Shown here in pieces: positions 1 through 64,000 of a DNA stretch of 64,000 bases. The DNA comes from Calditrichota bacterium (GTDB taxonomy: Bacteria; Zhuqueibacterota; Zhuqueibacteria; Zhuqueibacterales; Geothermadaptataceae). The notes under the pieces were generated by a model. It made no database searches. It was not told the origin of the DNA and saw only the letters and a list, made by a program, of their open reading frames with translations. Both the position numbers and the translations under genes were made by a program. Where the stretch lies: contig QQUE01000003.1 of assembly GCA_008501765.1 (NCBI GenBank), forward strand, positions 1-64,000. Reading direction: 5' to 3'. Within the stretch, counting starts at the first letter, position 1. Each line of letters opens with the position of its first letter.

Positions 1-155
1 CGGTGTTAATCTGTGGCCAATAAAAGCATTTCCTGTTTGGCGTAGGCGCTGGGCGAAAGATCATTTTAATGACCAATTGAAAAAGATGGCTTACAAATTA
101 TGAAAATTTAATGCTTGAATAATGGATTTTCAGTCCTGGCCTGGTTTAGTTCGGT
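1..155. repeat. Left copy of ~155-bp direct repeat
   Basis: Bases 1-155 recur almost unchanged at 6756-6911, offset by 6755 bp, with only a few substitutions and one single-base indel. The left copy contains the stop codon of the hybrid kinase that ends at 146. Its left boundary is outside the window, so it may be longer. The two copies bracket the kinase and the lipoprotein array, suggesting a segmental duplication or an inserted block; there is no transposase to decide. Confidence 0.85.
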
Positions 156-3100
156 TTTTTCGGGGGCTTTTTCTCATTGCCTGCAGAGTCGAGATTCCGG
201 CGAATTGTCTCGAAAAGTTTTTGCGGGCTAATTGGTTTGGGAACATAATCGTCCATTCCTGCGGTCAGACACATATCACGATCGCCCTGCATGGCGTTGG
301 CCGTCACCGCAATGATTGGCAAATGCACACCCTTCCCTTTTTCATTTTTGCGAATAATTGATGTGGCCTCCAGGCCATCCATTACCGGCATTTGCACGTC
401 CATGAGAATTAAATCATAGTATGCCCGCTCGATTTCTTCCAGCGCTTCAGCGCCATTTTCGACGACGGTGACGGTGCAGTCTTTTTTCTCGAGAATCCGT
501 CGTGCCAGTTTCTGATTGACGATATTGTCTTCCACCACCAAAATTTGCAGCTTTGGTTGGACCTCAGGTTGCGGATTATTTTCTGCAACTGCTGCCGGAT
601 CACCCGTGCTGCCGTGCCTGGTTTCGGGATGAAAAAGGAGGAGCAGAACCTGACTGAGCCTCTCCGGATCGATTGGATCGATTAGATAAAATCCTAAATC
701 CGTATTTTTTGTTTTTTCGCTTTCCAGTTCTTCGGCGCTGGCAAAAATAGTGATGATTGCCGGAATTTGGGGCAACTTCATCGAAAGCAGGTCTTCAAAT
801 CGAGCTGCATTTTCCTTCGAGCATGCCATCTTTCCAAGCAACAGCACATCAAAACCGGTGTTTTGTGTTGCCCGCTGGCGCAGCACAGCTTTCCCGGCCT
901 GGTACGTGGGCGCTTCTTCAATTACCGCCCCGAGTTCCTGAAGCTGGAATCTGATAGATTCGCGCGTGGCTTGCGTTTCGTCGATAATTAGAAAACGCTT
1001 ACGGTGCACGGTTTCAAGGAGGCGGCTGTATTTTTCCTGATTTCCCCATTCAGTCGCTAATATTCCCAACTTACTGGTAAACCAGAAGGTCGATCCGACC
1101 CCTTCCTCGCTGGTGAGACCAATCTCCCCACCCATCAAATGGGCGAGTTCTTTGCAAATAGCCAGGCCAAGACCTGTGCCGCCAAAGCGTCGGGTGGTAG
1201 AACCGTCAGATTGCGAAAATCGCTCAAATATGTGAGATTGCATTTCAGCGGGAATACCGATTCCCGTATCGCTGATGTACGTTTTTACATAAATTGATTG
1301 ATCATTGGACAGCAGAAGTTTTGTTCGGATTGTTATGGAGCCCTTCTCGGTAAATTTTAAGGCGTTGTTGAGCAAATTTAGTGTAATCTGCCGGATCCGT
1401 GATGGATCGCTGAGCGCAAGCTGGGGAATCGAGGCATCAAACTCGGTGATAAATTGCAGATTCTTTTTTTCTGCCTCAAATGCAAGCATGTTGACAGCTT
1501 CAGCGATCGATTTATTGAAATCGAAGGGAATGAGTTCCAATTCCAGTTTATTGGCTTCAATTTTTGAATAATCGAGAATATCGTTCAATATTGTCAGCAG
1601 GGAATGGGCGCTCATACTGAGGGTTTCACTGTAATCCTGTTGTTCCTCCGTGAGATTGGTTTCGAGCATGAGATTATTCATCCCGATAATTCCGTTCATC
1701 GGCGTGCGGATTTCATGACTCATGTTGGCGAGAAATTCACTCTTGGCGCGGTTGGAGGCTTCGGCTGCTTCTTTCGCCCGCATAAGCGCCTGCTCGGCCT
1801 GTTTGCGCTCGCTGATGTTGCGCTCGATGATCAGCAGCTCCTCATCACCGGGAGAAATGATGCGCACTTCATAGGGAATCTCAAATCTGCCTTCGCCGAA
1901 AGTGTATTCAAAATCCTGCAATGTTTCGGATTTCAGTGCATCGGGCATCCGCTCCAAAATACCTTCAACCAGGGGTTTGCGCAATACGTCCGAAATATGT
2001 TTGCCAATAATCCTGTTCGCCTGCAGCGAAAATCCTGCAAACGGGCTCGGATTATAATCCAGAATAATGCCGTCTTTGGAAAGACGGTAAATGGTATCCG
2101 GCACGGCGTCCAGCAGGGCCTTGCTGCGTGACTCGCTTTTTCGCAGGTTATGTTCGGTGATTTCGCGCTCATAAACCCGGGAGAGTTGCTCGCCGATTTG
2201 ATCAAACACCTCCATCGTTTGCTCGTGGGGTTTGTTTGACTGCGCCATGAAAAATTCCAGCACAAAAAGCACACGTCCCTGCAAACGAATGGGAATTGTC
2301 ATGGCGGCAGTCAACCCGGTTTCCACGGTAATGGCCAGTCGTCGTGGTGAAACGAGCTGCGACAAATCTGCATGAAATTCTGTTTTTTTCAACTCGAATA
2401 GTTGACTTAAAATAGCATTGACAGCCCGGTCCGGCATTTCCTCGGTGCAGGTTTGAAATGCGTCGAACCGATCCATCTCTTCGATAAACCACAGTTTTTT
2501 CGAGTGAAATTGGGCCTCGTTCTTTTTATCGCGTTGAAAAACATGGCCCACCGGCCAGCCTTCGTGCAGGCAGATGAGTCCGAGAATCGTCTGCAATGCC
2601 TGTTCTAGCTTGGATGCTTCATTCGTTGCCACGGCAGCAGTTTGCAGGAGGAGCAGGGCTTCGCTGTGTTCGACAACAGCGCTTTCGAGTTCTTGAATAT
2701 AATTTTCCGAGCGCCGGTTTAAATTCCAGTCGGAACTGAGTTTGAGAACGACCTGTTGCAGCTCCAGCGGTTCGATCGGCTTTTTCAGAAATATCATTCG
2801 GTTGATATAAGGGAAAAGCGCGGCGATCAGTTTTTTGTTGAACTCGTGGAAACTGGAACAGATGACCACTTCGCTGGTGGGGGACGATTCGAAAAAGTGC
2901 TGAATATTCTCAAATGATTTATCTTCGGTATCGCCGAATGGCTCGATTATAAGCAAAGAAAAAGGATTGTTTGCAGTGCGCGCCGCTTCGATTTGCGCAC
3001 GGGCATCGGCAATGTTAAAAGTGGAGACAACTTCATAATCGACGATATTGTGCTGCAGATAGGTTTCCCAGGCTTGTTGTTTGTTGTTTTTTGACCGGGC

Positions 3101-3205
3101 GGCAGGTTTTTGCGCCTTCCATTCCTCTTTCGATAAAAACCGATTTATCGCATCGTGGGTTGCCTGATCTTTGTCGAAAATGAGAATTCGCCTGTTATCT
3201 GCCAT
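146..3205 (-). CDS. Hybrid sensor histidine kinase, GAF/PAS with three receiver-like domains
   Basis: A 1019-residue cytoplasmic hybrid kinase with no membrane segment or signal peptide. Order: N-terminal receiver-like domain (1-150), coiled coil, GAF-like region (~190-345), PAS domain (~355-465), HisKA with phospho-acceptor H497 in [10 protein letters not shown], HATPase_c with DTGIGIP and GTGLGLA boxes, a second receiver-like domain (~745-865) and a C-terminal receiver with D936 in [10 protein letters not shown]. The first two receivers lack the aspartate: LLIIEPF and VLLLGKM replace it. Only the last should accept phosphate, so the others are probably protein-interaction modules. No cognate regulator is adjacent. 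The stop codon lies inside the flanking direct repeat. Confidence 0.9.
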
Positions 3206-3561
3206 GGGTGTCCCGCCCCAAAATTAATCCAATTTTCTTTTCATTTAAAACACGTGATTGCATTATTAAAGTTCTCAAGAAAAAATTGCCTACTTAACAT
3301 TACGGGTATCGACTTGAAAGGTGGAATTATTGAGGATCAAATTACAGCACTTTCAGAGTACATTTTACCGGAGCACGGCGCACCTTTTTGCATCAAAGAG
3401 GTTTTTTGGCGGGTTTGCACCGATTTGCTGTTTTCAGCCAATCTTCGGTGCAAACAAGCCAAGGTAAAGAAATGCCCTTCGCGCATGTCTGATTTTTAGT
3501 GTGGATTGTTTTTAAAATGGTTAGGGGTGTTTTTTATCGAAAAATAGCACTAAAAACGTTC
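3206..3561. other. Intergenic region between divergent kinase and lipoprotein array
   Basis: This gap of about 350 bp separates divergent genes. Apart from the sigma-54 promoter at its right end I see no RNA gene or strong hairpin. The open frames crossing it look non-coding. Confidence 0.5.
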
Positions 3562-3576
3562 TGGCATACGGATTGC
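3562..3576 (+). promoter_or_regulatory. Sigma-54 (-24/-12) promoter of the lipoprotein array
   Basis: TGGCATACGGATTGC matches the sigma-54 consensus (TGGCAC-N5-TTGC) with GG and GC exactly 10 bases apart. A start site near 3588 would leave a ~48-nt leader before the ATG at 3636, preceded by GGAGG. This also supports the 3636 start over an upstream ATG at 3600, which would lie only ~12 nt from the transcript end. No clear activator site was recognised upstream. Confidence 0.75.
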
Positions 3577-3635
3577 TTTAACAGGGGAAAAATCAAACAA
3601 TGCAAACCAATGACCGGTACGTTCTGGAGGTTTCA

Positions 3636-4262
3636 ATGAAAAACAACAAGTTTCAAATCATGCGGCGATTAATTATTGTTGGTATGGCAAGCATAGCCTT
3701 GCTTTTCGCAGCCTGCAATGTTAATTCTCCGATGAATCCAAATCAGGATCAGCAGTCAATCGAAACGGTGGCGGTTGATAATGTTCTTGGCAAATCGAAA
3801 ACAGCTGAAAAAGCTTCGAAAAAAAGTGAAAACAAGGGTAAAGTTTATGACTATCCGCAATTCGCTTCACGAAAGCTTGCATATGACCAGGTGGAAAAAC
3901 ATTATGCTGGCGGTTCAATGAAAGCGAAGAATGGTGCCAGTTTCAAGCTCCAAGGTGGCGCTTTGACACCGCCCGCAGGAACACCGGATGGTGCGAGCGT
4001 AACCATCGAAATGTTGATCGAAAAAGATGAAAAAACCAAGGAATTGATTTTTACATTTGGACCTCATGGTAGCCAGTTCAATCCCCCGGCTGAGGTGTGG
4101 ATTGATTATTCTGAAATTGGAAATAATGGTGTTAATCTCTACTACATTAGTGATGACGGCAACTATATCGAACAGGAGCCCGAGGCCATCGATCGCAAGA
4201 ATAAGAAAATGATGCTGCTCATTCCGCACTTTTCCCGCTACGCCATCGCGCACAGCCGTTGA
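3636..4262 (+). CDS. ZU5-like domain lipoprotein, paralogue 1
   Basis: A 208-residue predicted lipoprotein. The signal peptide ends in lipobox FAAC (LLFAACNVNSP). The second half resembles ZU5-type beta-sandwich domains of uncharacterised bacterial surface proteins: a FGPHGSQF strand, a DYSEI segment, and a C-terminal HFSRYAIAHSR signature shared by all four array members. The start is placed at 3636 because GGAGG lies 8 nt upstream. The N-terminal half is Lys/Ser rich and diverges from the other paralogues. Function unknown; likely anchored in the outer membrane or at the cell surface. First gene after the sigma-54 promoter, so the array may be induced with a stress or developmental response (inference). 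Confidence 0.8.
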   Translation: MKNNKFQIMRRLIIVGMASIALLFAACNVNSPMNPNQDQQSIETVAVDNVLGKSKTAEKASKKSENKGKVYDYPQFASRKLAYDQVEKHYAGGSMKAKNGASFKLQGGALTPPAGTPDGASVTIEMLIEKDEKTKELIFTFGPHGSQFNPPAEVWIDYSEIGNNGVNLYYISDDGNYIEQEPEAIDRKNKKMMLLIPHFSRYAIAHSR

Positions 4263-4308
4263 TCAAAATTAAATTGACTAATAAAATAAAAACATGGAGA
4301 TACACGCA

Positions 4309-4986
4309 ATGAAAAATACAAAAATAAAAATCCTGACCTTAAGCCTTCTTGCCGCCATCGGTCTCAGTTTTATCGGCTGCGATAGCAACCAGTTTGTTTC
4401 TCCAAATACGGCCAACGAAGTGACATTGGAGCAAAGTCAAAATGTGGCAACGAACGGCACAATCGCCCGCGCCGCGTTGAAAACCGGTCCGGTTTCCAAT
4501 GAAGCTGCTGAAGCGATAGAGGCGCCAAAAGAACGTGTCACACGCAAGGAAGGTGAACTGAATATAATCAAAGCCATTTCCTCCGCAAGCCTGCAAAAGC
4601 AATTTGTGGCAACATGGTTTGTCGAGCGCGATGAAAGTGGCTGGATTTATGCCGGTGATGAAAGCCATGGCCGTACCTGGTTATATTTTCCAAGAAATGC
4701 TGTGCCGCAAGATGTTTATGTCACCATCGATTGGGAATCCGAAGGCCTGCTCGAAGGCGGGGTTGAGTTCAGTCCCCATGGTATTGAATTTCAAAAGGAT
4801 GTAACAGTGTGGATTTCTTACAAAGATGTTGACCTCGGAAATATCAACGAGAACGACTTGAAATTGTGGTACTGGAATGAAGATGACAATGTCTGGGAAT
4901 TGATTGGTGATACGGTTGATACAGACGAGAAAATGGTTGGCGGTGTGCTGGAACACTTTTCACGCTACGCTTTGGGTGGTGAATAA
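4309..4986 (+). CDS. ZU5-like domain lipoprotein, paralogue 2
   Basis: A 225-residue lipoprotein: lipobox IGC at residues 22-24 (LSFIGCDSNQF), then a low-complexity linker, then a beta-rich domain with FSPHGIEFQKDVTVW and the terminal HFSRYALGGE motif. The ATG at 4309 has GGAG about 10 nt upstream; an earlier ATG at 4294 overlaps that site. It is 94% identical to the next gene (13 differences in 225 residues by my comparison), so the pair arose by a recent tandem duplication that also copied the spacer. No catalytic motif is visible; the role is probably structural or binding. Confidence 0.82.
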   Translation: MKNTKIKILTLSLLAAIGLSFIGCDSNQFVSPNTANEVTLEQSQNVATNGTIARAALKTGPVSNEAAEAIEAPKERVTRKEGELNIIKAISSASLQKQFVATWFVERDESGWIYAGDESHGRTWLYFPRNAVPQDVYVTIDWESEGLLEGGVEFSPHGIEFQKDVTVWISYKDVDLGNINENDLKLWYWNEDDNVWELIGDTVDTDEKMVGGVLEHFSRYALGGE

Positions 4987-5115
4987 ACACTGATTGTGGA
5001 AGTGTAACCGTTAAGCGATCAGGCAGGTTGCGCTTCCTTTTCAAATGAGAAAATGAATGAAATATCAACGAAGTGAGCCTAACTTAAAAATAGTTCAATC
5101 AAGGAAATTGGAAAA

Positions 5116-5793
5116 ATGAAAAATACAAAATTAAGAATACTGACCCTTTCCCTTCTTGCTGCCATCGGTCTCAGTTTTATCGGCTGCGATAGCAACCAAT
5201 TTGTTTCTCCAAATACGGCCAACGAAGTAACGTTGGAGCAAAGTCAAAATGTGGCAACGAACGGCACAACCGCACGCGCCGCGTTGAAATCGGGTCCGGT
5301 ATCCAATTCAGCAGCTGAAGCGATAGAGGCGCCAAAAGAACGTGTCACACGCAAAGAAGGTGAACTGAATATAATTAAAGCCATTTCCTCGGCAAGCCTG
5401 CAAAAACGCTTTGTGGCAACATGGTTTGTCGAGCGCGATGAAAGTGGCTGGATTTATGCCGGTGATGACGAACACGGCCGTACCTGGTTATATTTTCCAA
5501 GAAATGCTGTGCCGCAAGATGTTTATGTCACCATCGATTGGGAATCCGAAGGCCTGCTCGAAGGCGGGGTTGAGTTCAGTCCCCATGGTATTGAATTTCA
5601 AAAAGATGTAACGGTGTGGATTTCTTACAAAGACGTTGACCTCGGAAATATCAACGAGAACGACTTGAAATTGTGGTACTGGAATGAAGATGACCATGTC
5701 TGGGAATTGATTGGTGATACGGTTGATAAAGATAATGAGATGGTTGGCGGGTTGTTGGAGCACTTTTCACGCTACGCTTTGGGTGGTGAATAA
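5116..5793 (+). CDS. ZU5-like domain lipoprotein, paralogue 3
   Basis: A 225-residue near-copy of the upstream gene with the same lipobox, linker and HFSRYALGGE terminus. Differences cluster at the N-terminal region (IK to LR at 6-7), the linker (E to S) and near the end (TDEK to KDNE), while the central beta-domain is nearly invariant. The ribosome site AAGGAAATTGGA precedes the ATG. The 129-bp spacer upstream resembles the spacer downstream, showing that the repeat unit includes intergenic DNA. Confidence 0.82.
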   Translation: MKNTKLRILTLSLLAAIGLSFIGCDSNQFVSPNTANEVTLEQSQNVATNGTTARAALKSGPVSNSAAEAIEAPKERVTRKEGELNIIKAISSASLQKRFVATWFVERDESGWIYAGDDEHGRTWLYFPRNAVPQDVYVTIDWESEGLLEGGVEFSPHGIEFQKDVTVWISYKDVDLGNINENDLKLWYWNEDDHVWELIGDTVDKDNEMVGGLLEHFSRYALGGE

Positions 5794-5898
5794 ACACCGG
5801 GAAGGAAGGCGTAACTTGCAGTGAATAAAATAAGGTGCGCTTTCTTTCTCAAACGAGAATTTGAATCCAAAAGCAACAAAAAAAACAGGATACAAACA

Positions 5899-6519
5899 AT
5901 GAAAAATACAAAATTAAGATTACTGAATTTATCCGTTCTTGCAACCATCGGTCTCAGTATTATCGGCTGCGATAGCACCCAATTTGTTTCTCCGAACACG
6001 GCGGAAGAAATCACCATCGAACAAAGTTCTAATAAGGAAATCCGGTTTTTAAAATTGGCTGAGGTCGATCCGTTTCTGGCGAAAATTATCTCAGCAACTG
6101 AATACATTACCCACAAAGATGGTGGCGAACTCAAGTTAGATTATATCGAACCTGTCAATGATAATCCCCTGAAAATAATGGTCAGTTTGACGGTCAAAGC
6201 GGGCACGATCAGCCAGGACGCTTCCCTGAGTTTAAACGTCGATGATGAAGGTTATCTCGTCGGTAGTCTGGATGTAAATTTTGGCCCCCACGGTATCACT
6301 TTCAGTGAGCCGGCTGTACTCAATATAACCGTGGAAAATGCGGACTTATCCGGACTTGATGCCGAAACATTGCGCGTTGTTTACGACGACACCGACACAG
6401 GTATCTGGGAAGATATGGAATACAAAGAATTGAAAATCGACCAGGCCGCCGGAAAACTGGAACTCGTTGAAGCACAGATACCTCACTTTTCCCGCTATGC
6501 TATTGCACATAGCCGTTAA
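5899..6519 (+). CDS. ZU5-like domain lipoprotein, paralogue 4
   Basis: A 206-residue lipoprotein sharing the signal peptide (MKNTKLRLL..., lipobox SIIGC) and first ~45 residues with paralogues 2 and 3, but with a divergent body: FGPHGITFSEPAVLNI, a DLSGLDAETLR segment and the HFSRYAIAHSR terminus of paralogue 1. It looks like a chimera, or an older duplicate whose front end was homogenised by gene conversion. The start at 5899 is preceded by AGGA; the longer frame from 5821 reads through spacer sequence homologous to the previous spacers and is rejected. A strong terminator follows at 6562. Confidence 0.8.
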   Translation: MKNTKLRLLNLSVLATIGLSIIGCDSTQFVSPNTAEEITIEQSSNKEIRFLKLAEVDPFLAKIISATEYITHKDGGELKLDYIEPVNDNPLKIMVSLTVKAGTISQDASLSLNVDDEGYLVGSLDVNFGPHGITFSEPAVLNITVENADLSGLDAETLRVVYDDTDTGIWEDMEYKELKIDQAAGKLELVEAQIPHFSRYAIAHSR

Positions 6520-6561
6520 AATTTATTTACCCAAAATTGAATAGAATACAGTTAAACAATC

Positions 6562-6588
6562 AGAGCCTTTCCAGCAAAGGCTCTTTTT
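6562..6588 (+). terminator. Rho-independent terminator after lipoprotein array
   Basis: A perfect 9-bp stem, AGAGCCTTT paired with AAAGGCTCT around a 5-nt loop, followed by four T. It lies 43 bp after the last array gene and ends the transcript. Confidence 0.9.
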
Positions 6589-6696
6589 ATTGTTTCTGCG
6601 CGCTAGTTTAAAACTATGCGCTTCCAGCGCAAGACTTTCAGTTAATGCCATAAAAAATAAAGATGCAATGCAAATATTGAATTGAAGAAACTTCAG

Positions 6697-6773
6697 CCAC
6701 TGATTAACACTGATTGAACACAGATTTTATCGGGTTTAAAAAATCCGTGTTTCATCGGTGTTAATCTGTGGCC
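6697..6773. repeat. Imperfect palindromic intergenic element
   Basis: The left arm (6697-6727) begins CCACTGATTAACACTGATTG and the right arm (6740-6773) ends GGTGTTAATCTGTGGCC, making a ~31-bp stem with a few mismatches and a short loop. Similar GATTAACAC...GTGTTAATC palindromes are scattered in many environmental bacterial genomes. Its right arm forms the start of the 155-bp direct repeat, so the left repeat copy is probably also preceded by such a palindrome, just outside the window. Confidence 0.75.
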
Positions 6774-6911
6774 AATAAAAGCATTTCCTGTTTGGCGTAG
6801 GCGCTGGGCGAAAGATCATTTTAATGACCAATCGAAAAAGATGGCTTACAAATTATGAAAATTTAATGCTTGAATAATGGACTTTCAGTCCTGGCTGGTT
6901 TAGTTCAGGTT
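6756..6911. repeat. Right copy of ~155-bp direct repeat
   Basis: Matches bases 1-155, including the short stretch that encodes the last codons and stop of the hybrid kinase, although no kinase gene is present here. That orphan gene end implies the repeat moved or duplicated from the kinase 3' region. The remaining 6912-7063 up to the HD-GYP gene is AT-rich and shows nothing further. Confidence 0.85.
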
Positions 6912-7063
6912 AAATTGATCATCTTCCATGCCGCCAATCTCCTCTCTTTCCATCAAAAAATTAAATATCCTTTTTAAGCTGCCAATATTTTTTTTCAACC
7001 CGCCGATAATATGACTGCAAAATTAATCGACTCATTAATTCACGGCAAACATCCGGCAAAATC

Positions 7064-7912
7064 ATGTTTTTCCGCAAGAAAGCAAAAGAAATAGTCAGCC
7101 TTAATCTAACGGCAATCGATCAAAAAGTCATCGCTCGAAAAAACCAGGAAATCGATGCAGAATTTTTCGAAAATCTGCTGCAGATGGCAGCGGTGAAAGA
7201 ACAAAAAATGCAAGCCATCGTCGATTTGCCGGTGTATCAACATTTACAGCTTATATTGGAAAAACCGGAGAACCGTTATTTATTGAAAAGCGCCGGCACC
7301 AAAAAACAGCTCGAAGATTATTTATCCGCGATTTCCTTGCCTGAGTTAGTCATAAAAGAACTCAACTGGATGCAGCGATTCGAATATGTTTATTACCATA
7401 CTTTGGCCGTAACCCTGCTTGTGGGTGTTGTTTCACTGGAAGTTTTCACCGGTCGGGACGAACGACTCTTGGCGATTGGCGCTGCGCTGACGCACGATTT
7501 AGGTATCACGCGCGTTCCACGCGTCATCCTCGAAAAGCCCGGCCGCCTAGATGAGTATGAATATCGGCTCATTCGGGAGCACCCCAATTATAGCTGTATC
7601 TTGCTGACTTATTATTTCCGTGAAATGGAGCATGCTTTTGCTCAAACAGCCGTAGCCCACCATGAAGACGGTCTCGGTACCGGGTACCCGAAAGGCGTCA
7701 TACAGGAAAATCCAACGGCGCAGATCATTCGCCTCTGCGATATTTACGATGCATTGAAAACCGCCCGTCCGTTCCGCCCGGCGATGTCGACCGAAAAAGC
7801 ATTGGATATTCTGGCAGAGGAAGTTGCAGCCGGCAAGGTAAATGCGCTGTATTTCGACATTTTACATTCGCTTGCCGGGAGTCAAAAATCATCTGTCACC
7901 GGGGTCAGTTGA
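7064..7912 (+). CDS. HD-GYP domain protein, probable cyclic-di-GMP phosphodiesterase
   Basis: A 282-residue cytoplasmic protein. Residues ~105-270 form an HD-GYP domain with H112, H144-D145 (THDLG), H173, H199-H200-E201 and the GYP triplet at 207-209, followed by the typical CDIYDAL helix at 225-231. These residues are the metal ligands and signature of the family that hydrolyses cyclic di-GMP. The N-terminal ~100 residues are helical with no recognisable sensor. No diguanylate cyclase is near; the gene stands alone between repeats, with a weak ribosome site. Confidence 0.85.
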   Translation: MFFRKKAKEIVSLNLTAIDQKVIARKNQEIDAEFFENLLQMAAVKEQKMQAIVDLPVYQHLQLILEKPENRYLLKSAGTKKQLEDYLSAISLPELVIKELNWMQRFEYVYYHTLAVTLLVGVVSLEVFTGRDERLLAIGAALTHDLGITRVPRVILEKPGRLDEYEYRLIREHPNYSCILLTYYFREMEHAFAQTAVAHHEDGLGTGYPKGVIQENPTAQIIRLCDIYDALKTARPFRPAMSTEKALDILAEEVAAGKVNALYFDILHSLAGSQKSSVTGVS

Positions 7913-7963
7913 CCAGTCAACACGGGGTATTCTGTCAGTTGATTTTTAATTAAAACTGACCCC
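7901..7963. repeat. Inverted repeat across the HD-GYP stop
   Basis: GGGGTCAGTT at 7901-7910 pairs with AACTGACCCC at 7954-7963 across a 43-nt spacer that contains a partial further copy (GTCAGTTGA). It spans the last codons of the HD-GYP gene. No T-run follows, so it may be a transcript-end structure or a small palindromic repeat rather than a classic terminator. Confidence 0.55.
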
Positions 7964-8127
7964 AATCGTTTTAGCTGAAAGTTTTTTGTCAAGACTGTAA
8001 AAGGAAAATCTCAATAATTACCATGTGTGAGTCGAAGATTGAATGGGCGCGTTACCAGCAAATTTTACAGGCCCATAATAGTTAATGTGCCTCAATTAAG
8101 GGAAATCGGGCGATCAGTTTAAGGAAT

Positions 8128-10548
8128 ATGAAATTCGATAAAATTTTTGTCGGTCGTGAGGCTGAACTGCAAAATCTCGAAAGTATCTTTAACAAATCCG
8201 CGACCGGAATTGGTTCTTTTGTGGCTGTAACCGGGGATGCCGGGGTTGGCAAAGAAGCGATCGTTGCAGAGTTTAGTAGAATTTCCCGTCAACAAGGAGC
8301 GCAAATTTGCACTGTTTCAGTGGGCGAAGATGAAAAGGAACCTGTGCTCGCGCCGTTTCGCAGCATCCTGCGTCAGTTACAAAAATCAGAGACCGGCGAT
8401 GGTGAAAGACGTAGTGAAAGCACACGCGACTTCGCGCCCTCGGAAACAGTAAATCAGCATTTGGAGAACGTGGACTTTGAGAAAATGCAAACAGCTTTTC
8501 AACTTTCGCAACAAAAACTTCTCACCTCAATTCTCGCTGCAGCCGGCCGGCAACACGTTGTTATAATTCTAAATAATATGCACAGGGCGCAACCGTCGGA
8601 CTGGCATTTTCTGCACTATTTTTGTGAAAATCTGCGTGACCATCGCCTTCTTTTGCTCGTTAGCGTTAGTTTGAATAACTCCGCCGATCACGCCGACCAA
8701 AATAAAATTGGCATCGATGTTTTGCAGCGTATGAATCGCGAGCGCCTGGTTGAGTACATCGAGTTAAAGCGGTTTGATGAACAAGACATCCGTAAATTTA
8801 TGTTCAGCGCATTCGGCAAAACTGATTTTTCCAATAATTTTGTGCCGCTGCTGCTGGATGTGACCCTCGGCCTGCCCGGGATGTTGGTGAAATCTTTAAC
8901 CGCGCTGCTGGAAAATAAATCTATTTACCAACACAACGGAATTTGGTACGACAGTGAGCATATTTCTCGCCAGGGATTGCAGGAGCTGATCAGCCAGGAA
9001 CATGAAATAAAACGCGCACAAGCGACAATTAACGCACTGGACAGCGGTACAAAAAATATTCTGGCAGCCGTTTCTTTGATGGATCGTGCTTTCGATCATC
9101 AGATTTTGGCGATAGTTTGCGAGAAACCGCGGATTAAAATTCTGCGCATGTTGCACGCCCTGGATGAAAAAAAAATCTTGGTAAAAATTGACGAGGAGCG
9201 TTACGATTTTTTCCGGCCGGTCTTGCGCATCGCGATGCGCAAATTTATTCCGAAGGATGAAAAGCAGCAGATACACGCCCAAATTGCGGCGGCAATCGCG
9301 CAGGTTGACGGGATTGCGCCGGCACAACGCGCTGCATTATTGGCCTTTCATTTTACCCATGCCGGGGCAAAAAAAGAAGCCTTGGACGCCTTGCTCGATT
9401 CCGCCAATCACGCGCTCACAAACTACGCATTTGCCGAAGCACGCTTTGCTTTTGCCGCAGCAGAGAAAATGGCCGGGACCGATTTCTCGGCGTTTCCGCC
9501 AGATAAAGCAGTCCATGTTTTGATGAAATATGGCTGGCTTGAACGCCTTTTGGGAGAACGTAAATCAAGTCTGCAACGTTTTTTATCTGTGCGCTCTCTG
9601 TCACGGGAGCTGGGCGATAAACACCATGAAATTCAAGTGAATATTCAGTTGGGATTGACATATTATTATTTGAACCAACTGGATGAGGCAGATGCCTGTT
9701 TTAACGCGTGTTTGCAAATGGACGAGCAGATAAGCGAGTTCGACAGTGCATTGGTAAACTTCGGGCTTGGTCATGTTGCATTTGAGCGTGCTGATTACGA
9801 AGGCGCTGCCGGCCAATTGCAGGAAGCATTGCATATCGCCGAAAAAATTGACTCCAAAAGGTTGCAAGCCAATATTTACAATATTCTTGGCGCCATCGAG
9901 AATGTCAAAGGTCTGAGTATGCGCGCTATTTTTCACTACAGCCGCAGCACACCGATTTTTAAAGAGATCGGCGATCATTCGGGGCTGGCGCGAATTTATC
10001 ATAATATCGGCATGACGCACGCGGATTTGGGAGATTGGCAAAAGGCAGATGAATTTTACAGTAAAAGTCTGCGCATTTCCGACGTAATGGGTTTGATCGC
10101 GTTGAAATCGATTACATTTCTCAACCGCGCATTGGCACTCGCCCACCTGGAAAAACTTGATGAAGCGCGCGAATATAACACCAAAGCCAGCCATCTTTTG
10201 CTCAGAATAAACGATGAGCTGGGAATTGCCGAATATTATAAAATTCAGGGTGTGATCGAATATTTTGCCGGTGATTACGCCGAAGCCGCACAGTGTCTCG
10301 AGCGCGCAATTGCAGAGTTCGAAAAGCAGGAAAACAAGCTGGGGCTCGCTGAAAGTGAACATGAACGGGCTAAAATTGAAGGTGCGTTGCACAATCCCGC
10401 CGGGGCGCTCGCGTGGTTCCGGAAAGCACTATTTCGTTTTCAACAATTGGGCGTAGAGCTAAAAACACGGGATATCAAAAAAGAGATCGCAAAGCTGGAA
10501 ATGGAAATTGCAAGCGAAAATAAACCAACTTCAGATGATGACAGATAG
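8128..10548 (+). CDS. AAA16/STAND-like ATPase (degenerate) with TPR repeats
   Basis: An 806-residue soluble protein. FVGREAEL opens an ATPase domain like that of the kinase fusion downstream, but the nucleotide site is damaged: the P-loop reads GDAGVGKE (36-43), with Glu where Ser/Thr is needed, and the Walker B region reads IILNNMH with N149-N150 instead of two acids. From ~440 to the end it is an array of about eight TPR units (for example YLNQLDEADACF). It therefore probably senses or scaffolds rather than hydrolyses ATP. A good AAGGA ribosome site precedes the ATG. It starts a co-directional block with tight spacing (2 bp to the next gene). Confidence 0.82.
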   Translation: MKFDKIFVGREAELQNLESIFNKSATGIGSFVAVTGDAGVGKEAIVAEFSRISRQQGAQICTVSVGEDEKEPVLAPFRSILRQLQKSETGDGERRSESTRDFAPSETVNQHLENVDFEKMQTAFQLSQQKLLTSILAAAGRQHVVIILNNMHRAQPSDWHFLHYFCENLRDHRLLLLVSVSLNNSADHADQNKIGIDVLQRMNRERLVEYIELKRFDEQDIRKFMFSAFGKTDFSNNFVPLLLDVTLGLPGMLVKSLTALLENKSIYQHNGIWYDSEHISRQGLQELISQEHEIKRAQATINALDSGTKNILAAVSLMDRAFDHQILAIVCEKPRIKILRMLHALDEKKILVKIDEERYDFFRPVLRIAMRKFIPKDEKQQIHAQIAAAIAQVDGIAPAQRAALLAFHFTHAGAKKEALDALLDSANHALTNYAFAEARFAFAAAEKMAGTDFSAFPPDKAVHVLMKYGWLERLLGERKSSLQRFLSVRSLSRELGDKHHEIQVNIQLGLTYYYLNQLDEADACFNACLQMDEQISEFDSALVNFGLGHVAFERADYEGAAGQLQEALHIAEKIDSKRLQANIYNILGAIENVKGLSMRAIFHYSRSTPIFKEIGDHSGLARIYHNIGMTHADLGDWQKADEFYSKSLRISDVMGLIALKSITFLNRALALAHLEKLDEAREYNTKASHLLLRINDELGIAEYYKIQGVIEYFAGDYAEAAQCLERAIAEFEKQENKLGLAESEHERAKIEGALHNPAGALAWFRKALFRFQQLGVELKTRDIKKEIAKLEMEIASENKPTSDDDR

Positions 10549-10550
10549 CT

Positions 10551-11879
10551 ATGAAATCACACTACGATAAAATGATATTAGAGCACATTTCCAGGCTCTA
10601 CCACAGTTTTTCCCTGAACGAAAAATCCGGAAAAGATACGCAATCCTGGCCGGTTTTGCAGCCGCTTGTCGAATCATTGAGCCAATCCGTGCAGATTTAT
10701 GAAAATGAAAACCCGCACTCTGCTGAAAAATATGCGGTGCAAATGCTGCATTGTCACCTTGATTTAATGCGCGCCAGTTTTTCCCATACCAGGGAAACAG
10801 CATTCGGAGATGCAACGCAATCCCGTTTTCTGCTCTTATTCGGTGAATTGTATGAATTGCTGGGAAAATCGGAGCAGGCTGCGGATTGCTATGCCTCGCT
10901 GGTCGAGCGTTCAAGTGCCGATGAGCATGTCAATTTTAAGGGCACTGTCTTGCTGAAAATGGGCCAACTGCTGGCTGAACAGGGCAAATTGGAAGAAGCG
11001 AACGAGTACCTGCTCTATGCAGAAACCGCGCTGCAAAGCGCGAGCAACATTAAAAGCATGGTTTCAGCTAAAATCGAGCTGGGAAAAATTGCCTACCGCA
11101 AGGGCAAGTACCTGCATGCCGAGGAGTTATTCAGTGCGGCTTTGCCCAGGATCGCTGAAATAAATGACAAATACCACGAAGCAGTGATTCTCAATCATCT
11201 GGGCGTGATTGCGCGTTTACAAGGCAAACTGGATCGGGCCAGAGCCAATTTGCAAGAGGCACTGAATTGTTTCCAAAGCGTGAATGACCGCGTGGGCGAA
11301 GCCGAGAGCTGGAATAATCTCGGGCGGTTGTACTTTCAACAGAACAATTTGCGCGAAGCATTAAACTGTTTTGAAAAAGCTGCGGCGACCTGCCAATTGA
11401 CAGGCGCAACGGCATTGCGGGCGTTTATCCAGCTCAATAAGTGCGAATTTTATCTTGAAGTTCAGGATGTCCCGTTGGCGGTGATGGCTTGCAAAGAAGC
11501 GTTGGAAATTTTCGTCCGCATCAAAAATCCACTGGGTATTGCGCGGACGAGTAAAATGCTCGGAACGATAGCATGGATTGTCGGCCATGGCGAGCTGGCA
11601 CGGGAGTGTTATGAAACGAGCCTCAGTTTTTACCGCGACCTTCACATCCCGTTCGGATTGGCAGCAGTTTTAACAGATTATGCAAATTTTTTAGCAGCAA
11701 ACGGGAAGAAAAAAGAGAGCAAAAAATATCAGGACGAAGCGAAAAAAATTAAAAATGTGCTGCGCATGCAGGAAGCGGCGAGCGGCCAGGCATTTGACAC
11801 ATTGGACAAAAATCTACGGCCCCGGTCAGCAAACGGGCAACCGAAAAATGGACAGGATTTATTGAACGAGGCAAAATAA
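10551..11879 (+). CDS. TPR-repeat protein
   Basis: A 442-residue soluble protein made of at least six TPR units (AYRKGKYLHAEELF, RLQGKLDRARANL, YFQQNNLREALNCF and others) with no enzymatic domain and no export signal. It begins 2 bp after the preceding stop, implying translational coupling. Its repeats resemble those of its two neighbours, so the three proteins probably share ancestry and may form one signalling assembly. The C-terminal ~50 residues are charged and low in complexity. Confidence 0.8.
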   Translation: MKSHYDKMILEHISRLYHSFSLNEKSGKDTQSWPVLQPLVESLSQSVQIYENENPHSAEKYAVQMLHCHLDLMRASFSHTRETAFGDATQSRFLLLFGELYELLGKSEQAADCYASLVERSSADEHVNFKGTVLLKMGQLLAEQGKLEEANEYLLYAETALQSASNIKSMVSAKIELGKIAYRKGKYLHAEELFSAALPRIAEINDKYHEAVILNHLGVIARLQGKLDRARANLQEALNCFQSVNDRVGEAESWNNLGRLYFQQNNLREALNCFEKAAATCQLTGATALRAFIQLNKCEFYLEVQDVPLAVMACKEALEIFVRIKNPLGIARTSKMLGTIAWIVGHGELARECYETSLSFYRDLHIPFGLAAVLTDYANFLAANGKKKESKKYQDEAKKIKNVLRMQEAASGQAFDTLDKNLRPRSANGQPKNGQDLLNEAK

Positions 11880-11897
11880 ATCACGACATGAAAAACG

Positions 11898-14800
11898 ATG
11901 AATAAAATAAATCAATACGAAATTTTAGAGACAATCGGCAGCGGGGGAATGGGAATTGTCTACCGTGCTTTTGATACTGTGCTGGAGCGTGTGGTGGCCA
12001 TTAAAGTCATGCATGCCCATTTGCTGGCACAAAAAGAAAATGCCGAACGCCTGATGAACGAGGCCCGGGCCGCCGCCAAACTGACCCACCCGCATATTGT
12101 AACGATTTATGAAGTTGGCGAAGCCAGTTGTGGCAAATATATTGTCATGGAATTTGTCGAGGGTAATTCGCTCAGCCAGGTGCTGCTGACAAACGGGGCT
12201 TTGCCAACGGATCAGGCCATTGGCATCACAACACAAATCCTTGGTGCGCTGGCACTGGCCCACAAAAATGATATCCAGCATCGGGATATCAAACCGGATA
12301 ATGTTTTGGTGACCGCCGATTTTGATGCAAAAATTCTGGACTTCGGAATTGCAAAACTGAATACGCAGAAGGGAATAACGGCCGCAGGCGATATTCTTGG
12401 GACAGTGGATTATATGGCTTCGGAACAATTGATGGGCGACCCGGTTGACCATCGGGCTGATTTGTATTCCACCGGCGTTATGTTGTATGAATTGCTCACA
12501 AAACATCTCCCTTTTGGCGCGGAAACACCGGTCGCTGTTCTTTATAAACAACTTAATGAAGATCCGTTGCCACCATCTTATTACAGCAAATCCATTTCTA
12601 AAAAATTGGATGCATTAATTTTGCGATCTCTGGCGAAAAATGCCAATGATCGCTGGGATAGCGCCGAAGAGTTTGCCAATGCCCTCATGGCTGTAAACAT
12701 CGAAGTTCCCTTGCCATCCGCCTCGAGAATTGAAGGAATCGACGCGCATCTCGATGCACTTTTTAGTATAAATGAAAATGAAGACCGTAATGCTGAACTT
12801 GAGCGAGGTATGCGGGAAATTTTTATTGGGCGGGAAAAGGAACTGAAGAAGCTGGCGCAGTTGTTTTTACAAACGCAAAGCGGCAAAGGAAATACGGTTG
12901 TTCTGCTTGGGGAAGCGGGCGTCGGAAAAAGTTCGATTGCCTCACAATTGGAGGAATATGCCCGCAAAAACCAGGCGCTGTGTCTGTACGGAGCCTCGTT
13001 GTACCAGGATGGAATGGACGCCTATTTGCCATTCATCGATGCGCTGCGCAAATATGTGAGCACAGATTTGCGCTTGTTGCCGGAAGAACAGCGGATGACG
13101 TTAAAATCGTTAATCCGCACCAAAGTCCCGCTTTTGATGGAATATACCGAGCGCTTTAATACTACATTTTCAGGCGCGACAGAACCGCTTGGTGACGAAA
13201 ACTCAGCCAAGGGCGCCGATTTATTTGAAGGAATTCTCGTTCTTGTTTCACTACTTGCGACGATGCAACCAGTGGTGTTCATTTTGGATGACCTGCAATG
13301 GGCTGATGATGCCAGCCTGAAACTGTTTCATTACCTCGCCCGGCAAATTGAGAAAAGCCGGATTCTGCTCATTGGCATCTCCCGGACAGATAGATATGAT
13401 TTGCTCAAAGATGGCAAAGCCGCGAAAATTGTCGATGTTCTCGCTCGCATGAGCCGTGAGGGAATCTCGGAAGAAGTTAAAATCAGCCGTTTCGATCGGG
13501 ACCGCTGCGATCAGTTGATCGATCTTTCGCTGGAAAACACTATTTTTTCTGAAGATTTTTACGAGAAAATATACCAGGAAACACGGGGAAATGCGTTTTT
13601 CGTCATCGAGACACTCAAGTACCTGCAGGAAACGGATAAGATTTATTTTGAAGAAGATGCCTGGTACGACCGCAGCGGAGAAATCGATCGCATCAGTGTG
13701 CCGAACCGGATTGAAGATATTTTTTCACGCCGCTTGCAAGCCATAGACGAGGAAAAACGCGAAATCCTGCAGGTTGCTGCAATTGTTGGCTATAAAGTCG
13801 ATGTTTCAATTTTAGCCGAATTGTTGGAAGAACCCAAAATAAAACTGCTGAAAAAGTTGCATGCACTCAATGGGGAGTTGAACCTGCTCCTCTCCACAGA
13901 TGATGGTTTCCAATTTGAACATCCGATGCTGCGGGATATGCTTTACGAAGAAGTCCCGATTGCATTGCGGCGAGAATACCATTTGCTCATCGCACAGATT
14001 TTGGAAAAAATGCATGGTCCGCAATACGGCGCACGTATTGGGGAGGTCGCTGAACATTTTAAGCTTAGCGGGCGCCATCTTGAAGCGATTCCACTCTTGT
14101 ACCGGGCTGCGAACCGGGCCTTGAAATTAAATGCATATCGGGAGTCAAGCGCTTTTCTTGAAGATATTTCCGCTTGCCTGGAAAAGGGCGATCTATCGCT
14201 TCCGGAGGACATACCGGAGAAAGACTTTTTGCTCAAGAGCGCTATTTGCTACGAAGAAATGATGCGCTATGATGCAAGCCAGGAAAAATATAAAGACTTG
14301 CTCAGTCTCAGTAAAAAACAAAATGATTTTGGTGGTCAGGTCGACGCGCTACGCCGCATGGGACGCGTGCAGGAAAAATTAACGAATTATGATTTAGCGC
14401 TGGAGTATTTGCAGCAATGCCTGGACATTCTGGAAAATCATCCCATCGAAAATTCTCTAAGCCGTGTTTATAACAGCCTTGGTATCATCTACATGCAGAA
14501 GGGGGAATACGATATTGCGCTGAAAAATTTCGAAGAAACCAAAAAAGTGGTTGACCACCATTTTGGTGAATATGACCGGGCGCATGCGCTGACGAATATC
14601 GGCATTATTAACAGCATCCGCGGCAATTATGAGACGGCAATTGATCAGTACAAAAAAGCCATCGCCATTTATGATGAGCTTGATGAATCCCTCGGAAAAG
14701 CGCGGGCGTTACATAATATAGGCATGGCGTATTCGGATATAGAAAACTGGGATGCATCAATCGCGGCTTTTGACGTTTGCTATAAAATCGTTGAAAAACT

Positions 14801-15344
14801 GAAAGACAGCCAGTTGGGTGGCCTGACATTGTTGAATATGGCAAAAGCCTATATCCGACAGGATGATACGAAAAATTCGTTTGACCTGATTGAGCGCGCA
14901 TTAAAAATATTCCGCCGCTCGGGACATATGCTCAACATTGCCGAATGCTATTTGGTCCTTGGGTTAATATCACAGAAAACAGAAGATTATCCGGCTGCAG
15001 AGAAATATTTCCAGGATAGTATTAAAATCAACACCCAAAAAGGGGACCACGAAGCCTTGCTCGAAGTATGCCAGGCTTTCGGTGAATATTATGCAGAACG
15101 GGAAGAATTTGAAAAAGCTTACCGGCAGTTGAACCAGGCATTGGAAAGCGCGCAAACCCTCGATCTTTCTGACAAAAGCCGACAATTGCTGGATCACTTG
15201 AAAGAAGTTGAAAAACATATTGATTCTGAAGTCAAAGTTGTTCCGACTGAACATGTCTCGCTTCTTGATTCTCACAAAAAAATAAAAGCCGTTCCACAAC
15301 TCTTTGCTGGGGATCGGCATAAAGCAAATTATCCACCCGACTAA
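11898..15344 (+). CDS. Ser/Thr protein kinase - AAA ATPase - TPR fusion
   Basis: An 1148-residue multidomain signalling protein. Residues 7-265 are a Hanks-type kinase with glycine loop GSGGMG, K36, HRD 128-130 and DFG 148-150, so it should be active. Residues ~310-690 are an AAA16/STAND ATPase with P-loop GEAGVGKS (338-345) and Walker B VVFILDDLQWAD (459-470), both intact. Residues ~800-1110 carry about seven TPR units. No transmembrane segment is seen, unlike PknB. The architecture recalls PknK-like and other large kinase-ATPase-TPR regulators. FHA and zinc-ribbon genes follow directly and could read its phosphorylation. Confidence 0.9.
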   Translation: MNKINQYEILETIGSGGMGIVYRAFDTVLERVVAIKVMHAHLLAQKENAERLMNEARAAAKLTHPHIVTIYEVGEASCGKYIVMEFVEGNSLSQVLLTNGALPTDQAIGITTQILGALALAHKNDIQHRDIKPDNVLVTADFDAKILDFGIAKLNTQKGITAAGDILGTVDYMASEQLMGDPVDHRADLYSTGVMLYELLTKHLPFGAETPVAVLYKQLNEDPLPPSYYSKSISKKLDALILRSLAKNANDRWDSAEEFANALMAVNIEVPLPSASRIEGIDAHLDALFSINENEDRNAELERGMREIFIGREKELKKLAQLFLQTQSGKGNTVVLLGEAGVGKSSIASQLEEYARKNQALCLYGASLYQDGMDAYLPFIDALRKYVSTDLRLLPEEQRMTLKSLIRTKVPLLMEYTERFNTTFSGATEPLGDENSAKGADLFEGILVLVSLLATMQPVVFILDDLQWADDASLKLFHYLARQIEKSRILLIGISRTDRYDLLKDGKAAKIVDVLARMSREGISEEVKISRFDRDRCDQLIDLSLENTIFSEDFYEKIYQETRGNAFFVIETLKYLQETDKIYFEEDAWYDRSGEIDRISVPNRIEDIFSRRLQAIDEEKREILQVAAIVGYKVDVSILAELLEEPKIKLLKKLHALNGELNLLLSTDDGFQFEHPMLRDMLYEEVPIALRREYHLLIAQILEKMHGPQYGARIGEVAEHFKLSGRHLEAIPLLYRAANRALKLNAYRESSAFLEDISACLEKGDLSLPEDIPEKDFLLKSAICYEEMMRYDASQEKYKDLLSLSKKQNDFGGQVDALRRMGRVQEKLTNYDLALEYLQQCLDILENHPIENSLSRVYNSLGIIYMQKGEYDIALKNFEETKKVVDHHFGEYDRAHALTNIGIINSIRGNYETAIDQYKKAIAIYDELDESLGKARALHNIGMAYSDIENWDASIAAFDVCYKIVEKLKDSQLGGLTLLNMAKAYIRQDDTKNSFDLIERALKIFRRSGHMLNIAECYLVLGLISQKTEDYPAAEKYFQDSIKINTQKGDHEALLEVCQAFGEYYAEREEFEKAYRQLNQALESAQTLDLSDKSRQLLDHLKEVEKHIDSEVKVVPTEHVSLLDSHKKIKAVPQLFAGDRHKANYPPD

Positions 15345-15357
15345 TTAAGAGTGAATT

Positions 15358-15648
15358 ATGAAAGTTTGTCCGAAGTGTCAGGCAGAAAACTATCCCATCG
15401 ATAATTTTTGTGGCAGCTGTGGTTTCAAATTCGAGGCTCTTGGCAATGGCCTCGGTTTGACACAAAAAGAACTGAAAGCCGCAGATATCAAGACTAATTT
15501 GGGCCTTGTCTACTATAACATGGGCAAATACGACTCCGCCCTGGAAGTCCTGGAAAAAGTGCTCGAATCGGATCCGGAAAATCACCAGGCATTTGCTTTG
15601 AAGAACCGGATTTTGAATGAAAAAGACGATATATATAAAACTGAATAA
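15358..15648 (+). CDS. Zinc-ribbon/TPR small protein
   Basis: A 96-residue protein. CPKC at residues 4-7 and CGSC at 19-22 form a four-cysteine zinc ribbon; after a short linker, ADIKTNLGLVYYNMGKYDSA begins one to one-and-a-half TPR units. It lies 13 bp after the kinase fusion. A TPR on a small zinc-ribbon adaptor next to TPR-rich proteins suggests docking to them (inference). Confidence 0.75.
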   Translation: MKVCPKCQAENYPIDNFCGSCGFKFEALGNGLGLTQKELKAADIKTNLGLVYYNMGKYDSALEVLEKVLESDPENHQAFALKNRILNEKDDIYKTE

Positions 15649-15665
15649 CGTGGAGAGTATAGTTG

Positions 15666-16061
15666 ATGGAATCCGATTCAAAGCAACTTTGCCGAATATG
15701 CCAATACGAAAATCGGCCGCAGAATAATTTTTGTACTCGGTGCGGAACCAGTCTGAACGCGTCAAATGAAGGGGAGCCGCGCCTGGTTTACGTGGGCAAT
15801 GACGGCAATGAAAATTTTTCTTTGACGCGGCGAGAAAATCGCATTGGCCGCGATTTGTCCAACGAAATAGTGATTCATGATGCGCAAATTTCGAAACGGC
15901 ACGCTGTTATTATCCGGGATGGCGACCACTATTTTATCGAAGACACCGGCAGCAAAAATGGCATATTCGTCGACGGCAAAAGAATTCAGGACCGGAAAAT
16001 AATTGAAAATGGCTGCTTGCTGAAATTGGGTTCGACCTTCTTAAAATTTGAATCTGCTTAG
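15666..16061 (+). CDS. Zinc-ribbon/FHA domain protein
   Basis: A 131-residue protein: an N-terminal four-cysteine zinc ribbon (CRIC...CTRC), then an FHA domain (~50-128) with the phosphothreonine-binding residues in RIGR, SKRH and the TGSKNG turn. The ATG at 15666 has GGAGAG 8 nt upstream; the TTG just before it is not needed. Its natural partner is the Ser/Thr kinase two genes upstream, as in bacterial kinase-FHA pairs. Confidence 0.85.
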   Translation: MESDSKQLCRICQYENRPQNNFCTRCGTSLNASNEGEPRLVYVGNDGNENFSLTRRENRIGRDLSNEIVIHDAQISKRHAVIIRDGDHYFIEDTGSKNGIFVDGKRIQDRKIIENGCLLKLGSTFLKFESA

Positions 16062-16086
16062 TGTTGATTATTTGTGGTCTTCCAAA

Positions 16087-16176
16087 ATGTGCCGCACACT
16101 TATCAGGTTTTAAAGAGATAGAGTAAGAGCCTGTTATGTTCGATCTTAACCAAAAGTACAGAAGTGCGCGGCACAT
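16087..16176. repeat. 15-bp inverted repeat pair
   Basis: ATGTGCCGCACACTT at 16087-16101 and its complement (one mismatch) at 16162-16176 bracket 60 bp. It lies in the gap before the peptide importer. It could fold in the importer leader or be a small palindromic insertion; no T-run follows. Confidence 0.6.
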
Positions 16177-16227
16177 CCATGAAATTTATAAAATAGAAGT
16201 TTTTCGTAAGAGAAACATGGAGTTAAA

Positions 16228-17850
16228 ATGAAAAATATATCACGCATTTTTCTGATGCTAACTTTTGTATTCGTTGCCAAATCTCTGCTGGTGGCAATGC
16301 CAAATGAAAACAGTGTCGCGCCTTTGCTGGAAAATGCAAAAAAAGGCAATTACATCCGGATTGGTGTTTCCGGTGATGTCGATACGTTTAATCCTCTTTT
16401 TATTGAATCGAAACTAGGATTGCAAGTAGCGGATCTTCTGTTTCTCGGATTGGCAGATTTGAATGACAAATCCGAGTGGGTTCCCGAACTCGCGACCTCG
16501 TGGCGCCATTCCGCGGATAATCTTCGCATTACATTCTATCTGCGCACGGACGCTGTCTGGGCAGATGGGACTCCGATCACCGCGGCAGACGTACTCTTTA
16601 CTTTTGAGCTAAAGCGCGACAAGCGCGTGGCCACACCGCGAATGGGCGAAACCGAGCTTATCAAGGAAGTTATCGTTGAAAATCAGCACACTGTAACCTT
16701 TGTTTTTAAAGAAGCTTACCCGGAACAAATGTTCGATGCGGCCAGCGAAGTTTTGCCGAAACATATTTTAGAAAACGCCGACCGCACTGCCCTGCGTGGG
16801 CATAATCTCGGACAGCAACCGCTGTCTTCCGGGTCGTTTAAACTTAAAAAATGGGTGAATCAGCAATATATCGAGTTGGTACCCAACGAACGTTATTTCG
16901 GCGACAGGCCGCTACTGGATCGCGTATTCTTCAAAATAGTCCCGGATGAAACCAATCTGCTCATGCAGCTGCGAACCGGGCAAATTGATATGCTGCTCGA
17001 TGTGCCGATTAAAGAAATCAAAAATCTGAAAAAATCAAATCGTGAGTTGGCTTTTCACAAGATTTCCGGCCGTTCGTATTATTATATTGGCTACAATGAG
17101 GCCAATCCACTCTTTTCCAGCGCAGGTGTCCGCCGCGCTTTAACGATGGCTTTGAACCGTGATAAGATTATCAAAGCATTGCTCGATGGTTACGGTACGC
17201 CGTGTTTTGGGCCAATTCCGCCGATAATTGCGTGGGCTTATAACGAAAATGTCGACGAAATTAAATACGATGTGTCGGCAGCACGGTCGCTTCTGGCGCA
17301 GGAAGGCTGGCACGATCGGGATGGTGATGGTTGGCTGGATAAAGATGGCCGTCAATTCGCTTTTTCCATTCTGACAAATACCGGAAACCAGATTCGCTCC
17401 GATTTGGCCGTAATTGTCCAGGGCCAGTTTAAAAAAATTGGTGTAAAAGTAGAAATCCGTACTGCCGAATGGACAGCTTATTTAGATCAGTTGCGCGATT
17501 CGAATCTCGAAGCCTTTTTGGGCGGCTGGGGTGCTTCATTCAATGTCGACCCAACGCCACTTTTTCATTCCACGGCCTTTGAACTTTTCAATTATGTTAA
17601 ATATGCCAATCCGGAAATTGATAAATTGATCGATGCGGGGCGAAAGGAAATGGATCAGGCAAAGGCGGCGAAAATTTGGCAGGAATTTCAGAAAAAACTC
17701 TATGACGATCAGCCCTACACTTTTCTTTTTTGGTTGGAAAAAATTGTGGCGGTTAACAAGCGCTATGCCAATGTAAATCCAATCGCACTAAGTGCGCTCT
17801 ACGATATCGAGAAATGGTACGTAATCGGCAATCAGGCTGATACGGAATAG
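16228..17850 (+). CDS. Peptide/oligopeptide ABC importer, substrate-binding protein (SBP family 5)
   Basis: A 540-residue exported binding protein. It has a hydrophobic signal segment (LMLTFVFVAKSLLVA) with no lipobox; the mature part has the family 5 hallmarks DTFNPLF, LATSWR, YLRTDAVWADGTPITAADV near residue 110, and the late NPEIDKLI helix. First gene of a five-gene importer (binding protein, two ATPases, two permeases), with GGAG upstream of the ATG. Peptides are the commonest ligand, but family 5 proteins also bind nickel chelates, heme and oligosaccharides, so the substrate is undetermined. Confidence 0.9.
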   Translation: MKNISRIFLMLTFVFVAKSLLVAMPNENSVAPLLENAKKGNYIRIGVSGDVDTFNPLFIESKLGLQVADLLFLGLADLNDKSEWVPELATSWRHSADNLRITFYLRTDAVWADGTPITAADVLFTFELKRDKRVATPRMGETELIKEVIVENQHTVTFVFKEAYPEQMFDAASEVLPKHILENADRTALRGHNLGQQPLSSGSFKLKKWVNQQYIELVPNERYFGDRPLLDRVFFKIVPDETNLLMQLRTGQIDMLLDVPIKEIKNLKKSNRELAFHKISGRSYYYIGYNEANPLFSSAGVRRALTMALNRDKIIKALLDGYGTPCFGPIPPIIAWAYNENVDEIKYDVSAARSLLAQEGWHDRDGDGWLDKDGRQFAFSILTNTGNQIRSDLAVIVQGQFKKIGVKVEIRTAEWTAYLDQLRDSNLEAFLGGWGASFNVDPTPLFHSTAFELFNYVKYANPEIDKLIDAGRKEMDQAKAAKIWQEFQKKLYDDQPYTFLFWLEKIVAVNKRYANVNPIALSALYDIEKWYVIGNQADTE

Positions 17851-17856
17851 AAAACC

Positions 17857-18726
17857 GTGGCTCTGGAACTGGGAAACGGCGATAATGTACGTGCTGAAAC
17901 TTGTGCACTTCCACGAGAGATAAGCGATGCGCAAGCAGCGAAACCCTTGTTGCAGATTACCGATTTGAGCATTGATGCGGTTTCAGAGGAAATAAAAACT
18001 CCAATAGTGCAGCATGTTAGTTTTGATGTCGCTGCCAATGAAACCCTGGCCCTGATCGGCGAATCGGGCTCGGGCAAGACGATGACAGCGCTTGCCACTC
18101 TTGGTTTGCTACCTAAAAATTTGCACGCAAGCGGCGCGGTGAACTTCAAGGGGGTGAATCTTTTGGCCAGTGCAGAATCTGAATTAAATCGATTGCGCGG
18201 ACGGAGCCTCGCGCTGATTTTTCAGAATGCAAAGTCGGCATTCAATCCCACATTTCGGATTGGCACACAAATTACGGATGTGATGCGAACCCACCTGATC
18301 ATTACAAAAAAACAGGCCAAAGAGCGCGCGCTTGACTTTTTAACAAAAGTCGGATTGCCTGATCCGGCTTCTGTATTTCGCGCTTACCCGCACCAGTTGA
18401 GCGGTGGCATGGCGCAGCGAGCCATGATTGCCCTCGGTTTGAGCTGCAATCCCGAGCTTGTGATTGCGGATGAACCGACGAGCGCTCTCGATCGCAAAAC
18501 GCAAACGGAAATAGTCGAACTTTTACAAAACATGCAACGAAATCACGGATTCGGCCTCTGGTTGATCAGCCATAATTTAGCGCTGATTTTGACCGTTGCC
18601 GATAAAATTGCAGTGATGAAAGAGGGCCGGATAGTTGAATATGGATTATCGGCAAATATGCTGGCACAACCGGCCGATCCCTACACCCGTAAGTTGCTGA
18701 ATCAGACTAAAATCAAGCTTGTCTGA
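17857..18726 (+). CDS. Peptide ABC importer, ATP-binding protein (DppD/OppD type)
   Basis: A 289-residue ATPase with Walker A GESGSGKT, Q-loop FQNAKSAFNP, signature LSGGMAQR, Walker B VIADEPTSALD and H-switch ISHN. It powers the inner-membrane importer as a heterodimer with the next gene. The frame opens at GTG 17857, only 6 bp after the previous stop; the first ~30 residues are not conserved in the family, so the true start may be a little downstream. Confidence 0.9.
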   Translation: MALELGNGDNVRAETCALPREISDAQAAKPLLQITDLSIDAVSEEIKTPIVQHVSFDVAANETLALIGESGSGKTMTALATLGLLPKNLHASGAVNFKGVNLLASAESELNRLRGRSLALIFQNAKSAFNPTFRIGTQITDVMRTHLIITKKQAKERALDFLTKVGLPDPASVFRAYPHQLSGGMAQRAMIALGLSCNPELVIADEPTSALDRKTQTEIVELLQNMQRNHGFGLWLISHNLALILTVADKIAVMKEGRIVEYGLSANMLAQPADPYTRKLLNQTKIKLV

Positions 18727-18754
18727 ACCAGCAAAAAGTGAAGTGCGGAGAAAA

Positions 18755-19582
18755 ATGCAGTCTGTTTTACTTGACATACGAAATCTGACCAAGTCTTATT
18801 CGCCGAGTCGATCCCTGTTGCGGAAAAAAATGCCCCGGGCTATTTTGAGCGTAGATGAGCTCTCGCTTTTCAAGGGCGAAATTCTTGCACTGGTTGGTGA
18901 ATCTGGCAGCGGCAAAACAACATTTGGCCGGTGTTTGCTGCGATTGGTGCACGCGGATTCAGGAGAAGTTTTTTATGCTGGCGACGATCTGCTCGCTCTG
19001 CCGATGAGAAAATTCCAGCGTGAACGGCGAAAATTTCAAATGATTTTTCAGGATCCGGGTGCGGCTCTCAATCCTCGGCAAAGTATTCGCCAGGCGATTG
19101 CAGAACCACTACGTGTACATGAAAAATTATCCGGTCTCGCACTTGAGAAACGCCTGCAGCACATCTTCGAAGACGTACAGTTGCCTACGCGTTTGATGGG
19201 CCGCTTCCCCCATGAGATTAGCGGCGGGCAAAAGCAGCGCGTTTGTATCGCTCGCGCCCTCTGCGTTCGTCCTGAGCTGATAATCGCCGATGAGCCGACC
19301 GCGAATTTGGATGCGCTTATCAAAGGTCAAATTCTCGAATTACTTGTGTCATTGCAAAAAAAATATGGCCTGACAGTTTTGTTTATTACGCACGATCTTT
19401 TTGCTGTTGAACAATTTGCCGACCGGATTGCCACCATGGAAATGGGGAAAATTGTAAATGTAATGCCCAAAAAAGTGGACGAAGCTAATTTGAATGTGGT
19501 GAATGAAAATAGTGACGGAATTCTCGATGGGCACGCTGCACTCGCGGCGCCAACTGGTAAACCGGGGCCGAATATAGCATGA
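18755..19582 (+). CDS. Peptide ABC importer, ATP-binding protein (DppF/OppF type)
   Basis: A 275-residue second ATPase with GESGSGKTT, the DPGAALNPRQS Q-loop typical of OppF, signature ISGGQKQR and IIADEPTANLD. The ATG at 18755 with CGGAG just upstream is preferred over a TTG at 18719 that overlaps the previous gene. The C-terminal ~35 residues after the H-loop are longer than usual and not recognisable. The stop overlaps the next start by 4 bp (ATGA), indicating coupling. Confidence 0.9.
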   Translation: MQSVLLDIRNLTKSYSPSRSLLRKKMPRAILSVDELSLFKGEILALVGESGSGKTTFGRCLLRLVHADSGEVFYAGDDLLALPMRKFQRERRKFQMIFQDPGAALNPRQSIRQAIAEPLRVHEKLSGLALEKRLQHIFEDVQLPTRLMGRFPHEISGGQKQRVCIARALCVRPELIIADEPTANLDALIKGQILELLVSLQKKYGLTVLFITHDLFAVEQFADRIATMEMGKIVNVMPKKVDEANLNVVNENSDGILDGHAALAAPTGKPGPNIA

Positions 19583-20550
19583 TAATATATATTTTAAATC
19601 GGTTGATCCAGGCAGCGTTGATTGTCTGGGCTGTTTTGACGGTGACATTCATTTTGCTGCAATTAGCTCCCGGGGATCCGGCATCCATGTACATTCGCCC
19701 GGAAATTGATCCGGCAATTGTTGCCAATATCCGTGAACAATTGGGTCTGAATCTCCCACCGTTTCAGCAATATCTCATCTGGCTAAAAGCCTTTGCCAGT
19801 GGAAATTTTGGTTTCTCATTTTCGCATTTACGACCCGTGGGTAAAATTTTCGCCGAAGCTATTCCGAACACAATGCAACTGACCGGGATCGTGCTGGTAC
19901 TGCAATTGGTTGGTGGTATTCTTGTCGGCACAGCCTTGACAGTGATTCGGCGAAAAAGCGTCCGCTCTTTGTTAAATATGTCCGTTCTTGTTGTCTATTC
20001 TGCGCCCGGTTTTTTACTTGCCCTCATTGCGTTGTGGATTTTCTCCGTCAAATTAGGATGGCTGCCACCGAGCCACATGCGCAGTCTCATCGTCGATGAT
20101 AATTTTTGGGCAATTTTAGCAGATCGGGCAAAACACCTCATATTGCCTGCGGGAATTCTAAGTTTGCCATCCATTGCCTATACCGCAAAAATTTTTCATG
20201 CATCGTTGCGCGAAGCGCTGGCGCAGGATTATATTTTAGCGGCCCGTGCCTTCGGCTTCTCCAACCGGAAGATTTTATTTAAATATGCCATGCGAAACGC
20301 TTTGCTGCCGCTGTTGTCCTCCATAGGTTTATTTTTGCCGTTTCTTCTTGGCGGCACGGTGATAATCGAATCGATTTTCGCGTGGCCCGGCATGGGGAAA
20401 ATCACCGTCGATGCCATATTTTCCCACGATTATCCCATCATTCTATCCACGACATTTATCGCTGCGCTTGCAGTTGTGATCGGAAATCTGCTTGCCGATT
20501 TATCGTACCTCATCGTTGATCCGCGGGTGAAACCAGCTTATGAATCCTGA
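19579..20550 (+). CDS. Peptide ABC importer, permease (DppB/OppB type)
   Basis: A 323-residue inner-membrane permease with about six transmembrane helices. It starts with the family feature ILNRLIQAALIVWAVLTVTF and QLAPGDPA and carries the EAA loop (EALAQDYILAARAFG) that contacts the ATPases. It overlaps its neighbours by 4 bp upstream and 11 bp downstream, typical of a single operon. Confidence 0.92.
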   Translation: MIIYILNRLIQAALIVWAVLTVTFILLQLAPGDPASMYIRPEIDPAIVANIREQLGLNLPPFQQYLIWLKAFASGNFGFSFSHLRPVGKIFAEAIPNTMQLTGIVLVLQLVGGILVGTALTVIRRKSVRSLLNMSVLVVYSAPGFLLALIALWIFSVKLGWLPPSHMRSLIVDDNFWAILADRAKHLILPAGILSLPSIAYTAKIFHASLREALAQDYILAARAFGFSNRKILFKYAMRNALLPLLSSIGLFLPFLLGGTVIIESIFAWPGMGKITVDAIFSHDYPIILSTTFIAALAVVIGNLLADLSYLIVDPRVKPAYES

Positions 20551-21436
20551 AAATCAAACAGCACGAATCGGGACTGGCGGCTGGGAATTCGTGCATGAAA
20601 ATTCTGTCTGGAAAAAAATTATTCGCAACAAGGCTGCGGTCACTGGAAGTATTTTACTATCGGTGTTCATGATAAGTTGTTTTGTACCCACAATCTGGAC
20701 TTCGGCCCTGCCAGACGCGCAGGGTGATATTCTCGATGATAGCAATCTGCCACCATCACTTGAACATCCGTTTGGGACTGATAAATTTGCCCGTGATGTC
20801 TTGAGTCGCGTGCTTTACGGTGGTCGAGTTTCGTTGACAATCGCCATGGGAACTGTGACATTGTCGGTCATAATTGGTGTGTTTTACGGCGCAATTTCAG
20901 GCTATGCGGGTGGGCTGATCGATGCGGCGATGATGCGCCTGCTCGATTTATTGTTGGCTTTTCCAGTCGTCATGCTGGCAATTGCCATCGCGGCAATTTA
21001 TCAACCGGATTATTGGTATTTAATCCCGTTGCTTGCGTTTACCGGGTGGATGGAAACAGCCCGGCTTGTGCGTGCCGAAGTGCTTTCTGTGAAGGAGCGG
21101 GAGTTTGTTCTTGCAGCCGAATGTTTGGGATTACCTCGACAACGAATTTTGGTAGCGCACATTTTGCCAAATTCTATCGCGCCGGTTCTGTTATTAATTC
21201 CCCTGAAAATTGGCGATACGATTCTATTGGAATCGTCACTCAGTTTTTTAGGTATCGGGGTGCAACCACCTGTCCCGAGCTGGGGCAATATGATTAGTGA
21301 TGGTCGCGCCGGACTTTCTGAGCACTGGTGGATGATTGCCTTCGCGGGTTTATTTCTCATTCTGACCGTGATAGCTTTTAACCTTATTGGAGAAGCATTG
21401 CGGGATGCGAACAATCCAAGAAATGGGAGCGAGTGA
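20540..21436 (+). CDS. Peptide ABC importer, permease (DppC/OppC type)
   Basis: A 298-residue partner permease: N-terminal cytoplasmic tail and one helix (AAVTGSILLSVFMIS), then the HPFGTDKFARDVLSRVLYG motif of the OppC group, and an EAA loop (SVKEREFVLAAECLGLP). Together with the preceding four genes it completes an oligopeptide-type importer. Last gene of the operon. Confidence 0.92.
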   Translation: MNPENQTARIGTGGWEFVHENSVWKKIIRNKAAVTGSILLSVFMISCFVPTIWTSALPDAQGDILDDSNLPPSLEHPFGTDKFARDVLSRVLYGGRVSLTIAMGTVTLSVIIGVFYGAISGYAGGLIDAAMMRLLDLLLAFPVVMLAIAIAAIYQPDYWYLIPLLAFTGWMETARLVRAEVLSVKEREFVLAAECLGLPRQRILVAHILPNSIAPVLLLIPLKIGDTILLESSLSFLGIGVQPPVPSWGNMISDGRAGLSEHWWMIAFAGLFLILTVIAFNLIGEALRDANNPRNGSE

Positions 21437-21571
21437 ATGGTTTAGGGCAGGTTCGGGGTTGCCGATCATTATAAAGTAATCCGTTATGCATAATTCAATC
21501 AACTTTATCCCTGGCGGATTTTCTGCCGTCATTATGTTTCGTCGGCCTAACGGCTCGGTAATTTTCTAACC

Positions 21572-21662
21572 GGAATCCACTATTTTGCCTTGATGGATTC
21601 CCAATAAAATCATTTGGGAATCACAGGAACCACTATAAAATGATTGTTCCCAATGAATTGTA
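21572..21662. repeat. Overlapping imperfect palindromes before sigma-54 activator
   Basis: In the 300-bp gap between the importer and the activator, GGAATCCA (21572-21579) pairs with TGGATTCC (21594-21601), followed by CCCAA...TTGGG and GGGAA...TTCCC arms up to ~21662. They could be a transcript-end hairpin set or binding sites; no T-run or sigma-54 core was found here. The rest of the gap shows nothing recognisable. Confidence 0.5.
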
Positions 21663-21736
21663 GTAAACGTACCCATTGTACAACGAGTTAAAGTCTGGAA
21701 TAAACAGAGTATTAAATTTAGGGCGCCAAACTGCGT

Positions 21737-22792
21737 ATGCGAAATATTTCACATAACTTGATCGTCGGAAAATCTCCACAGCTTCGAAAAGCTGTCGACC
21801 TGGCAATTCGCATTGCCAAAACAGCGCCGATCACTACGCTTATTACCGGTGAAAGTGGGACGGGGAAGGAATTGTTTGCCCGCCTGATTCATGATTCCAG
21901 CGCTGATGCGCAGAAACCGTTTGTGGATATCAATTGTGGCGCCATTCCGGTTAATTTGCTCGAATCAGAGCTTTTTGGGTACGAAAAAGGAGCGTTCACC
22001 GGGGCGGACCAAAGCAAACGGGGGTTGCTGGAATTGGCCAGCGGCGGCACCATATTTTTGGATGAAATCGGCAACACGACGCACAGCATTCAGATGAAGT
22101 TGCTCAAAGCCGTTGAAAATAAAAAGTTTCGCCGGTTGAATGGCACTGAAGAGCTGACAGTCTCCGGGCGAATTATCGCAGCAACAAATGTAAATTTATA
22201 TGATGAGGTCAAAAAAGGAAAATTTCGCGAAGACCTTTATCACCGTTTAAACATCGGGCATGTGCAAATTCCACCTTTGCACGAGCGCGAAGGCGATGCC
22301 CTGGTTTTGGCGAATCATTTTATCAAGCAGTTCACAACTGAATATGACCGTAAAAGTGTCGGTTTCACTCCTGCCGCGTTAAAATTGATCGGCATGTATG
22401 CCTGGCCAGGAAACGTCCGGCAGTTGCGCAATGCCATTGAGCGTGCTGTTTTGGTTTACGGGCCAGAATATGTTGATACGGAACATCTCCTGCTCGAACC
22501 CGATCGGGAACTTGAAAAAGGTGTTTGGATGGGCCAGGATGAGTTATTGGCTGCAAAACCGGATCTGCAATTCAATCAGATCGATATTCCCAGCGAAGGC
22601 ATTTCTTTGGAGACCTTTGAGCGTGATATCATTTTAAGTGCGATCAAAAAAGCAGAAGGAAATTTGAGCAAAGCAGCCCGGTTGCTCAAAATAAACCGCG
22701 GCAAACTGCGCTACCGTATTGAAAAACTCAATATTTCAAAAGAAGATATTTATTTGTTGAGCAATCACGCGATTGCTCGCAATGCCGCCTGA
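21737..22792 (+). CDS. Sigma-54-dependent transcriptional activator without receiver domain
   Basis: A 351-residue activator that begins directly with the AAA+ domain: Walker A GESGTGKE (38-45), the sigma-54 contact loop GAFTGA (85-90), Walker [11 protein letters not shown], then a C-terminal Fis-type helix-turn-helix ([20 protein letters not shown]). Like PspF it has no receiver or sensory domain, so it would be constitutively competent unless held by another protein. It follows the importer operon after 300 bp. Candidate targets in the window are the three sigma-54 promoters, though two of those have a better candidate activator. Confidence 0.9.
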
Positions 22793-22817
22793 ATAAATCC
22801 CCTCAACTTAAACATAT

Positions 22818-22986
22818 TTAACGTGAGTTCGATGTAAGCTGTAACATTCTTTACCAAGCATAATTATGATAGAGCGAAGGCGTCTCGCCGAGCGTTTCGT
22901 GCGTTATCCTCGGCGGGACGCCTTCGGACTAGATCCTATAATTAATTCGATTCGTCTCAATTCTTCTTATATCGAACTCACGTTAA
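22818..22986. repeat. Nested inverted-repeat element (MITE-like), 169 bp
   Basis: Outer 20-bp ends, TTAACGTGAGTTCGATGTAA at 22818-22837 and its complement at 22967-22986, match at 19 of 20 positions. Inside, an 18-bp stem (22875-22892 with 22909-22926, one G-U) closes on a 16-nt loop. There is no coding capacity. Size, terminal inverted repeats and an internal hairpin fit a miniature non-autonomous element; a clear target duplication was not found. Confidence 0.7.
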
Positions 22987-23020
22987 TTAATGAGTTAACG
23001 AATATCAAATCGTACCACCA

Positions 23021-23095
23021 CGGAGGCTGAGCGACAGTCGAAGCCAGGTATTGTTAATGTGACAAGCCCGGACACTTCGGTTCGGCTCAGCGTCC
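23021..23095. repeat. REP-like palindrome
   Basis: CGGAGGCTGAGC near 23021-23032 pairs with GCTCAGCGTCC at 23085-23095 (one mismatch). The arms contain CTGAGCGACAGTCGAAG, reminiscent of the CTGAGCTTGTCGAAG palindrome seen at 61560. The rest of 22987-23187 shows nothing else. Confidence 0.55.
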
Positions 23096-23187
23096 TTATT
23101 GCAGCAAATACTAAGAATTCACTTGTTTAGTCTTGACAGTCCATTAGGATTGTGAGAAAAATCGATTTTAAAAATCGCGCATACTGT

Positions 23188-23223
23188 CTGAATACCCCGA
23201 CTACTTGTGGTTGGGGTATTCAG
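23188..23223 (-). terminator. Terminator-like hairpin after the 26-heme gene
   Basis: CTGAATACCCC (23188-23198) and GGGGTATTCAG (23213-23223) form a perfect 11-bp stem with a 14-nt loop, 6 bp past the stop of the minus-strand cytochrome. Reading leftwards, a T-rich stretch follows about 12 nt later, so termination is plausible though the U-tract is not immediate. Confidence 0.65.
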
Positions 23224-23228
23224 GGAGT

Positions 23229-26200
23229 TTATCGAAGGGTCGAGTCAGCCTGATTAAACAGCTTGCTTTTATTAGCCTGGTTTTCTGGGCCATAATTTTC
23301 CGGACCGTGACAGTGCCCGATATTGCAATTTCCTCCGCCACCACCACCGCCAACGAAATTGAGATCGCCATTGCCATTGGTTAGCCGGCCATCGCGGACC
23401 ATGAAATTATTGTCGGAGCCGTGTATGTTGTGGCATGTCGGGCAGGTTGGACGGGAGTCACTCGTTGGACCGTTCAACGGAATACTCCAATCCGATTGCC
23501 AGGATTCATCACCACCGGATTTATTGCGCAAATGCTCCCGGTGCAGATTTCCTTCATTGTCGCCAAAGTTGGAATTATTGAGAACATTATTCAGGGTATG
23601 GCAACTCTGCCAGCACATATTGTACTGGGCTCCATTTATGTTATTCCCATTGCTGAACGAATTTGGCACACTCATTTGCCGGTCACTTCTGAGCCGGTAT
23701 CCGGCAGTGTAATTATTACTGCCTGAGCTGTAGGTTCTTGCTTGGCCGTCGAGGTGGGCACCGGACAAATTATGGCAATTTGAGCAGGTGGCATTGTTAT
23801 TCACTCCGTGGCCTTTGGCGTAATAACCCCAGGAGTTATTGTCCCCGGCAACAGGTGGCGCACTGATTCCATCAATCACAGAATTTCCCTGATCGTGGCA
23901 GCCGACACACCATTTTTCTTTGCCCGATTGCAGAGAGCTTCCATTGTAAACACTGCTGCTCCAATTATCTTTGGCCCCGACTGATCCACCCATAGAATTT
24001 AAACCGTTAAAAGCGCCACCCGCACTGTGGCAGGCGTCACAAACATTGGTATTTGCCAAATTATTGCCATCAGAAAATGTTGGATAATTGTTGGTGTCGT
24101 GGCAATCGGAACAGTCGAGAAACGGGCCTCGTAAATCGTCGGAATCATTTTCCGTATGGGTGGAATGACTAATTGTTGAGCCGTAAAATGGCAGCCCGTT
24201 ATGCCCGTCATCGTGGCCATGACATCCGTTGCAATTTTTGCCAGATTTACCGTGTTCAAAATTACTATCATGTGAGTGGCAGTCCAGACAACTTTTATTT
24301 GGATGATGATTTCTGTTGTAAATTGTACTTCCGCGAAATTTATCCGTTGTGGTGTGGCACACCTGACAAATTCCATCGTACGCAGTTTCATTGACATAAC
24401 TGTTCCAGGTACCCAACGTCGATAAAGTTGTACTCACTGTCGTTGTTGGTGTGCCGTAACTGCCATCGGAAGTTTGGGTCACGGATTGATGAACCATCGC
24501 CACGTTGTTATCCCCGTGCGGATCGTGGCAATCCCAGCAAAATTCTCCACCCGAGGTATTGGAGTGATCGGAGCCGTAGTGAGCAGTTCCAACTTTTACA
24601 GTGCCATTTTTCGAGCTCATGGAGCCGGATCCATCGGGATCGTACCCCGTTGATCCTGATTTGTGGCAGATAAAACAGACTCCGTTTTGCCCATCGGAAC
24701 CTGAAGTATTGGCAAGGCGGAATGGATTTGTATTCACATTGTGATTTACATTGTCATCATGGCAATAAAGACAGGCATTTCCTGAATTTGCGGCAGCCGT
24801 TAAATCTGCGGCAGGATTGCCGGATTGTGCATAATTGCCGCTGCTTGCCGACCGGCCATGACCGCTGGAATTCCACTCAGTTGTACTGATTTTTGAAAGC
24901 GTGCTGTTTCCGAAAATAAAATCATTGTTGTCCGATGCTCCGGAATGGCATAAAATACATTCGCCATCATCCGGAATGAGCCCGTTTGCATGGGGGTGAC
25001 AGCTGATACAATTTTCGCCGTCGTAGTGGGTTTGGCCACCGGGTGCGGTGCCATCACTTTGATGGTGGTTCGTCTGCGTATGACAGGTATTGCAGAGATA
25101 ATTTTCTGTCGTCATATCTCCCGGCTGGTCAGGCAAATCGTAAGCAAAACTGTACGATCCGGTCGTTGCTTCAAAAATAACAGAATTTCCGCGAATAGTT
25201 GTTCGTATAAAATCCAGGTTTTCATTGCTGCGGATATTTATCTGGGTGCTCATCGGATTGTGGCAATCGACGCACAGCAGGTCCAGAAGTTGGCCGGTTA
25301 CCGGATCGGTATAATGCTCACTGAAATGAGTTTTTAAAGTGCTCGGTGTGTGGCATACTTCACAATCTGAATTTGGAATTACGGCATCGACGACATAAGT
25401 AGTCGGATCACTGTGGCAGACGATGCAGGCGAAAGTATCGTGGGGTGGAGGAACATCTGCCGAAGCTTCAAACGAATCGGCATGCGAGTGACAAATGAGG
25501 CAGTTTTCACCGTTGTGGTGCGCTTGGCCGCCCGGTGCGGTGCCATCATTTTGGTGATGATTCGTGTTCGTATGGCAGACTTCACAAATTCCATCAAAAG
25601 TTGTGTTGCCATCAGCAAATGAATTTGTGCCGGATTCACTGGTGAAAACGACACTTTTCGTACCACTGTTCGGTGTTGAAAGGGACTCTCTAACGAGCAA
25701 AATGTTGGAACGGGCCGGATCGTGACTGTTGTGGCATTGGGTACAACCTTGCCCCATGTGGTTGGTGTAAGTATGGCAATCCTGGCAGAGCTGTTCGTCA
25801 TTGGCTTCTCGCAATAAAAAGCCATCGCCTAATCCATTATTGGCGTTACCGGAAGTTGCATAGTGGGGTGAATGGCAGGTCGTACATTCTATTTTGTTCT
25901 GCTCATACAAAGGTAGATTCGGGTTTTGTATGCTGGGGAAAAATCGGGAGTCTGAGCCCGGGTAAGCGATTCCAACAGGATGGCTTCCACGGCTATTGGT
26001 ATTATCGCGATAACTCCCAACATTGCGGATGCTGTGGCAATCTTTGCACAAAGCGTTGCCTGCATTTGTATCGCGTAAAAATGGCGGAAAATTCTGGTTG
26101 TGTTGATTGTGGCACGTTGAACATACAATTTTTCCATCTAAAACACGCAGTGACATTTCAGCATTTGTTGGCAACTCAGCCCCAAATTCCCAATTTGTCG

Positions 26201-26639
26201 CTGGCACTTCCCACGCGTGGGAGGTACCACTCGTACCTGGAATTGCTTTATCCGCTTCAGAAAAAGGCATGCCGCTGGCCACGCCAACCGGATTGTGACA
26301 ACTCATGCACAGATTCGCGTTGCCGTTGACTTTTGTCAGCTGCATGCCCTCGTTATTGTGTAACATATGGCAGGACATACAATCGATGTCGTTGCCCCAG
26401 TGGGGCGCGTCCATTGCCTGAATTGCTGGATTTTTCCCATTTTCAAGGATCGATGGCAGCTGATTTTTATCCTGACCTTTTAGATTTATTACAGAAAACA
26501 ATGTTAGGAGAATAATTAAAGATAATCGGGAAAAATCATTTCTGGTGGAATTATTTTTCAGTTGCGCTGATTTATTCGCATCAGTTTTAACTCGCTCACT
26601 AGAAAGCATCAGAAACCTTTGTCTATTTTTATAATTCAC
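23229..26639 (-). CDS. Secreted multiheme cytochrome c, 26 CxxCH plus two variant heme sites
   Basis: A 1136-residue exported protein (signal segment LSLIILLTLFSVINLKG around residues 39-55). I count 26 canonical CxxCH motifs plus CWQSCH and CNIGHCH near the C-terminus, i.e. up to 28 covalent hemes. Some stretches are repeated (TNHHQNDGTAPGGQAHH and TNHHQSDGTAPGGQTHY), and paired-CxxCH spacing is common, so it grew by internal duplication. There is no lipobox or membrane anchor. The end is Gly-rich. Proteins of this kind work at or beyond the outer membrane in electron transfer. It is followed in the same direction by no other gene; a propeller-protein gene lies 55 bp upstream, probably in one transcript. 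Confidence 0.88.
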   Translation of the reverse strand: MNYKNRQRFLMLSSERVKTDANKSAQLKNNSTRNDFSRLSLIILLTLFSVINLKGQDKNQLPSILENGKNPAIQAMDAPHWGNDIDCMSCHMLHNNEGMQLTKVNGNANLCMSCHNPVGVASGMPFSEADKAIPGTSGTSHAWEVPATNWEFGAELPTNAEMSLRVLDGKIVCSTCHNQHNQNFPPFLRDTNAGNALCKDCHSIRNVGSYRDNTNSRGSHPVGIAYPGSDSRFFPSIQNPNLPLYEQNKIECTTCHSPHYATSGNANNGLGDGFLLREANDEQLCQDCHTYTNHMGQGCTQCHNSHDPARSNILLVRESLSTPNSGTKSVVFTSESGTNSFADGNTTFDGICEVCHTNTNHHQNDGTAPGGQAHHNGENCLICHSHADSFEASADVPPPHDTFACIVCHSDPTTYVVDAVIPNSDCEVCHTPSTLKTHFSEHYTDPVTGQLLDLLCVDCHNPMSTQINIRSNENLDFIRTTIRGNSVIFEATTGSYSFAYDLPDQPGDMTTENYLCNTCHTQTNHHQSDGTAPGGQTHYDGENCISCHPHANGLIPDDGECILCHSGASDNNDFIFGNSTLSKISTTEWNSSGHGRSASSGNYAQSGNPAADLTAAANSGNACLYCHDDNVNHNVNTNPFRLANTSGSDGQNGVCFICHKSGSTGYDPDGSGSMSSKNGTVKVGTAHYGSDHSNTSGGEFCWDCHDPHGDNNVAMVHQSVTQTSDGSYGTPTTTVSTTLSTLGTWNSYVNETAYDGICQVCHTTTDKFRGSTIYNRNHHPNKSCLDCHSHDSNFEHGKSGKNCNGCHGHDDGHNGLPFYGSTISHSTHTENDSDDLRGPFLDCSDCHDTNNYPTFSDGNNLANTNVCDACHSAGGAFNGLNSMGGSVGAKDNWSSSVYNGSSLQSGKEKWCVGCHDQGNSVIDGISAPPVAGDNNSWGYYAKGHGVNNNATCSNCHNLSGAHLDGQARTYSSGSNNYTAGYRLRSDRQMSVPNSFSNGNNINGAQYNMCWQSCHTLNNVLNNSNFGDNEGNLHREHLRNKSGGDESWQSDWSIPLNGPTSDSRPTCPTCHNIHGSDNNFMVRDGRLTNGNGDLNFVGGGGGGGNCNIGHCHGPENYGPENQANKSKLFNQADSTLR

Positions 26640-26694
26640 ATATTTTCGAAAAATTGGCGTCTATTTTACTGGCTTAATTCAGAATTGCACCTGC

Positions 26695-27939
26695 TTACTT
26701 CAATAAAATCATGCGTTTCATTGCACTAAAGTTATTCGCGGTAAACTTGTAGAAATAGATACCACTTGCTAATTGCTCACCGCGGTTATTCGAGCCATCC
26801 CAATAGGCAGCTTTTGCTTTGCTATCGTAGAGTCCCGCCGGCAGCACCCCCAATTCAATTGTGCGTACCAAACTTCCGACATCATTATAAATTCGTATTG
26901 TTATCGCACTGTTTTCATGGAGAATAAATGGAATCCATGTGCCTTTGTGAAATGGATTTGGGAAATTCTGCAGCAATGCTGTGCCGGGGGTGAAAGTGGT
27001 GATACTCTCCTCAGCCACCTGCGTCGCCGGGTCGCCGAGATCAAATACCTCAACGCGTCCGGAATTCATCGAAGTTACCCACAACCGGTTTCTGGAGTCG
27101 ACGGCCAAATCCATCGGCATTTTAAGTTGCCCGGGCTCGGAGCCGTAAGCGCCGATAGTGGTGATATATTCTCCATTTTGGCTCAGAATAGTTATATTTC
27201 CCTGAAAAGGATCGGCTGCTAAAATATGCCCAGAATGGTCTACTGCTATTCCCTGAATTCGGTGGAATTGACCGGGTTTATTGCCAAATTTCCCAAAACT
27301 TGTGAGGAAATTACCATTTAGGTCATAGGCGAAAATCAGATCGTTAATTTCTGCACTTGAAGCTAATCCGGCATGTTCAGCAATAAGCATTCGTTTGTTC
27401 AGGTGATCAAATGCTATGCACGTTGGAAAAACCATACGGTCGGAACCAAAACTTTGGATTAAATTACCGCTTTCGCTGAATATTTTTATTGCTTTATTTT
27501 TGCTGTCAACGAGGAAAAGCCTGGCATCGGGAGTAAAAACAGCATCCACCGGCAGGTTAGATAATCCAAATGGATTTGGGCCCGGTTTCATTAAAACACC
27601 GTTATCGCTAAAAACCTGCACGTACCCTTGGCTATCGCCGACTAAAAATTGTTTCTGATCCGAAACGACCATGGCTAATGGTTTAACCGGCAGCTTGATC
27701 TCGCCAATTGAAATACCGTCCAGGTTAAATTTGTGGATTTTTTGTGCTGAGTAATCAGCGACAAATATTACATCATCCGCTCCGATCGCAATTCGCAAAG
27801 GACTTACAAGCCCTTCTGAAATGGATAAAACATGCACAATTTCGGATGTGGAATTGAGTACGCTGGCGGGAGTCTTGCCAAAGCTGAATGTAGCCTGAAC
27901 ACTCAGGAAAACGGCTATGATATTTTTCAGTATTCTCAT
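26695..27939 (-). CDS. Secreted NHL-repeat beta-propeller with type IX-style C-terminal domain
   Basis: A 414-residue exported protein. After a signal peptide (IIAVFLSVQATFSFG) come about six NHL blades (FGKFGNKPGQFHRIQGIAVD is typical) and then, from ~residue 325, a FlgD-like/sorting domain: LLQNFPNPFHKGTWIPF, YNDVGSLVRTIE, WDGSNNRGEQLASGIYFYKF and a terminal KRMILLK. That domain is the secretion and attachment signal of type IX systems and their relatives in the FCB group. It precedes the 26-heme cytochrome in the same direction and is divergent from the heme-sensor kinase, so the pair may be an exported electron-transfer module. Confidence 0.85.
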   Translation of the reverse strand: MRILKNIIAVFLSVQATFSFGKTPASVLNSTSEIVHVLSISEGLVSPLRIAIGADDVIFVADYSAQKIHKFNLDGISIGEIKLPVKPLAMVVSDQKQFLVGDSQGYVQVFSDNGVLMKPGPNPFGLSNLPVDAVFTPDARLFLVDSKNKAIKIFSESGNLIQSFGSDRMVFPTCIAFDHLNKRMLIAEHAGLASSAEINDLIFAYDLNGNFLTSFGKFGNKPGQFHRIQGIAVDHSGHILAADPFQGNITILSQNGEYITTIGAYGSEPGQLKMPMDLAVDSRNRLWVTSMNSGRVEVFDLGDPATQVAEESITTFTPGTALLQNFPNPFHKGTWIPFILHENSAITIRIYNDVGSLVRTIELGVLPAGLYDSKAKAAYWDGSNNRGEQLASGIYFYKFTANNFSAMKRMILLK

Positions 27940-27987
27940 GATATTGGCACCATGCTATTGATATGTCACAAGCTTACGAGTAATAAT

Positions 27988-28028
27988 CCCTCCTGTAATT
28001 TTAAAATTCAAGATCAACTACAGGAGGG
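27988..28028. repeat. 10-bp perfect inverted repeat upstream of the propeller gene
   Basis: CCCTCCTGTA (27988-27997) and TACAGGAGGG (28019-28028) are perfect complements, with outer AGTAAT/ATTACT arms. They lie ~50 bp before the minus-strand propeller gene start, so they could form in its leader or be a repressor site. The rest of 28029-28304 shows no recognised element apart from a weak partial match to the 16-bp motif at 28167-28182. Confidence 0.55.
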
Positions 28029-28304
28029 TGCGTTGATTACTAATCCCAATTTAATGTACAAATCACCAGGATTGGGAAGAAAAATTTGTCGTCAATATTT
28101 ATTTTTTCGCTCAGATGATTGACAAATTTTCGAGTTGAAACGCAATTTTCATACCTGCGTCAAATAAGCGTAAAATAATCTGATTGACATTCCCGGAAAG
28201 TATTGCATGCACACATTTGAGGCCAGTATTTCATCAAGATGATCTACGAAAATGCCACTTGAATAATTATTATGGGTATCGGCGGAAAATAAAATGCCCT
28301 GAAT

Positions 28305-28374
28305 TGTAACATATCACACACAAACTGTGTTATATAGCACAGTTTACGCGATCAGATATGCACTATTTTTCAGA
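28305..28374 (+). promoter_or_regulatory. Three-copy activator site (16-bp motif) upstream of heme-sensor kinase
   Basis: Sites at 28305-28320 (TGTAACATATCACACA, opposite orientation), 28326-28341 (TGTGTTATATAGCACA) and 28359-28374 (TGCACTATTTTTCAGA, opposite orientation) match a motif TGTGTNANATARCRCA also present twice upstream of 31984. Spacings between starts are 21 and 33 bp, near whole helical turns. They sit 150-215 bp before a sigma-54 promoter, the usual place for an enhancer-binding activator such as the product of the 30213 gene. Confidence 0.68.
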
Positions 28375-28520
28375 GATGGATGCCTTAAAAATTTGCGGTT
28401 GTTCTTTTCTCATTTTGCCTTCCCAATTTTGAAATTACTGTTTTTAAACTTCAATGTGAATTAATCGCTTTGTATTTATTTTACAGAAATCTATCTTCCT
28501 GCATATATTTGGTTGTTTTC

Positions 28521-28535
28521 AGGCATGTCTCTTGC
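28521..28535 (+). promoter_or_regulatory. Sigma-54 promoter of heme-sensor kinase gene
   Basis: AGGCATGTCTCTTGC has GG at 28522-28523 and GC at 28534-28535 separated by 10 bases, with a good CTTGCA -12 element. Start site near 28547, 22 nt before the ATG at 28569. An open frame continues upstream to 28470, but this promoter lies inside that extension, supporting the 28569 start. Confidence 0.72.
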
Positions 28536-28568
28536 ATTGAATTGGAAATCCAATTTACGAGAACACAC

Positions 28569-30044
28569 ATGATTTTTAAAAAGCTCCGCACCCGTGTTGT
28601 TGCACACATTATCTGGATAATTTCCATATCCACGGCTGTAACATATTATTTTGATTATAGGTTGCATACAAAAACAATCCATTCGCATATCGAAGACGAT
28701 GCCAAAGAAATCACTTCGATAATTGAAAGTAGTATTGCTTCGTTTATGGGGATTGAGAATCCGGGATTATTTAAAGAGGTTTTAAGCGAACTGGTAAAAT
28801 TACACCACATTCGCAGGGTTAGCCTCCTGGATACGACAGGGCGTGTCCTGTTATCCGCTCAACCGGACACTTTATTCAGCCGCACGCGAGTCAACAATGT
28901 CAATGAATTCGATTTTACCGAGGACGGCGTTTACATTTACTCGGAATTGAATCGTGAATTTGCTGAAATTATGTTGTTTAAGAGACTTGCCAATAATAAA
29001 AGCTGTCAGGAGTGCCACGACGCGCAGCATAAAATACTCGGGATATCGCTGGTAGAAACAAAATCAAATATTTCATTCAGAGAGCAAAAATCAAGTTTTA
29101 TAATTTTATTTGGTATCACTCTCGCAGCTATTATCTTGCTTTCAATGGCAACCCACGTTTTATTTGACAGGTCAGTGGACAAACCTATTCAAATATTAAA
29201 AACAGCAATGGATGAAATGAAGCAGGAAAATTTTTCATTTCGTATCAAACAGCCGGCAAAGGATGAGTTAGGTTCACTCGCAAAAGGTATGAATGAGATG
29301 GGTAAAAAATTGCAAGAGGCCAGAAAACAATTACTTGAATCCCACAAGAGCAAGCTTGTTCAGGCTGAGTCCATCGCAAAAGTTGGTGAATTGGCAGCCG
29401 GGATGGCCCATGAAATTAAAAATCCGATCTCGGGAATTGTGTTCGCTGCAAATTCTATTTTGCGGGAAACAAAGGATGATGATAATCGCAAAGAAATTTT
29501 TGAAGAGATAGTCCGGCAGGCTAACCGGGTTGAGCAAAATCTGGAGGCGCTTTTAACGATTGCCCGTGAAAGCCGCTTTGAACGGTTTCCGACAGATTTG
29601 AAGCCGATGATTGAGCGTATTTTGTTGTTTATTCAACAACAGCAAGGTACGAAAAGAATAAAAACGGTGAGCATTTTTGATGATCATCTACCAGAAATTC
29701 TGGTTGACAATAAACAAATTGAACAAGTACTGATGAATCTCGTTATCAATTCAATTCAGTCGATGAAAGACAAAGGGCAACTTACTGTAATTGTTCGATT
29801 TGTTGCTGAAAAACAGCGAATGAAAATACAAATTAGTGATACTGGGAAAGGAATCCCGGAATCGATCAAAGAAAAAATATTCGATCCTTTTTTCACTACC
29901 AAGGAAAAAGGCGTTGGATTGGGTTTGTTCCTCTGTAAAGAAATTATTAGCCGGCATAAAGGGCGGCTGTATTTTGAAAGTGAAAACGGAAAAGGTACCA
30001 CCTTCACTATTGAACTACCGGTCGGCTCAATCGATGAAATTTAA
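28569..30044 (+). CDS. Membrane histidine kinase with extracytoplasmic c-type heme motif
   Basis: A 491-residue kinase. Transmembrane helix 1 is at ~11-33 and helix 2 at ~175-198. The ~140-residue extracytoplasmic domain between them contains C146-x2-C149-H150 (CQECH), a covalent heme c attachment motif, followed by ILGISLVETK. Then a HAMP domain (~199-255), HisKA with H281 (AGMAHEIKNP), and HATPase_c with NLVINSIQ, DTGKGIP and GVGLGLFL. Heme-c-containing sensor domains are known in kinases and chemoreceptors of Geobacter and relatives; this one is expected to sense redox potential, NO or O2 (inference). It is paired with the NtrC-type regulator 168 bp downstream. Confidence 0.9.
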   Translation: MIFKKLRTRVVAHIIWIISISTAVTYYFDYRLHTKTIHSHIEDDAKEITSIIESSIASFMGIENPGLFKEVLSELVKLHHIRRVSLLDTTGRVLLSAQPDTLFSRTRVNNVNEFDFTEDGVYIYSELNREFAEIMLFKRLANNKSCQECHDAQHKILGISLVETKSNISFREQKSSFIILFGITLAAIILLSMATHVLFDRSVDKPIQILKTAMDEMKQENFSFRIKQPAKDELGSLAKGMNEMGKKLQEARKQLLESHKSKLVQAESIAKVGELAAGMAHEIKNPISGIVFAANSILRETKDDDNRKEIFEEIVRQANRVEQNLEALLTIARESRFERFPTDLKPMIERILLFIQQQQGTKRIKTVSIFDDHLPEILVDNKQIEQVLMNLVINSIQSMKDKGQLTVIVRFVAEKQRMKIQISDTGKGIPESIKEKIFDPFFTTKEKGVGLGLFLCKEIISRHKGRLYFESENGKGTTFTIELPVGSIDEI

Positions 30045-30109
30045 ATGGGTGCGAAATTAAAACAACGTGAAACTCTCCTTGTCTGCCCGAAGCCAAAATA
30101 AATTTAAAA

Positions 30110-30125
30110 AATGCGAAATAGGCAA
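30110..30125 (+). promoter_or_regulatory. Possible degenerate 16-bp activator site before the regulator gene
   Basis: AATGCGAAATAGGCAA matches the motif at 9 of 16 positions, including the central GAAATAG core. It lies just upstream of the -35 box of the regulator gene, so binding here would suit autoregulation. Weak on its own. Confidence 0.3.
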
Positions 30126-30136
30126 AATATTTCTGC

Positions 30137-30164
30137 TTGAGAAAGCGAATTCTTTTGTTATACT
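30137..30164 (+). promoter_or_regulatory. Sigma-70-type promoter of NtrC-type regulator
   Basis: TTGAGA (30137-30142) and TATACT (30159-30164) with a 16-bp spacer, ~45 nt before the ATG at 30213. The regulator thus seems transcribed by the housekeeping factor while its kinase has a sigma-54 promoter. Confidence 0.5.
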
Positions 30165-30212
30165 TCTTAGTATAAGTAACTGTAAGTAATTGCTTTAATA
30201 TCCGGAGTTGTC

Positions 30213-31583
30213 ATGGAGAAAAATAAAATTCTAATCATTGATGATGATAAATTGATAACATGGTCGCTATCGCGTGATCTCGCCAGCATCGGGTATGCAA
30301 TTGAAACGACGGCAGATGGAAAGAGTGGGATCAAAAAATTCTCCAATTATGCGCCAGACCTGGTGTTGCTCGATTTAAAACTTCCGGATATGAGCGGCCT
30401 GGATGTTCTCAAAGCACTTCGTGCTGAATCTGAAGAAACAATTATAATAATGATGACCGCCTATGCAACCGTACAGACAGCGGTAGAAGCGGTTAAATTG
30501 GGTGCGGCGGATTTCATCAAAAAACCCTTTACCTGTGAAGAATTAAAGATTATTATTGATAAGGCCATAGAAACACAAGAGTTAAGTAATAAAGTCGCCA
30601 TTATCAACAAAGAGTTGAAATCAAAATTTGGTATCAATCAAATAATTGGTGAATCACCGCAGATGCAGGAGGTTATCCAACTCATTGATAAAATAGCTAA
30701 AAGTGATGCCGAGACAATCCTGCTGACAGGGGAAAGTGGCACCGGCAAAGATTTGGTGGCAAAGGCGATCCACTACGAAAGCCCACGAATGAATTACCCT
30801 TTTATGGCTGTAAATTGCGGCGCCCTGCCTGACACATTGCTTGAAAGTGAGTTGTTCGGGCATGAACGCGGGGCATTTACTGACGCGAAGGATGTAAAGC
30901 GAGGCCTGTTTGAACTTGCAGATAAAGGTTCAATTTTGCTCGATGAAATTGGGGATGCGAGCCCATCATTTCAAATTAAGTTGCTTCGTTTTATCGAAGA
31001 AAAATTGTTCAAACGGGTCGGCGGGACGAAAGATATCGAAGTGAATGTACGAATAATCGCAGCTACAAATAAGGACCTGAAAAAACTTGTGAAAGAGGAG
31101 CAGTTTCGTGAGGAGTTGTTTTATCGGTTGAATGTCATTCCGATTGCTCTACCGCCATTGTGCAAGCGTGAAAAGGATATCGAACTGCTGGTGAAATTTT
31201 TTATCGAGCATTTTAATAAGAAATTTAAGAAGAAACTGCACGACATCTCTAACGAGGCGATGGTGAAACTCACGAATTACAGTTGGCCGGGCAATATTCG
31301 AGAATTGCGCAACGTCATTGAACGAATAATCATTCTGGAAACAGGGGATACTATTTCAGTTGATCATTTGCCATCCGAACTCACAAGTAATGATGATAAT
31401 TCCAGGTTAATCAGCGATTTTTATTTTTCATCCACTGATATGCCTCTCGACGAGATTGAGCGAGCCCTGATTTTGAAAGCACTTGCGAATACAAATGAAA
31501 ACCAATCCCATGCTGCAAAGCTTTTGAATATCTCCCGCCATGCTTTGCGCTATAAGATGAAAAAATATAATATTTTAAATTGA
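30213..31583 (+). CDS. NtrC-family sigma-54 response regulator
   Basis: A 456-residue three-domain activator: receiver with D11-D12, phospho-acceptor D54 (VLLDLKLPDM) and K104; AAA+ domain with Walker A GESGTGKD (173-180) and Walker B ILLDEIGDA; C-terminal Fis helix-turn-helix (NQSHAAKLLNISRHALRYKM). The sigma-54 contact loop reads GAFTDA (220-225) rather than GAFTGA. It lies directly after the heme-sensor kinase, so phosphotransfer between them is the simplest model. The 16-bp palindromic sites flanking the two genes are its likely targets, with the cytochrome operon downstream as output. Confidence 0.92.
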   Translation: MEKNKILIIDDDKLITWSLSRDLASIGYAIETTADGKSGIKKFSNYAPDLVLLDLKLPDMSGLDVLKALRAESEETIIIMMTAYATVQTAVEAVKLGAADFIKKPFTCEELKIIIDKAIETQELSNKVAIINKELKSKFGINQIIGESPQMQEVIQLIDKIAKSDAETILLTGESGTGKDLVAKAIHYESPRMNYPFMAVNCGALPDTLLESELFGHERGAFTDAKDVKRGLFELADKGSILLDEIGDASPSFQIKLLRFIEEKLFKRVGGTKDIEVNVRIIAATNKDLKKLVKEEQFREELFYRLNVIPIALPPLCKREKDIELLVKFFIEHFNKKFKKKLHDISNEAMVKLTNYSWPGNIRELRNVIERIIILETGDTISVDHLPSELTSNDDNSRLISDFYFSSTDMPLDEIERALILKALANTNENQSHAAKLLNISRHALRYKMKKYNILN

Positions 31584-31637
31584 CATCTTTGCACTATCAC
31601 CAATTCCAGGCATATCATTGTGTTAAAGCGCTTTGCC

Positions 31638-31674
31638 CGTGTAAAATAACGCACTGACTGTGTGAAATAGCGCA
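31638..31674 (+). promoter_or_regulatory. Tandem activator sites (16-bp motif) upstream of cytochrome operon
   Basis: CGTGTAAAATAACGCA at 31638-31653 and TGTGTGAAATAGCGCA at 31659-31674 differ at 4 of 16 positions, share orientation, and are spaced 21 bp start to start, the same period as the first two sites at 28305. A further partial match begins at 31619. They lie 130-170 bp before the sigma-54 promoter at 31805. Confidence 0.75.
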
Positions 31675-31804
31675 GCATGAAACCCTCATATTGAATTCCT
31701 ACAATAAACTCCCGGTAGAAAATCTATCCACAACCTTTTGTTTTTCTAACTATTACAATCGCTCCATTTTTTATTTATATCCGAAAATTGAACTGGTTCA
31801 ATTC

Positions 31805-31819
31805 TGGCATTACTGTTGC
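31805..31819 (+). promoter_or_regulatory. Sigma-54 promoter of the NHL-cytochrome operon
   Basis: TGGCATTACTGTTGC matches the -24/-12 consensus at TGGCA and TTGC with GG and GC 10 bases apart. A start near 31831 gives a ~150-nt leader before the ATG at 31984. The rest of this 400-bp gap is AT-rich and holds only the tandem activator sites. Confidence 0.78.
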
Positions 31820-31983
31820 GTTTAAAAAACAAATCTATATGTATCGTCAATTTTGTTGACGGACTTTATTCATTTTTAATAAATAAAATTTATGCGCAGT
31901 CAGTGAAATAATCTGATATATATTAGCAGGAGTTATATTTCAATTATAATTAATGCTAAATTCAAAAAGGAACAGGTCATCTA

Positions 31984-33123
31984 ATGATATCAGAGAGAAA
32001 TATCTTATTCGTATTGTTTATCATTGTGTCCATTTTGCTGCCAGGGTGTGGCGGCACATATAAAAACGATAATGCAAAAAAAGCTGAAGATTATGTCTGG
32101 CCGTTGCCACCGGAACAGCCTCGAATTCAATATGTTGGCAGCGTTCATTCAGAGATGGACGTTGGAATTAAAAAAAGTGGTTCACAGAAAATTTTTGAAC
32201 TTTTTTTTGGGCGTGCTGCACTGCGATATTTGCGCAAACCCCTAACCGTGCATGTGGATGATAAAGAACGCATGTATGTCGTTGATACCGGCGTGACTGG
32301 TGTTTGGGTGTTTGATTTTGATAACCATAAATTAGAGGCCCTGGGCGGACGTGGCCGGGGACATCTAAAAAATCCACTGGCTGTAACCAGCGATTCAAAA
32401 TGCAATATTTACGTTACTGATGCGGGTGGTGGACGCATCATGGTTTATGATTCAACATTTGCATTCGTGCGAGCATTTGGTGGTAAAAACATACTTAAGC
32501 GCCCAACAGGTATTGCTTTGAATGAAGCATTGAATCGCGCGTATGTGACGGATACATGGATGCATCAGATAAAAATTTTTAATACAAAAACCGGGGAAGT
32601 AATCAAGACAATTGGCCGCGATGAACCGGAGCCGGAAACAGAGAAAACTGAAGGTGTATTGGATGAAATCCAAAATCGTGGCAGTGACGAGGGGGAGTTG
32701 AGTTTTCCAACGTACATCACGATTGCCAAAAACGGAGATATTTACGTTGTTGATATGATGAACTTTCGAGTTCAAATATTCAATGGTGACGGTGAATTTC
32801 AAGGAGCCTTTGGTGAGGTTGGAAATTTGCCAGGAAATTTATACAGGCCAAAAGGAATTGGATTAGACAGCGATGGACATGTCTATGTTGCTGACGCGTC
32901 ATTTAGCAACATTCAGATATTTCAAAACGATGGGACTCTTTTGCTCAATTTTGGGACTTTTGGCGCTGGACTGGCAGATTTGCGGTTACCAGCAGGGGTT
33001 TTTGTCAGCAAGAAAGATAAAATATATGTCGTTGACCAATATAACCATCGAGTTCAAATTTACCAATATTTGAAGCCAGTGACCATCGAAGAAGAAACAA
33101 TCACAACTAAAAGAGGAGGCTAA
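31984..33123 (+). CDS. NHL-repeat beta-propeller lipoprotein
   Basis: A 379-residue lipoprotein with lipobox LLPGC (residue ~22). The mature N-terminus has WPLPPEQPRIQYV, then six NHL-type blades such as YVVDMMNFRVQIFN and YVVDQYNHRVQIY. NHL propeller proteins are recurrent neighbours of extracellular multiheme cytochromes, where they may act as chaperone or docking factors (role unproven). It is the first gene after the sigma-54 promoter and ends 4 bp before the first five-heme cytochrome. A decayed second copy of its 3' part lies between the two cytochromes. Confidence 0.88.
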   Translation: MISERNILFVLFIIVSILLPGCGGTYKNDNAKKAEDYVWPLPPEQPRIQYVGSVHSEMDVGIKKSGSQKIFELFFGRAALRYLRKPLTVHVDDKERMYVVDTGVTGVWVFDFDNHKLEALGGRGRGHLKNPLAVTSDSKCNIYVTDAGGGRIMVYDSTFAFVRAFGGKNILKRPTGIALNEALNRAYVTDTWMHQIKIFNTKTGEVIKTIGRDEPEPETEKTEGVLDEIQNRGSDEGELSFPTYITIAKNGDIYVVDMMNFRVQIFNGDGEFQGAFGEVGNLPGNLYRPKGIGLDSDGHVYVADASFSNIQIFQNDGTLLLNFGTFGAGLADLRLPAGVFVSKKDKIYVVDQYNHRVQIYQYLKPVTIEEETITTKRGG

Positions 33124-33127
33124 TGGA

Positions 33128-33865
33128 GTGAAAAAAACGGGTAGTTTTCTTTTTGCTTCTTTTCTGGTAATGTGCATTTTTTGTGGAAATGGCTTATTTG
33201 CACAAGGCGGTGGTAGTGGCCCCGGTCCTGGACCTGGGAACACCATCTTTGGTAATAAGGTTGCTGATACACCGCATAATTTACGCAAAGCCAGAAATAT
33301 GGGAGTGGAAGACTTGGGGGAAGTTTGTGTTTATTGTCATACACCACACAATAATAATCAGCAAATTGAAGCGCCATTATGGAACCGGGAAACACCTGTG
33401 GGACCGTATGACATGTATGATAGTCCTTCCATTGATATGATCATTGCAGGAAGTGCCACCGGCGTCTCATTAGCCTGTCTCTCTTGTCATGATAATACAA
33501 TTGGGCTTGACCAGGTCATTAATATTCCTGTATCCCAGTTTGGTCAGGTTACTTTGCAAGGTGGGACTATTTCGGGATGCGCATCTTTTTGCCACGAAAT
33601 TCATCACAAAACAACGTTCGAAGGAACCGTCATGGGGACGGATTTGACTGACGATCATCCGATTTCTTTAACTTACGATCCCAGTCAAGATCCGAATTTT
33701 CATCCGGCTGCCAACGGGCAGGTTGGTGCATTGCGTTTATACGGCACCAACAAGGACCAGGTAGAATGCGCGTCCTGCCATAATCCACATGATAACTCGA
33801 ACCGGCCGTTTTTGCGGATGTCGAATGAAAACAGTGCGATGTGCTTAACCTGTCATGATATTTAG
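33128..33865 (+). CDS. Exported five-heme cytochrome c, paralogue A
   Basis: A 245-residue protein from a GTG start preceded by GGAGG; signal peptide ends near GLFAQ. Four CxxCH motifs (CVYCH, CLSCH, CASCH, CLTCH) plus one CxxxCH (CASFCH) make five heme sites. Conserved NKVADTPHNLRKA and GPYDMYDSP segments are shared with the next cytochrome. There is no anchor, so it is periplasmic or secreted. Size, one longer-loop heme motif and neighbours (propeller, parvulin, outer-membrane barrel) resemble loci for filament-forming cytochromes, a hypothesis that needs structure. A Gly-Pro-rich insert (GGGSGPGPGPG) follows the signal peptide and is absent from paralogue B. Confidence 0.87.
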   Translation: MKKTGSFLFASFLVMCIFCGNGLFAQGGGSGPGPGPGNTIFGNKVADTPHNLRKARNMGVEDLGEVCVYCHTPHNNNQQIEAPLWNRETPVGPYDMYDSPSIDMIIAGSATGVSLACLSCHDNTIGLDQVINIPVSQFGQVTLQGGTISGCASFCHEIHHKTTFEGTVMGTDLTDDHPISLTYDPSQDPNFHPAANGQVGALRLYGTNKDQVECASCHNPHDNSNRPFLRMSNENSAMCLTCHDI

Positions 33866-33910
33866 TTTTTTAGCCACGGAAGGTAAGTTGTATTATTTTT
33901 AGGAAGTAAG

Positions 33911-34150
33911 CAACCTGTCAGGCACCCTTTTATCAACCAAAAGGAATTGGAATAAAAAGTGACGACATGTTATGTAGCTGATGCTTCTTTTACGAATTAC
34001 ATACTTCGTTTGATGATGTGCATAATTTAATTTGGCACTTTTTGCTCTGGCTTGATTGGTTTACAGCTTTCTACGGAATTAAAGTATTAATTTTTAAGCC
34101 GTGTGATTGTTGTGAATGACCTCAATCACAGGGTATATCAAATAACAGGA
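33911..34150 (+). pseudogene. Decayed fragment of an NHL-repeat lipoprotein gene
   Basis: The spacer between the two cytochromes reads as broken pieces of the 3' part of the 31984 gene. In successive frames I find YQPKGIGIKSD from 33931 (intact gene: YRPKGIGLDSD), YVADASFTNYI from 33971 (intact: YVADASFSNIQI) and VIVVNDLNHRVYQ from 34103 (intact: IYVVDQYNHRVQ). The fragments are in the same order and almost the same spacing as in the intact gene, interrupted by stops and a frameshift. DNA alignment agrees, for example CCAAAAGGAATTGGA in both. This shows an ancestral propeller-cytochrome pair was duplicated and the second propeller lost. Confidence 0.8.
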
Positions 34151-34209
34151 TTGGTAACTTTATATGTTTTACAAATCTAATCACCAACTTATTAAAGGAG
34201 GTAGCTAAC

Positions 34210-34917
34210 ATGAAGAAATCTTTTATGGTCATGCTGGTTCTCGCTCTGGTTATGTGTTTCACCGTATCAGGCGATCTTTTTGCCCAGTTTGGCAATAAAG
34301 TAGCGGATACGCCGCATAACTTGCGTGAAGCAACAGACGCGGGCATGCCCGTTGAAGACCTGGGAGAAATTTGTGTTTATTGCCATACACCACACAATAA
34401 CAATCAAAATATCGAGGCTCCGCTCTGGAATCGTGAGTCACCGGCTGGACCGTACGATATGTATGACAGCCCAACCATCGATATGACGGTTGCGGGAAAT
34501 GCTGCTGGTGTATCCCTCGCTTGCTTGTCTTGCCATGATAACACAATTGGTCTCGACCAGGTTATCAATATTCCAACATCGCAACTTGGTGTAGTAACGC
34601 CAGCTGGTGCGAAAATTTCGAGCTGCGTCGGAACTTGTCACTCTGGTGTCGGTGCCGGTGGATTAAATTTCGACGGAACCAATATCGGAACGGACTTGAC
34701 GAACGATCACCCGATTTCAATTACTTATGATCCAGGTCAAGATCCGAATTTTCATCCTGCCAGCAATGGTAAAGTGGGTGTTTTAACATTATATGGCCCA
34801 AACAAGGATCAAGTAGAATGCGCGTCCTGCCATAACCCACATGATAACTCAAATCGTCCATTCTTGCGCATGACGAATGATAATAGCGCAATGTGTTTAA
34901 CATGTCATGATATTTAA
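34210..34917 (+). CDS. Exported five-heme cytochrome c, paralogue B
   Basis: A 235-residue protein with a strong AAAGGAGG ribosome site and a signal peptide ending near DLFAQ. It has four CxxCH (CVYCH, CLSCH, CASCH, CLTCH) and one CxxxCH (CVGTCH) in the same order and spacing as paralogue A, with most of the mature chain nearly identical (for example CVYCHTPHNNNQ, GPYDMYDSP, NRPFLRM). The longest difference surrounds the CxxxCH site (GVGAGGLNFDGTN versus EIHHKTTFEGTV). The strong ribosome site suggests high expression, as expected of a structural or bulk electron carrier. Confidence 0.87.
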   Translation: MKKSFMVMLVLALVMCFTVSGDLFAQFGNKVADTPHNLREATDAGMPVEDLGEICVYCHTPHNNNQNIEAPLWNRESPAGPYDMYDSPTIDMTVAGNAAGVSLACLSCHDNTIGLDQVINIPTSQLGVVTPAGAKISSCVGTCHSGVGAGGLNFDGTNIGTDLTNDHPISITYDPGQDPNFHPASNGKVGVLTLYGPNKDQVECASCHNPHDNSNRPFLRMTNDNSAMCLTCHDI

Positions 34918-34985
34918 CGCATTTGCTAATTAATTTCAAAGTACAGAATGTGATTGTAAAATAAGTGCTGGATCTAAAAGTGCAT

Positions 34986-35020
34986 GATGGGGTGAAATTG
35001 ATTTCACCCCATCTATTTTT
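34986..35020 (+). terminator. Terminator-like hairpin between cytochrome B and the parvulin
   Basis: A perfect 12-bp stem, GATGGGGTGAAA with TTTCACCCCATC, four-nt loop, followed by TATTTTT. It ends only 12 bp before the next ATG. It would end most transcripts after the cytochromes and leave the downstream genes at a lower level, a common way to set stoichiometry. Confidence 0.85.
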
Positions 35021-35032
35021 CAGGAAGGGACT

Positions 35033-36025
35033 ATGATTAAGAAAATCAACATAGGATTTAGTTTTACCCTAATTTTAATATTGCTGCCAATTTTTTGTCA
35101 GGCTGCTTTTTTTGGCGAAAATGACAAAACGGTGGCTTATGTAAATGATGCAGAGATAAAAGCATCGACGCTTGCAATGGAAATTAACAAACAGCTGCCT
35201 CTGCAGTCGTACCACTCGCGAGTCTCACCTGAAAAAATCGACAAGATTAGTTCGCAAGTTCTCGAATCGTTGATTGACGATGAATTACTTTATCAATTTG
35301 CACGGAAATTGAAGGTTGAGATTAAATCAGAAGAGGTTGACCAAAACCTGAAGGATATGCAAAAAGATTATGCTTCAGAAAAAGCATTTTGGCAGAAGAT
35401 AAAGAAGTCAAAATCGAGCAAGAAAAAACTAAAAAAACAAATAGAGCGAATTTTGGCCATTCAGAAGGTCAAACAGCACGAAATTTTCGACAAAATTTCT
35501 GTCACTAAAACCGAAGTTGAAAATTATTACAATGAAAATAGAGATAAATTTGTCAAACCGCCGCAATTCAATTTGCAGCATATTTTAATATCTGTAAATC
35601 CCGGGGCCATGAACGTGGGATGGCAGGCAGGTCTGGACAAAACATTGAACTTGCGTGCTGCAATTGACAACGGGTTAGAGTTTTCAAAAGCAGCGCTGGA
35701 TTTTTCCGCTGATTCATCCAGCTTTGAAAAAGGGGGCGATATCGGCTGGTTTCATTTAGGGCAATTATTACCTGAGTTGGAAGCGGTTATGCAAACTTTG
35801 GAATTGAATGAATTAAGCCAGCCCATTCAAACGATTTATGGCTTTCATCTGATTAAACTGCTGGGAAAAAAACCGAAAATTCAGCTCCAATTTTCAGAGA
35901 TAGATCAGGAAAAATTAGAGAAAAAACTTATCGAGAAGCACGGTGAAATAAAAACAAAGGAATTGCTAACTTCTCTTAGAAAAGAAGCACACATTCGCAT
36001 CGTAGATTATCAACATTCGAAATAG
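35033..36025 (+). CDS. Parvulin-type peptidyl-prolyl isomerase (SurA/PpiC-like)
   Basis: A 330-residue exported foldase. A signal peptide (LILILLPIFCQA) is followed by a SurA-type N-terminal helical region containing a lysine-rich stretch (KKSKSSKKKLKK) and a parvulin domain from ~180 with FNLQHILIS, GGDIGWFHLGQLLPELE and the terminal GFHLIKLL strand. Such proteins assist folding of outer-membrane and secreted proteins in the periplasm. Its place between the cytochromes and an outer-membrane barrel suggests it serves them; isomerase genes are a recurring companion of outer-surface cytochromes. Confidence 0.88.
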   Translation: MIKKINIGFSFTLILILLPIFCQAAFFGENDKTVAYVNDAEIKASTLAMEINKQLPLQSYHSRVSPEKIDKISSQVLESLIDDELLYQFARKLKVEIKSEEVDQNLKDMQKDYASEKAFWQKIKKSKSSKKKLKKQIERILAIQKVKQHEIFDKISVTKTEVENYYNENRDKFVKPPQFNLQHILISVNPGAMNVGWQAGLDKTLNLRAAIDNGLEFSKAALDFSADSSSFEKGGDIGWFHLGQLLPELEAVMQTLELNELSQPIQTIYGFHLIKLLGKKPKIQLQFSEIDQEKLEKKLIEKHGEIKTKELLTSLRKEAHIRIVDYQHSK

Positions 36026-36198
36026 TTTCCACCACGAACGTGCGCTATTTAAAGAGGATAGGTTGCCAGGAATTCTACTCATTTACAATGAATGATGCTT
36101 AACCCACCCGTAGGTATGACTGAATGGATTTGGTTTATCAACCTTCAATTAATCGAGAAGACGATACTGGCACCAGTTTCGATAATAAATTTTGAGCG

Positions 36199-36224
36199 AA
36201 GGCAGGTCTGCAACTTGCCTTTTT
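36199..36224 (+). terminator. Probable terminator after the parvulin gene
   Basis: AAGGCAGGT pairs with ACTTGCCTT (one G-U) around a 5-nt loop and is followed by TTTTT. It lies in the 245-bp gap before the barrel gene. Upstream at ~36168 a TGGCAC is found but its -12 element is poor. Confidence 0.65.
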
Positions 36225-36270
36225 CTGTGAAATATAAAGATGCTAATTTTAAAAAGGCTTAATTAAGCGA

Positions 36271-38232
36271 ATGCATTTTTTCAAATTAAAAATGTGCAAA
36301 TTAAGCTTTATTCTGTTGATTTTTCAACTCAGCGCCGAGGTGTGTGCTCAGCAAGCGACACCTTTCCGTATTGTGGGTTGGCACGGTTCGGTTTTATTGC
36401 ACTCGATGCATGAAGATCGTACGTCCGCAGTTGAAAGCGAGGAACAAAATTACAAGCAATCATTCCTATTGAGAAACCGGGGATTTATTATTAATCCGCT
36501 TTTATGGGCTTTTCAATGGGACGGCAGATTGGGTTTTATGCAGGAAAATTTTGTTGACAGCCGAATTGAACAATCCACACGTGGCCGCCTGATGGGGCAA
36601 TCTTTTTCCAGTTCTTTTTTTAAAGATACTGCGCACCCATTCCGGATATCATTGAATCACAATACGAACATAATCAAACTCGCCTATGCCGGCCGCAATG
36701 AATACGATATTCGTACGTATCTGGCCACATTTGATCTGCTCAACAAAGCCTTGGTTTCCCGGTTTTCGGCTGAATACCGGGATATTCAGGATGAGTGGAG
36801 TCGCGGTGGGTATTCCTCAAAGCGAGATCAGGTCAGGAAAAATTTTACGTATTCGGGGACGCATAATGGAGAAAAATACGACACCAGGATTCGGGCGCAT
36901 ATTTTCAACAGTGATGACCGCCTCAGTTCGGATCGAAGTTATTCGACATACACGCTGAAATACCAGACGAACCGGACTTTCGGGGACAGCTTGAAAAATA
37001 TGTGGAGCAATTCCTTTGATGCACTGCATCGCACCGGAAGCAGACTTTATACCAGCGGCCGCCTCTCCCAAAACCTGGATGCACTGTTGCTAAAAAAAGT
37101 AAAATCATCGTTTCAATATTCTCTCAATTCGTACAAAGTACTTGGCAACACCTCCGTTGAAAATTCGGCTTCCGGTAGAGTAAGATACCCGCTCACACAC
37201 GATATAGGGATCGGGGCCGGACTTGGTGGCGCACACGGAACAGCGAACACGGGTTCGTTTAATTCTTCAAATTATAGCGGAAATATTAGTTATAATAAAA
37301 ATATGCCATTGGGTGGCATGTTCCAGGCGACTTATTATCAAACGTTCGCCCATACGTCACGGGACATTAATGTAACCGAGCGTGCCGTTGTTTTTGAAGA
37401 ACATTTTTTTCTGGGCTCGGTTCCGGTCTATCTCAATGAACGACACATCATTATTTCGAGCATTGTAGTCATTGACAAAGAGACGAAAATGGTTTTTGAA
37501 GAAGGCGAAAACAAAGATTATTTTATTCGAGATTTTGGTGATCGTGTGGAAATTCACCGCAATTTATTGGGACGAATTGAAGAGAGTTCGGGAATCCTGG
37601 TGGACTACCGTTTCGAAACGCTGCCAAGTCTGAAATACAATACGACCACGCAGCTTGTTAGCACTGGAATATCCTATAAAAAGCTTAATTTATATTTTCG
37701 AAAAAGTGTCCACAACGTCGATTTATTAGCGGGTGAACTTGACGGTCGAGCCACACTGGGGAATATGAAAGTAATGGCAACCGGATTGCAATCTGGTGTG
37801 CGCGGAAAAAAGGCTGGTATTTCTCTGTCCGGGGAATATAAGACTCAGGAATCGGTCGAGTTTTCATACGATGCGACTAATTTCAGGAACACATTTTTCA
37901 TAATCCCAACAGAAGCAATCACCTGGACTGCCTCAGCCGCCTATTTGCATATGGATCACAGGCTGAAAGAATATCAAATTGATGATTTATCGATCAGCTC
38001 CGAGTTGAAGTGGCGGCCGACGATGGATTTATACATTACGAGTTATTTAACCTTAAGAAACAGGGATGAATCTGAACGAAATGAAGAAATAAATTTTGAA
38101 TACGGTTTTTCGCTTCAGCGGTTGTGGCGCATTTTTCGGTTGAAAATTGAGTTCGATAAAAGAAAATGGGAATTTGATCCACAAAGAATTAATGAAAAAC
38201 GTACGACCATCGAACTTGAGCGCGTTTTTTAA
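36271..38232 (+). CDS. Outer-membrane beta-barrel protein of the electron-transfer locus
   Basis: A 653-residue exported protein with a signal peptide ending AEVCAQQ and no heme motif. The mature chain alternates amphipathic strands and polar loops (for example RLSQNLDALLLKKVKSSFQY, SISSELKWRPTMDLYITSYL) and ends with a C-terminal Phe (TIELERVF), as BAM-assembled barrels do. A central segment (~400-460, VPVYLNERHIIISSIVVID...DYFIRD) resembles the beta-sandwich domain of large outer-membrane proteins of delta-proteobacteria. It could be the porin through which cytochromes pass electrons, but no homologue is recognised with certainty. Confidence 0.72.
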   Translation: MHFFKLKMCKLSFILLIFQLSAEVCAQQATPFRIVGWHGSVLLHSMHEDRTSAVESEEQNYKQSFLLRNRGFIINPLLWAFQWDGRLGFMQENFVDSRIEQSTRGRLMGQSFSSSFFKDTAHPFRISLNHNTNIIKLAYAGRNEYDIRTYLATFDLLNKALVSRFSAEYRDIQDEWSRGGYSSKRDQVRKNFTYSGTHNGEKYDTRIRAHIFNSDDRLSSDRSYSTYTLKYQTNRTFGDSLKNMWSNSFDALHRTGSRLYTSGRLSQNLDALLLKKVKSSFQYSLNSYKVLGNTSVENSASGRVRYPLTHDIGIGAGLGGAHGTANTGSFNSSNYSGNISYNKNMPLGGMFQATYYQTFAHTSRDINVTERAVVFEEHFFLGSVPVYLNERHIIISSIVVIDKETKMVFEEGENKDYFIRDFGDRVEIHRNLLGRIEESSGILVDYRFETLPSLKYNTTTQLVSTGISYKKLNLYFRKSVHNVDLLAGELDGRATLGNMKVMATGLQSGVRGKKAGISLSGEYKTQESVEFSYDATNFRNTFFIIPTEAITWTASAAYLHMDHRLKEYQIDDLSISSELKWRPTMDLYITSYLTLRNRDESERNEEINFEYGFSLQRLWRIFRLKIEFDKRKWEFDPQRINEKRTTIELERVF

Positions 38233-38377
38233 AGTGCTCTCCACCAACACCTTTTGCCATTTTTCAAGAGTTGATTTAGAATTATTTTTCTGTAGCATCG
38301 ATCGTGTTTTTTCGACAAATTGTTAAAAAATTTCATCCAGGACTACTTTTTGGGGCTTGCATTTGCAAGATAGGGCT

Positions 38378-38860
38378 ATGCAATTAAAAGATTATAATTT
38401 CAACACCATCATCGCTTTTGTTCTGTTTTTGTTGATATTAATTTCCTCCGCCTGCGGAACTCGGGAAACCGCACCTGTCGAGCCGGTCGCAGTTGAAGAA
38501 ATTCATGCTAAAGGATGGAGTCAGGAATCGTCATCGCAATTTCATGGCGATTCTTTTGATGCCGATAGTGTGAATATCAACGAATGCCAACTTTGCCACG
38601 GTCCTGAGTTTATTAAACCCTGCCTCCCGTGTCACACTGTGGAAGACAGGTTGCCGTCGTGCCTGGAATGCCATATTGATAAAACACCGGGGCTTGGGAA
38701 CGATCCCAAAACCCATATTGCCAATTTTTTAAAAAATGTGAACGGAGAGTGGCACTCCGGTATCGCATCTATTTGCTATGAATGCCATACAAATTCTCAA
38801 AATAATGATATAGGATTCTGTTTATATTGCCATGGAGCAAAGTGGAATGAAACACATTAA
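38378..38860 (+). CDS. Five-heme cytochrome c lipoprotein
   Basis: A 160-residue lipoprotein: signal helix FVLFLLILISSAC with the lipobox cysteine in the motif SSAC. Five CxxCH motifs (CQLCH, CLPCH, CLECH, CYECH, CLYCH) sit in the C-terminal two thirds. Start taken at the ATG 38378 (TAGGG upstream), not at the TTG 21 bases earlier. It overlaps the start of the 33-heme gene, which begins with the same lipoprotein style and a similar HGxxxxADS lead-in (FHGDSFDADS, FHGKVVAADS), so the two probably arose from one ancestor and act together. Confidence 0.85.
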   Translation: MQLKDYNFNTIIAFVLFLLILISSACGTRETAPVEPVAVEEIHAKGWSQESSSQFHGDSFDADSVNINECQLCHGPEFIKPCLPCHTVEDRLPSCLECHIDKTPGLGNDPKTHIANFLKNVNGEWHSGIASICYECHTNSQNNDIGFCLYCHGAKWNETH

Positions 38861-41786
38861 TCTCGTTTTTGTTTTTTTGATCTCTGTGTTGCTTGTTTTT
38901 TCATCCTGCAGTAAACCTCGAGTCTCTCCAACGCAACCTCAAGCCGAAGTCAATGTTCACCCTCAGGATTGGTTAACAAAATCATCCGGGGATTTTCACG
39001 GAAAAGTCGTCGCTGCTGATAGTTTTAAAATTGAAGAATGCCAAAAATGTCACGGTAAAAATTATGATGGTGGGCTTGTAGAAGTATCTTGTATCAAGTG
39101 CCATGATTATTATCCTCACCTTCCTGGGTGGTTAGGAACCACGGAAAAATCTCATAATGTGTATTTGAAAAATCTGGATTATGAAACGCACGTTTGTCAA
39201 GCATGCCACGGGGAGCAATTAAAAGGTGGTACATCTCAGGTATCCTGTAATAAATGCCACGAAGAATATCCCCATGATCCGCTCTGGCTTACGCCCGGAG
39301 AAAATTTTCACGGTGATTTTGTAAAAGAAGATGAAAGCAATCTCGAATCCTGCCGGAAATGCCATGGCAGTGATTTAACAGGTGGATCATCAGAAGTATC
39401 TTGTTTTAAATGCCATGAAAATTATCCACACCCTGAAGATTGGGCTGCCACAGGCGAAAACTCGCACGGTTTTTACCTGAAAGGCCAGGAGTATAACTTG
39501 CAGATGTGCCAAAGCTGCCATGGCGATAATTTTGAAGGTGGATCGTCAGAGGTATCTTGTTACAAATGCCACACGAATTATCCTCACACCGAAGCGTGGC
39601 TTGGTGGCGCTGAGAACTCCCACGGGCCCCAATTAAAAGAACTTGATTACGCAACAGATTCCTGCGAAAACTGCCACGGCGGCGACTTGCTTGGCGGCAC
39701 TTCGGAGATTTCCTGTACGAAATGCCACAACTCCTATCCCCACACGCAAGACTGGGTGGGCACAGGTGAAGGAAACCACGGTTTCATTTTGCGCGAACAG
39801 GAATACGATTTGGCCGCATGCAATCTCTGTCATGGCGACGATTTTGCTGGCGGCACCTCAGAAGTTTCTTGTTATAAATGTCACGCTGAGTACCCGCACG
39901 GCACCGAGTGGAAGGGTGAAGGTGAAAAATCCCACGGTGAATTCCTGCGGAATATTGATAATAATTACGATTCATGTCGTGCCTGCCATGGTTCCGATTT
40001 AGCGGGAGGCACATCGAAAGTCTCGTGTTATCAGTGCCACACAACTTTTCCTCACTGGCAGGGCTGGATTGGCCAGGGGCAAAATTCCCATAATTTCTAT
40101 TTGCGGAGCAATGGCTATGATATGGAATCCTGCAAAAATTGCCACGGAGAAAATCTTGACGGTGGATCATCCGAAGTGTCGTGTACAAAATGCCATGCTG
40201 ATTTTCCCCACCCGCAGGGCTGGGAATTAAGTTCGGGAGACAATTCACATACGACATTTTTAATCGCCAATGAATTTGACTACACTTCTTGTAAAAAGTG
40301 CCACGGGCAGGATTTTCAGGGAGGCGCAACTGGGATTTCCTGCAACAAATGCCATGAAGGATTTCCACATTTGCCAGAATGGTCTGGCACGGGCACAGAG
40401 GGGCATGGAAGCTTTTTGAAAATCAAAGATTACGATATGGATTCCTGTAGAGGCTGTCACGGCGAAGATCTCACTGGTGGGCCTTCAGGCATTTCCTGTA
40501 CAAAATGCCATACAACTTTTCCCCACCCGCAAGGTTGGGAACTGGACTCAGGCGTGAATTCGCACACAACTTTCCTGCAGGCGAATAATTTCGATTATTC
40601 TTCCTGTAAAAACTGCCACGGTGAGGATTTCACCGGCGGCAGCAGCGGAATATCCTGTAATAAATGCCACGATGGGTTCCCACATTTGGATTCCTGGGTT
40701 GCTGCTGGTCCGGATGGGCATAATACATTTCTCAAGAACAAAGATTATGACATGGAATCCTGCAAAAGTTGCCACGGCGCCGATCTGAAAGGTGGAACTT
40801 CCGGCATTTCTTGTTCTCAATGCCACGGCGATTTTCCCCATCCGGACGGCTGGGAATTAAAATCGGATCCGAACTCCCACACCTTTTTCCTTATAAACAA
40901 CGGCTTTGATTATACTTCATGCCAGAAGTGCCACGGCCAGGATTTGCTTGGTGGTACCTCATATATCTCATGCAAGCAATGCCACACAAATTTCCCGCAC
41001 CCACAGGATTGGATTGGTTCGGGGGAGGATTCTCACAATTTTTATATCAAGGCAAACAACTTTAATTTCACTGGTTGTACTGGCTGCCACGGCGTGAATT
41101 ATGATGAATTTAAGCGTGATAATTCGTGTCTCACCTGCCACACCCACGCTGATGGACCGGAGGCTTGCAATACCTGCCACGGCAATTTCAACGCGGATGC
41201 CGAAAATTTTGTAAATTTCGCGCCCCCGAAAGGACTCGACGATGAAGAATCTACGCTCGAAATTGCCGTCGGTGCACACCAGAAACACCTGGAAAATAGT
41301 TTCTCGGTGGAAGTTAATTGCCAGGGCTGTCATAACGTGCCCGCCACGATGGATGCTGCGGGCCACATTGATTCCGGCGATCGTGCCGAAGTGACAATCA
41401 CTCACGAACTCGCGAAAAAAGTTACTTTTGGTGGAATGCGTGTTCCCGATCCTGTCTATTCACAAAGCACTACTTCGTGCCAGAATAGCTATTGCCACGG
41501 AAACTGGGAAATAGCCAAATCGCAATCACAATCAAGCATGACCTGGATTTACATTGATTCGACGATGGTCGGAAATAACGCGGCAGTCAACTGGGTTGAT
41601 CCACAATCTGCAGCGTGCGGTTCGTGCCACGATCTGCCGCCAAAAGGACACTGGCCGTACAAAATCACAGAATGTTATATTTGCCACGGAAATGTAGTAG
41701 ATACAGAAGGCCAAATAATTGATAATTCGAAGCATATCAATGGTAAAACCAACGTTACCTTCGACAATGAAGTTGATATGTTTTAA
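38847..41786 (+). CDS. Giant 33-heme lipoprotein of tandem di-heme modules
   Basis: A 979-residue lipoprotein (VFSSCSKP lipobox). I count 32 CxxCH plus one CxxxxCH (CQNSYCH): thirteen di-heme modules of ~52 residues, a fourteenth degenerate one, and four further CxxCH plus the long-loop site in a tail domain resembling the Geobacter CxxxxCH...CxxCH family (CHGNW...CGSCHDLPPKGHWP). Each module is CxxCHGxxxxGG(T/S)SxxSCxKCHxxxPH. Two CxxCH and regularly placed histidines per module would stack hemes along the repeat, making a long conductive rod anchored by lipid. The ATG at 38847 has GGAG ~9 nt upstream; an ATG at 38832 lies in the same frame. Confidence 0.9.
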   Translation: MKHINLVFVFLISVLLVFSSCSKPRVSPTQPQAEVNVHPQDWLTKSSGDFHGKVVAADSFKIEECQKCHGKNYDGGLVEVSCIKCHDYYPHLPGWLGTTEKSHNVYLKNLDYETHVCQACHGEQLKGGTSQVSCNKCHEEYPHDPLWLTPGENFHGDFVKEDESNLESCRKCHGSDLTGGSSEVSCFKCHENYPHPEDWAATGENSHGFYLKGQEYNLQMCQSCHGDNFEGGSSEVSCYKCHTNYPHTEAWLGGAENSHGPQLKELDYATDSCENCHGGDLLGGTSEISCTKCHNSYPHTQDWVGTGEGNHGFILREQEYDLAACNLCHGDDFAGGTSEVSCYKCHAEYPHGTEWKGEGEKSHGEFLRNIDNNYDSCRACHGSDLAGGTSKVSCYQCHTTFPHWQGWIGQGQNSHNFYLRSNGYDMESCKNCHGENLDGGSSEVSCTKCHADFPHPQGWELSSGDNSHTTFLIANEFDYTSCKKCHGQDFQGGATGISCNKCHEGFPHLPEWSGTGTEGHGSFLKIKDYDMDSCRGCHGEDLTGGPSGISCTKCHTTFPHPQGWELDSGVNSHTTFLQANNFDYSSCKNCHGEDFTGGSSGISCNKCHDGFPHLDSWVAAGPDGHNTFLKNKDYDMESCKSCHGADLKGGTSGISCSQCHGDFPHPDGWELKSDPNSHTFFLINNGFDYTSCQKCHGQDLLGGTSYISCKQCHTNFPHPQDWIGSGEDSHNFYIKANNFNFTGCTGCHGVNYDEFKRDNSCLTCHTHADGPEACNTCHGNFNADAENFVNFAPPKGLDDEESTLEIAVGAHQKHLENSFSVEVNCQGCHNVPATMDAAGHIDSGDRAEVTITHELAKKVTFGGMRVPDPVYSQSTTSCQNSYCHGNWEIAKSQSQSSMTWIYIDSTMVGNNAAVNWVDPQSAACGSCHDLPPKGHWPYKITECYICHGNVVDTEGQIIDNSKHINGKTNVTFDNEVDMF
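39042..41104. repeat. Internal tandem array of ~156-bp di-heme modules
   Basis: Fourteen protein-level units of 51-55 residues, recognisable by CHG, GG and PH spacing. DNA identity between units has mostly drifted, but the pattern of CysHis codons is periodic. Pairs of modules alternate in the last third (units 8/10/12 have HPQGWEL-type ends, 9/11 have HLPEW/HLDSW ends), suggesting that a two-module block was also duplicated. Confidence 0.8.
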
Positions 41787-41821
41787 TCCACAAAAATCGG
41801 TGCCGATGTAGATAGTTTGAA

Positions 41822-41871
41822 ACGCCTTTTAGTTTGCTCAATCGACAAACTGAAAGGCGTTCGTATTTTTG
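41822..41871 (+). terminator. Rho-independent terminator ending the electron-transfer cluster
   Basis: AACGCCTTTTAGTTTG (41822-41837) pairs with CAAACTGAAAGGCGTT (41847-41862), 15 of 16 pairs, 9-nt loop, followed by TATTTTT. It lies 36 bp after the 33-heme gene and separates it from the rhamnosidase. Confidence 0.9.
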
Positions 41872-42057
41872 CCCGGCCACGAATCAGTTCGAGATTAGCG
41901 ATTATGAATCATCTTCGAAAATACTCCCCATGATTGGCAAGTTTCTTTGTGGAAAAAACCGAACAAATAATTCCTCTAAATTTACATTTTCAGCATAAGC
42001 TGTTGTTCCTCATTTAAATGCGTTGTAAATTTATATTGACAAATCATTCAACTCACA

Positions 42058-44838
42058 ATGGAAAATGAAATGAGATATGCGCGATTTCTGCCAGGATTGA
42101 TATTTCTCTCTGTCCTGTTTATGGGCTGTGATTTGCTTAAACAGCCACAAACATCCGTCGCTGAATTACGCTGTGAATATGCAATCGATCCGCATAATAT
42201 TGACAATCCGGCTCCGCGGTTCAGTTGGATTATTGAATCGGAAATTCGGGGGCAACGCCAAACGGCTTATCAAATTCATGTATCGAAAAATAAAACTGAG
42301 CTTGGCAAGAAATTAAAATTGTTATGGGATTCTGGCAGAGTGGAATCCGCTGGCGCGACGCATATTGAGTACAGAGGGGCGCCGCTGGCGAGCAATTCAC
42401 ACTATTTTTGGCACGTGATCATCTGGGATAAAGACGGCCTGCCACATGAGAGTCGAATTGCAGAATTCGAAACAGCTCAATTTTCCCCGGATGACTGGTC
42501 TGCAAAATGGATCGGCAGTGGGCCGCAAAAAGAACCTCGAAGTGATCATGGTTTTTTTAAAAACCCAAAGGAGCAATACGCGTGCGAAGACACAGTCGTT
42601 CATGATGGGCGTTCCGTCCTTTTACGGCGAGAAATAAGCTGTAAGGAGTCGATAAAACGGGCGCGTGTTTTTGTCACTGGACTGGGGTTTTATGAATTTT
42701 ATCTCAACGGTGCAAAGGTCGGTGATCATGTGCAGGCGCCGGCCAAAACCAACTACCGCAAGCAGGTTTTGTATGACACCTATGACGTAACAGCACAGCT
42801 AAAAAAAGGGGTGAACGCACTCGGCATCCATTTGGGGAACGGCTGGTTTAATCCGTACAAAAAATGGTGGCGGCCATACCGAATGCAGTGGTTTGGCGCC
42901 AAGCGCGCATTCATGCAACTGCATGTGGAATACCAAAATGGCGCTACAGAAATTTTTACTACAGATGAGCATTGGAAATTCGCTCCCGGGCCTATTCTTT
43001 TCAACTGTATTTACGATGGCGAAATCTACGACGCTAATGAGGAACACTATGGCTGGAACGCACCTGGTTTCGATGACAGCCACTGGAAAAAGGTTAATAT
43101 CGTTGAACCGCCGGGCGGCAAACTCATTTCTCATGTCATGCCGGCAATAAAAGTGACTCAAGAAATCGAGCCGGTAAAGATGCACAACCCGGCTCCGGGT
43201 GTGCAGGTTTTTGATCTGGGGCAGAATTTTGCCGGTTGGGTCCGCCTCAGAATGAAAGGTGAAAAAGGCACGAAAGTGCAGTTGCGGTTCGCGGAAGACA
43301 TTTTTGCCGATGGCAATATTGATGTCACCAGCAATGAACATGCAAAAGCAACCGCGACCTACATTTTAAAAGGGGGCACATCAGAAACCTACGAACCGCG
43401 GTTTACCTATTTCGGTTTTAAGTATGTGGAAATAACTGCAGAGCCGAAGTTGCCGGAAATCGAGAAAGTTACTGGATGCGTTGTGCATTCCGCCTGCGAG
43501 CAAACCGGTATTTTTGAATGTGGAAACGACGTGATAAACAAAATTCATCGGGCCACGGTTTGGTCGCAGCGGAGTAATATGCTGGGATTTCCGATGGATT
43601 GCCCGCAGCGCGATGAACGGCTTGGCTGGTTTGGTGACGCGCAGGTTACGGCTGAAGAGGCAATTTTTAATTTTGATATGCCTCTTTTTTATAAAAACTG
43701 GCTCAGCGGAATTCAGAGCAATCAGGATGATAAAACCGGCGATATCCCGATTATTTCGCCGCGGCCCTACATTTGGGATGAGGGCGTCGAGTGGAGCAGC
43801 ACCTACATCGTGATGAACTGGCTGTACTATTTGCACTACGGCGATACCCGTATTCTCGAAGAACATTTTGAATCGATGGAGCGCTATGTGCAATTTCTCG
43901 ATTCCATTTCTTCGGAATACATCTTAAAACCGGGCTGGATTGGTGATTGGGGCAGCCTGGTTAAGGGGTGGAAAGAGGGAGAACCCGTTTCTGTTCCAAC
44001 GGCATTTTACTACTGGAATAGCACAATTCTGTCCAAAGTCGCGGATGTGCTCGGAAAAACAAGCGAGGCCGTAGCTTATAAAGCATTAGCCTCAAATATC
44101 CGGGATGCATACAACCGGAAATTTTTCAACGCGTCGACAAAGCAGTACAACGATGGCAGTCAGATGGCCAACGCCTTCCCCTTGTTTCTCGGAATCGTGC
44201 CTGAAAAATATCGTCAGGAAGTGCTCGATAATCTGGTTGCGGACATTGTCGAGAAAAATGATGGGCATCTCACAACCGGTGTTTTAGGCTCGAAATATAT
44301 GATTGAAGCTTTGAGTTTGTTTGACAGGGCAGATATCGGCTGGCTTTTGGCAACACAAACCGGCTATCCCAGCTGGAGTGATATGGTGCAAAAGTATACC
44401 ACGATGAGTGAATTTTGGACTTTGAAACAGTCGCACAACCATGTTATGACTGGCAGCATCGACGCCTTCTTTTTTAAAACTCTGGCGGGAATTCATGTCG
44501 ATGAAGCCAATCCCGGATTCAAAAAAATCATCATCAAACCATTTATCCCGGATTCGCTGGATTACGTCAAAGCCTCGATCAAAACGATCAGAGGAACGAT
44601 TGCGTCGGAATGGCAGCAGACGGACACCGAACTGCGTTTTAATTTAACGATTCCGGCCAATAGTTCGGCTGATGTGTTTTTCCCCGTTTCCGGAGTCGAG
44701 AAAATTTATGAGAATGGCGTAAAAGCCAGCGAAAGTGAAGGGATTACACACCTCCGTTCTCAGGCGAACTTCGAAGTTTTCTCCCTCGCATCCGGGAATT
44801 ATAATTTTACCGTGATGAAAGAACCGAATATTTTTTAG
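42058..44838 (+). CDS. Alpha-L-rhamnosidase-like lipoprotein (GH78 family)
   Basis: A 926-residue exported lipoprotein (LFMGCDLL lipobox). An N-terminal beta-sandwich (ELRCEYAIDPHNIDNPAPRF), a second sandwich, and an (alpha/alpha)6 catalytic barrel with the GH78 signature FPMDCPQRDERLGWFGDAQ near residue 510 and the following EGVEWSSTYI segment. GH78 enzymes remove terminal alpha-L-rhamnose from pectin-like or flavonoid glycosides. The lipid anchor indicates surface digestion. It stands apart from the sugar cluster that starts at 51 kb. A second ATG at 42070 is an equally possible start. Confidence 0.9.
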   Translation: MENEMRYARFLPGLIFLSVLFMGCDLLKQPQTSVAELRCEYAIDPHNIDNPAPRFSWIIESEIRGQRQTAYQIHVSKNKTELGKKLKLLWDSGRVESAGATHIEYRGAPLASNSHYFWHVIIWDKDGLPHESRIAEFETAQFSPDDWSAKWIGSGPQKEPRSDHGFFKNPKEQYACEDTVVHDGRSVLLRREISCKESIKRARVFVTGLGFYEFYLNGAKVGDHVQAPAKTNYRKQVLYDTYDVTAQLKKGVNALGIHLGNGWFNPYKKWWRPYRMQWFGAKRAFMQLHVEYQNGATEIFTTDEHWKFAPGPILFNCIYDGEIYDANEEHYGWNAPGFDDSHWKKVNIVEPPGGKLISHVMPAIKVTQEIEPVKMHNPAPGVQVFDLGQNFAGWVRLRMKGEKGTKVQLRFAEDIFADGNIDVTSNEHAKATATYILKGGTSETYEPRFTYFGFKYVEITAEPKLPEIEKVTGCVVHSACEQTGIFECGNDVINKIHRATVWSQRSNMLGFPMDCPQRDERLGWFGDAQVTAEEAIFNFDMPLFYKNWLSGIQSNQDDKTGDIPIISPRPYIWDEGVEWSSTYIVMNWLYYLHYGDTRILEEHFESMERYVQFLDSISSEYILKPGWIGDWGSLVKGWKEGEPVSVPTAFYYWNSTILSKVADVLGKTSEAVAYKALASNIRDAYNRKFFNASTKQYNDGSQMANAFPLFLGIVPEKYRQEVLDNLVADIVEKNDGHLTTGVLGSKYMIEALSLFDRADIGWLLATQTGYPSWSDMVQKYTTMSEFWTLKQSHNHVMTGSIDAFFFKTLAGIHVDEANPGFKKIIIKPFIPDSLDYVKASIKTIRGTIASEWQQTDTELRFNLTIPANSSADVFFPVSGVEKIYENGVKASESEGITHLRSQANFEVFSLASGNYNFTVMKEPNIF

Positions 44839-44848
44839 TATAAATCAG

Positions 44849-44939
44849 CCCGGATTGCATTCTTTGCAATACCGGGGTCTCCCTGAGCCTGAGCATATTG
44901 TCGGGGGATCCCGGTATTTCACGCTGTGAAAACCGGGAT
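44849..44939. repeat. Two adjacent palindromic hairpins
   Basis: CCCGGATTGCA pairs with TGCAATACCGGG (44849-44876), and ATCCCGGTATTTCAC with GTGAAAACCGGGAT (44908-44939, one bulge). They follow the rhamnosidase stop and might end its transcript or be a REP-type repeat; no T-run follows. The rest of the 431-bp gap, 44940-45269, is AT-rich and shows nothing recognisable. Confidence 0.6.
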
Positions 44940-45269
44940 GACTCACAGACTAAATTGCCATTTTTATGCAATGAGATTCAATTTTGTACAACAGTATATT
45001 TTAAAATATTGATTGATTTTCTGTAAGATATTTATTGAAAATTTGTCGCTTATATTTTGGGTAGTGGTTGAATTGTATCTAAATTATTGCTTTATTTAAT
45101 ACACAAAATAAATTTCATTTTAAAAATCCTGAAAGAATCCCATTTCACAGGCTCACATATTAACTCAATTTCAAAAATTGAGAGTAGCAGTGCAATTGTG
45201 ATGTGATGATTTCTGCAGTCCGGTTTCAATTAGGATTTAAAATATCAGAGATTGTATGAGGATTTCTCG

Positions 45270-48200
45270 GTGGACTATGCTTTCCATCCGGCAATAAAAA
45301 CATGGTTTGATTCACAATTTAAAAAACCAAGTCCGCCGCAACAGCAAGGCTGGCCGGTTATCGCAAGCAGAGAAAATACGCTCATTTTAGCGCCCACCGG
45401 CTCTGGTAAAACCCTCACGGCTTTTCTCGCCTGCATCGACGATCTTTTTCACCGTTTGATCGATAAAGATTGGCACCACCGGAGTATCCACACCCTTTAT
45501 ATTTCACCATTAAAAGCGTTGAATAACGATATCCAGCGCAATTTGCAGCAGCCACTGCAGGGCATCCGCCAACAGGCTGCTGAACTCGAATTGGAAATTC
45601 CGGAAATTCGTACACTTGTGCGCACCGGTGATACGCCCTCCAGCGTGCGGCAGTCGATGCTGCGAAAACCACCCCATATTCTGATCACAACACCAGAGTC
45701 CATTTATTTATTGCTGACATCCGAGCGTGGCAGGGAGATTTTTCGCCACCTGCGTTTCCTGATAATTGATGAGATTCATGCCATTTGCAATAACAAACGC
45801 GGCGTGCATTTGAGCCTGTCGCTCGAACGGCTGATGCCGCTTTGTGAAAATGAACCCACGCGTATTGGGCTCTCGGCAACACAACGTCCTCTTGAGCGTA
45901 TCGCGGCATTTTTAGGTGGGCAAAAATACCAGCCCGCTTCTCAAAATTATGCCAATCGCGACGTTAAGATTATTGACTGCGGCCAGCGCAAAAACATGGA
46001 TATCCAGGTTATCGCGCCGCCCGGTGGTTACCGCGATCTCGAAGATGCCAGCGTCTGGAAATCGGTAATTGAGAAAATTTACACTCTGATTTCCGGCCAT
46101 ACAACCACCCTGGTTTTTACCCTGTCCCGGGCGCAAAGCGAGCGTGTGGCGCGGCAATTGAATGATTTCCATAATAAAAAATTTGAAGACACCGAAGAAG
46201 AAATTGTCCGGGCTCACCACGGTAGTTTATCGCGGGAAACCAGATTTGAGGTGGAATTTGCTTTAAAAGCTGGCAATTTGCGTGCAGTTGTGGCCACTGC
46301 ATCCCTTGAATTGGGAATCGATATTGGCAGCGTTGACCTGGTAATTCAACTTGATGCACCGACCAGCGTTGCCTCCGGTTTGCAGCGCATCGGACGCAGC
46401 GGCCACGTCCTCGGTGCTACCAGCAAAGGCCGGATTTTGCCCCTTTATCAAGCAGAATTAGCCCACGCTGTCGCCCTGACTCAGGCAATGGTAAACGCGG
46501 AAATCGAAGAGACTATCGTACCCGAACTATGTCTCGATGTTTTGTCGCAACAAATACTCGCCGAGGTTGCCGTGCAAAACTGGCAGCGTATTGAGCTATT
46601 TAATCTTTACCGTCAAAGTTATTGCTACCGAAATTTAACTCTCTCAACTTTTGATCGCGTTCTCGACATGCTGTGCGGGTTGTACGCTAACACCCAAATT
46701 CGTGCTCTGCATCCTCGCTTGACGTGGGACAAAGTGAATGACCAGCTGATCGCGCGGCGCGGCGCCCGCATGCTGGCGACGATGAACGGCGGAACAATCC
46801 CTGATCGCGGCCTCTACGATGTTTATTTGCACGACGCCAATGTGCGTGTCGGCCAGGTGGATGAAGAATTTGTTTTTGAACGGCGGGTGGGCGAAAATTT
46901 TTATCTCGGCACCAGCGAATGGCGAATCGAGAACATCGCACAGGACCGGATTGTTGTTTCTCCGGTTCGCGCCATCGTGCCAATTGCGCCTTTTTGGAAA
47001 AGCGATTACGGTTTACCGCGCGATTTTATCACCATGCAAAAAGTCGGGGCCTTTTTGCGGGAGCTGTTAGAAGAATACGATCTCCAAAGTCAAAACTTTT
47101 CCCTTGAAAATACAGAAACTTCCTCCAAAGAAATCCTGCTCCCGGAGCTTGTCGAAGGGATGATGAGCAAACAATCGAGGCACCTTACAAAGCTAAGTAT
47201 CCAATCGACAAACAAGCTTGTTGCACCGGAAATAATGCAAAGCCTGCATGAGTTTGTCGCCAGTCAACTGGAATTTTGTGGTGAAATCGCCACAGACAAA
47301 CGCATAGTTTTTGAATATTTTTACGATAGCGCCAACCAACCGATGTTGTTAATTCACGCGCCATTTGGTGGCCGGGTGAACCAAGCCTGGGCTATTGGCC
47401 TCTCAACTTTTCTGGCTCGAAAATATGCCATCGAAATTCAATACAGCTTTGATGATGACGGCGTTCTTTTCCGCCTCCTCGATGTCGAAAAACCGGTTGA
47501 TTCAAGCGAGTTGTTGGGTATTTCCGCAGAGCAACTGGAGAAATTTATTATTGAGGGATTGCCCAACGCGCCTGTTTTTATGGTGCTGTTTCGCTATAAC
47601 GCCGGAAGTTCCTTGTTGCTGACGCGATCACGAGCAGGGAAACGCATCCCCTTGTGGCTTCAGCGTTTGCGTACTGTCGATTTGATGCAAAATATCCGGC
47701 AATTTCCAGATTTCCCGATAGTGCTGGAAACCTACCGCGATTGCCTGGAAAATATGCTCGATTTGCCGAATCTGAAAAAAGCGATTGCCCGAATTCAGAG
47801 TGGCGATATTGAGGTCGCAACCATTAAAACGAGCGGGCCATCACCGATGGCGGCCGGGCTGATGTATAAATTTCTCGAACGCAATCTTTATGATGGCGAC
47901 CGCAATCGGACGCCGGAAATTGGTGGCGATGTGCATCGCCAGGCGCTGGCAGAAATCCTTGAAAAAGATCAAATTCCAGCGATATTCACCCATGAGCTTG
48001 TTGAAAAACTGGTTCGCAGGTTGCAATTTCTGGAACACACATCGAAAGCGAAATCCAGCGAAGATTTATTTAGCATTATCGATAAACTGGGACCACTTTC
48101 TGAAGATCAACTTCAGCAACGCAGCCGAATTAATTTGCAGGATGCGCTCAGCGAACTCAAAAATACCGGGCGCATATTACTCGCAGAAAATATGTGGATT

Positions 48201-49847
48201 TCACAGGAATTTCAGACAAAAACAAAACAGTTTTCCAACGCTGATAAGATCACATTTTTTGTCGAAAGAGCGCTGCAATGCCACGGGCCACTCACCGGCA
48301 AAGCTTTGCAGAAAAAATTAGCAGGCTGGTCACTTGAATCCATCGTTCGATCTCTGGAAAATCTCAAGGAAAAAAGCCTCGTCGTCTCTGGTCAAATGTT
48401 GGAAAAAGATGAAGATATTTACTGGTGCGACCGTCATAATTTCGAAACCCTGTACCGGCAAGCGATCGCTGAAAGGCGGCAAGAAGCCGGGATCGCAATG
48501 GCGGAGCATTTCAATCAATTTTTGTTGCAATGGCATCAGATTAAAAATGGATTTACCCACGTATCCGAGCTCGTTCAACGTTATCGCGGATTCCGGTTTC
48601 CGTTGTTTGCTTTCGAGCGGGAAATTATCCGTGCTCGATTGAGCGAGTGGAATGAAAGCAAATTTATCCAGCACCGTATTGAATTTAATCAGGCACTGCA
48701 ACAGGGGCAGATTATTACGCGAATGCACCGGGCCAGCGAGAAAGGGCGCCGTGTTGTCAGTTTTCATGGCAGGGGCGAAGGCCACCTGTTTTTCGAGAAA
48801 AAAGGTGTGCTCGATAAAGCTGAAAATCTCCGCAAAACAAGCCGGGAAGTTTGTGCGTTTTTGCAGGAAAACGGAGCCAGTTTTATCGATGATATAATTG
48901 CCGGTACGGAAAATTCCAGTGTGCAAATCCACGCGGCGCTGCAGGAACTTGCAGAAAATGAAATACTCTCCTGCGATCAGGCCGACGCCCTGCAGCACAT
49001 CGCCGGAACAAATCCTGTGGGTGATTCAAGCTTGGGCCTCGCAACCGAACTTTTCCCGAATCAATCGTGGCGACAGAAAGCCCGGGGCAGAAGACGTGGC
49101 GTCCGTTCCGGATTGTCAGAATTCAGGCAAAAACAAAAAAAACTGCAAGGCCGCTGGTTTCTGACGACTTCTTTTTCGGCCCATGGAAAGGATGTTTCGA
49201 AAGAAAAACAGGCTGAAAAACAAGCCCGCCTGCTATTGCAGCGCTATGGGATTTTGGTGAAAGAATGGTACCGCCGTGAGTCGGGATTGCTGCCGTGGTA
49301 CCATATTTTTACGGCTTTAAAACGGCTCGAATGGCAGGGCGAAATTCGCCGTGGTTATTTTGTGCAGGGCCTTTCCGGAATTCAGTACGCTCTACCCGAG
49401 GCCGTTCGGCTTTTACAGAAAATACTGGATGGGAAATTGAGCGGTGAAAAACCATCGGTTTTAATCAGCACAGCAGATCCGGCGTTGCCATTTGGCGGCA
49501 TGCTGCAGTGGAATTTGCGAAAGCAAAATGGCGAGCAGGCTGTGATTACACGCGCTTTTTCAAACCATGTGCTGTTCGATAAAAATAAGCCGGTCGCCTA
49601 TCTGGAAAATTTTTGCAAACGGCTTTTCATCTTGCTCGGTTTTTCTGAGCAATTGATTCCGCCACTGTGTGCAAACTTAAAAATTTGGCTCCAGCTCCCT
49701 GTTGCCGTTCGCAATTTAAAAAATGTGACCATAGAACAAATTGCGGGGCAGGCTGCGGCCAGGCATGCGTTCGCTAAAAGTTTTGTCTCAAATGGATTTG
49801 AAAAAAGTGGGGAAGCATTGATTTTATGGCCATCTGCGGTCGAGTGA
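45270..49847 (+). CDS. lhr: Lhr-type large ATP-dependent helicase
   Basis: A 1525-residue superfamily 2 helicase, the long form with C-terminal extension seen in Lhr. Motif I APTGSGKT, motif II DEIH, motif III LSATQ, motif VI SGLQRIGRSGH and the HHGSLSRETR segment are intact; the Lhr-specific winged-helix and C-terminal beta regions follow. In other bacteria Lhr acts in DNA repair. GTG 45270 has GAGGA 7 nt upstream, preferred over the TTG at 45252. Residues ~615-660 form a linker absent from typical family members; it contains PELVEG encoded by a palindromic repeat half (see the repeat entry). Confidence 0.88.
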   Translation: MDYAFHPAIKTWFDSQFKKPSPPQQQGWPVIASRENTLILAPTGSGKTLTAFLACIDDLFHRLIDKDWHHRSIHTLYISPLKALNNDIQRNLQQPLQGIRQQAAELELEIPEIRTLVRTGDTPSSVRQSMLRKPPHILITTPESIYLLLTSERGREIFRHLRFLIIDEIHAICNNKRGVHLSLSLERLMPLCENEPTRIGLSATQRPLERIAAFLGGQKYQPASQNYANRDVKIIDCGQRKNMDIQVIAPPGGYRDLEDASVWKSVIEKIYTLISGHTTTLVFTLSRAQSERVARQLNDFHNKKFEDTEEEIVRAHHGSLSRETRFEVEFALKAGNLRAVVATASLELGIDIGSVDLVIQLDAPTSVASGLQRIGRSGHVLGATSKGRILPLYQAELAHAVALTQAMVNAEIEETIVPELCLDVLSQQILAEVAVQNWQRIELFNLYRQSYCYRNLTLSTFDRVLDMLCGLYANTQIRALHPRLTWDKVNDQLIARRGARMLATMNGGTIPDRGLYDVYLHDANVRVGQVDEEFVFERRVGENFYLGTSEWRIENIAQDRIVVSPVRAIVPIAPFWKSDYGLPRDFITMQKVGAFLRELLEEYDLQSQNFSLENTETSSKEILLPELVEGMMSKQSRHLTKLSIQSTNKLVAPEIMQSLHEFVASQLEFCGEIATDKRIVFEYFYDSANQPMLLIHAPFGGRVNQAWAIGLSTFLARKYAIEIQYSFDDDGVLFRLLDVEKPVDSSELLGISAEQLEKFIIEGLPNAPVFMVLFRYNAGSSLLLTRSRAGKRIPLWLQRLRTVDLMQNIRQFPDFPIVLETYRDCLENMLDLPNLKKAIARIQSGDIEVATIKTSGPSPMAAGLMYKFLERNLYDGDRNRTPEIGGDVHRQALAEILEKDQIPAIFTHELVEKLVRRLQFLEHTSKAKSSEDLFSIIDKLGPLSEDQLQQRSRINLQDALSELKNTGRILLAENMWISQEFQTKTKQFSNADKITFFVERALQCHGPLTGKALQKKLAGWSLESIVRSLENLKEKSLVVSGQMLEKDEDIYWCDRHNFETLYRQAIAERRQEAGIAMAEHFNQFLLQWHQIKNGFTHVSELVQRYRGFRFPLFAFEREIIRARLSEWNESKFIQHRIEFNQALQQGQIITRMHRASEKGRRVVSFHGRGEGHLFFEKKGVLDKAENLRKTSREVCAFLQENGASFIDDIIAGTENSSVQIHAALQELAENEILSCDQADALQHIAGTNPVGDSSLGLATELFPNQSWRQKARGRRRGVRSGLSEFRQKQKKLQGRWFLTTSFSAHGKDVSKEKQAEKQARLLLQRYGILVKEWYRRESGLLPWYHIFTALKRLEWQGEIRRGYFVQGLSGIQYALPEAVRLLQKILDGKLSGEKPSVLISTADPALPFGGMLQWNLRKQNGEQAVITRAFSNHVLFDKNKPVAYLENFCKRLFILLGFSEQLIPPLCANLKIWLQLPVAVRNLKNVTIEQIAGQAAARHAFAKSFVSNGFEKSGEALILWPSAVE
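47142..47159 (+). repeat. Half of a REP-like palindrome inside the helicase gene
   Basis: CCGGAGCTTGTCGAAGGG matches 17 of 18 bases of the CCTGAGCTTGTCGAAGGG arm at 61559-61576. It encodes PELVEG (residues 625-630 of the helicase) in a linker region, consistent with an intergenic repeat having inserted in frame in an unstructured segment. Confidence 0.7.
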
Positions 49848-49893
49848 AGTTTTGTCGCCTTGAATTGAAAGTAAAAATTAAAAAGGAAACAGG

Positions 49894-50592
49894 ATGCAGG
49901 ATAAACAGACTCCTCTTGAAGTATATAAAAATTATCCCAGATATGAATATTTGTTTTCCATTTTTTTGGCCATATTTGTCACGTTTGTTGTGCTGACAAA
50001 TACGGTCGGTGTGAAACTTTTTACCGTGTTTGGCAGGACATTCGGCGTCAGCATACTCTGGTACCCATTGACATTTTTAGTGACGGATATCGTTTCTGAA
50101 ATTTATGGCGCCAAACGGGCGCGCTATATGGTGATTATGGGATTCGCTATGAGCGTGCTGTTATTGCTGTTTTCAATCATTGGCATTGCTCTTCCGGTCG
50201 CCGAATTTTATCCGCTGCAGGACGCATACACCTCGATTTTTGGCCCGGTTTGGCGGCTGCTTTTTGGTTCCATGGCCGCCTACTTGCTGGCGCAACTCAT
50301 CGATGTAAAATTATTTCATTTCTGGAAAAGAAAAACAAAAGGCAAGCATCTCTGGCTGCGTAATAACGGATCAACCATGATTTCCCAATTTATCGATTCC
50401 ATCACCGTGAATATCATTTTCCTTTACAAGAATCCGGCGGTTTTTACCGGCGATTTCTGGGATGTTATGGCCGTTGCGATGAATGTTTACGTTTTTAAAG
50501 TCATCATCGCAGCGCTGGATACACCTCTGTGTTATGCGGGTGTTCGCCTGGTTGAGAAAATGACAGGTGTGAAAGGCAGTGAAGTAAATTAA
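49894..50592 (+). CDS. Queuosine precursor transporter (YhhQ/VUT family)
   Basis: A 232-residue inner-membrane protein with about six helices. Hallmarks are TNTVGVKLF in helix 1, LTFLVTDIVSEIYGAKRAR, and the later STMISQFIDSITVNIIFLY; these match the family that takes up queuine or preQ precursors used to modify tRNA. The name reflects family membership only. There is a 46-bp gap from the helicase with AAGGAAAC before the ATG; no preQ1 aptamer is visible in that short leader. Confidence 0.85.
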   Translation: MQDKQTPLEVYKNYPRYEYLFSIFLAIFVTFVVLTNTVGVKLFTVFGRTFGVSILWYPLTFLVTDIVSEIYGAKRARYMVIMGFAMSVLLLLFSIIGIALPVAEFYPLQDAYTSIFGPVWRLLFGSMAAYLLAQLIDVKLFHFWKRKTKGKHLWLRNNGSTMISQFIDSITVNIIFLYKNPAVFTGDFWDVMAVAMNVYVFKVIIAALDTPLCYAGVRLVEKMTGVKGSEVN

Positions 50593-50610
50593 GAGCGGTG
50601 TTGTCTGAAG

Positions 50611-51003
50611 TTACTTCCAGTAAGCCCGCAGGTTTTTCACAGCAAAATCAGCATACAGGGATTCATTTATTTCAGATGATGAAAACTCCAATCTCCAAAC
50701 GGCGATTTCCCTGGGCTCCAATGAAAATGATATTCGATAGTCGTCCCCACCCAATTTTAGACGATAACGTGCATCCGAATAAAATTGCCCTTCCACATAA
50801 AATGGCGGTGCGATGGTTCGATTTCCGGTGTTTTCGATAGTCCCGGTGGCAACGAGTTTATCCGACTCGGCCCACGTATCGGTAATGACAAAACGAACAT
50901 TGGAAATCACATCAACATTTGGCGAGCCTGTGATCGTTTCATCACAACCCCAGAATTGCAGTGCGCATAAAAAAATAACAAAAATAGTGAGTAGATTCTT
51001 CAT
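50611..51003 (-). CDS. Small lipoprotein, unknown function
   Basis: A 130-residue lipoprotein with signal VIFLCALQFWGC (lipobox FWGC) and a single predicted beta-sandwich of ~100 residues (TWAESDKLVATGTIENTGNR, FYSDARYRLKLGG), comparable in look to FxLYD-type domains. It is convergent with the transporter and divergent from the LacI-type gene. No catalytic motif seen. Confidence 0.68.
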   Translation of the reverse strand: MKNLLTIFVIFLCALQFWGCDETITGSPNVDVISNVRFVITDTWAESDKLVATGTIENTGNRTIAPPFYVEGQFYSDARYRLKLGGDDYRISFSLEPREIAVWRLEFSSSEINESLYADFAVKNLRAYWK

Positions 51004-51130
51004 CGACTGTCCCTCCAGTTTGACAAAATAACGCAGCTATCGATAATACTTTTGCCAACGATTTTTAGTTTCAATTTAATTAAATCCCATTGTGTGTCAC
51101 TATGCCAAATTCTGGATCGCGGAAATATTC

Positions 51131-51183
51131 TTGACAAAATTCAGTAGAATGTGTATTATGGTAACGTTAACGGTAGCGTTAAC
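51131..51183 (+). promoter_or_regulatory. Promoter and palindromic operator of the LacI-type regulator
   Basis: TTGACA (51131-51136), 17-bp spacer and TATTAT (51154-51159) form a near-consensus sigma-70 promoter. Immediately after, GTTAACGGTAGCGTTAAC (51166-51183) is an 18-bp operator with perfect 7-bp arms around the start site. This central CG-type palindrome suits a LacI-family dimer, so the regulator probably represses itself and perhaps the genes that follow. Confidence 0.82.
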
Positions 51184-51219
51184 AGTCGCGCTGTTCTGAG
51201 GAATTTGGAGAATTATTCA

Positions 51220-52218
51220 ATGAGTGTCACAATAAAAGATGTTGCGGCAAAAGCCGGCGTCTCAGCAATCACTGTTTCACGGGCATTGAATAATAAACCC
51301 GATATAAATGCAGACACCAAAAGGCGGATTCTCGACATAGCGCAGCAATTGGGCTATGTACCCAACGAGCTGGCCAAAAGCCTCGTCACCCGCCGAACCA
51401 ATGTTATCGCCATACTCATGCCCGGCGTTTCCGACACGCTTTCCACTGAAAAACTTGATGCGATTAACGGAGTTTGCTTTTCCGCAGGATTCACCACACT
51501 TTTCTGCAATACGAAAAATTCCGCCACAACCGAGCTTGAATTTCTGCGCCAAATTCAATCGAAAAGAGTGGATGGGCTGCTGTTGTTCCCCTCACAAAAA
51601 GGTGATGAATATATTGCCGAGTTGCAAAAAATAACTGTCCCGTACGTGTTTCTCAACAGATTTTCCAGTGTGCTGGATTGTGATTATGTGAAAAATGATA
51701 ATGTTTATGGCAGTTATATCGCAGTGCAGCATTTATTGCAGCGGGGTTATCGCTCTATCACTTATTTATGTGCGCGGCCAAATACCACGACTGGGCAGGA
51801 GAGAATAATCGGTAGCAAAAAAGCTGTGCGCGAGGCAGGGTTGCCTGAAGATTTGCTGAAAATTACAAACGTCGAAGATAGCGTGGCCCATTGCTATAAT
51901 TTGACACTTGATCTGATTAAAAACAATTCTCTGCCCGATGCTTTCGCCGTTTGGAACGATATTTTAGCCCTGGGCGTGCGAAAAGCGTTGCTGGAAAATG
52001 GCATAAAAATTCCAGATGATGTGGCTTTGATTGGCTACGATGATCTCGTATTTTCTGAATATTTGCATCCTCCATTGACAACAATCAAACAACAAAACTT
52101 TGAGCTTGGCGAACTCGCGGCAGAATTTTTGATCAACAAAATTGAGAAAAAGATTTTGCCGGAGGAAAAACAGCAACTTGAATTGAAACCCCGGCTAATT
52201 CCGCGGCAATCAACTTGA
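51220..52218 (+). CDS. LacI-family transcriptional regulator
   Basis: A 332-residue repressor: N-terminal LacI helix-turn-helix (TIKDVAAKAGVSAITVSRAL, residues ~4-23), hinge helix with NELAKSLVTRRT, and a periplasmic-binding-protein-like sugar domain ending with PPLTTIKQQNFELGELA. The ATG at 51220 has GGAG upstream; the longer frame to 51151 passes through the operator and is rejected. It heads the sugar gene run from 52.2 to 63.6 kb, so its effector is probably a sugar derived from the substrate of those enzymes. Confidence 0.9.
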   Translation: MSVTIKDVAAKAGVSAITVSRALNNKPDINADTKRRILDIAQQLGYVPNELAKSLVTRRTNVIAILMPGVSDTLSTEKLDAINGVCFSAGFTTLFCNTKNSATTELEFLRQIQSKRVDGLLLFPSQKGDEYIAELQKITVPYVFLNRFSSVLDCDYVKNDNVYGSYIAVQHLLQRGYRSITYLCARPNTTTGQERIIGSKKAVREAGLPEDLLKITNVEDSVAHCYNLTLDLIKNNSLPDAFAVWNDILALGVRKALLENGIKIPDDVALIGYDDLVFSEYLHPPLTTIKQQNFELGELAAEFLINKIEKKILPEEKQQLELKPRLIPRQST

Positions 52219-52226
52219 GCTTAATT

Positions 52227-53465
52227 ATGATGTGGAAATTAAAACAGCCTCGTATTATTGTATTTATTACAGGATTACTACTGGCATATTCCGCTGCCGT
52301 CGCTGGTCCTGAAAATGGAAAAATTACCTGCTCAGAAGATGGTTTTGTTGAAATTGATGGGAATAAGAAATTTTTAATCGGCACTTATCATTTGCCACAG
52401 AGTGAGTCACCTTACCGCACACTCTCAAAGAATGGATTTAATTTGGTGCGTGTGGAATTGCAGCAATCAGCTTTAAAATCTGCCCATGAAAACAAACTCT
52501 GGGTCTGGACGAGCATCGGCCATATTGCAGATAACTTCAGTGCCGCAGAATCCAACGCATTTATTGAGAAAATCCATGAGTGGAAAGACGAACCGGGCCT
52601 ATTATTCTGGGAACTTGAAGACGAACCCGCTTATACCTGGGGCTCAGCTAAACCCAGAATCGAGCCTGCTGCCCTGATTCGTACATATAATCTTGTTAAA
52701 AAAGAAGATCCCGACCATTTAATTTATATGAATCATGCACCGGTAAACTTAGTCAGCACGCTGCAAGATTACAACGCCGCTGCTGATATTTTGGCGTGTG
52801 ATGTTTATCCGGTCATTCCCCACGGAATTCGCCCATCCTACGCATTATTTGATGACGGTTTGCAAGGCGATTTACTCAACACCAGCCTGAGCCAGGTCGG
52901 GGAATACGCCGATAAGATGAAACGTGTCTCTGCTGATAAACCGCTCTTCCTGATTTTACAGGGTTTTGCCTGGGAAATGCTGCGCAAAGCGGGGGACAGG
53001 GACAGCGCAATGATTCTTTATCCGAATTATTATCAGCTGCGTTTCATGGCTTTTAACGCCATCATTCACGGTGTCAACGGGTTGTTGTTCTGGGGGACGA
53101 AATATACACCGGCGAACGCTGATTTTTGGCCAGATTTATTCAAGTTGACTGGCGAACTTTCAAGTTTGAACGCTGTGCTCACAGCGCCAGCCGTCGATAA
53201 TTTTGTTGAAATTGAATACCAGGAAATGGGGCATAGTGTTGATGCCGGCATCGAAATTTTAACCAAAGCTGTCGGCAATAAAATTTACCTCATTACGGCC
53301 AATGCTGACCGCAATCCGGTGAAAATAAAAATGCGCGGTTTGGGTCGCTTTAATACGATGTCATCAGTTAGCGGTGGTGAAAAAATAGAATTCCACAACG
53401 GGACACACATTGTAAATTATAAACCATTTGAAGTCCATCTATTTATAGTGGAACACAAGATTTAA
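52227..53465 (+). CDS. Exported TIM-barrel glycoside hydrolase-like protein
   Basis: A 412-residue exported protein (signal FITGLLLAYSAAVAG). A (beta/alpha)8-type core carries the WELEDEPAYTWGS segment near residue 130, where a glutamate precedes D-E-P as in clan GH-A acid/base sites, LACDVYP later, and GVNGLLFWGTKY; a small C-terminal beta domain follows. Likely a glycosidase acting in the periplasm or outside; the family number and substrate are not recognised. It lies 8 bp after the regulator. Confidence 0.65.
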   Translation: MMWKLKQPRIIVFITGLLLAYSAAVAGPENGKITCSEDGFVEIDGNKKFLIGTYHLPQSESPYRTLSKNGFNLVRVELQQSALKSAHENKLWVWTSIGHIADNFSAAESNAFIEKIHEWKDEPGLLFWELEDEPAYTWGSAKPRIEPAALIRTYNLVKKEDPDHLIYMNHAPVNLVSTLQDYNAAADILACDVYPVIPHGIRPSYALFDDGLQGDLLNTSLSQVGEYADKMKRVSADKPLFLILQGFAWEMLRKAGDRDSAMILYPNYYQLRFMAFNAIIHGVNGLLFWGTKYTPANADFWPDLFKLTGELSSLNAVLTAPAVDNFVEIEYQEMGHSVDAGIEILTKAVGNKIYLITANADRNPVKIKMRGLGRFNTMSSVSGGEKIEFHNGTHIVNYKPFEVHLFIVEHKI

Positions 53466-53508
53466 ACACTGTTTTCAGTTTGAAATATAAAGTACGCACT
53501 AAAAATTA

Positions 53509-55083
53509 ATGTTTGATTCAGAGGTGAGGTGGCGTGTGAGTTTACATTGGTTAGATATCGTTATGCTGGTGATTTATATGGGCGGTATGCTCAGTTTGGG
53601 TTTCTGGTTTTCGAGAAAAAATACCGATACAGAAGAATATTTTGTTGGCGGACGTTCTCATGCTGGCTGGGTCATTGGATTGAGTCTGGTCGGAACATCA
53701 ATTAGTTCGATAACATTTCTTGCATACCCGGCGGATGCATTCAAGACGGCCTGGTTGCGTTTTCTGCCAAATTTGATGATGCCGCTGGGTATTTTGATAG
53801 CTGCACGGGTATTTTTACCTTTTTTCCGGCGAAGAAAAATCACTTCGGCTTACGAATATCTCGAGGACCGTTTTGGCCCATCAATTCGTGTTTACGGATC
53901 GCTGGCATTTATTGTTGGTCAGTTGGTCCGTGTGAGCATCATTCTCTACTTAATTTCGTTAGTTCTGCATGAAATGCTCGGCGTTGACCCGGTATTGAGC
54001 ATTCTCATTGCAGGGGGATTTGTGGCTATTTATACGATCATCGGTGGTATTGATGCGGTGATCTGGACCGACGTCATCCAAACCATAGTTTTAATGCTCG
54101 GGGGGATAATTAGTCTGATTGTGATCATAAATATTTTGCCCGGCGGCTTGGGACAAATTTTTTCAGTGGCATTGGCGGATGGTAAATTTGGTCTATCAGA
54201 TTTGCATAACGGCCAGTTGGTTGATGCGCCCTGGGGTTTTTCATTGCAAGAGAAAACTGTGACGATGATGTTGGTCCTCGGTTTGGTCAACTGGCTAACC
54301 GAGTACAGCAGCAATCAGAATGTCGTGCAACGTTTTGCGGCCTCAAAAAGCAGTAAGGAAGCGCGAAAAGCCATGTGGATTGGGGTCTCGACTAGCCTGC
54401 CGATCTGGGCTTTTTATATGTTTCTGGGAACATCAATGTACGTTTTATTTAAAGTTTTCCCTACGATTGAGAGTTCTGAAATACTCGTTGGCGTCCGCAA
54501 AGCGGAACAGATTTTCCCCTTTTTCATTATGAATTATTTGCCGCCGGGCATAACCGGTCTGGTGATCGCGGCTGCCCTGGCTGCGGCGATGTCCTCGCTG
54601 GATTCGAGTATCAACGCCATATCAACTGTTTCTGTGACTGATTTTTACCGGCGATATTTAGCTCCGAACAGGGAAGACCGGCATTATCTGAAAGCGGCCT
54701 GGTGGATCGCCGGATTTGCTGCGGTTTTCATGATTGGTGGTGCAATTGTTTTATCGAAATCAGCTTCGCAAACTATGCAGGATACGGCGACTATTTTGGT
54801 TTCTCTCCTCGGGGGTGGACTGATGGGAATGTACTTGTTGGGTTTTCTGACAAAAAAGGGCGATGCACGCTCGGTTTGGTTTGGAATTGTATTTACCATG
54901 ACTTTTACCGGCTGGTCCATCCTGGCAAAAAACGACATGTTGCCAGAAATTTTACAAGCACCGTTCGACCTGTATTACACAGGCATTTTCGGGAATTTAA
55001 TCATGTTCGTCGTTGGCTACGTGGTCGGGACAATTTGGAGCAAAAAAGAACGTGATTTGAGCCAATTGACGATCTGGCATTAA
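53509..55083 (+). CDS. Sodium:solute symporter (SSS family)
   Basis: A 524-residue inner-membrane transporter with about 13 helices. Typical SSS features: the EEYFVGGRS segment after helix 1, ITSAYEYLEDRFG in loop 2-3, GGIDAVIWTDVIQ, and AAAMSSLDSSINAIS in a later helix. It probably imports a monosaccharide or acidic sugar liberated by the neighbouring enzymes with sodium. The position between a glycosidase and an aldolase fits sugar catabolism. Confidence 0.88.
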   Translation: MFDSEVRWRVSLHWLDIVMLVIYMGGMLSLGFWFSRKNTDTEEYFVGGRSHAGWVIGLSLVGTSISSITFLAYPADAFKTAWLRFLPNLMMPLGILIAARVFLPFFRRRKITSAYEYLEDRFGPSIRVYGSLAFIVGQLVRVSIILYLISLVLHEMLGVDPVLSILIAGGFVAIYTIIGGIDAVIWTDVIQTIVLMLGGIISLIVIINILPGGLGQIFSVALADGKFGLSDLHNGQLVDAPWGFSLQEKTVTMMLVLGLVNWLTEYSSNQNVVQRFAASKSSKEARKAMWIGVSTSLPIWAFYMFLGTSMYVLFKVFPTIESSEILVGVRKAEQIFPFFIMNYLPPGITGLVIAAALAAAMSSLDSSINAISTVSVTDFYRRYLAPNREDRHYLKAAWWIAGFAAVFMIGGAIVLSKSASQTMQDTATILVSLLGGGLMGMYLLGFLTKKGDARSVWFGIVFTMTFTGWSILAKNDMLPEILQAPFDLYYTGIFGNLIMFVVGYVVGTIWSKKERDLSQLTIWH

Positions 55084-55106
55084 TTTAAATAGATTGGACA
55101 TTTGTT

Positions 55107-56027
55107 GTGAAAGTAAATGAACAAAGCAGGCACAAATATATAGGGACGTGGCCGACGATGGTCACACCATTTGATAAGAATCTACATATCGATTTTGCGG
55201 TGAACCGCGAGATAATTGAATGGTATTTGCAGTTTGATATTGGTGGATTGTATCCCAACTGTTTATCCAGCGAAATGTATTTTTTAAACAATGAAGAAAG
55301 AATTCAGCTCGTCTCCGAAACGGTGAAAGTGGTTAACGGGCGTGTCAAAGTCGTTGCAACAGCAAATTTGGGTGACTCGGTCGAAGCGCATATGGATTTT
55401 GCTCGCCGTATTGCGGATACGGGTGTGGATGCACTCATGCTGCTGGTGCCTGAATTTTTGAATTCTGATAGCGAACTTGAAAAGTACTATCTAAAAATGG
55501 CGGAAACGCTTCAATTGCCACTCGGAATTTATGAATGCCCGGTACCGCGAAAATATCATCTCGGTGTTTCATTGGTTAAAAAATTGGCTGAAACAGGCCG
55601 TTTTGTTGCCTACAAAGAAACGAGCTGTGATCTGAAAAAAATATTGACACTTTACGAAGTCACTAAAAATACCCCCTTTGCGCTGTTGCAGGCGAACGCA
55701 CCCTATATTTTGCAAGTGTGCCGTGCCGGCGTGCCGGGCTCAATGAATATCGGCTCAATTTGGTTGGCGGATATTGCCGCCTCGATAATTCGCATGGCCC
55801 ACGAAAATGATGCCATGGCCGAAAGCCTGCACAGCCGGTTCTGCATGCTGGAAATGGTGCAGCGCTCGGCGCATCCGGTCAGTTCGAAATACCTTTTATC
55901 CAAGCGTGGATTGCCTGTTCCTATTCATTCCCGCTGTGGTGACGTGGGTTTCAGCGAGGAAGTGAAGGCGAGTATCGACTATATCATGCGTGATTTTTTA
56001 ACTGCTGAAGGCAATTTGATTCTTTAG
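55107..56027 (+). CDS. DHDPS/N-acetylneuraminate lyase-family aldolase
   Basis: A 306-residue (beta/alpha)8 class I aldolase. Schiff-base lysine K170 lies in YKETS and the assisting Tyr Y142 in GIYECPVPR; the TPFD segment at the N-terminus is typical. Members cleave or form sugar acids (KDG, N-acetylneuraminate, dihydrodipicolinate). The neighbours (SSS symporter, sialidase-like protein) make sialic-acid or keto-deoxy-sugar cleavage attractive, but specificity cannot be read. Translation starts at GTG with weak GGA upstream. Confidence 0.85.
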   Translation: MKVNEQSRHKYIGTWPTMVTPFDKNLHIDFAVNREIIEWYLQFDIGGLYPNCLSSEMYFLNNEERIQLVSETVKVVNGRVKVVATANLGDSVEAHMDFARRIADTGVDALMLLVPEFLNSDSELEKYYLKMAETLQLPLGIYECPVPRKYHLGVSLVKKLAETGRFVAYKETSCDLKKILTLYEVTKNTPFALLQANAPYILQVCRAGVPGSMNIGSIWLADIAASIIRMAHENDAMAESLHSRFCMLEMVQRSAHPVSSKYLLSKRGLPVPIHSRCGDVGFSEEVKASIDYIMRDFLTAEGNLIL

Positions 56028-56098
56028 ATATAATTTGATTTATGGAACACCCATCGTTTCCAGATTTTTGAAAAATAAAAACAAGTTAAGGATGCACC

Positions 56099-56578
56099 AT
56101 GGATTTAAATGAAAAAATAGTGGATTTGGAACAGGCTGTACAGATCCGTTCCCGCTGGAAGGATGCAGATGAAAAAGTCGTATTCACCAATGGCTGTTTT
56201 GATATTCTGCATCCTGGCCACGTTTTGTATTTAACCGAGGCCCGCATGATGGGGGATCACATGATTCTCGGATTAAATACAGACGCCTCCGTGCAGCGGT
56301 TAAAGGGTCCGGGGCGGCCAATTCAGTCGGAAAATGACCGGGCCATAGTCGCTGCCGGGCTGTGGGCAATTGATCTCATCGTCCTGTTTGATGAAGACAC
56401 GCCATACGATCTCATTAAAACGCTGATGCCGGATGTCCTTGTCAAAGGCGGCGATTATACTTTTGATACGATCGTTGGCGCACCCGTGGTTGCAGCGTCC
56501 GGAGGTGAAGTGAAAACCATTGATTTTGTTGAAGGAAAATCAACAACACGAATCATCTCGAAAATGATTGAAAAATAG
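56099..56578 (+). CDS. RfaE2/HldC-like nucleotidyltransferase
   Basis: A 159-residue cytidylyltransferase-fold enzyme: TNGCFDILHPGH with the catalytic HPGH at 38-41, GLNTDASV, RPIQSENDRA and EGKSTT (145-150). This is the adenylyltransferase half of the heptose pathway, which activates D-glycero-D-manno-heptose 1-phosphate with ATP. Here it is a separate gene directly before the kinase half, as in the split HldC/HldA arrangement. Confidence 0.87.
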   Translation: MDLNEKIVDLEQAVQIRSRWKDADEKVVFTNGCFDILHPGHVLYLTEARMMGDHMILGLNTDASVQRLKGPGRPIQSENDRAIVAAGLWAIDLIVLFDEDTPYDLIKTLMPDVLVKGGDYTFDTIVGAPVVAASGGEVKTIDFVEGKSTTRIISKMIEK

Positions 56579-56590
56579 GGATTTGGAGAA

Positions 56591-57634
56591 TTGGTTTTAC
56601 AACTGGAGTCAGTGATAAACGAGAATCAGTTGCAGCACCTGTTAACTCAAATTGAGGCTGTAAAAATAGCGGTTGTCGGCGATTTTTGTCTCGATGTGTA
56701 TTGGGAAATTGATATGCAGGGTTCAGAAATGTCTGTCGAAACCGGTCTGCCGACCTACCCGGTGCGCAAACAACGCTATTTTCTCGGCGGTGCAGGCAAT
56801 GTTGTCGCCAATCTCGCGGCTTTAAAAGTGGGTGAAGTTCATGCCTTTGGCGTTGTAGGCGAAGACCTCTTTGCCAGCGAAATGATTCGACTATGCGAAC
56901 AATTGTCAGTCAAGACGGAAGGGCTGCACGTTCAGGAAAAAGAATGGGATACAAGTGTTTATATTAAGCGCATCGTCGATGGCAAAGAATTGAACCGCAT
57001 CGACTTCAGCAATTTTAATAAAATCTCAAAGACGATCACGGACAAATTAATTACCCAGTTAGCAGAACGAATAGAGTTGTTTGATGCGGTAATAATTAAT
57101 CAGCAATTGGCCCACGGCATCCATTCACCGTATTTTAGAAAAAAAATTGTGGCACTGATCGAACGGCATCCTGCAAAAATATTTTTAACCGACAGCCGCG
57201 ATTTTGGCAACGATTTTCACGGCAGTATTCGCAAGATAAATGATTATGAAGCGAGAATTCTCTGCGGTCACAAATTGAATCCCAATGATGAAGTGAGTAA
57301 AAAAGATGCTGAAGCTTCTGCGAGAGAATTGATGCAACGCTGGGGTAATTTACTTTTTGTTACCCGTGGCGAACATGGTATTCTGGTCTGTGATGACGAT
57401 GAAATTATCGAAATCACCCTCCCGAAAATTACGGGACCCGTTGATACAGTTGGCGCCGGAGATTCCCTTCTCGCAGGATTGGCGGCAGCTTTGGGAGCTG
57501 GGGCATCTGCTGAGGGTGCCGGGCAATTGGGAACACTGGTTGCCGGAGTTACGGTGCAAAAACTATTTCAATGCGGCACAGCCACGCCGGAAGAAATTCT
57601 CCATTTGCATGATATTCAGAGTAGTAAACCGTAA
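56591..57634 (+). CDS. PfkB-family kinase, heptose-7-phosphate kinase-like (RfaE1/HldA)
   Basis: A 347-residue ribokinase-fold enzyme with GGAGNVVANLAAL near residue 75, DSRDFG, and the catalytic GAGD with D291 (DTVGAGDSLLAG). Similarity is to the RfaE domain 1 kinases that phosphorylate heptose 7-phosphate. It follows the nucleotidyltransferase by 12 bp. The start is uncertain: TTG 56591 with GGAGA directly adjacent, or GTG 56612 with GGAG 5 nt upstream. Confidence 0.83.
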   Translation: MVLQLESVINENQLQHLLTQIEAVKIAVVGDFCLDVYWEIDMQGSEMSVETGLPTYPVRKQRYFLGGAGNVVANLAALKVGEVHAFGVVGEDLFASEMIRLCEQLSVKTEGLHVQEKEWDTSVYIKRIVDGKELNRIDFSNFNKISKTITDKLITQLAERIELFDAVIINQQLAHGIHSPYFRKKIVALIERHPAKIFLTDSRDFGNDFHGSIRKINDYEARILCGHKLNPNDEVSKKDAEASARELMQRWGNLLFVTRGEHGILVCDDDEIIEITLPKITGPVDTVGAGDSLLAGLAAALGAGASAEGAGQLGTLVAGVTVQKLFQCGTATPEEILHLHDIQSSKP

Positions 57635-57700
57635 TTTGATTGACAGATTACGGACATCCTGAAATGGATACGTATTCTTTAAAATTTTTAAGCAGAGAAA

Positions 57701-58627
57701 ATGACGTCAATGATTGATAAATTTCCCGGCGAAAATGGTCTTTTACAAAATCCGGTGACGGTTGCAGGTACGAATAATAATATTACAATCGTACGGGAAT
57801 TTGACGGGCAGCCAATTTCAGTCGGTTTGTTCGATTTCGATGGAACGTTGTCCGATGAACGCATCGGCTGGCCAAACCTGATGGTCGCCAATAATGTTGC
57901 ATTTCTGATCGCATTGAGTTCGCCACATTTGGAGCACAAACAAGCTGAAAAAATGGTCATCGAAGACATTGAGAAAACCATCGGTATTCCAACATATATG
58001 CAAATGAAACGCTTGTGTACGATGATCAAAGAAAACGGCTATGTTGGCCCAACGCTGGATCCGAAAATGTTCAAAGATGCCTACAATGACTCGCTTGTCG
58101 GCATGGTGGAGAGCCGTCGCGCCCGCCTTGCAGCAGGTGAAATTTCCATGGATAATTTGCGAATTGCCGGCACCTTTGAATTGTTGACGGCATTACAGAA
58201 AAAGCTCACCAAAGGAATCTATCTCGCCAGTGGAACGGATGTCGAAGCTGTGGCTGAGAGCGTTGAATATTTGGGTTTTTCCCGTTTTTTTCCGCGCGAA
58301 AGAATTGCCGGCGCCGGAACCTTAAGCCCGGAAAAGGATGCAAAAGAAGCGGTTATTAAAAAGTTATTAAATGAAAATGGCATGCATGGCAATGAACTGA
58401 TTACCTTCGGCGACGGATTCCCGGAAATTCTCCATACCTATCTTGCAGGAGGAGTGGGCATTGGCGTCGTGACCCGCGATCAAAGCCATTATGAGCACCA
58501 GGGACATTTTACCATCAAACAAAAAGAACAGCGGCTTATTAATGCCGGGGCCCATGTTATCGTTCGCAATCCGTTTCAGAATATACCGCAACTGCTTGAG
58601 CTTGTAACCATGGGTTATCGCGTGTAA
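57701..58627 (+). CDS. HAD-superfamily phosphatase
   Basis: A 308-residue haloacid dehalogenase-type hydrolase: nucleophile motif FDFDGT with D45 and D47, a large helical cap (~60-170), motif II LASGT, and motif III GDGFPEI. It is longer than GmhB phosphatases of the heptose pathway and lacks their DRDGT and zinc-ligand cysteines, so it may replace GmhB or act on another phosphosugar. About 70 residues at the N-terminus have no clear counterpart. The ribosome site AGAGAAA is upstream. Confidence 0.82.
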   Translation: MTSMIDKFPGENGLLQNPVTVAGTNNNITIVREFDGQPISVGLFDFDGTLSDERIGWPNLMVANNVAFLIALSSPHLEHKQAEKMVIEDIEKTIGIPTYMQMKRLCTMIKENGYVGPTLDPKMFKDAYNDSLVGMVESRRARLAAGEISMDNLRIAGTFELLTALQKKLTKGIYLASGTDVEAVAESVEYLGFSRFFPRERIAGAGTLSPEKDAKEAVIKKLLNENGMHGNELITFGDGFPEILHTYLAGGVGIGVVTRDQSHYEHQGHFTIKQKEQRLINAGAHVIVRNPFQNIPQLLELVTMGYRV

Positions 58628-58656
58628 TTATTTTTGATTTTTATGGAGTTAGGGTA

Positions 58657-61443
58657 TTGAAAAAGAAAAAAACTATTCATGTTATCAGCAATTCACACTG
58701 GGACAGAGAATGGGGATATCCATTCGAAGAGACGCGCCTGCTTTTGCTCGATTTCATGGATGAGCTGCTCGATTTACTCGACAATGATCCCGAATTTCAA
58801 TCGTTTACTTTCGATTCGCAGGTGTTGGGAATTCTCGATTATCTTGAACTGCGGCCGGAAAATACAGAGCGATTGAAAAAACATGTAAAGAGTGGCCGGC
58901 TTATCATCGGGCCGTGGTATTCTCTGCCGGAAGAGTATCTTGTTAACGGGGAATCTTTAGTGCGCAACGTGGTGATTGGCCATCGCAAATCGGCTGAATT
59001 GGGTGCCGTCTCAAAAATTGGATATACTCCCTTCAGCTATGGCCAGACCTCGCAGATCGCACAAATCTATAATGGATTTGGTATTGATACGATCATTTTT
59101 TATCGCGGCATAAACACGCCCAAGAGTGAGTTTTTGCTCGAAGGCCCCGATGGTTCTCGTTTGCTGGGAATGCGATTTGGCTGCATGAGCCGTTTTAGTT
59201 ATTATTTTTATATTTACCGCCAGGTACGTTACGGCATGGATCACGACGACTGGAATTATCGTTGGGACCGTGGCGCGGCGCCATTCCGCATGGCCAATGA
59301 TTCCCGGCCGCGTGAGCATTATTACATTCTCGATGATCAGAAAAAACAATGGAATACCGGGATAATCCCGGAGCAGATCAAACGGCTGATTGAAGATGAA
59401 TCCGAACATTTTACCACCAGCCATATCGCCTGTATGCAGGGGTTTGATGCTTCCAACCCCGATCCACAGGAAGCTGATATTATCAAATTGTGCCAGCAGG
59501 CCGCACCGGAATATGAAATCAAGCTATCAAATTTAAAAGATTACATGGATGGCATGCGGGCAGAAATCGGCGAACTGGAACCGATGACTGGCGAAAGCCG
59601 TGATCCCGGTTCCGTGGGAAAATGGACCCATCTCTACGGTGATGTCATCAGCGCGCGCACGCGATTGAAAATCGCGAACCACCGGGCTGAGTTGGATATC
59701 CAGCGCTGTGCCGAACCCTGGAGTGCAATCGGAGCGATGGCTGGTGGACAATATTACCGCACAGCCATCGACCGTGCCTGGATTCTTTTACTGAAAAACC
59801 ATCCCCACGATACGCTCACCGGCGGCGGTATTGATCAAATGGAAAAAGATTCCCTGTATCGCGCTGATCAGATCAATATTTTGTGCCAGGGAGTCATGCG
59901 GCGGGGCATGCAACAGATTCAAATTCAAATTGATAACAGCGATCTCAGTGAAAAAGACAGTGTAATAACCGTCTTCAATTCGGCGCCATTCCCACGCAAG
60001 AGTGTGATTTCCTGCCTGTTGGACATGCCGACTGACACCGGATTTGAAGCATTCAGCATTCGTACCCCCGGAGGAAAGAGCAGAGATTTTCAGATTAAAA
60101 GTGAATTCCCCTTTGGCACGCTCGTTCGAAATTTGCAGGATATCTCACTTGAAGTGCGATCGCAACGGGTGCACTGCCATTTCGAAACAGATGAAATCCC
60201 GGCGTTTGGTTATAAAACCTACCATCTTGTGCGGGAAAACAAGCCGGCCTATGTTGCGGGATCAATTCTAACGGCTACCAATGTGCTTGAAAACGACTTT
60301 ATTCGTGCCAGCTTTAATAGCAATGGAACTTTGGATCTGATCCATAAAAAAAGTGGTCACACGTTTGAAGGCCTGCATTATCTGGAGAACAGCGGCGAAG
60401 CTGGCCATTCCTGGATTCACAAAAAACCGGACGGCAATGAAATCATCACTTCTCACGGTTGTACTGCTGCAATTTCCGTCGTTGAACAGGGCCCGCTGTT
60501 GGCAAAAATTCGGGTTGAATACGAAATGCACATCCCGGTTGATTTGAACAATCCGATGCATGCTCAGGATCGATCGGAGTTCCGGAACAACGTTCGCCGC
60601 ACAAAAGAAAAACGGGCGATTTTAGTGACCAGTGATTTCACTTTGCGTAAAAATGCCGAACGGTTAGATGTGACGACGAAATTGAACAATACCTGTCGCA
60701 ATCACCGCATGCGTGTGGTTTTTCCAACGCATCTCGAGTGCGACAAAACACAGGCCGAGGTGAGTTATGATGTGGTCTCACGGGATATTCATGTCAAAAA
60801 AGAGAGCGCATATTTTGGCAAAGAAAATCCAACTTACCCCATGCACCGGTTTGTCGACATGACTGACGGAAACATCGGGCTGGCTATTTTAAACACTGGA
60901 ATTCGCGAATACGAAGCGATGGATTCGGCTGACCGTGCGCTCGCGATAACTTTATTTCGCGCTTTCGTTTATCGCAATTGCCCGGTGATCGGCCGCTACG
61001 AAGTGCATCCGGAAATGGAACTCGCTCAGTGTCCGGGAGAATTGCAGTGGACGTATGCGCTCTATCCGCATAAGGGAGATTGGGAGAATGGTGTTTATCA
61101 GCAGGCTGAAGATTTAAATCTTCCTTTGGAAGCGGCGCAGGCTGGGGCACATTCTGGCGTCTTGCCAAAAGAAAGCAGCTTTTTAGAACTCAAAGGCGAC
61201 AATCTGCAATTCTCCGCGCTGAAGCAAGCTGAAGACCGCCCAGATTCCTGGATTGTAAGAATTTACAATCCGACGGAGGGAGATGTTTCCGGTAGCCTTG
61301 AATTTAGACAGCCAGTTTTGAAAGCATGGGAGTGCAATCTCAATGAGGAGAGAACTGCTTCGATGAAAATCAGGAATCGATTGATTCCCATAAAAGTTGG
61401 CAAAAAGAAAATAATGACCATTGAGATTATTCTCAAAAAATAA
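58657..61443 (+). CDS. GH38 alpha-mannosidase homologue with altered nucleophile site
   Basis: A 928-residue cytoplasmic protein (no signal peptide) from a TTG start with GGAG and AGGG upstream. HWDREW with H14 and D16 marks the GH38 zinc site; NHPHDTLTG near 390 supplies the usual later histidine. The segment where the family has P-D-x-F-G instead reads GYTPFSYGQTSQ, with Phe126 at the position of the nucleophilic, zinc-binding aspartate. The C-terminal two thirds are the usual beta-domains. By family it cleaves alpha-mannosides, but this site argues for altered or lost catalysis unless another acid substitutes. Confidence 0.85.
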   Translation: MKKKKTIHVISNSHWDREWGYPFEETRLLLLDFMDELLDLLDNDPEFQSFTFDSQVLGILDYLELRPENTERLKKHVKSGRLIIGPWYSLPEEYLVNGESLVRNVVIGHRKSAELGAVSKIGYTPFSYGQTSQIAQIYNGFGIDTIIFYRGINTPKSEFLLEGPDGSRLLGMRFGCMSRFSYYFYIYRQVRYGMDHDDWNYRWDRGAAPFRMANDSRPREHYYILDDQKKQWNTGIIPEQIKRLIEDESEHFTTSHIACMQGFDASNPDPQEADIIKLCQQAAPEYEIKLSNLKDYMDGMRAEIGELEPMTGESRDPGSVGKWTHLYGDVISARTRLKIANHRAELDIQRCAEPWSAIGAMAGGQYYRTAIDRAWILLLKNHPHDTLTGGGIDQMEKDSLYRADQINILCQGVMRRGMQQIQIQIDNSDLSEKDSVITVFNSAPFPRKSVISCLLDMPTDTGFEAFSIRTPGGKSRDFQIKSEFPFGTLVRNLQDISLEVRSQRVHCHFETDEIPAFGYKTYHLVRENKPAYVAGSILTATNVLENDFIRASFNSNGTLDLIHKKSGHTFEGLHYLENSGEAGHSWIHKKPDGNEIITSHGCTAAISVVEQGPLLAKIRVEYEMHIPVDLNNPMHAQDRSEFRNNVRRTKEKRAILVTSDFTLRKNAERLDVTTKLNNTCRNHRMRVVFPTHLECDKTQAEVSYDVVSRDIHVKKESAYFGKENPTYPMHRFVDMTDGNIGLAILNTGIREYEAMDSADRALAITLFRAFVYRNCPVIGRYEVHPEMELAQCPGELQWTYALYPHKGDWENGVYQQAEDLNLPLEAAQAGAHSGVLPKESSFLELKGDNLQFSALKQAEDRPDSWIVRIYNPTEGDVSGSLEFRQPVLKAWECNLNEERTASMKIRNRLIPIKVGKKKIMTIEIILKK

Positions 61444-61519
61444 GATTTGTTTTGATATTTCATTCATCAACATGTTCGTTTGCAATCGGATTCGTGCAGA
61501 GTCGATATAAAGTTTAGAA

Positions 61520-61657
61520 AATTCTGTCGAGACTGTTGAAAATCCAGAAAATTTGAACCCTGAGCTTGTCGAAGGGCCCAAATTTGGGGGTAACGCCGGG
61601 CGCTTCGACAAGCTCAGCGACCGGTTCTCACACTTTTTTGACAGTCTCGTCAGAATT
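61520..61657. repeat. Nested inverted-repeat element, 138 bp
   Basis: Outer arms AATTCTGTCGAGACTGT (61520-61536) and its complement at 61641-61657 match at 16 of 17 positions. Inside, CTGAGCTTGTCGAAG (61560-61574) and CTTCGACAAGCTCAG (61603-61617) are a perfect 15-bp palindrome. This is the same architecture as the 22818 element with different sequences. It fills the gap before the sialidase-like gene. Confidence 0.72.
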
Positions 61658-61697
61658 TACGTGCACATTTTAAATTTTACGATAAAGGAATGCAGCA

Positions 61698-62801
61698 ATG
61701 GAAAAAAAAGTGTTTTTCGATTTTTCAAAATTTCTATTAATCCTTACCGCCTTTTTATTACTCTCATCGTGTTCGTCTGAGTCACAATCGGGGGATAAAA
61801 AAATGCATAGTGCGATTATCATATCGGAATTTATTTTTGAACTTGAAAATGCGCCAACACCCGAATGCCATGCCTCGACCATCGCCGAAGCCGATGGAAA
61901 ACTGGTTGCTGCCTGGTTTGCCGGCACGAAAGAAAAGAACAAAGATGTGGGCATTTGGATAGCGTTGCATGATGGTGAAAAATGGTCCAGCCCGGTGGAA
62001 GTAATCAACGGTGTGCAACTTGATGGCACCCGTTATCCATGCTGGAATCCGGTATTGTTTCAGCCGGAAGACCAGCCACTGATGCTTTTTTACAAGGTTG
62101 GCCCCAATCCACGTGAATGGTGGGGCATGGTCATGAGCTCGGATGATGGCGGTAAAACCTGGTCGGAACCAGAGCAATTGGCTGATGGAATTTTAGGACC
62201 AATTAAAAATAAGCCGATACAATTGGCAAACGGCGATTTGCTCAGCCCGACAAGCACGGAGCACGATGGCTGGAAAGTGCAGATTGAGCGCAGCTCGGAT
62301 TTGGGAATATCCTGGTCGACGACGGGTGATTTAAATGACGGTAAAAAAATTGGCGCAATTCAACCAACTATATTATCTTATGCCGACAATCGGTTGCAAT
62401 TGCTTTGCAGAACCGAAAATGGCTTTATTTCCGAGTGTTGGTCAGAGAATGATGGTGAAACCTGGGGGCCGATGACTGCCATGGATTTGCCAAATCCGAA
62501 TTCGGGGATCGATGGTGTGACGCTCAGTGACGGACGGCAACTGCTCATTTACAATCCAACGGGCGGCAAGTGGGGAGCGCGTGTGCCGCTTACTGTTGCT
62601 GTTTCAGAAGATGGAAAAAAATGGACGCCGCTTTTCGATCTCGAGCCTGTCACCGATCCAAATACCGTCGATGATGAAGAATACTCTTATCCGAGTATTA
62701 TCCAAACGGCTGACGAGCAAATTCATGTGGTTTACACGTGGAACCGGAAATCTGTGCGGCACGTTGTGCTGGATCCGCGGAAATTGAACTCAAAAGAATA
62801 G
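61698..62801 (+). CDS. Sialidase-like (BNR/Asp-box) lipoprotein
   Basis: A 367-residue lipoprotein (lipobox LLSSCSS). The mature part is a beta-propeller of the sialidase superfamily with Asp-boxes SSDDGGKTWSEP and SENDGETWGP, plus the HASTIAEADGKLVAAWFAG opening of the BNR_2 family. It would release or bind sugars at the cell surface. BNR_2 members include many with unproven substrates, so sialidase activity is only the default reading. It lies upstream of the GmhA-like gene. Confidence 0.82.
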   Translation: MEKKVFFDFSKFLLILTAFLLLSSCSSESQSGDKKMHSAIIISEFIFELENAPTPECHASTIAEADGKLVAAWFAGTKEKNKDVGIWIALHDGEKWSSPVEVINGVQLDGTRYPCWNPVLFQPEDQPLMLFYKVGPNPREWWGMVMSSDDGGKTWSEPEQLADGILGPIKNKPIQLANGDLLSPTSTEHDGWKVQIERSSDLGISWSTTGDLNDGKKIGAIQPTILSYADNRLQLLCRTENGFISECWSENDGETWGPMTAMDLPNPNSGIDGVTLSDGRQLLIYNPTGGKWGARVPLTVAVSEDGKKWTPLFDLEPVTDPNTVDDEEYSYPSIIQTADEQIHVVYTWNRKSVRHVVLDPRKLNSKE

Positions 62802-62914
62802 CACATCTGATAATTTCACGGATTATACGTGATTTTATTCCACTTAAAATCGTACCCGTTTGCGTGATCGTTCTCGGACTTGAAGAGCGATTTATGCACA
62901 CGCAGGAGAATTTA

Positions 62915-63574
62915 ATGAGCATATTAACACAAATTGAAAATGACATTTTGCAAGAAATGCTGCAGCGCCGGCCTGATTTAACTGAGGCTGTTCCTGCTCT
63001 CCTGCAGCTCCACGAAGCGCTTGTTACCAGCTATGATTCCGGCGGGAAATTGCTCCTTTGCGGCAATGGCGGTAGCCATGCGGATGCCGTGCATATAGCC
63101 GGCGAGCTGGCAAAAAGTTTTGAGCGCTTGCGTCCTGTCCCGGATGATTTTCGCCAAAAATTAGGTGGTTTGCCCTTCGGAGATGATTTGGCGAATCACC
63201 TGGAAGTCGGCCTGCCGGCCATCGCTTTGGGCGTCGGTGGGGCTTTAAAGACAGCGATCGAAAATGATTCTCCCATGCGGGATATCGCCTTTGCGCAGGA
63301 GGCTTATTCTCTTATAAAAAAAGAAGATGTGCTCCTCGGAATTTCAACCTCCGGCAATGCAGATAATTGCCTGATGGCGCTTTCTGTGGCAAAAGCAAGC
63401 GGGGCTGTGGCTGTTTCTTTAACAGGCCCGGTTGGCGGCAAAATGGCTGCCTTTGCAGATGTCGCCATCAAAGCACCGGGAAATTCTGTGAAGGTCATTC
63501 AGGAAGCGCATCTGGTGCTGTATCATACAACTTGTGCGCTCATTGAAGCGCATTATTTTGAAAATAAACGATAA
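62915..63574 (+). CDS. GmhA-like phosphosugar (sedoheptulose-7-phosphate) isomerase
   Basis: A 219-residue SIS-domain protein: CGNGGSHADAVHIAGELAKSF (49-69) and GISTSGN (142-148) match the GmhA phosphate- and zinc-binding loops. Compared with GmhA it carries an extra segment at ~70-100 (LRPVPDDFRQ...DDLANHLE). The start is at ATG 62915, with CAGGAGAA 6 nt upstream; longer frames run into the preceding gene. The first step of heptose synthesis together with the kinase and nucleotidyltransferase at 56-57.6 kb. Confidence 0.85.
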   Translation: MSILTQIENDILQEMLQRRPDLTEAVPALLQLHEALVTSYDSGGKLLLCGNGGSHADAVHIAGELAKSFERLRPVPDDFRQKLGGLPFGDDLANHLEVGLPAIALGVGGALKTAIENDSPMRDIAFAQEAYSLIKKEDVLLGISTSGNADNCLMALSVAKASGAVAVSLTGPVGGKMAAFADVAIKAPGNSVKVIQEAHLVLYHTTCALIEAHYFENKR

Positions 63575-63643
63575 TTTTATTCGAAGTCAGGACATCTGGG
63601 CTTGTCAACTCTTTGCTGATCAATTATTTCCCGGAGACAAAAG

Positions 63644-64000
63644 ATGAAAAGTTGGCTGATTAAAACCGTGCGCGTATTTCTAAAAACGGTTTTTGCAGTG
63701 CTCGTTTTGTGGGGGATTTTATTTGCTCTTCTCCAGTGGCGCAACAGCGATATTTCGCAACCACCGTTCGGATATCCTTCGGAAAAATTTCTTTTTGCCG
63801 CCCATTATCTCGGATTTGAGCCGTTGGTGAATCTCGAACCCGAAATACCTGAGGGCATTGCAGCATTTAAAGATATTGTTTACAAAAAGGTCGACAGCCT
63901 CGATCTGCAACTGGATATTTATCAGCCCGCTGAGATCGATGCACCGAGGCCGGCGATCATTTTTATCCACGGCGGCTCGTGGAATTGGGGCGAACGCTCG
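63644..64000 (+). CDS. Alpha/beta hydrolase, truncated by the window end
   Basis: Only the first 119 codons lie in the window. After an N-terminal signal anchor (TVFAVLVLWGILFALL), the fold begins with LQLDIYQP and the oxyanion motif IFIHGGSWNWGERS, as in BD-FAE and esterase-type hydrolases. GGAG precedes the ATG. The catalytic triad would be in the missing part. Its location after the sugar cluster suggests deacylation of decorated glycans (inference). Confidence 0.75.
   Translation, partial: MKSWLIKTVRVFLKTVFAVLVLWGILFALLQWRNSDISQPPFGYPSEKFLFAAHYLGFEPLVNLEPEIPEGIAAFKDIVYKKVDSLDLQLDIYQPAEIDAPRPAIIFIHGGSWNWGERS

Follow-up and report, generated by a model that had tools for sequence, protein, structure and literature searches.

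Adjacent five-heme cytochromes of a KSB1-group bacterium are related to the filament cytochrome OmcE

We analyzed a 64,000-nucleotide stretch of DNA from an uncultured KSB1-group bacterium (the window), and in particular two genes on its forward strand that encode small multiheme cytochromes, A and B. The genes and sites around them are as follows.

23229 to 26639, reverse strand: divergent gene for a giant multiheme cytochrome with 26 CxxCH motifs and 2 variant motifs
26695 to 27939, reverse strand: divergent gene for an NHL propeller with a T9SS-type C-terminal sorting domain; also a companion in relatives
28470 to 30044, forward strand: sensor histidine kinase with one CxxCH motif (CQECH) in its sensor region
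30213 to 31583, forward strand: NtrC-type sigma-54 response regulator with the variant motif GAFTDA
31805 to 31820, forward strand: sigma-54-type -24/-12 promoter-like site, TGGCATTACTGTTGCG, before the NHL gene
31984 to 33123, forward strand: six-bladed NHL propeller lipoprotein with the lipobox LLPGC (Pfam NHL, 6e-30), immediately upstream of A
33128 to 33865, forward strand: protein A, five-heme OmcE-like cytochrome, GTG start, 245 amino acids
34210 to 34917, forward strand: protein B, five-heme OmcE-like cytochrome, 235 amino acids
34986 to 35013, forward strand: terminator-like hairpin with a 12-bp stem and a T-rich tail, between B and the isomerase gene
35033 to 36025, forward strand: parvulin/SurA-type peptidyl-prolyl isomerase (Rotamase, 6e-20; SurA_N_3, 4e-17)
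36271 to 38232, forward strand: putative outer-membrane beta-barrel, 653 amino acids, with a C-terminal Phe
38357 to 38860, forward strand: small five-heme lipoprotein, unrelated to A and B
38832 to 41786, forward strand: large multiheme lipoprotein with 32 CxxCH motifs and 1 CxxxxCH motif

Protein A has the heme motifs CVYCH, CLSCH, CASFCH, CASCH and CLTCH, in that order, and protein B has CVYCH, CLSCH, CVGTCH, CASCH and CLTCH. In other words, the order in both is CxxCH, CxxCH, CxxxCH, CxxCH, CxxCH. Each protein begins with a signal-peptide-like segment that lacks a lipobox. Proteins of this KSB1 type are found in 10 of the 82 genomes of the phylum, from three families, and this conservation, along with the presence of five heme motifs in just 235 amino acids, implies that the motifs are not due to chance. 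A previous reading of the sequence alone had placed both genes at exactly these positions, had counted five hemes in each, and had described the neighbors as a propeller lipoprotein, a parvulin and an outer-membrane barrel. We agree with this description, with the barrel as a putative one: it has no match in Pfam or among PDB sequences, and its homologues lie at the same place in relatives.

Most of this arrangement is shared. In KSB1 relatives with enough flanking sequence, the order of genes is the one-heme sensor kinase, the sigma-54 response regulator, the NHL lipoprotein, the five-heme cytochrome, the parvulin, a multiheme lipoprotein and the barrel, and there is usually a divergent T9SS-tagged NHL protein and a giant cytochrome as well. 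The order in the window differs, in that the multiheme lipoproteins (with 5 and 33 hemes) come after the barrel. The larger of these, which has a homologue in a genus-mate, is a probable cell-surface partner of the barrel. Overall, the locus is a conserved module.

The regulatory genes and the promoter-like site are conserved too. The sensor kinase, which adjoins the cluster in the KSB1 relatives as well, is likely a heme-c redox sensor. The sigma-54 regulators of all of the relatives have GAFTDA where GAFTGA would be expected. A sigma-54-type -24/-12 site, TGGCAnnnnnnTTGC, precedes the NHL gene in all 7 of the 7 KSB1 loci that we tested, and the spacers have diverged; at this stringency, about 3.6 such sites are expected per 64 kb per strand. 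(In the relatives, the sites are at position 6627 of L049, 238 of L051, 7780 of L053, 7782 of L054, 7725 of L055 and 7743 of L056.)

To classify A and B, we compared protein B to all of the sequences in PDB (phmmer, E ≤ 10). There were just two matches: 9YUQ (E = 8e-26) and OmcE of Geobacter sulfurreducens (7TFS, E = 4e-25). Residues 28-233 of B align with residues 23-230 of 7TFS, which is the mature length, and a profile of eleven relatives matches OmcE at 3e-31 and 9YUQ at 4e-31. The entry 9YUQ, a "putative multiheme cytochrome c" with 16 chains of one sequence, is homologous to A and B along its length and has the same ligand set, but it has four hemes and no extra site. The sequence-only reading had likened A and B to both OmcS and OmcE. 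The likeness to OmcE holds up in sequence and in fold (see below), but OmcS matches the family profile only marginally, at E = 0.13 and over one short stretch. With that match, and with five hemes instead of six, we do not place A and B among the OmcS filaments. Pfam and NCBIfam give just generic labels for A and B (doubled-CxxCH, c7 and c3). We also considered the pentaheme sPHC/ExtKL family of cable bacteria, which has been compared with AvECN. It likewise has five hemes and is a proposed nanowire former (PMC11976967), but it is a separate family from A and B: no ExtKL- or AvECN-type structure was among the results when we searched with the window protein by sequence or by fold.

The predicted fold of B also resembles OmcE. 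We used AlphaFold2, without templates and with 127 related modules from the relatives' loci, to model mature B as a monomer without heme. The model had a mean pLDDT of 86.5 and a pTM of 0.86. (A shallower run with 44 full-length sequences had a pLDDT of 55 and gave no fold match.) When the model was compared by Foldseek to 350,542 PDB chains, the sole significant match was 7TFS (E = 2.9e-12, probability 1.00), so the fold comparison that had been proposed along with the sequence-only reading, as run on this heme-free monomer, points to OmcE. The TM scores were 0.66 and 0.68, and the RMSD was 5.8 Å over 224 alignment columns, so the local packing may differ from that of OmcE.

OmcE and the two window proteins share four CxxCH motifs and four distal histidines. 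The eight ligand histidines of OmcE are invariant in an alignment of 34 sequences that includes 7TFS and 9YUQ, and they are also invariant across 44 sequences. In B, they correspond to H36, H59, H62, H109, H167, H208, H211 and H233; H59, H109, H208 and H233 are proximal, and H36, H62, H167 and H211 are the candidate distal ligands. In OmcE, one heme is completed by a histidine from the next subunit (PMC12954529, PMC12307469, PMC9473688). The aligned stretch of OmcE contains nine histidines. Since the only one that is not conserved is the ninth (in VHND), the inter-subunit ligand is most likely one of the eight that are kept. By this process of elimination, A and B most likely retain the interface histidine of OmcE.

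In their homology, their fold, their small size and their secretion, A and B are like OmcE. They differ in having an extra heme site between hemes 2 and 3, in being encoded by two adjoining paralogues in the KSB1 host, and in being clustered with genes for NHL, parvulin, barrel and multiheme lipoproteins. Since OmcE has four hemes and A and B have five, strict membership in the tetraheme OmcE group fails on the heme count. Judging from the alignments, A and B are a five-heme variant of the OmcE type and not OmcE itself.

Given the homology, the fold, the conserved ligands and the conserved cluster, we think it quite likely that A and B polymerize into extracellular cytochrome filaments of the OmcE type, with each subunit a five-heme variant. 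This favors the original suggestion that they are nanowire subunits, and the KSB1-group bacterium probably builds a modified microbial nanowire. Another explanation is that A and B are discrete carriers with the OmcE fold, either extracellular or periplasmic, which do not polymerize and which shuttle electrons to a conduit of barrel and multiheme lipoproteins. Both proteins are small and have no membrane anchor, Pfam recognizes just the generic domains, and a fold and a set of ligands do not prove polymerization. Also, some 12-heme proteins have a member of the family fused at their N-terminus (discussed below), and for these a homopolymer is less obvious. However, the invariant ligand set matches that of a filament in which the neighboring subunit must supply a histidine to the interface heme, and the only close relatives in PDB are OmcE and 9YUQ, with its 16 chain copies. 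We consider discrete carriers to be unlikely.

Known clusters of extracellular cytochromes offer analogies for the rest of the locus. The sequence-only reading had named NHL and isomerase genes as companions in such loci. This is documented for the Uet (undecaheme electron transfer) cluster of Tenderiales and Gallionella, which includes a peptidyl-prolyl isomerase (UetB) and NHL proteins (UetHI) (PMC10734462), and for a cytochrome operon of SEEP-SRB, which has NHL and isomerase companions (PMC12246660); the same companions recur in the KSB1 loci. We compared the window to Uet by the published list of components, not by sequence. In both, a small extracellular cytochrome (UetA in Uet) is clustered with an isomerase, a barrel porin (UetC) and NHL proteins (PMC10734462). 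But the window cluster has no undecaheme UetJ and no triheme UetDEG, so we do not file it as Uet; its small cytochrome has five hemes instead of four, and it has large multiheme lipoproteins instead. The OetABI conduit of syntrophic sulfate reducers is similar in that a barrel and multiheme cytochromes adjoin putative filament cytochromes, but those are OmcS-like, OmcX or Apc2a (six-heme) (PMC10553843). By analogy, then, the locus resembles Uet and porin-cytochrome clusters.

Some relatives encode 12-heme proteins (11 CxxCH and 1 CxxxCH) that begin with an OmcE-like module of 200 residues, and whose genes adjoin an NHL gene and a barrel. Examples are at L041 10119-11828, L042 51-1757, L043 10049-11764, L045 4237-5919, L070 13747 and L097 8968, and there are others. 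These proteins look like UetJ, so UetJ may contain an OmcE-type unit or cap one.

What distinguishes A and B from OmcE is the fifth heme motif, and this difference was missed in the sequence-only reading, even though all five hemes were seen. The extra motif (C139-x3-C143-H144 in B) is found after heme 2 and before the DHP histidine, in a stretch that has no cysteine in OmcE, 9YUQ and the other four-heme members. A heme motif is inserted at this place in 45 of the 127 modules. C139, C143 and H144 are invariant across the KSB1 group; in relatives from the Krumholzibacteriia and Gemmatimonadales (L057 and L058), this site has the ordinary motif CAGCH. Both points speak for a real heme. In relatives from the Nitrospirota and Betaproteobacteria, the site is CxxCH. 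The unusual spacing of C-x3-CH could instead indicate a disulfide or a metal site, so that the subunit would be a plain tetraheme OmcE, and the alignment of relatives reveals no conserved distal histidine for a fifth heme in the KSB1 group. But the invariance of both cysteines and the histidine, the standard motif at this site in all four of the other groups just mentioned, and the presence in the genome of a Ccm-type maturation system (proteins of the Cytochrom_C_asm family, with no ResB) make a site without heme very improbable.

The sixth ligand of the fifth heme may vary across the family. Most proteins of the non-KSB1 type have a histidine shortly upstream, which is a candidate sixth ligand; proteins of the KSB1, Krumholzibacteriia and Gemmatimonadales type lack it. 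We considered H182 of B (the FHP histidine) as the distal ligand and rejected it because it is not conserved in the relatives. A loop before heme 1, which contains Met46 in B, has a methionine in 42 of 44 five-heme modules and in just 9 of 82 four-heme modules, and the motif M-x(2-8)-D[YLMF][GN] is found in 40 of the 44 and in none of the 82. The five-heme trait changed 5 times on the tree, with 3 of the changes on supported branches; with so few changes, independent-pair tests cannot reach significance for the association with methionine. Met46 is a possible ligand of the fifth heme. Separately, an OmcE-like protein at L045 10925-11560 has its fifth heme elsewhere, between the DHP histidine and heme 3, and is apparently an independent gain.

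If A and B do form filaments, then the four hemes that they share with OmcE would make a continuous axial chain through the filament, and at each junction between subunits, one heme would be completed by a histidine of the neighbor. With heme attached at C-x3-CH, the fifth heme would sit beside the chain as a side branch, with a distal ligand that is not a conserved histidine and might be Met46. The filament would exchange electrons with extracellular partners. The barrel and the multiheme lipoproteins may join the wire to the cell and the periplasm, the propeller and the parvulin may help with export, folding or anchoring, and the heme-containing kinase and the sigma-54 regulator may switch the cluster on.

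Why would the host have two subunits? The sequence-only reading had described A and B as nearly identical. They are clear paralogues, but they are 69% identical over the full open reading frames and 78.5% identical over 205 mature codons, with dN of 0.15 and dS of about 2.7 (saturated). "Nearly identical" is therefore too strong, and these values indicate an old, constrained duplication. The genome of a genus-mate (G001) encodes one A-type protein, one B-type protein and a third copy on a separate contig, so the duplication is older than the split from that genus-mate. In short, the pair appears from its codons to be an ancient duplication that is kept by purifying selection. We found no further OmcE-like genes in the whole host genome, except for weak matches within the giant cytochrome.

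A and B might form a mixed filament or might differ in role, with one as the main polymer and the other as a cap, tip or base adaptor. This would be a refinement of the filament explanation and not an alternative to it. The duplication predates the split from G001, which keeps both types plus the third copy; selection strongly constrains both copies; and a 14-residue Gly/Pro-rich insert after the signal peptide and CHxIH after the fifth heme are found in A but not in B. The 344-nucleotide gap between A and B (33866-34209) and the terminator-like hairpin after B would allow the two to be expressed unequally. The gap folds better than shuffled sequences do (z = -2.4) and contains a block, GGCACTTTTTGCTCTGG, that is conserved in G001. 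The hairpin has the longest stem of the terminator-like sites in the region, whose number equals the shuffle expectation. On the other hand, a single copy suffices in the other KSB1 families, and we regard a mixed filament or a difference in role as a tentative idea that has somewhat less than an even chance of being correct. We rejected the idea that GGCACTTTTTGC, a conserved block in the gap, is a sigma-54 promoter, because its GG-GC spacing is 8 instead of 10.

The nearest relatives are KSB1 metagenome-assembled genomes, several of which have marine or hydrothermal-style sample names. The KSB1 phylum is not known to have a cultured electroactive model. Five-heme OmcE-like proteins are also present in Nitrospirota, Betaproteobacteria (Gallionella, Sulfuritalea and Polaromonas), Gemmatimonadota and Krumholzibacteriota. 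Because the insertion is the same in these groups, the whole subfamily could be recognized by a simple motif. OmcE homologues have been reported to be widespread (PMC12307469), and OmcE-type wires are already known; what seems to be new here is the five-heme branch. In the part of the literature that we covered, we found no description of a five-heme OmcE-like protein.

Among OmcE-type nanowires, the five-heme proteins could make up a branch that is separate and widespread, with one heme per subunit off the chain and lacking a conserved distal histidine (in the KSB1 type, His/Met or an open site). This "tapped" nanowire is speculative, and we would sooner doubt it than rely on it. If it is correct, then the otherwise insulated OmcE wire gains a regularly spaced side heme along its whole length, either of higher potential or accessible to substrates. 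Open questions about cytochrome wires include why there are several kinds and how electrons exit from an insulated wire to a substrate (PMC12954529, PMC12307469). A five-heme variant that keeps the axial chain would allow a comparison of wires that differ mainly by the side heme. It would also place OmcE-type wires, with a recognizable operon, in KSB1 bacteria.

Elsewhere in the window, two adjacent and nearly identical genes for small lipoproteins (4294-4986 and 5116-5793) are followed by a diverged third; the pair is a recent tandem duplication.
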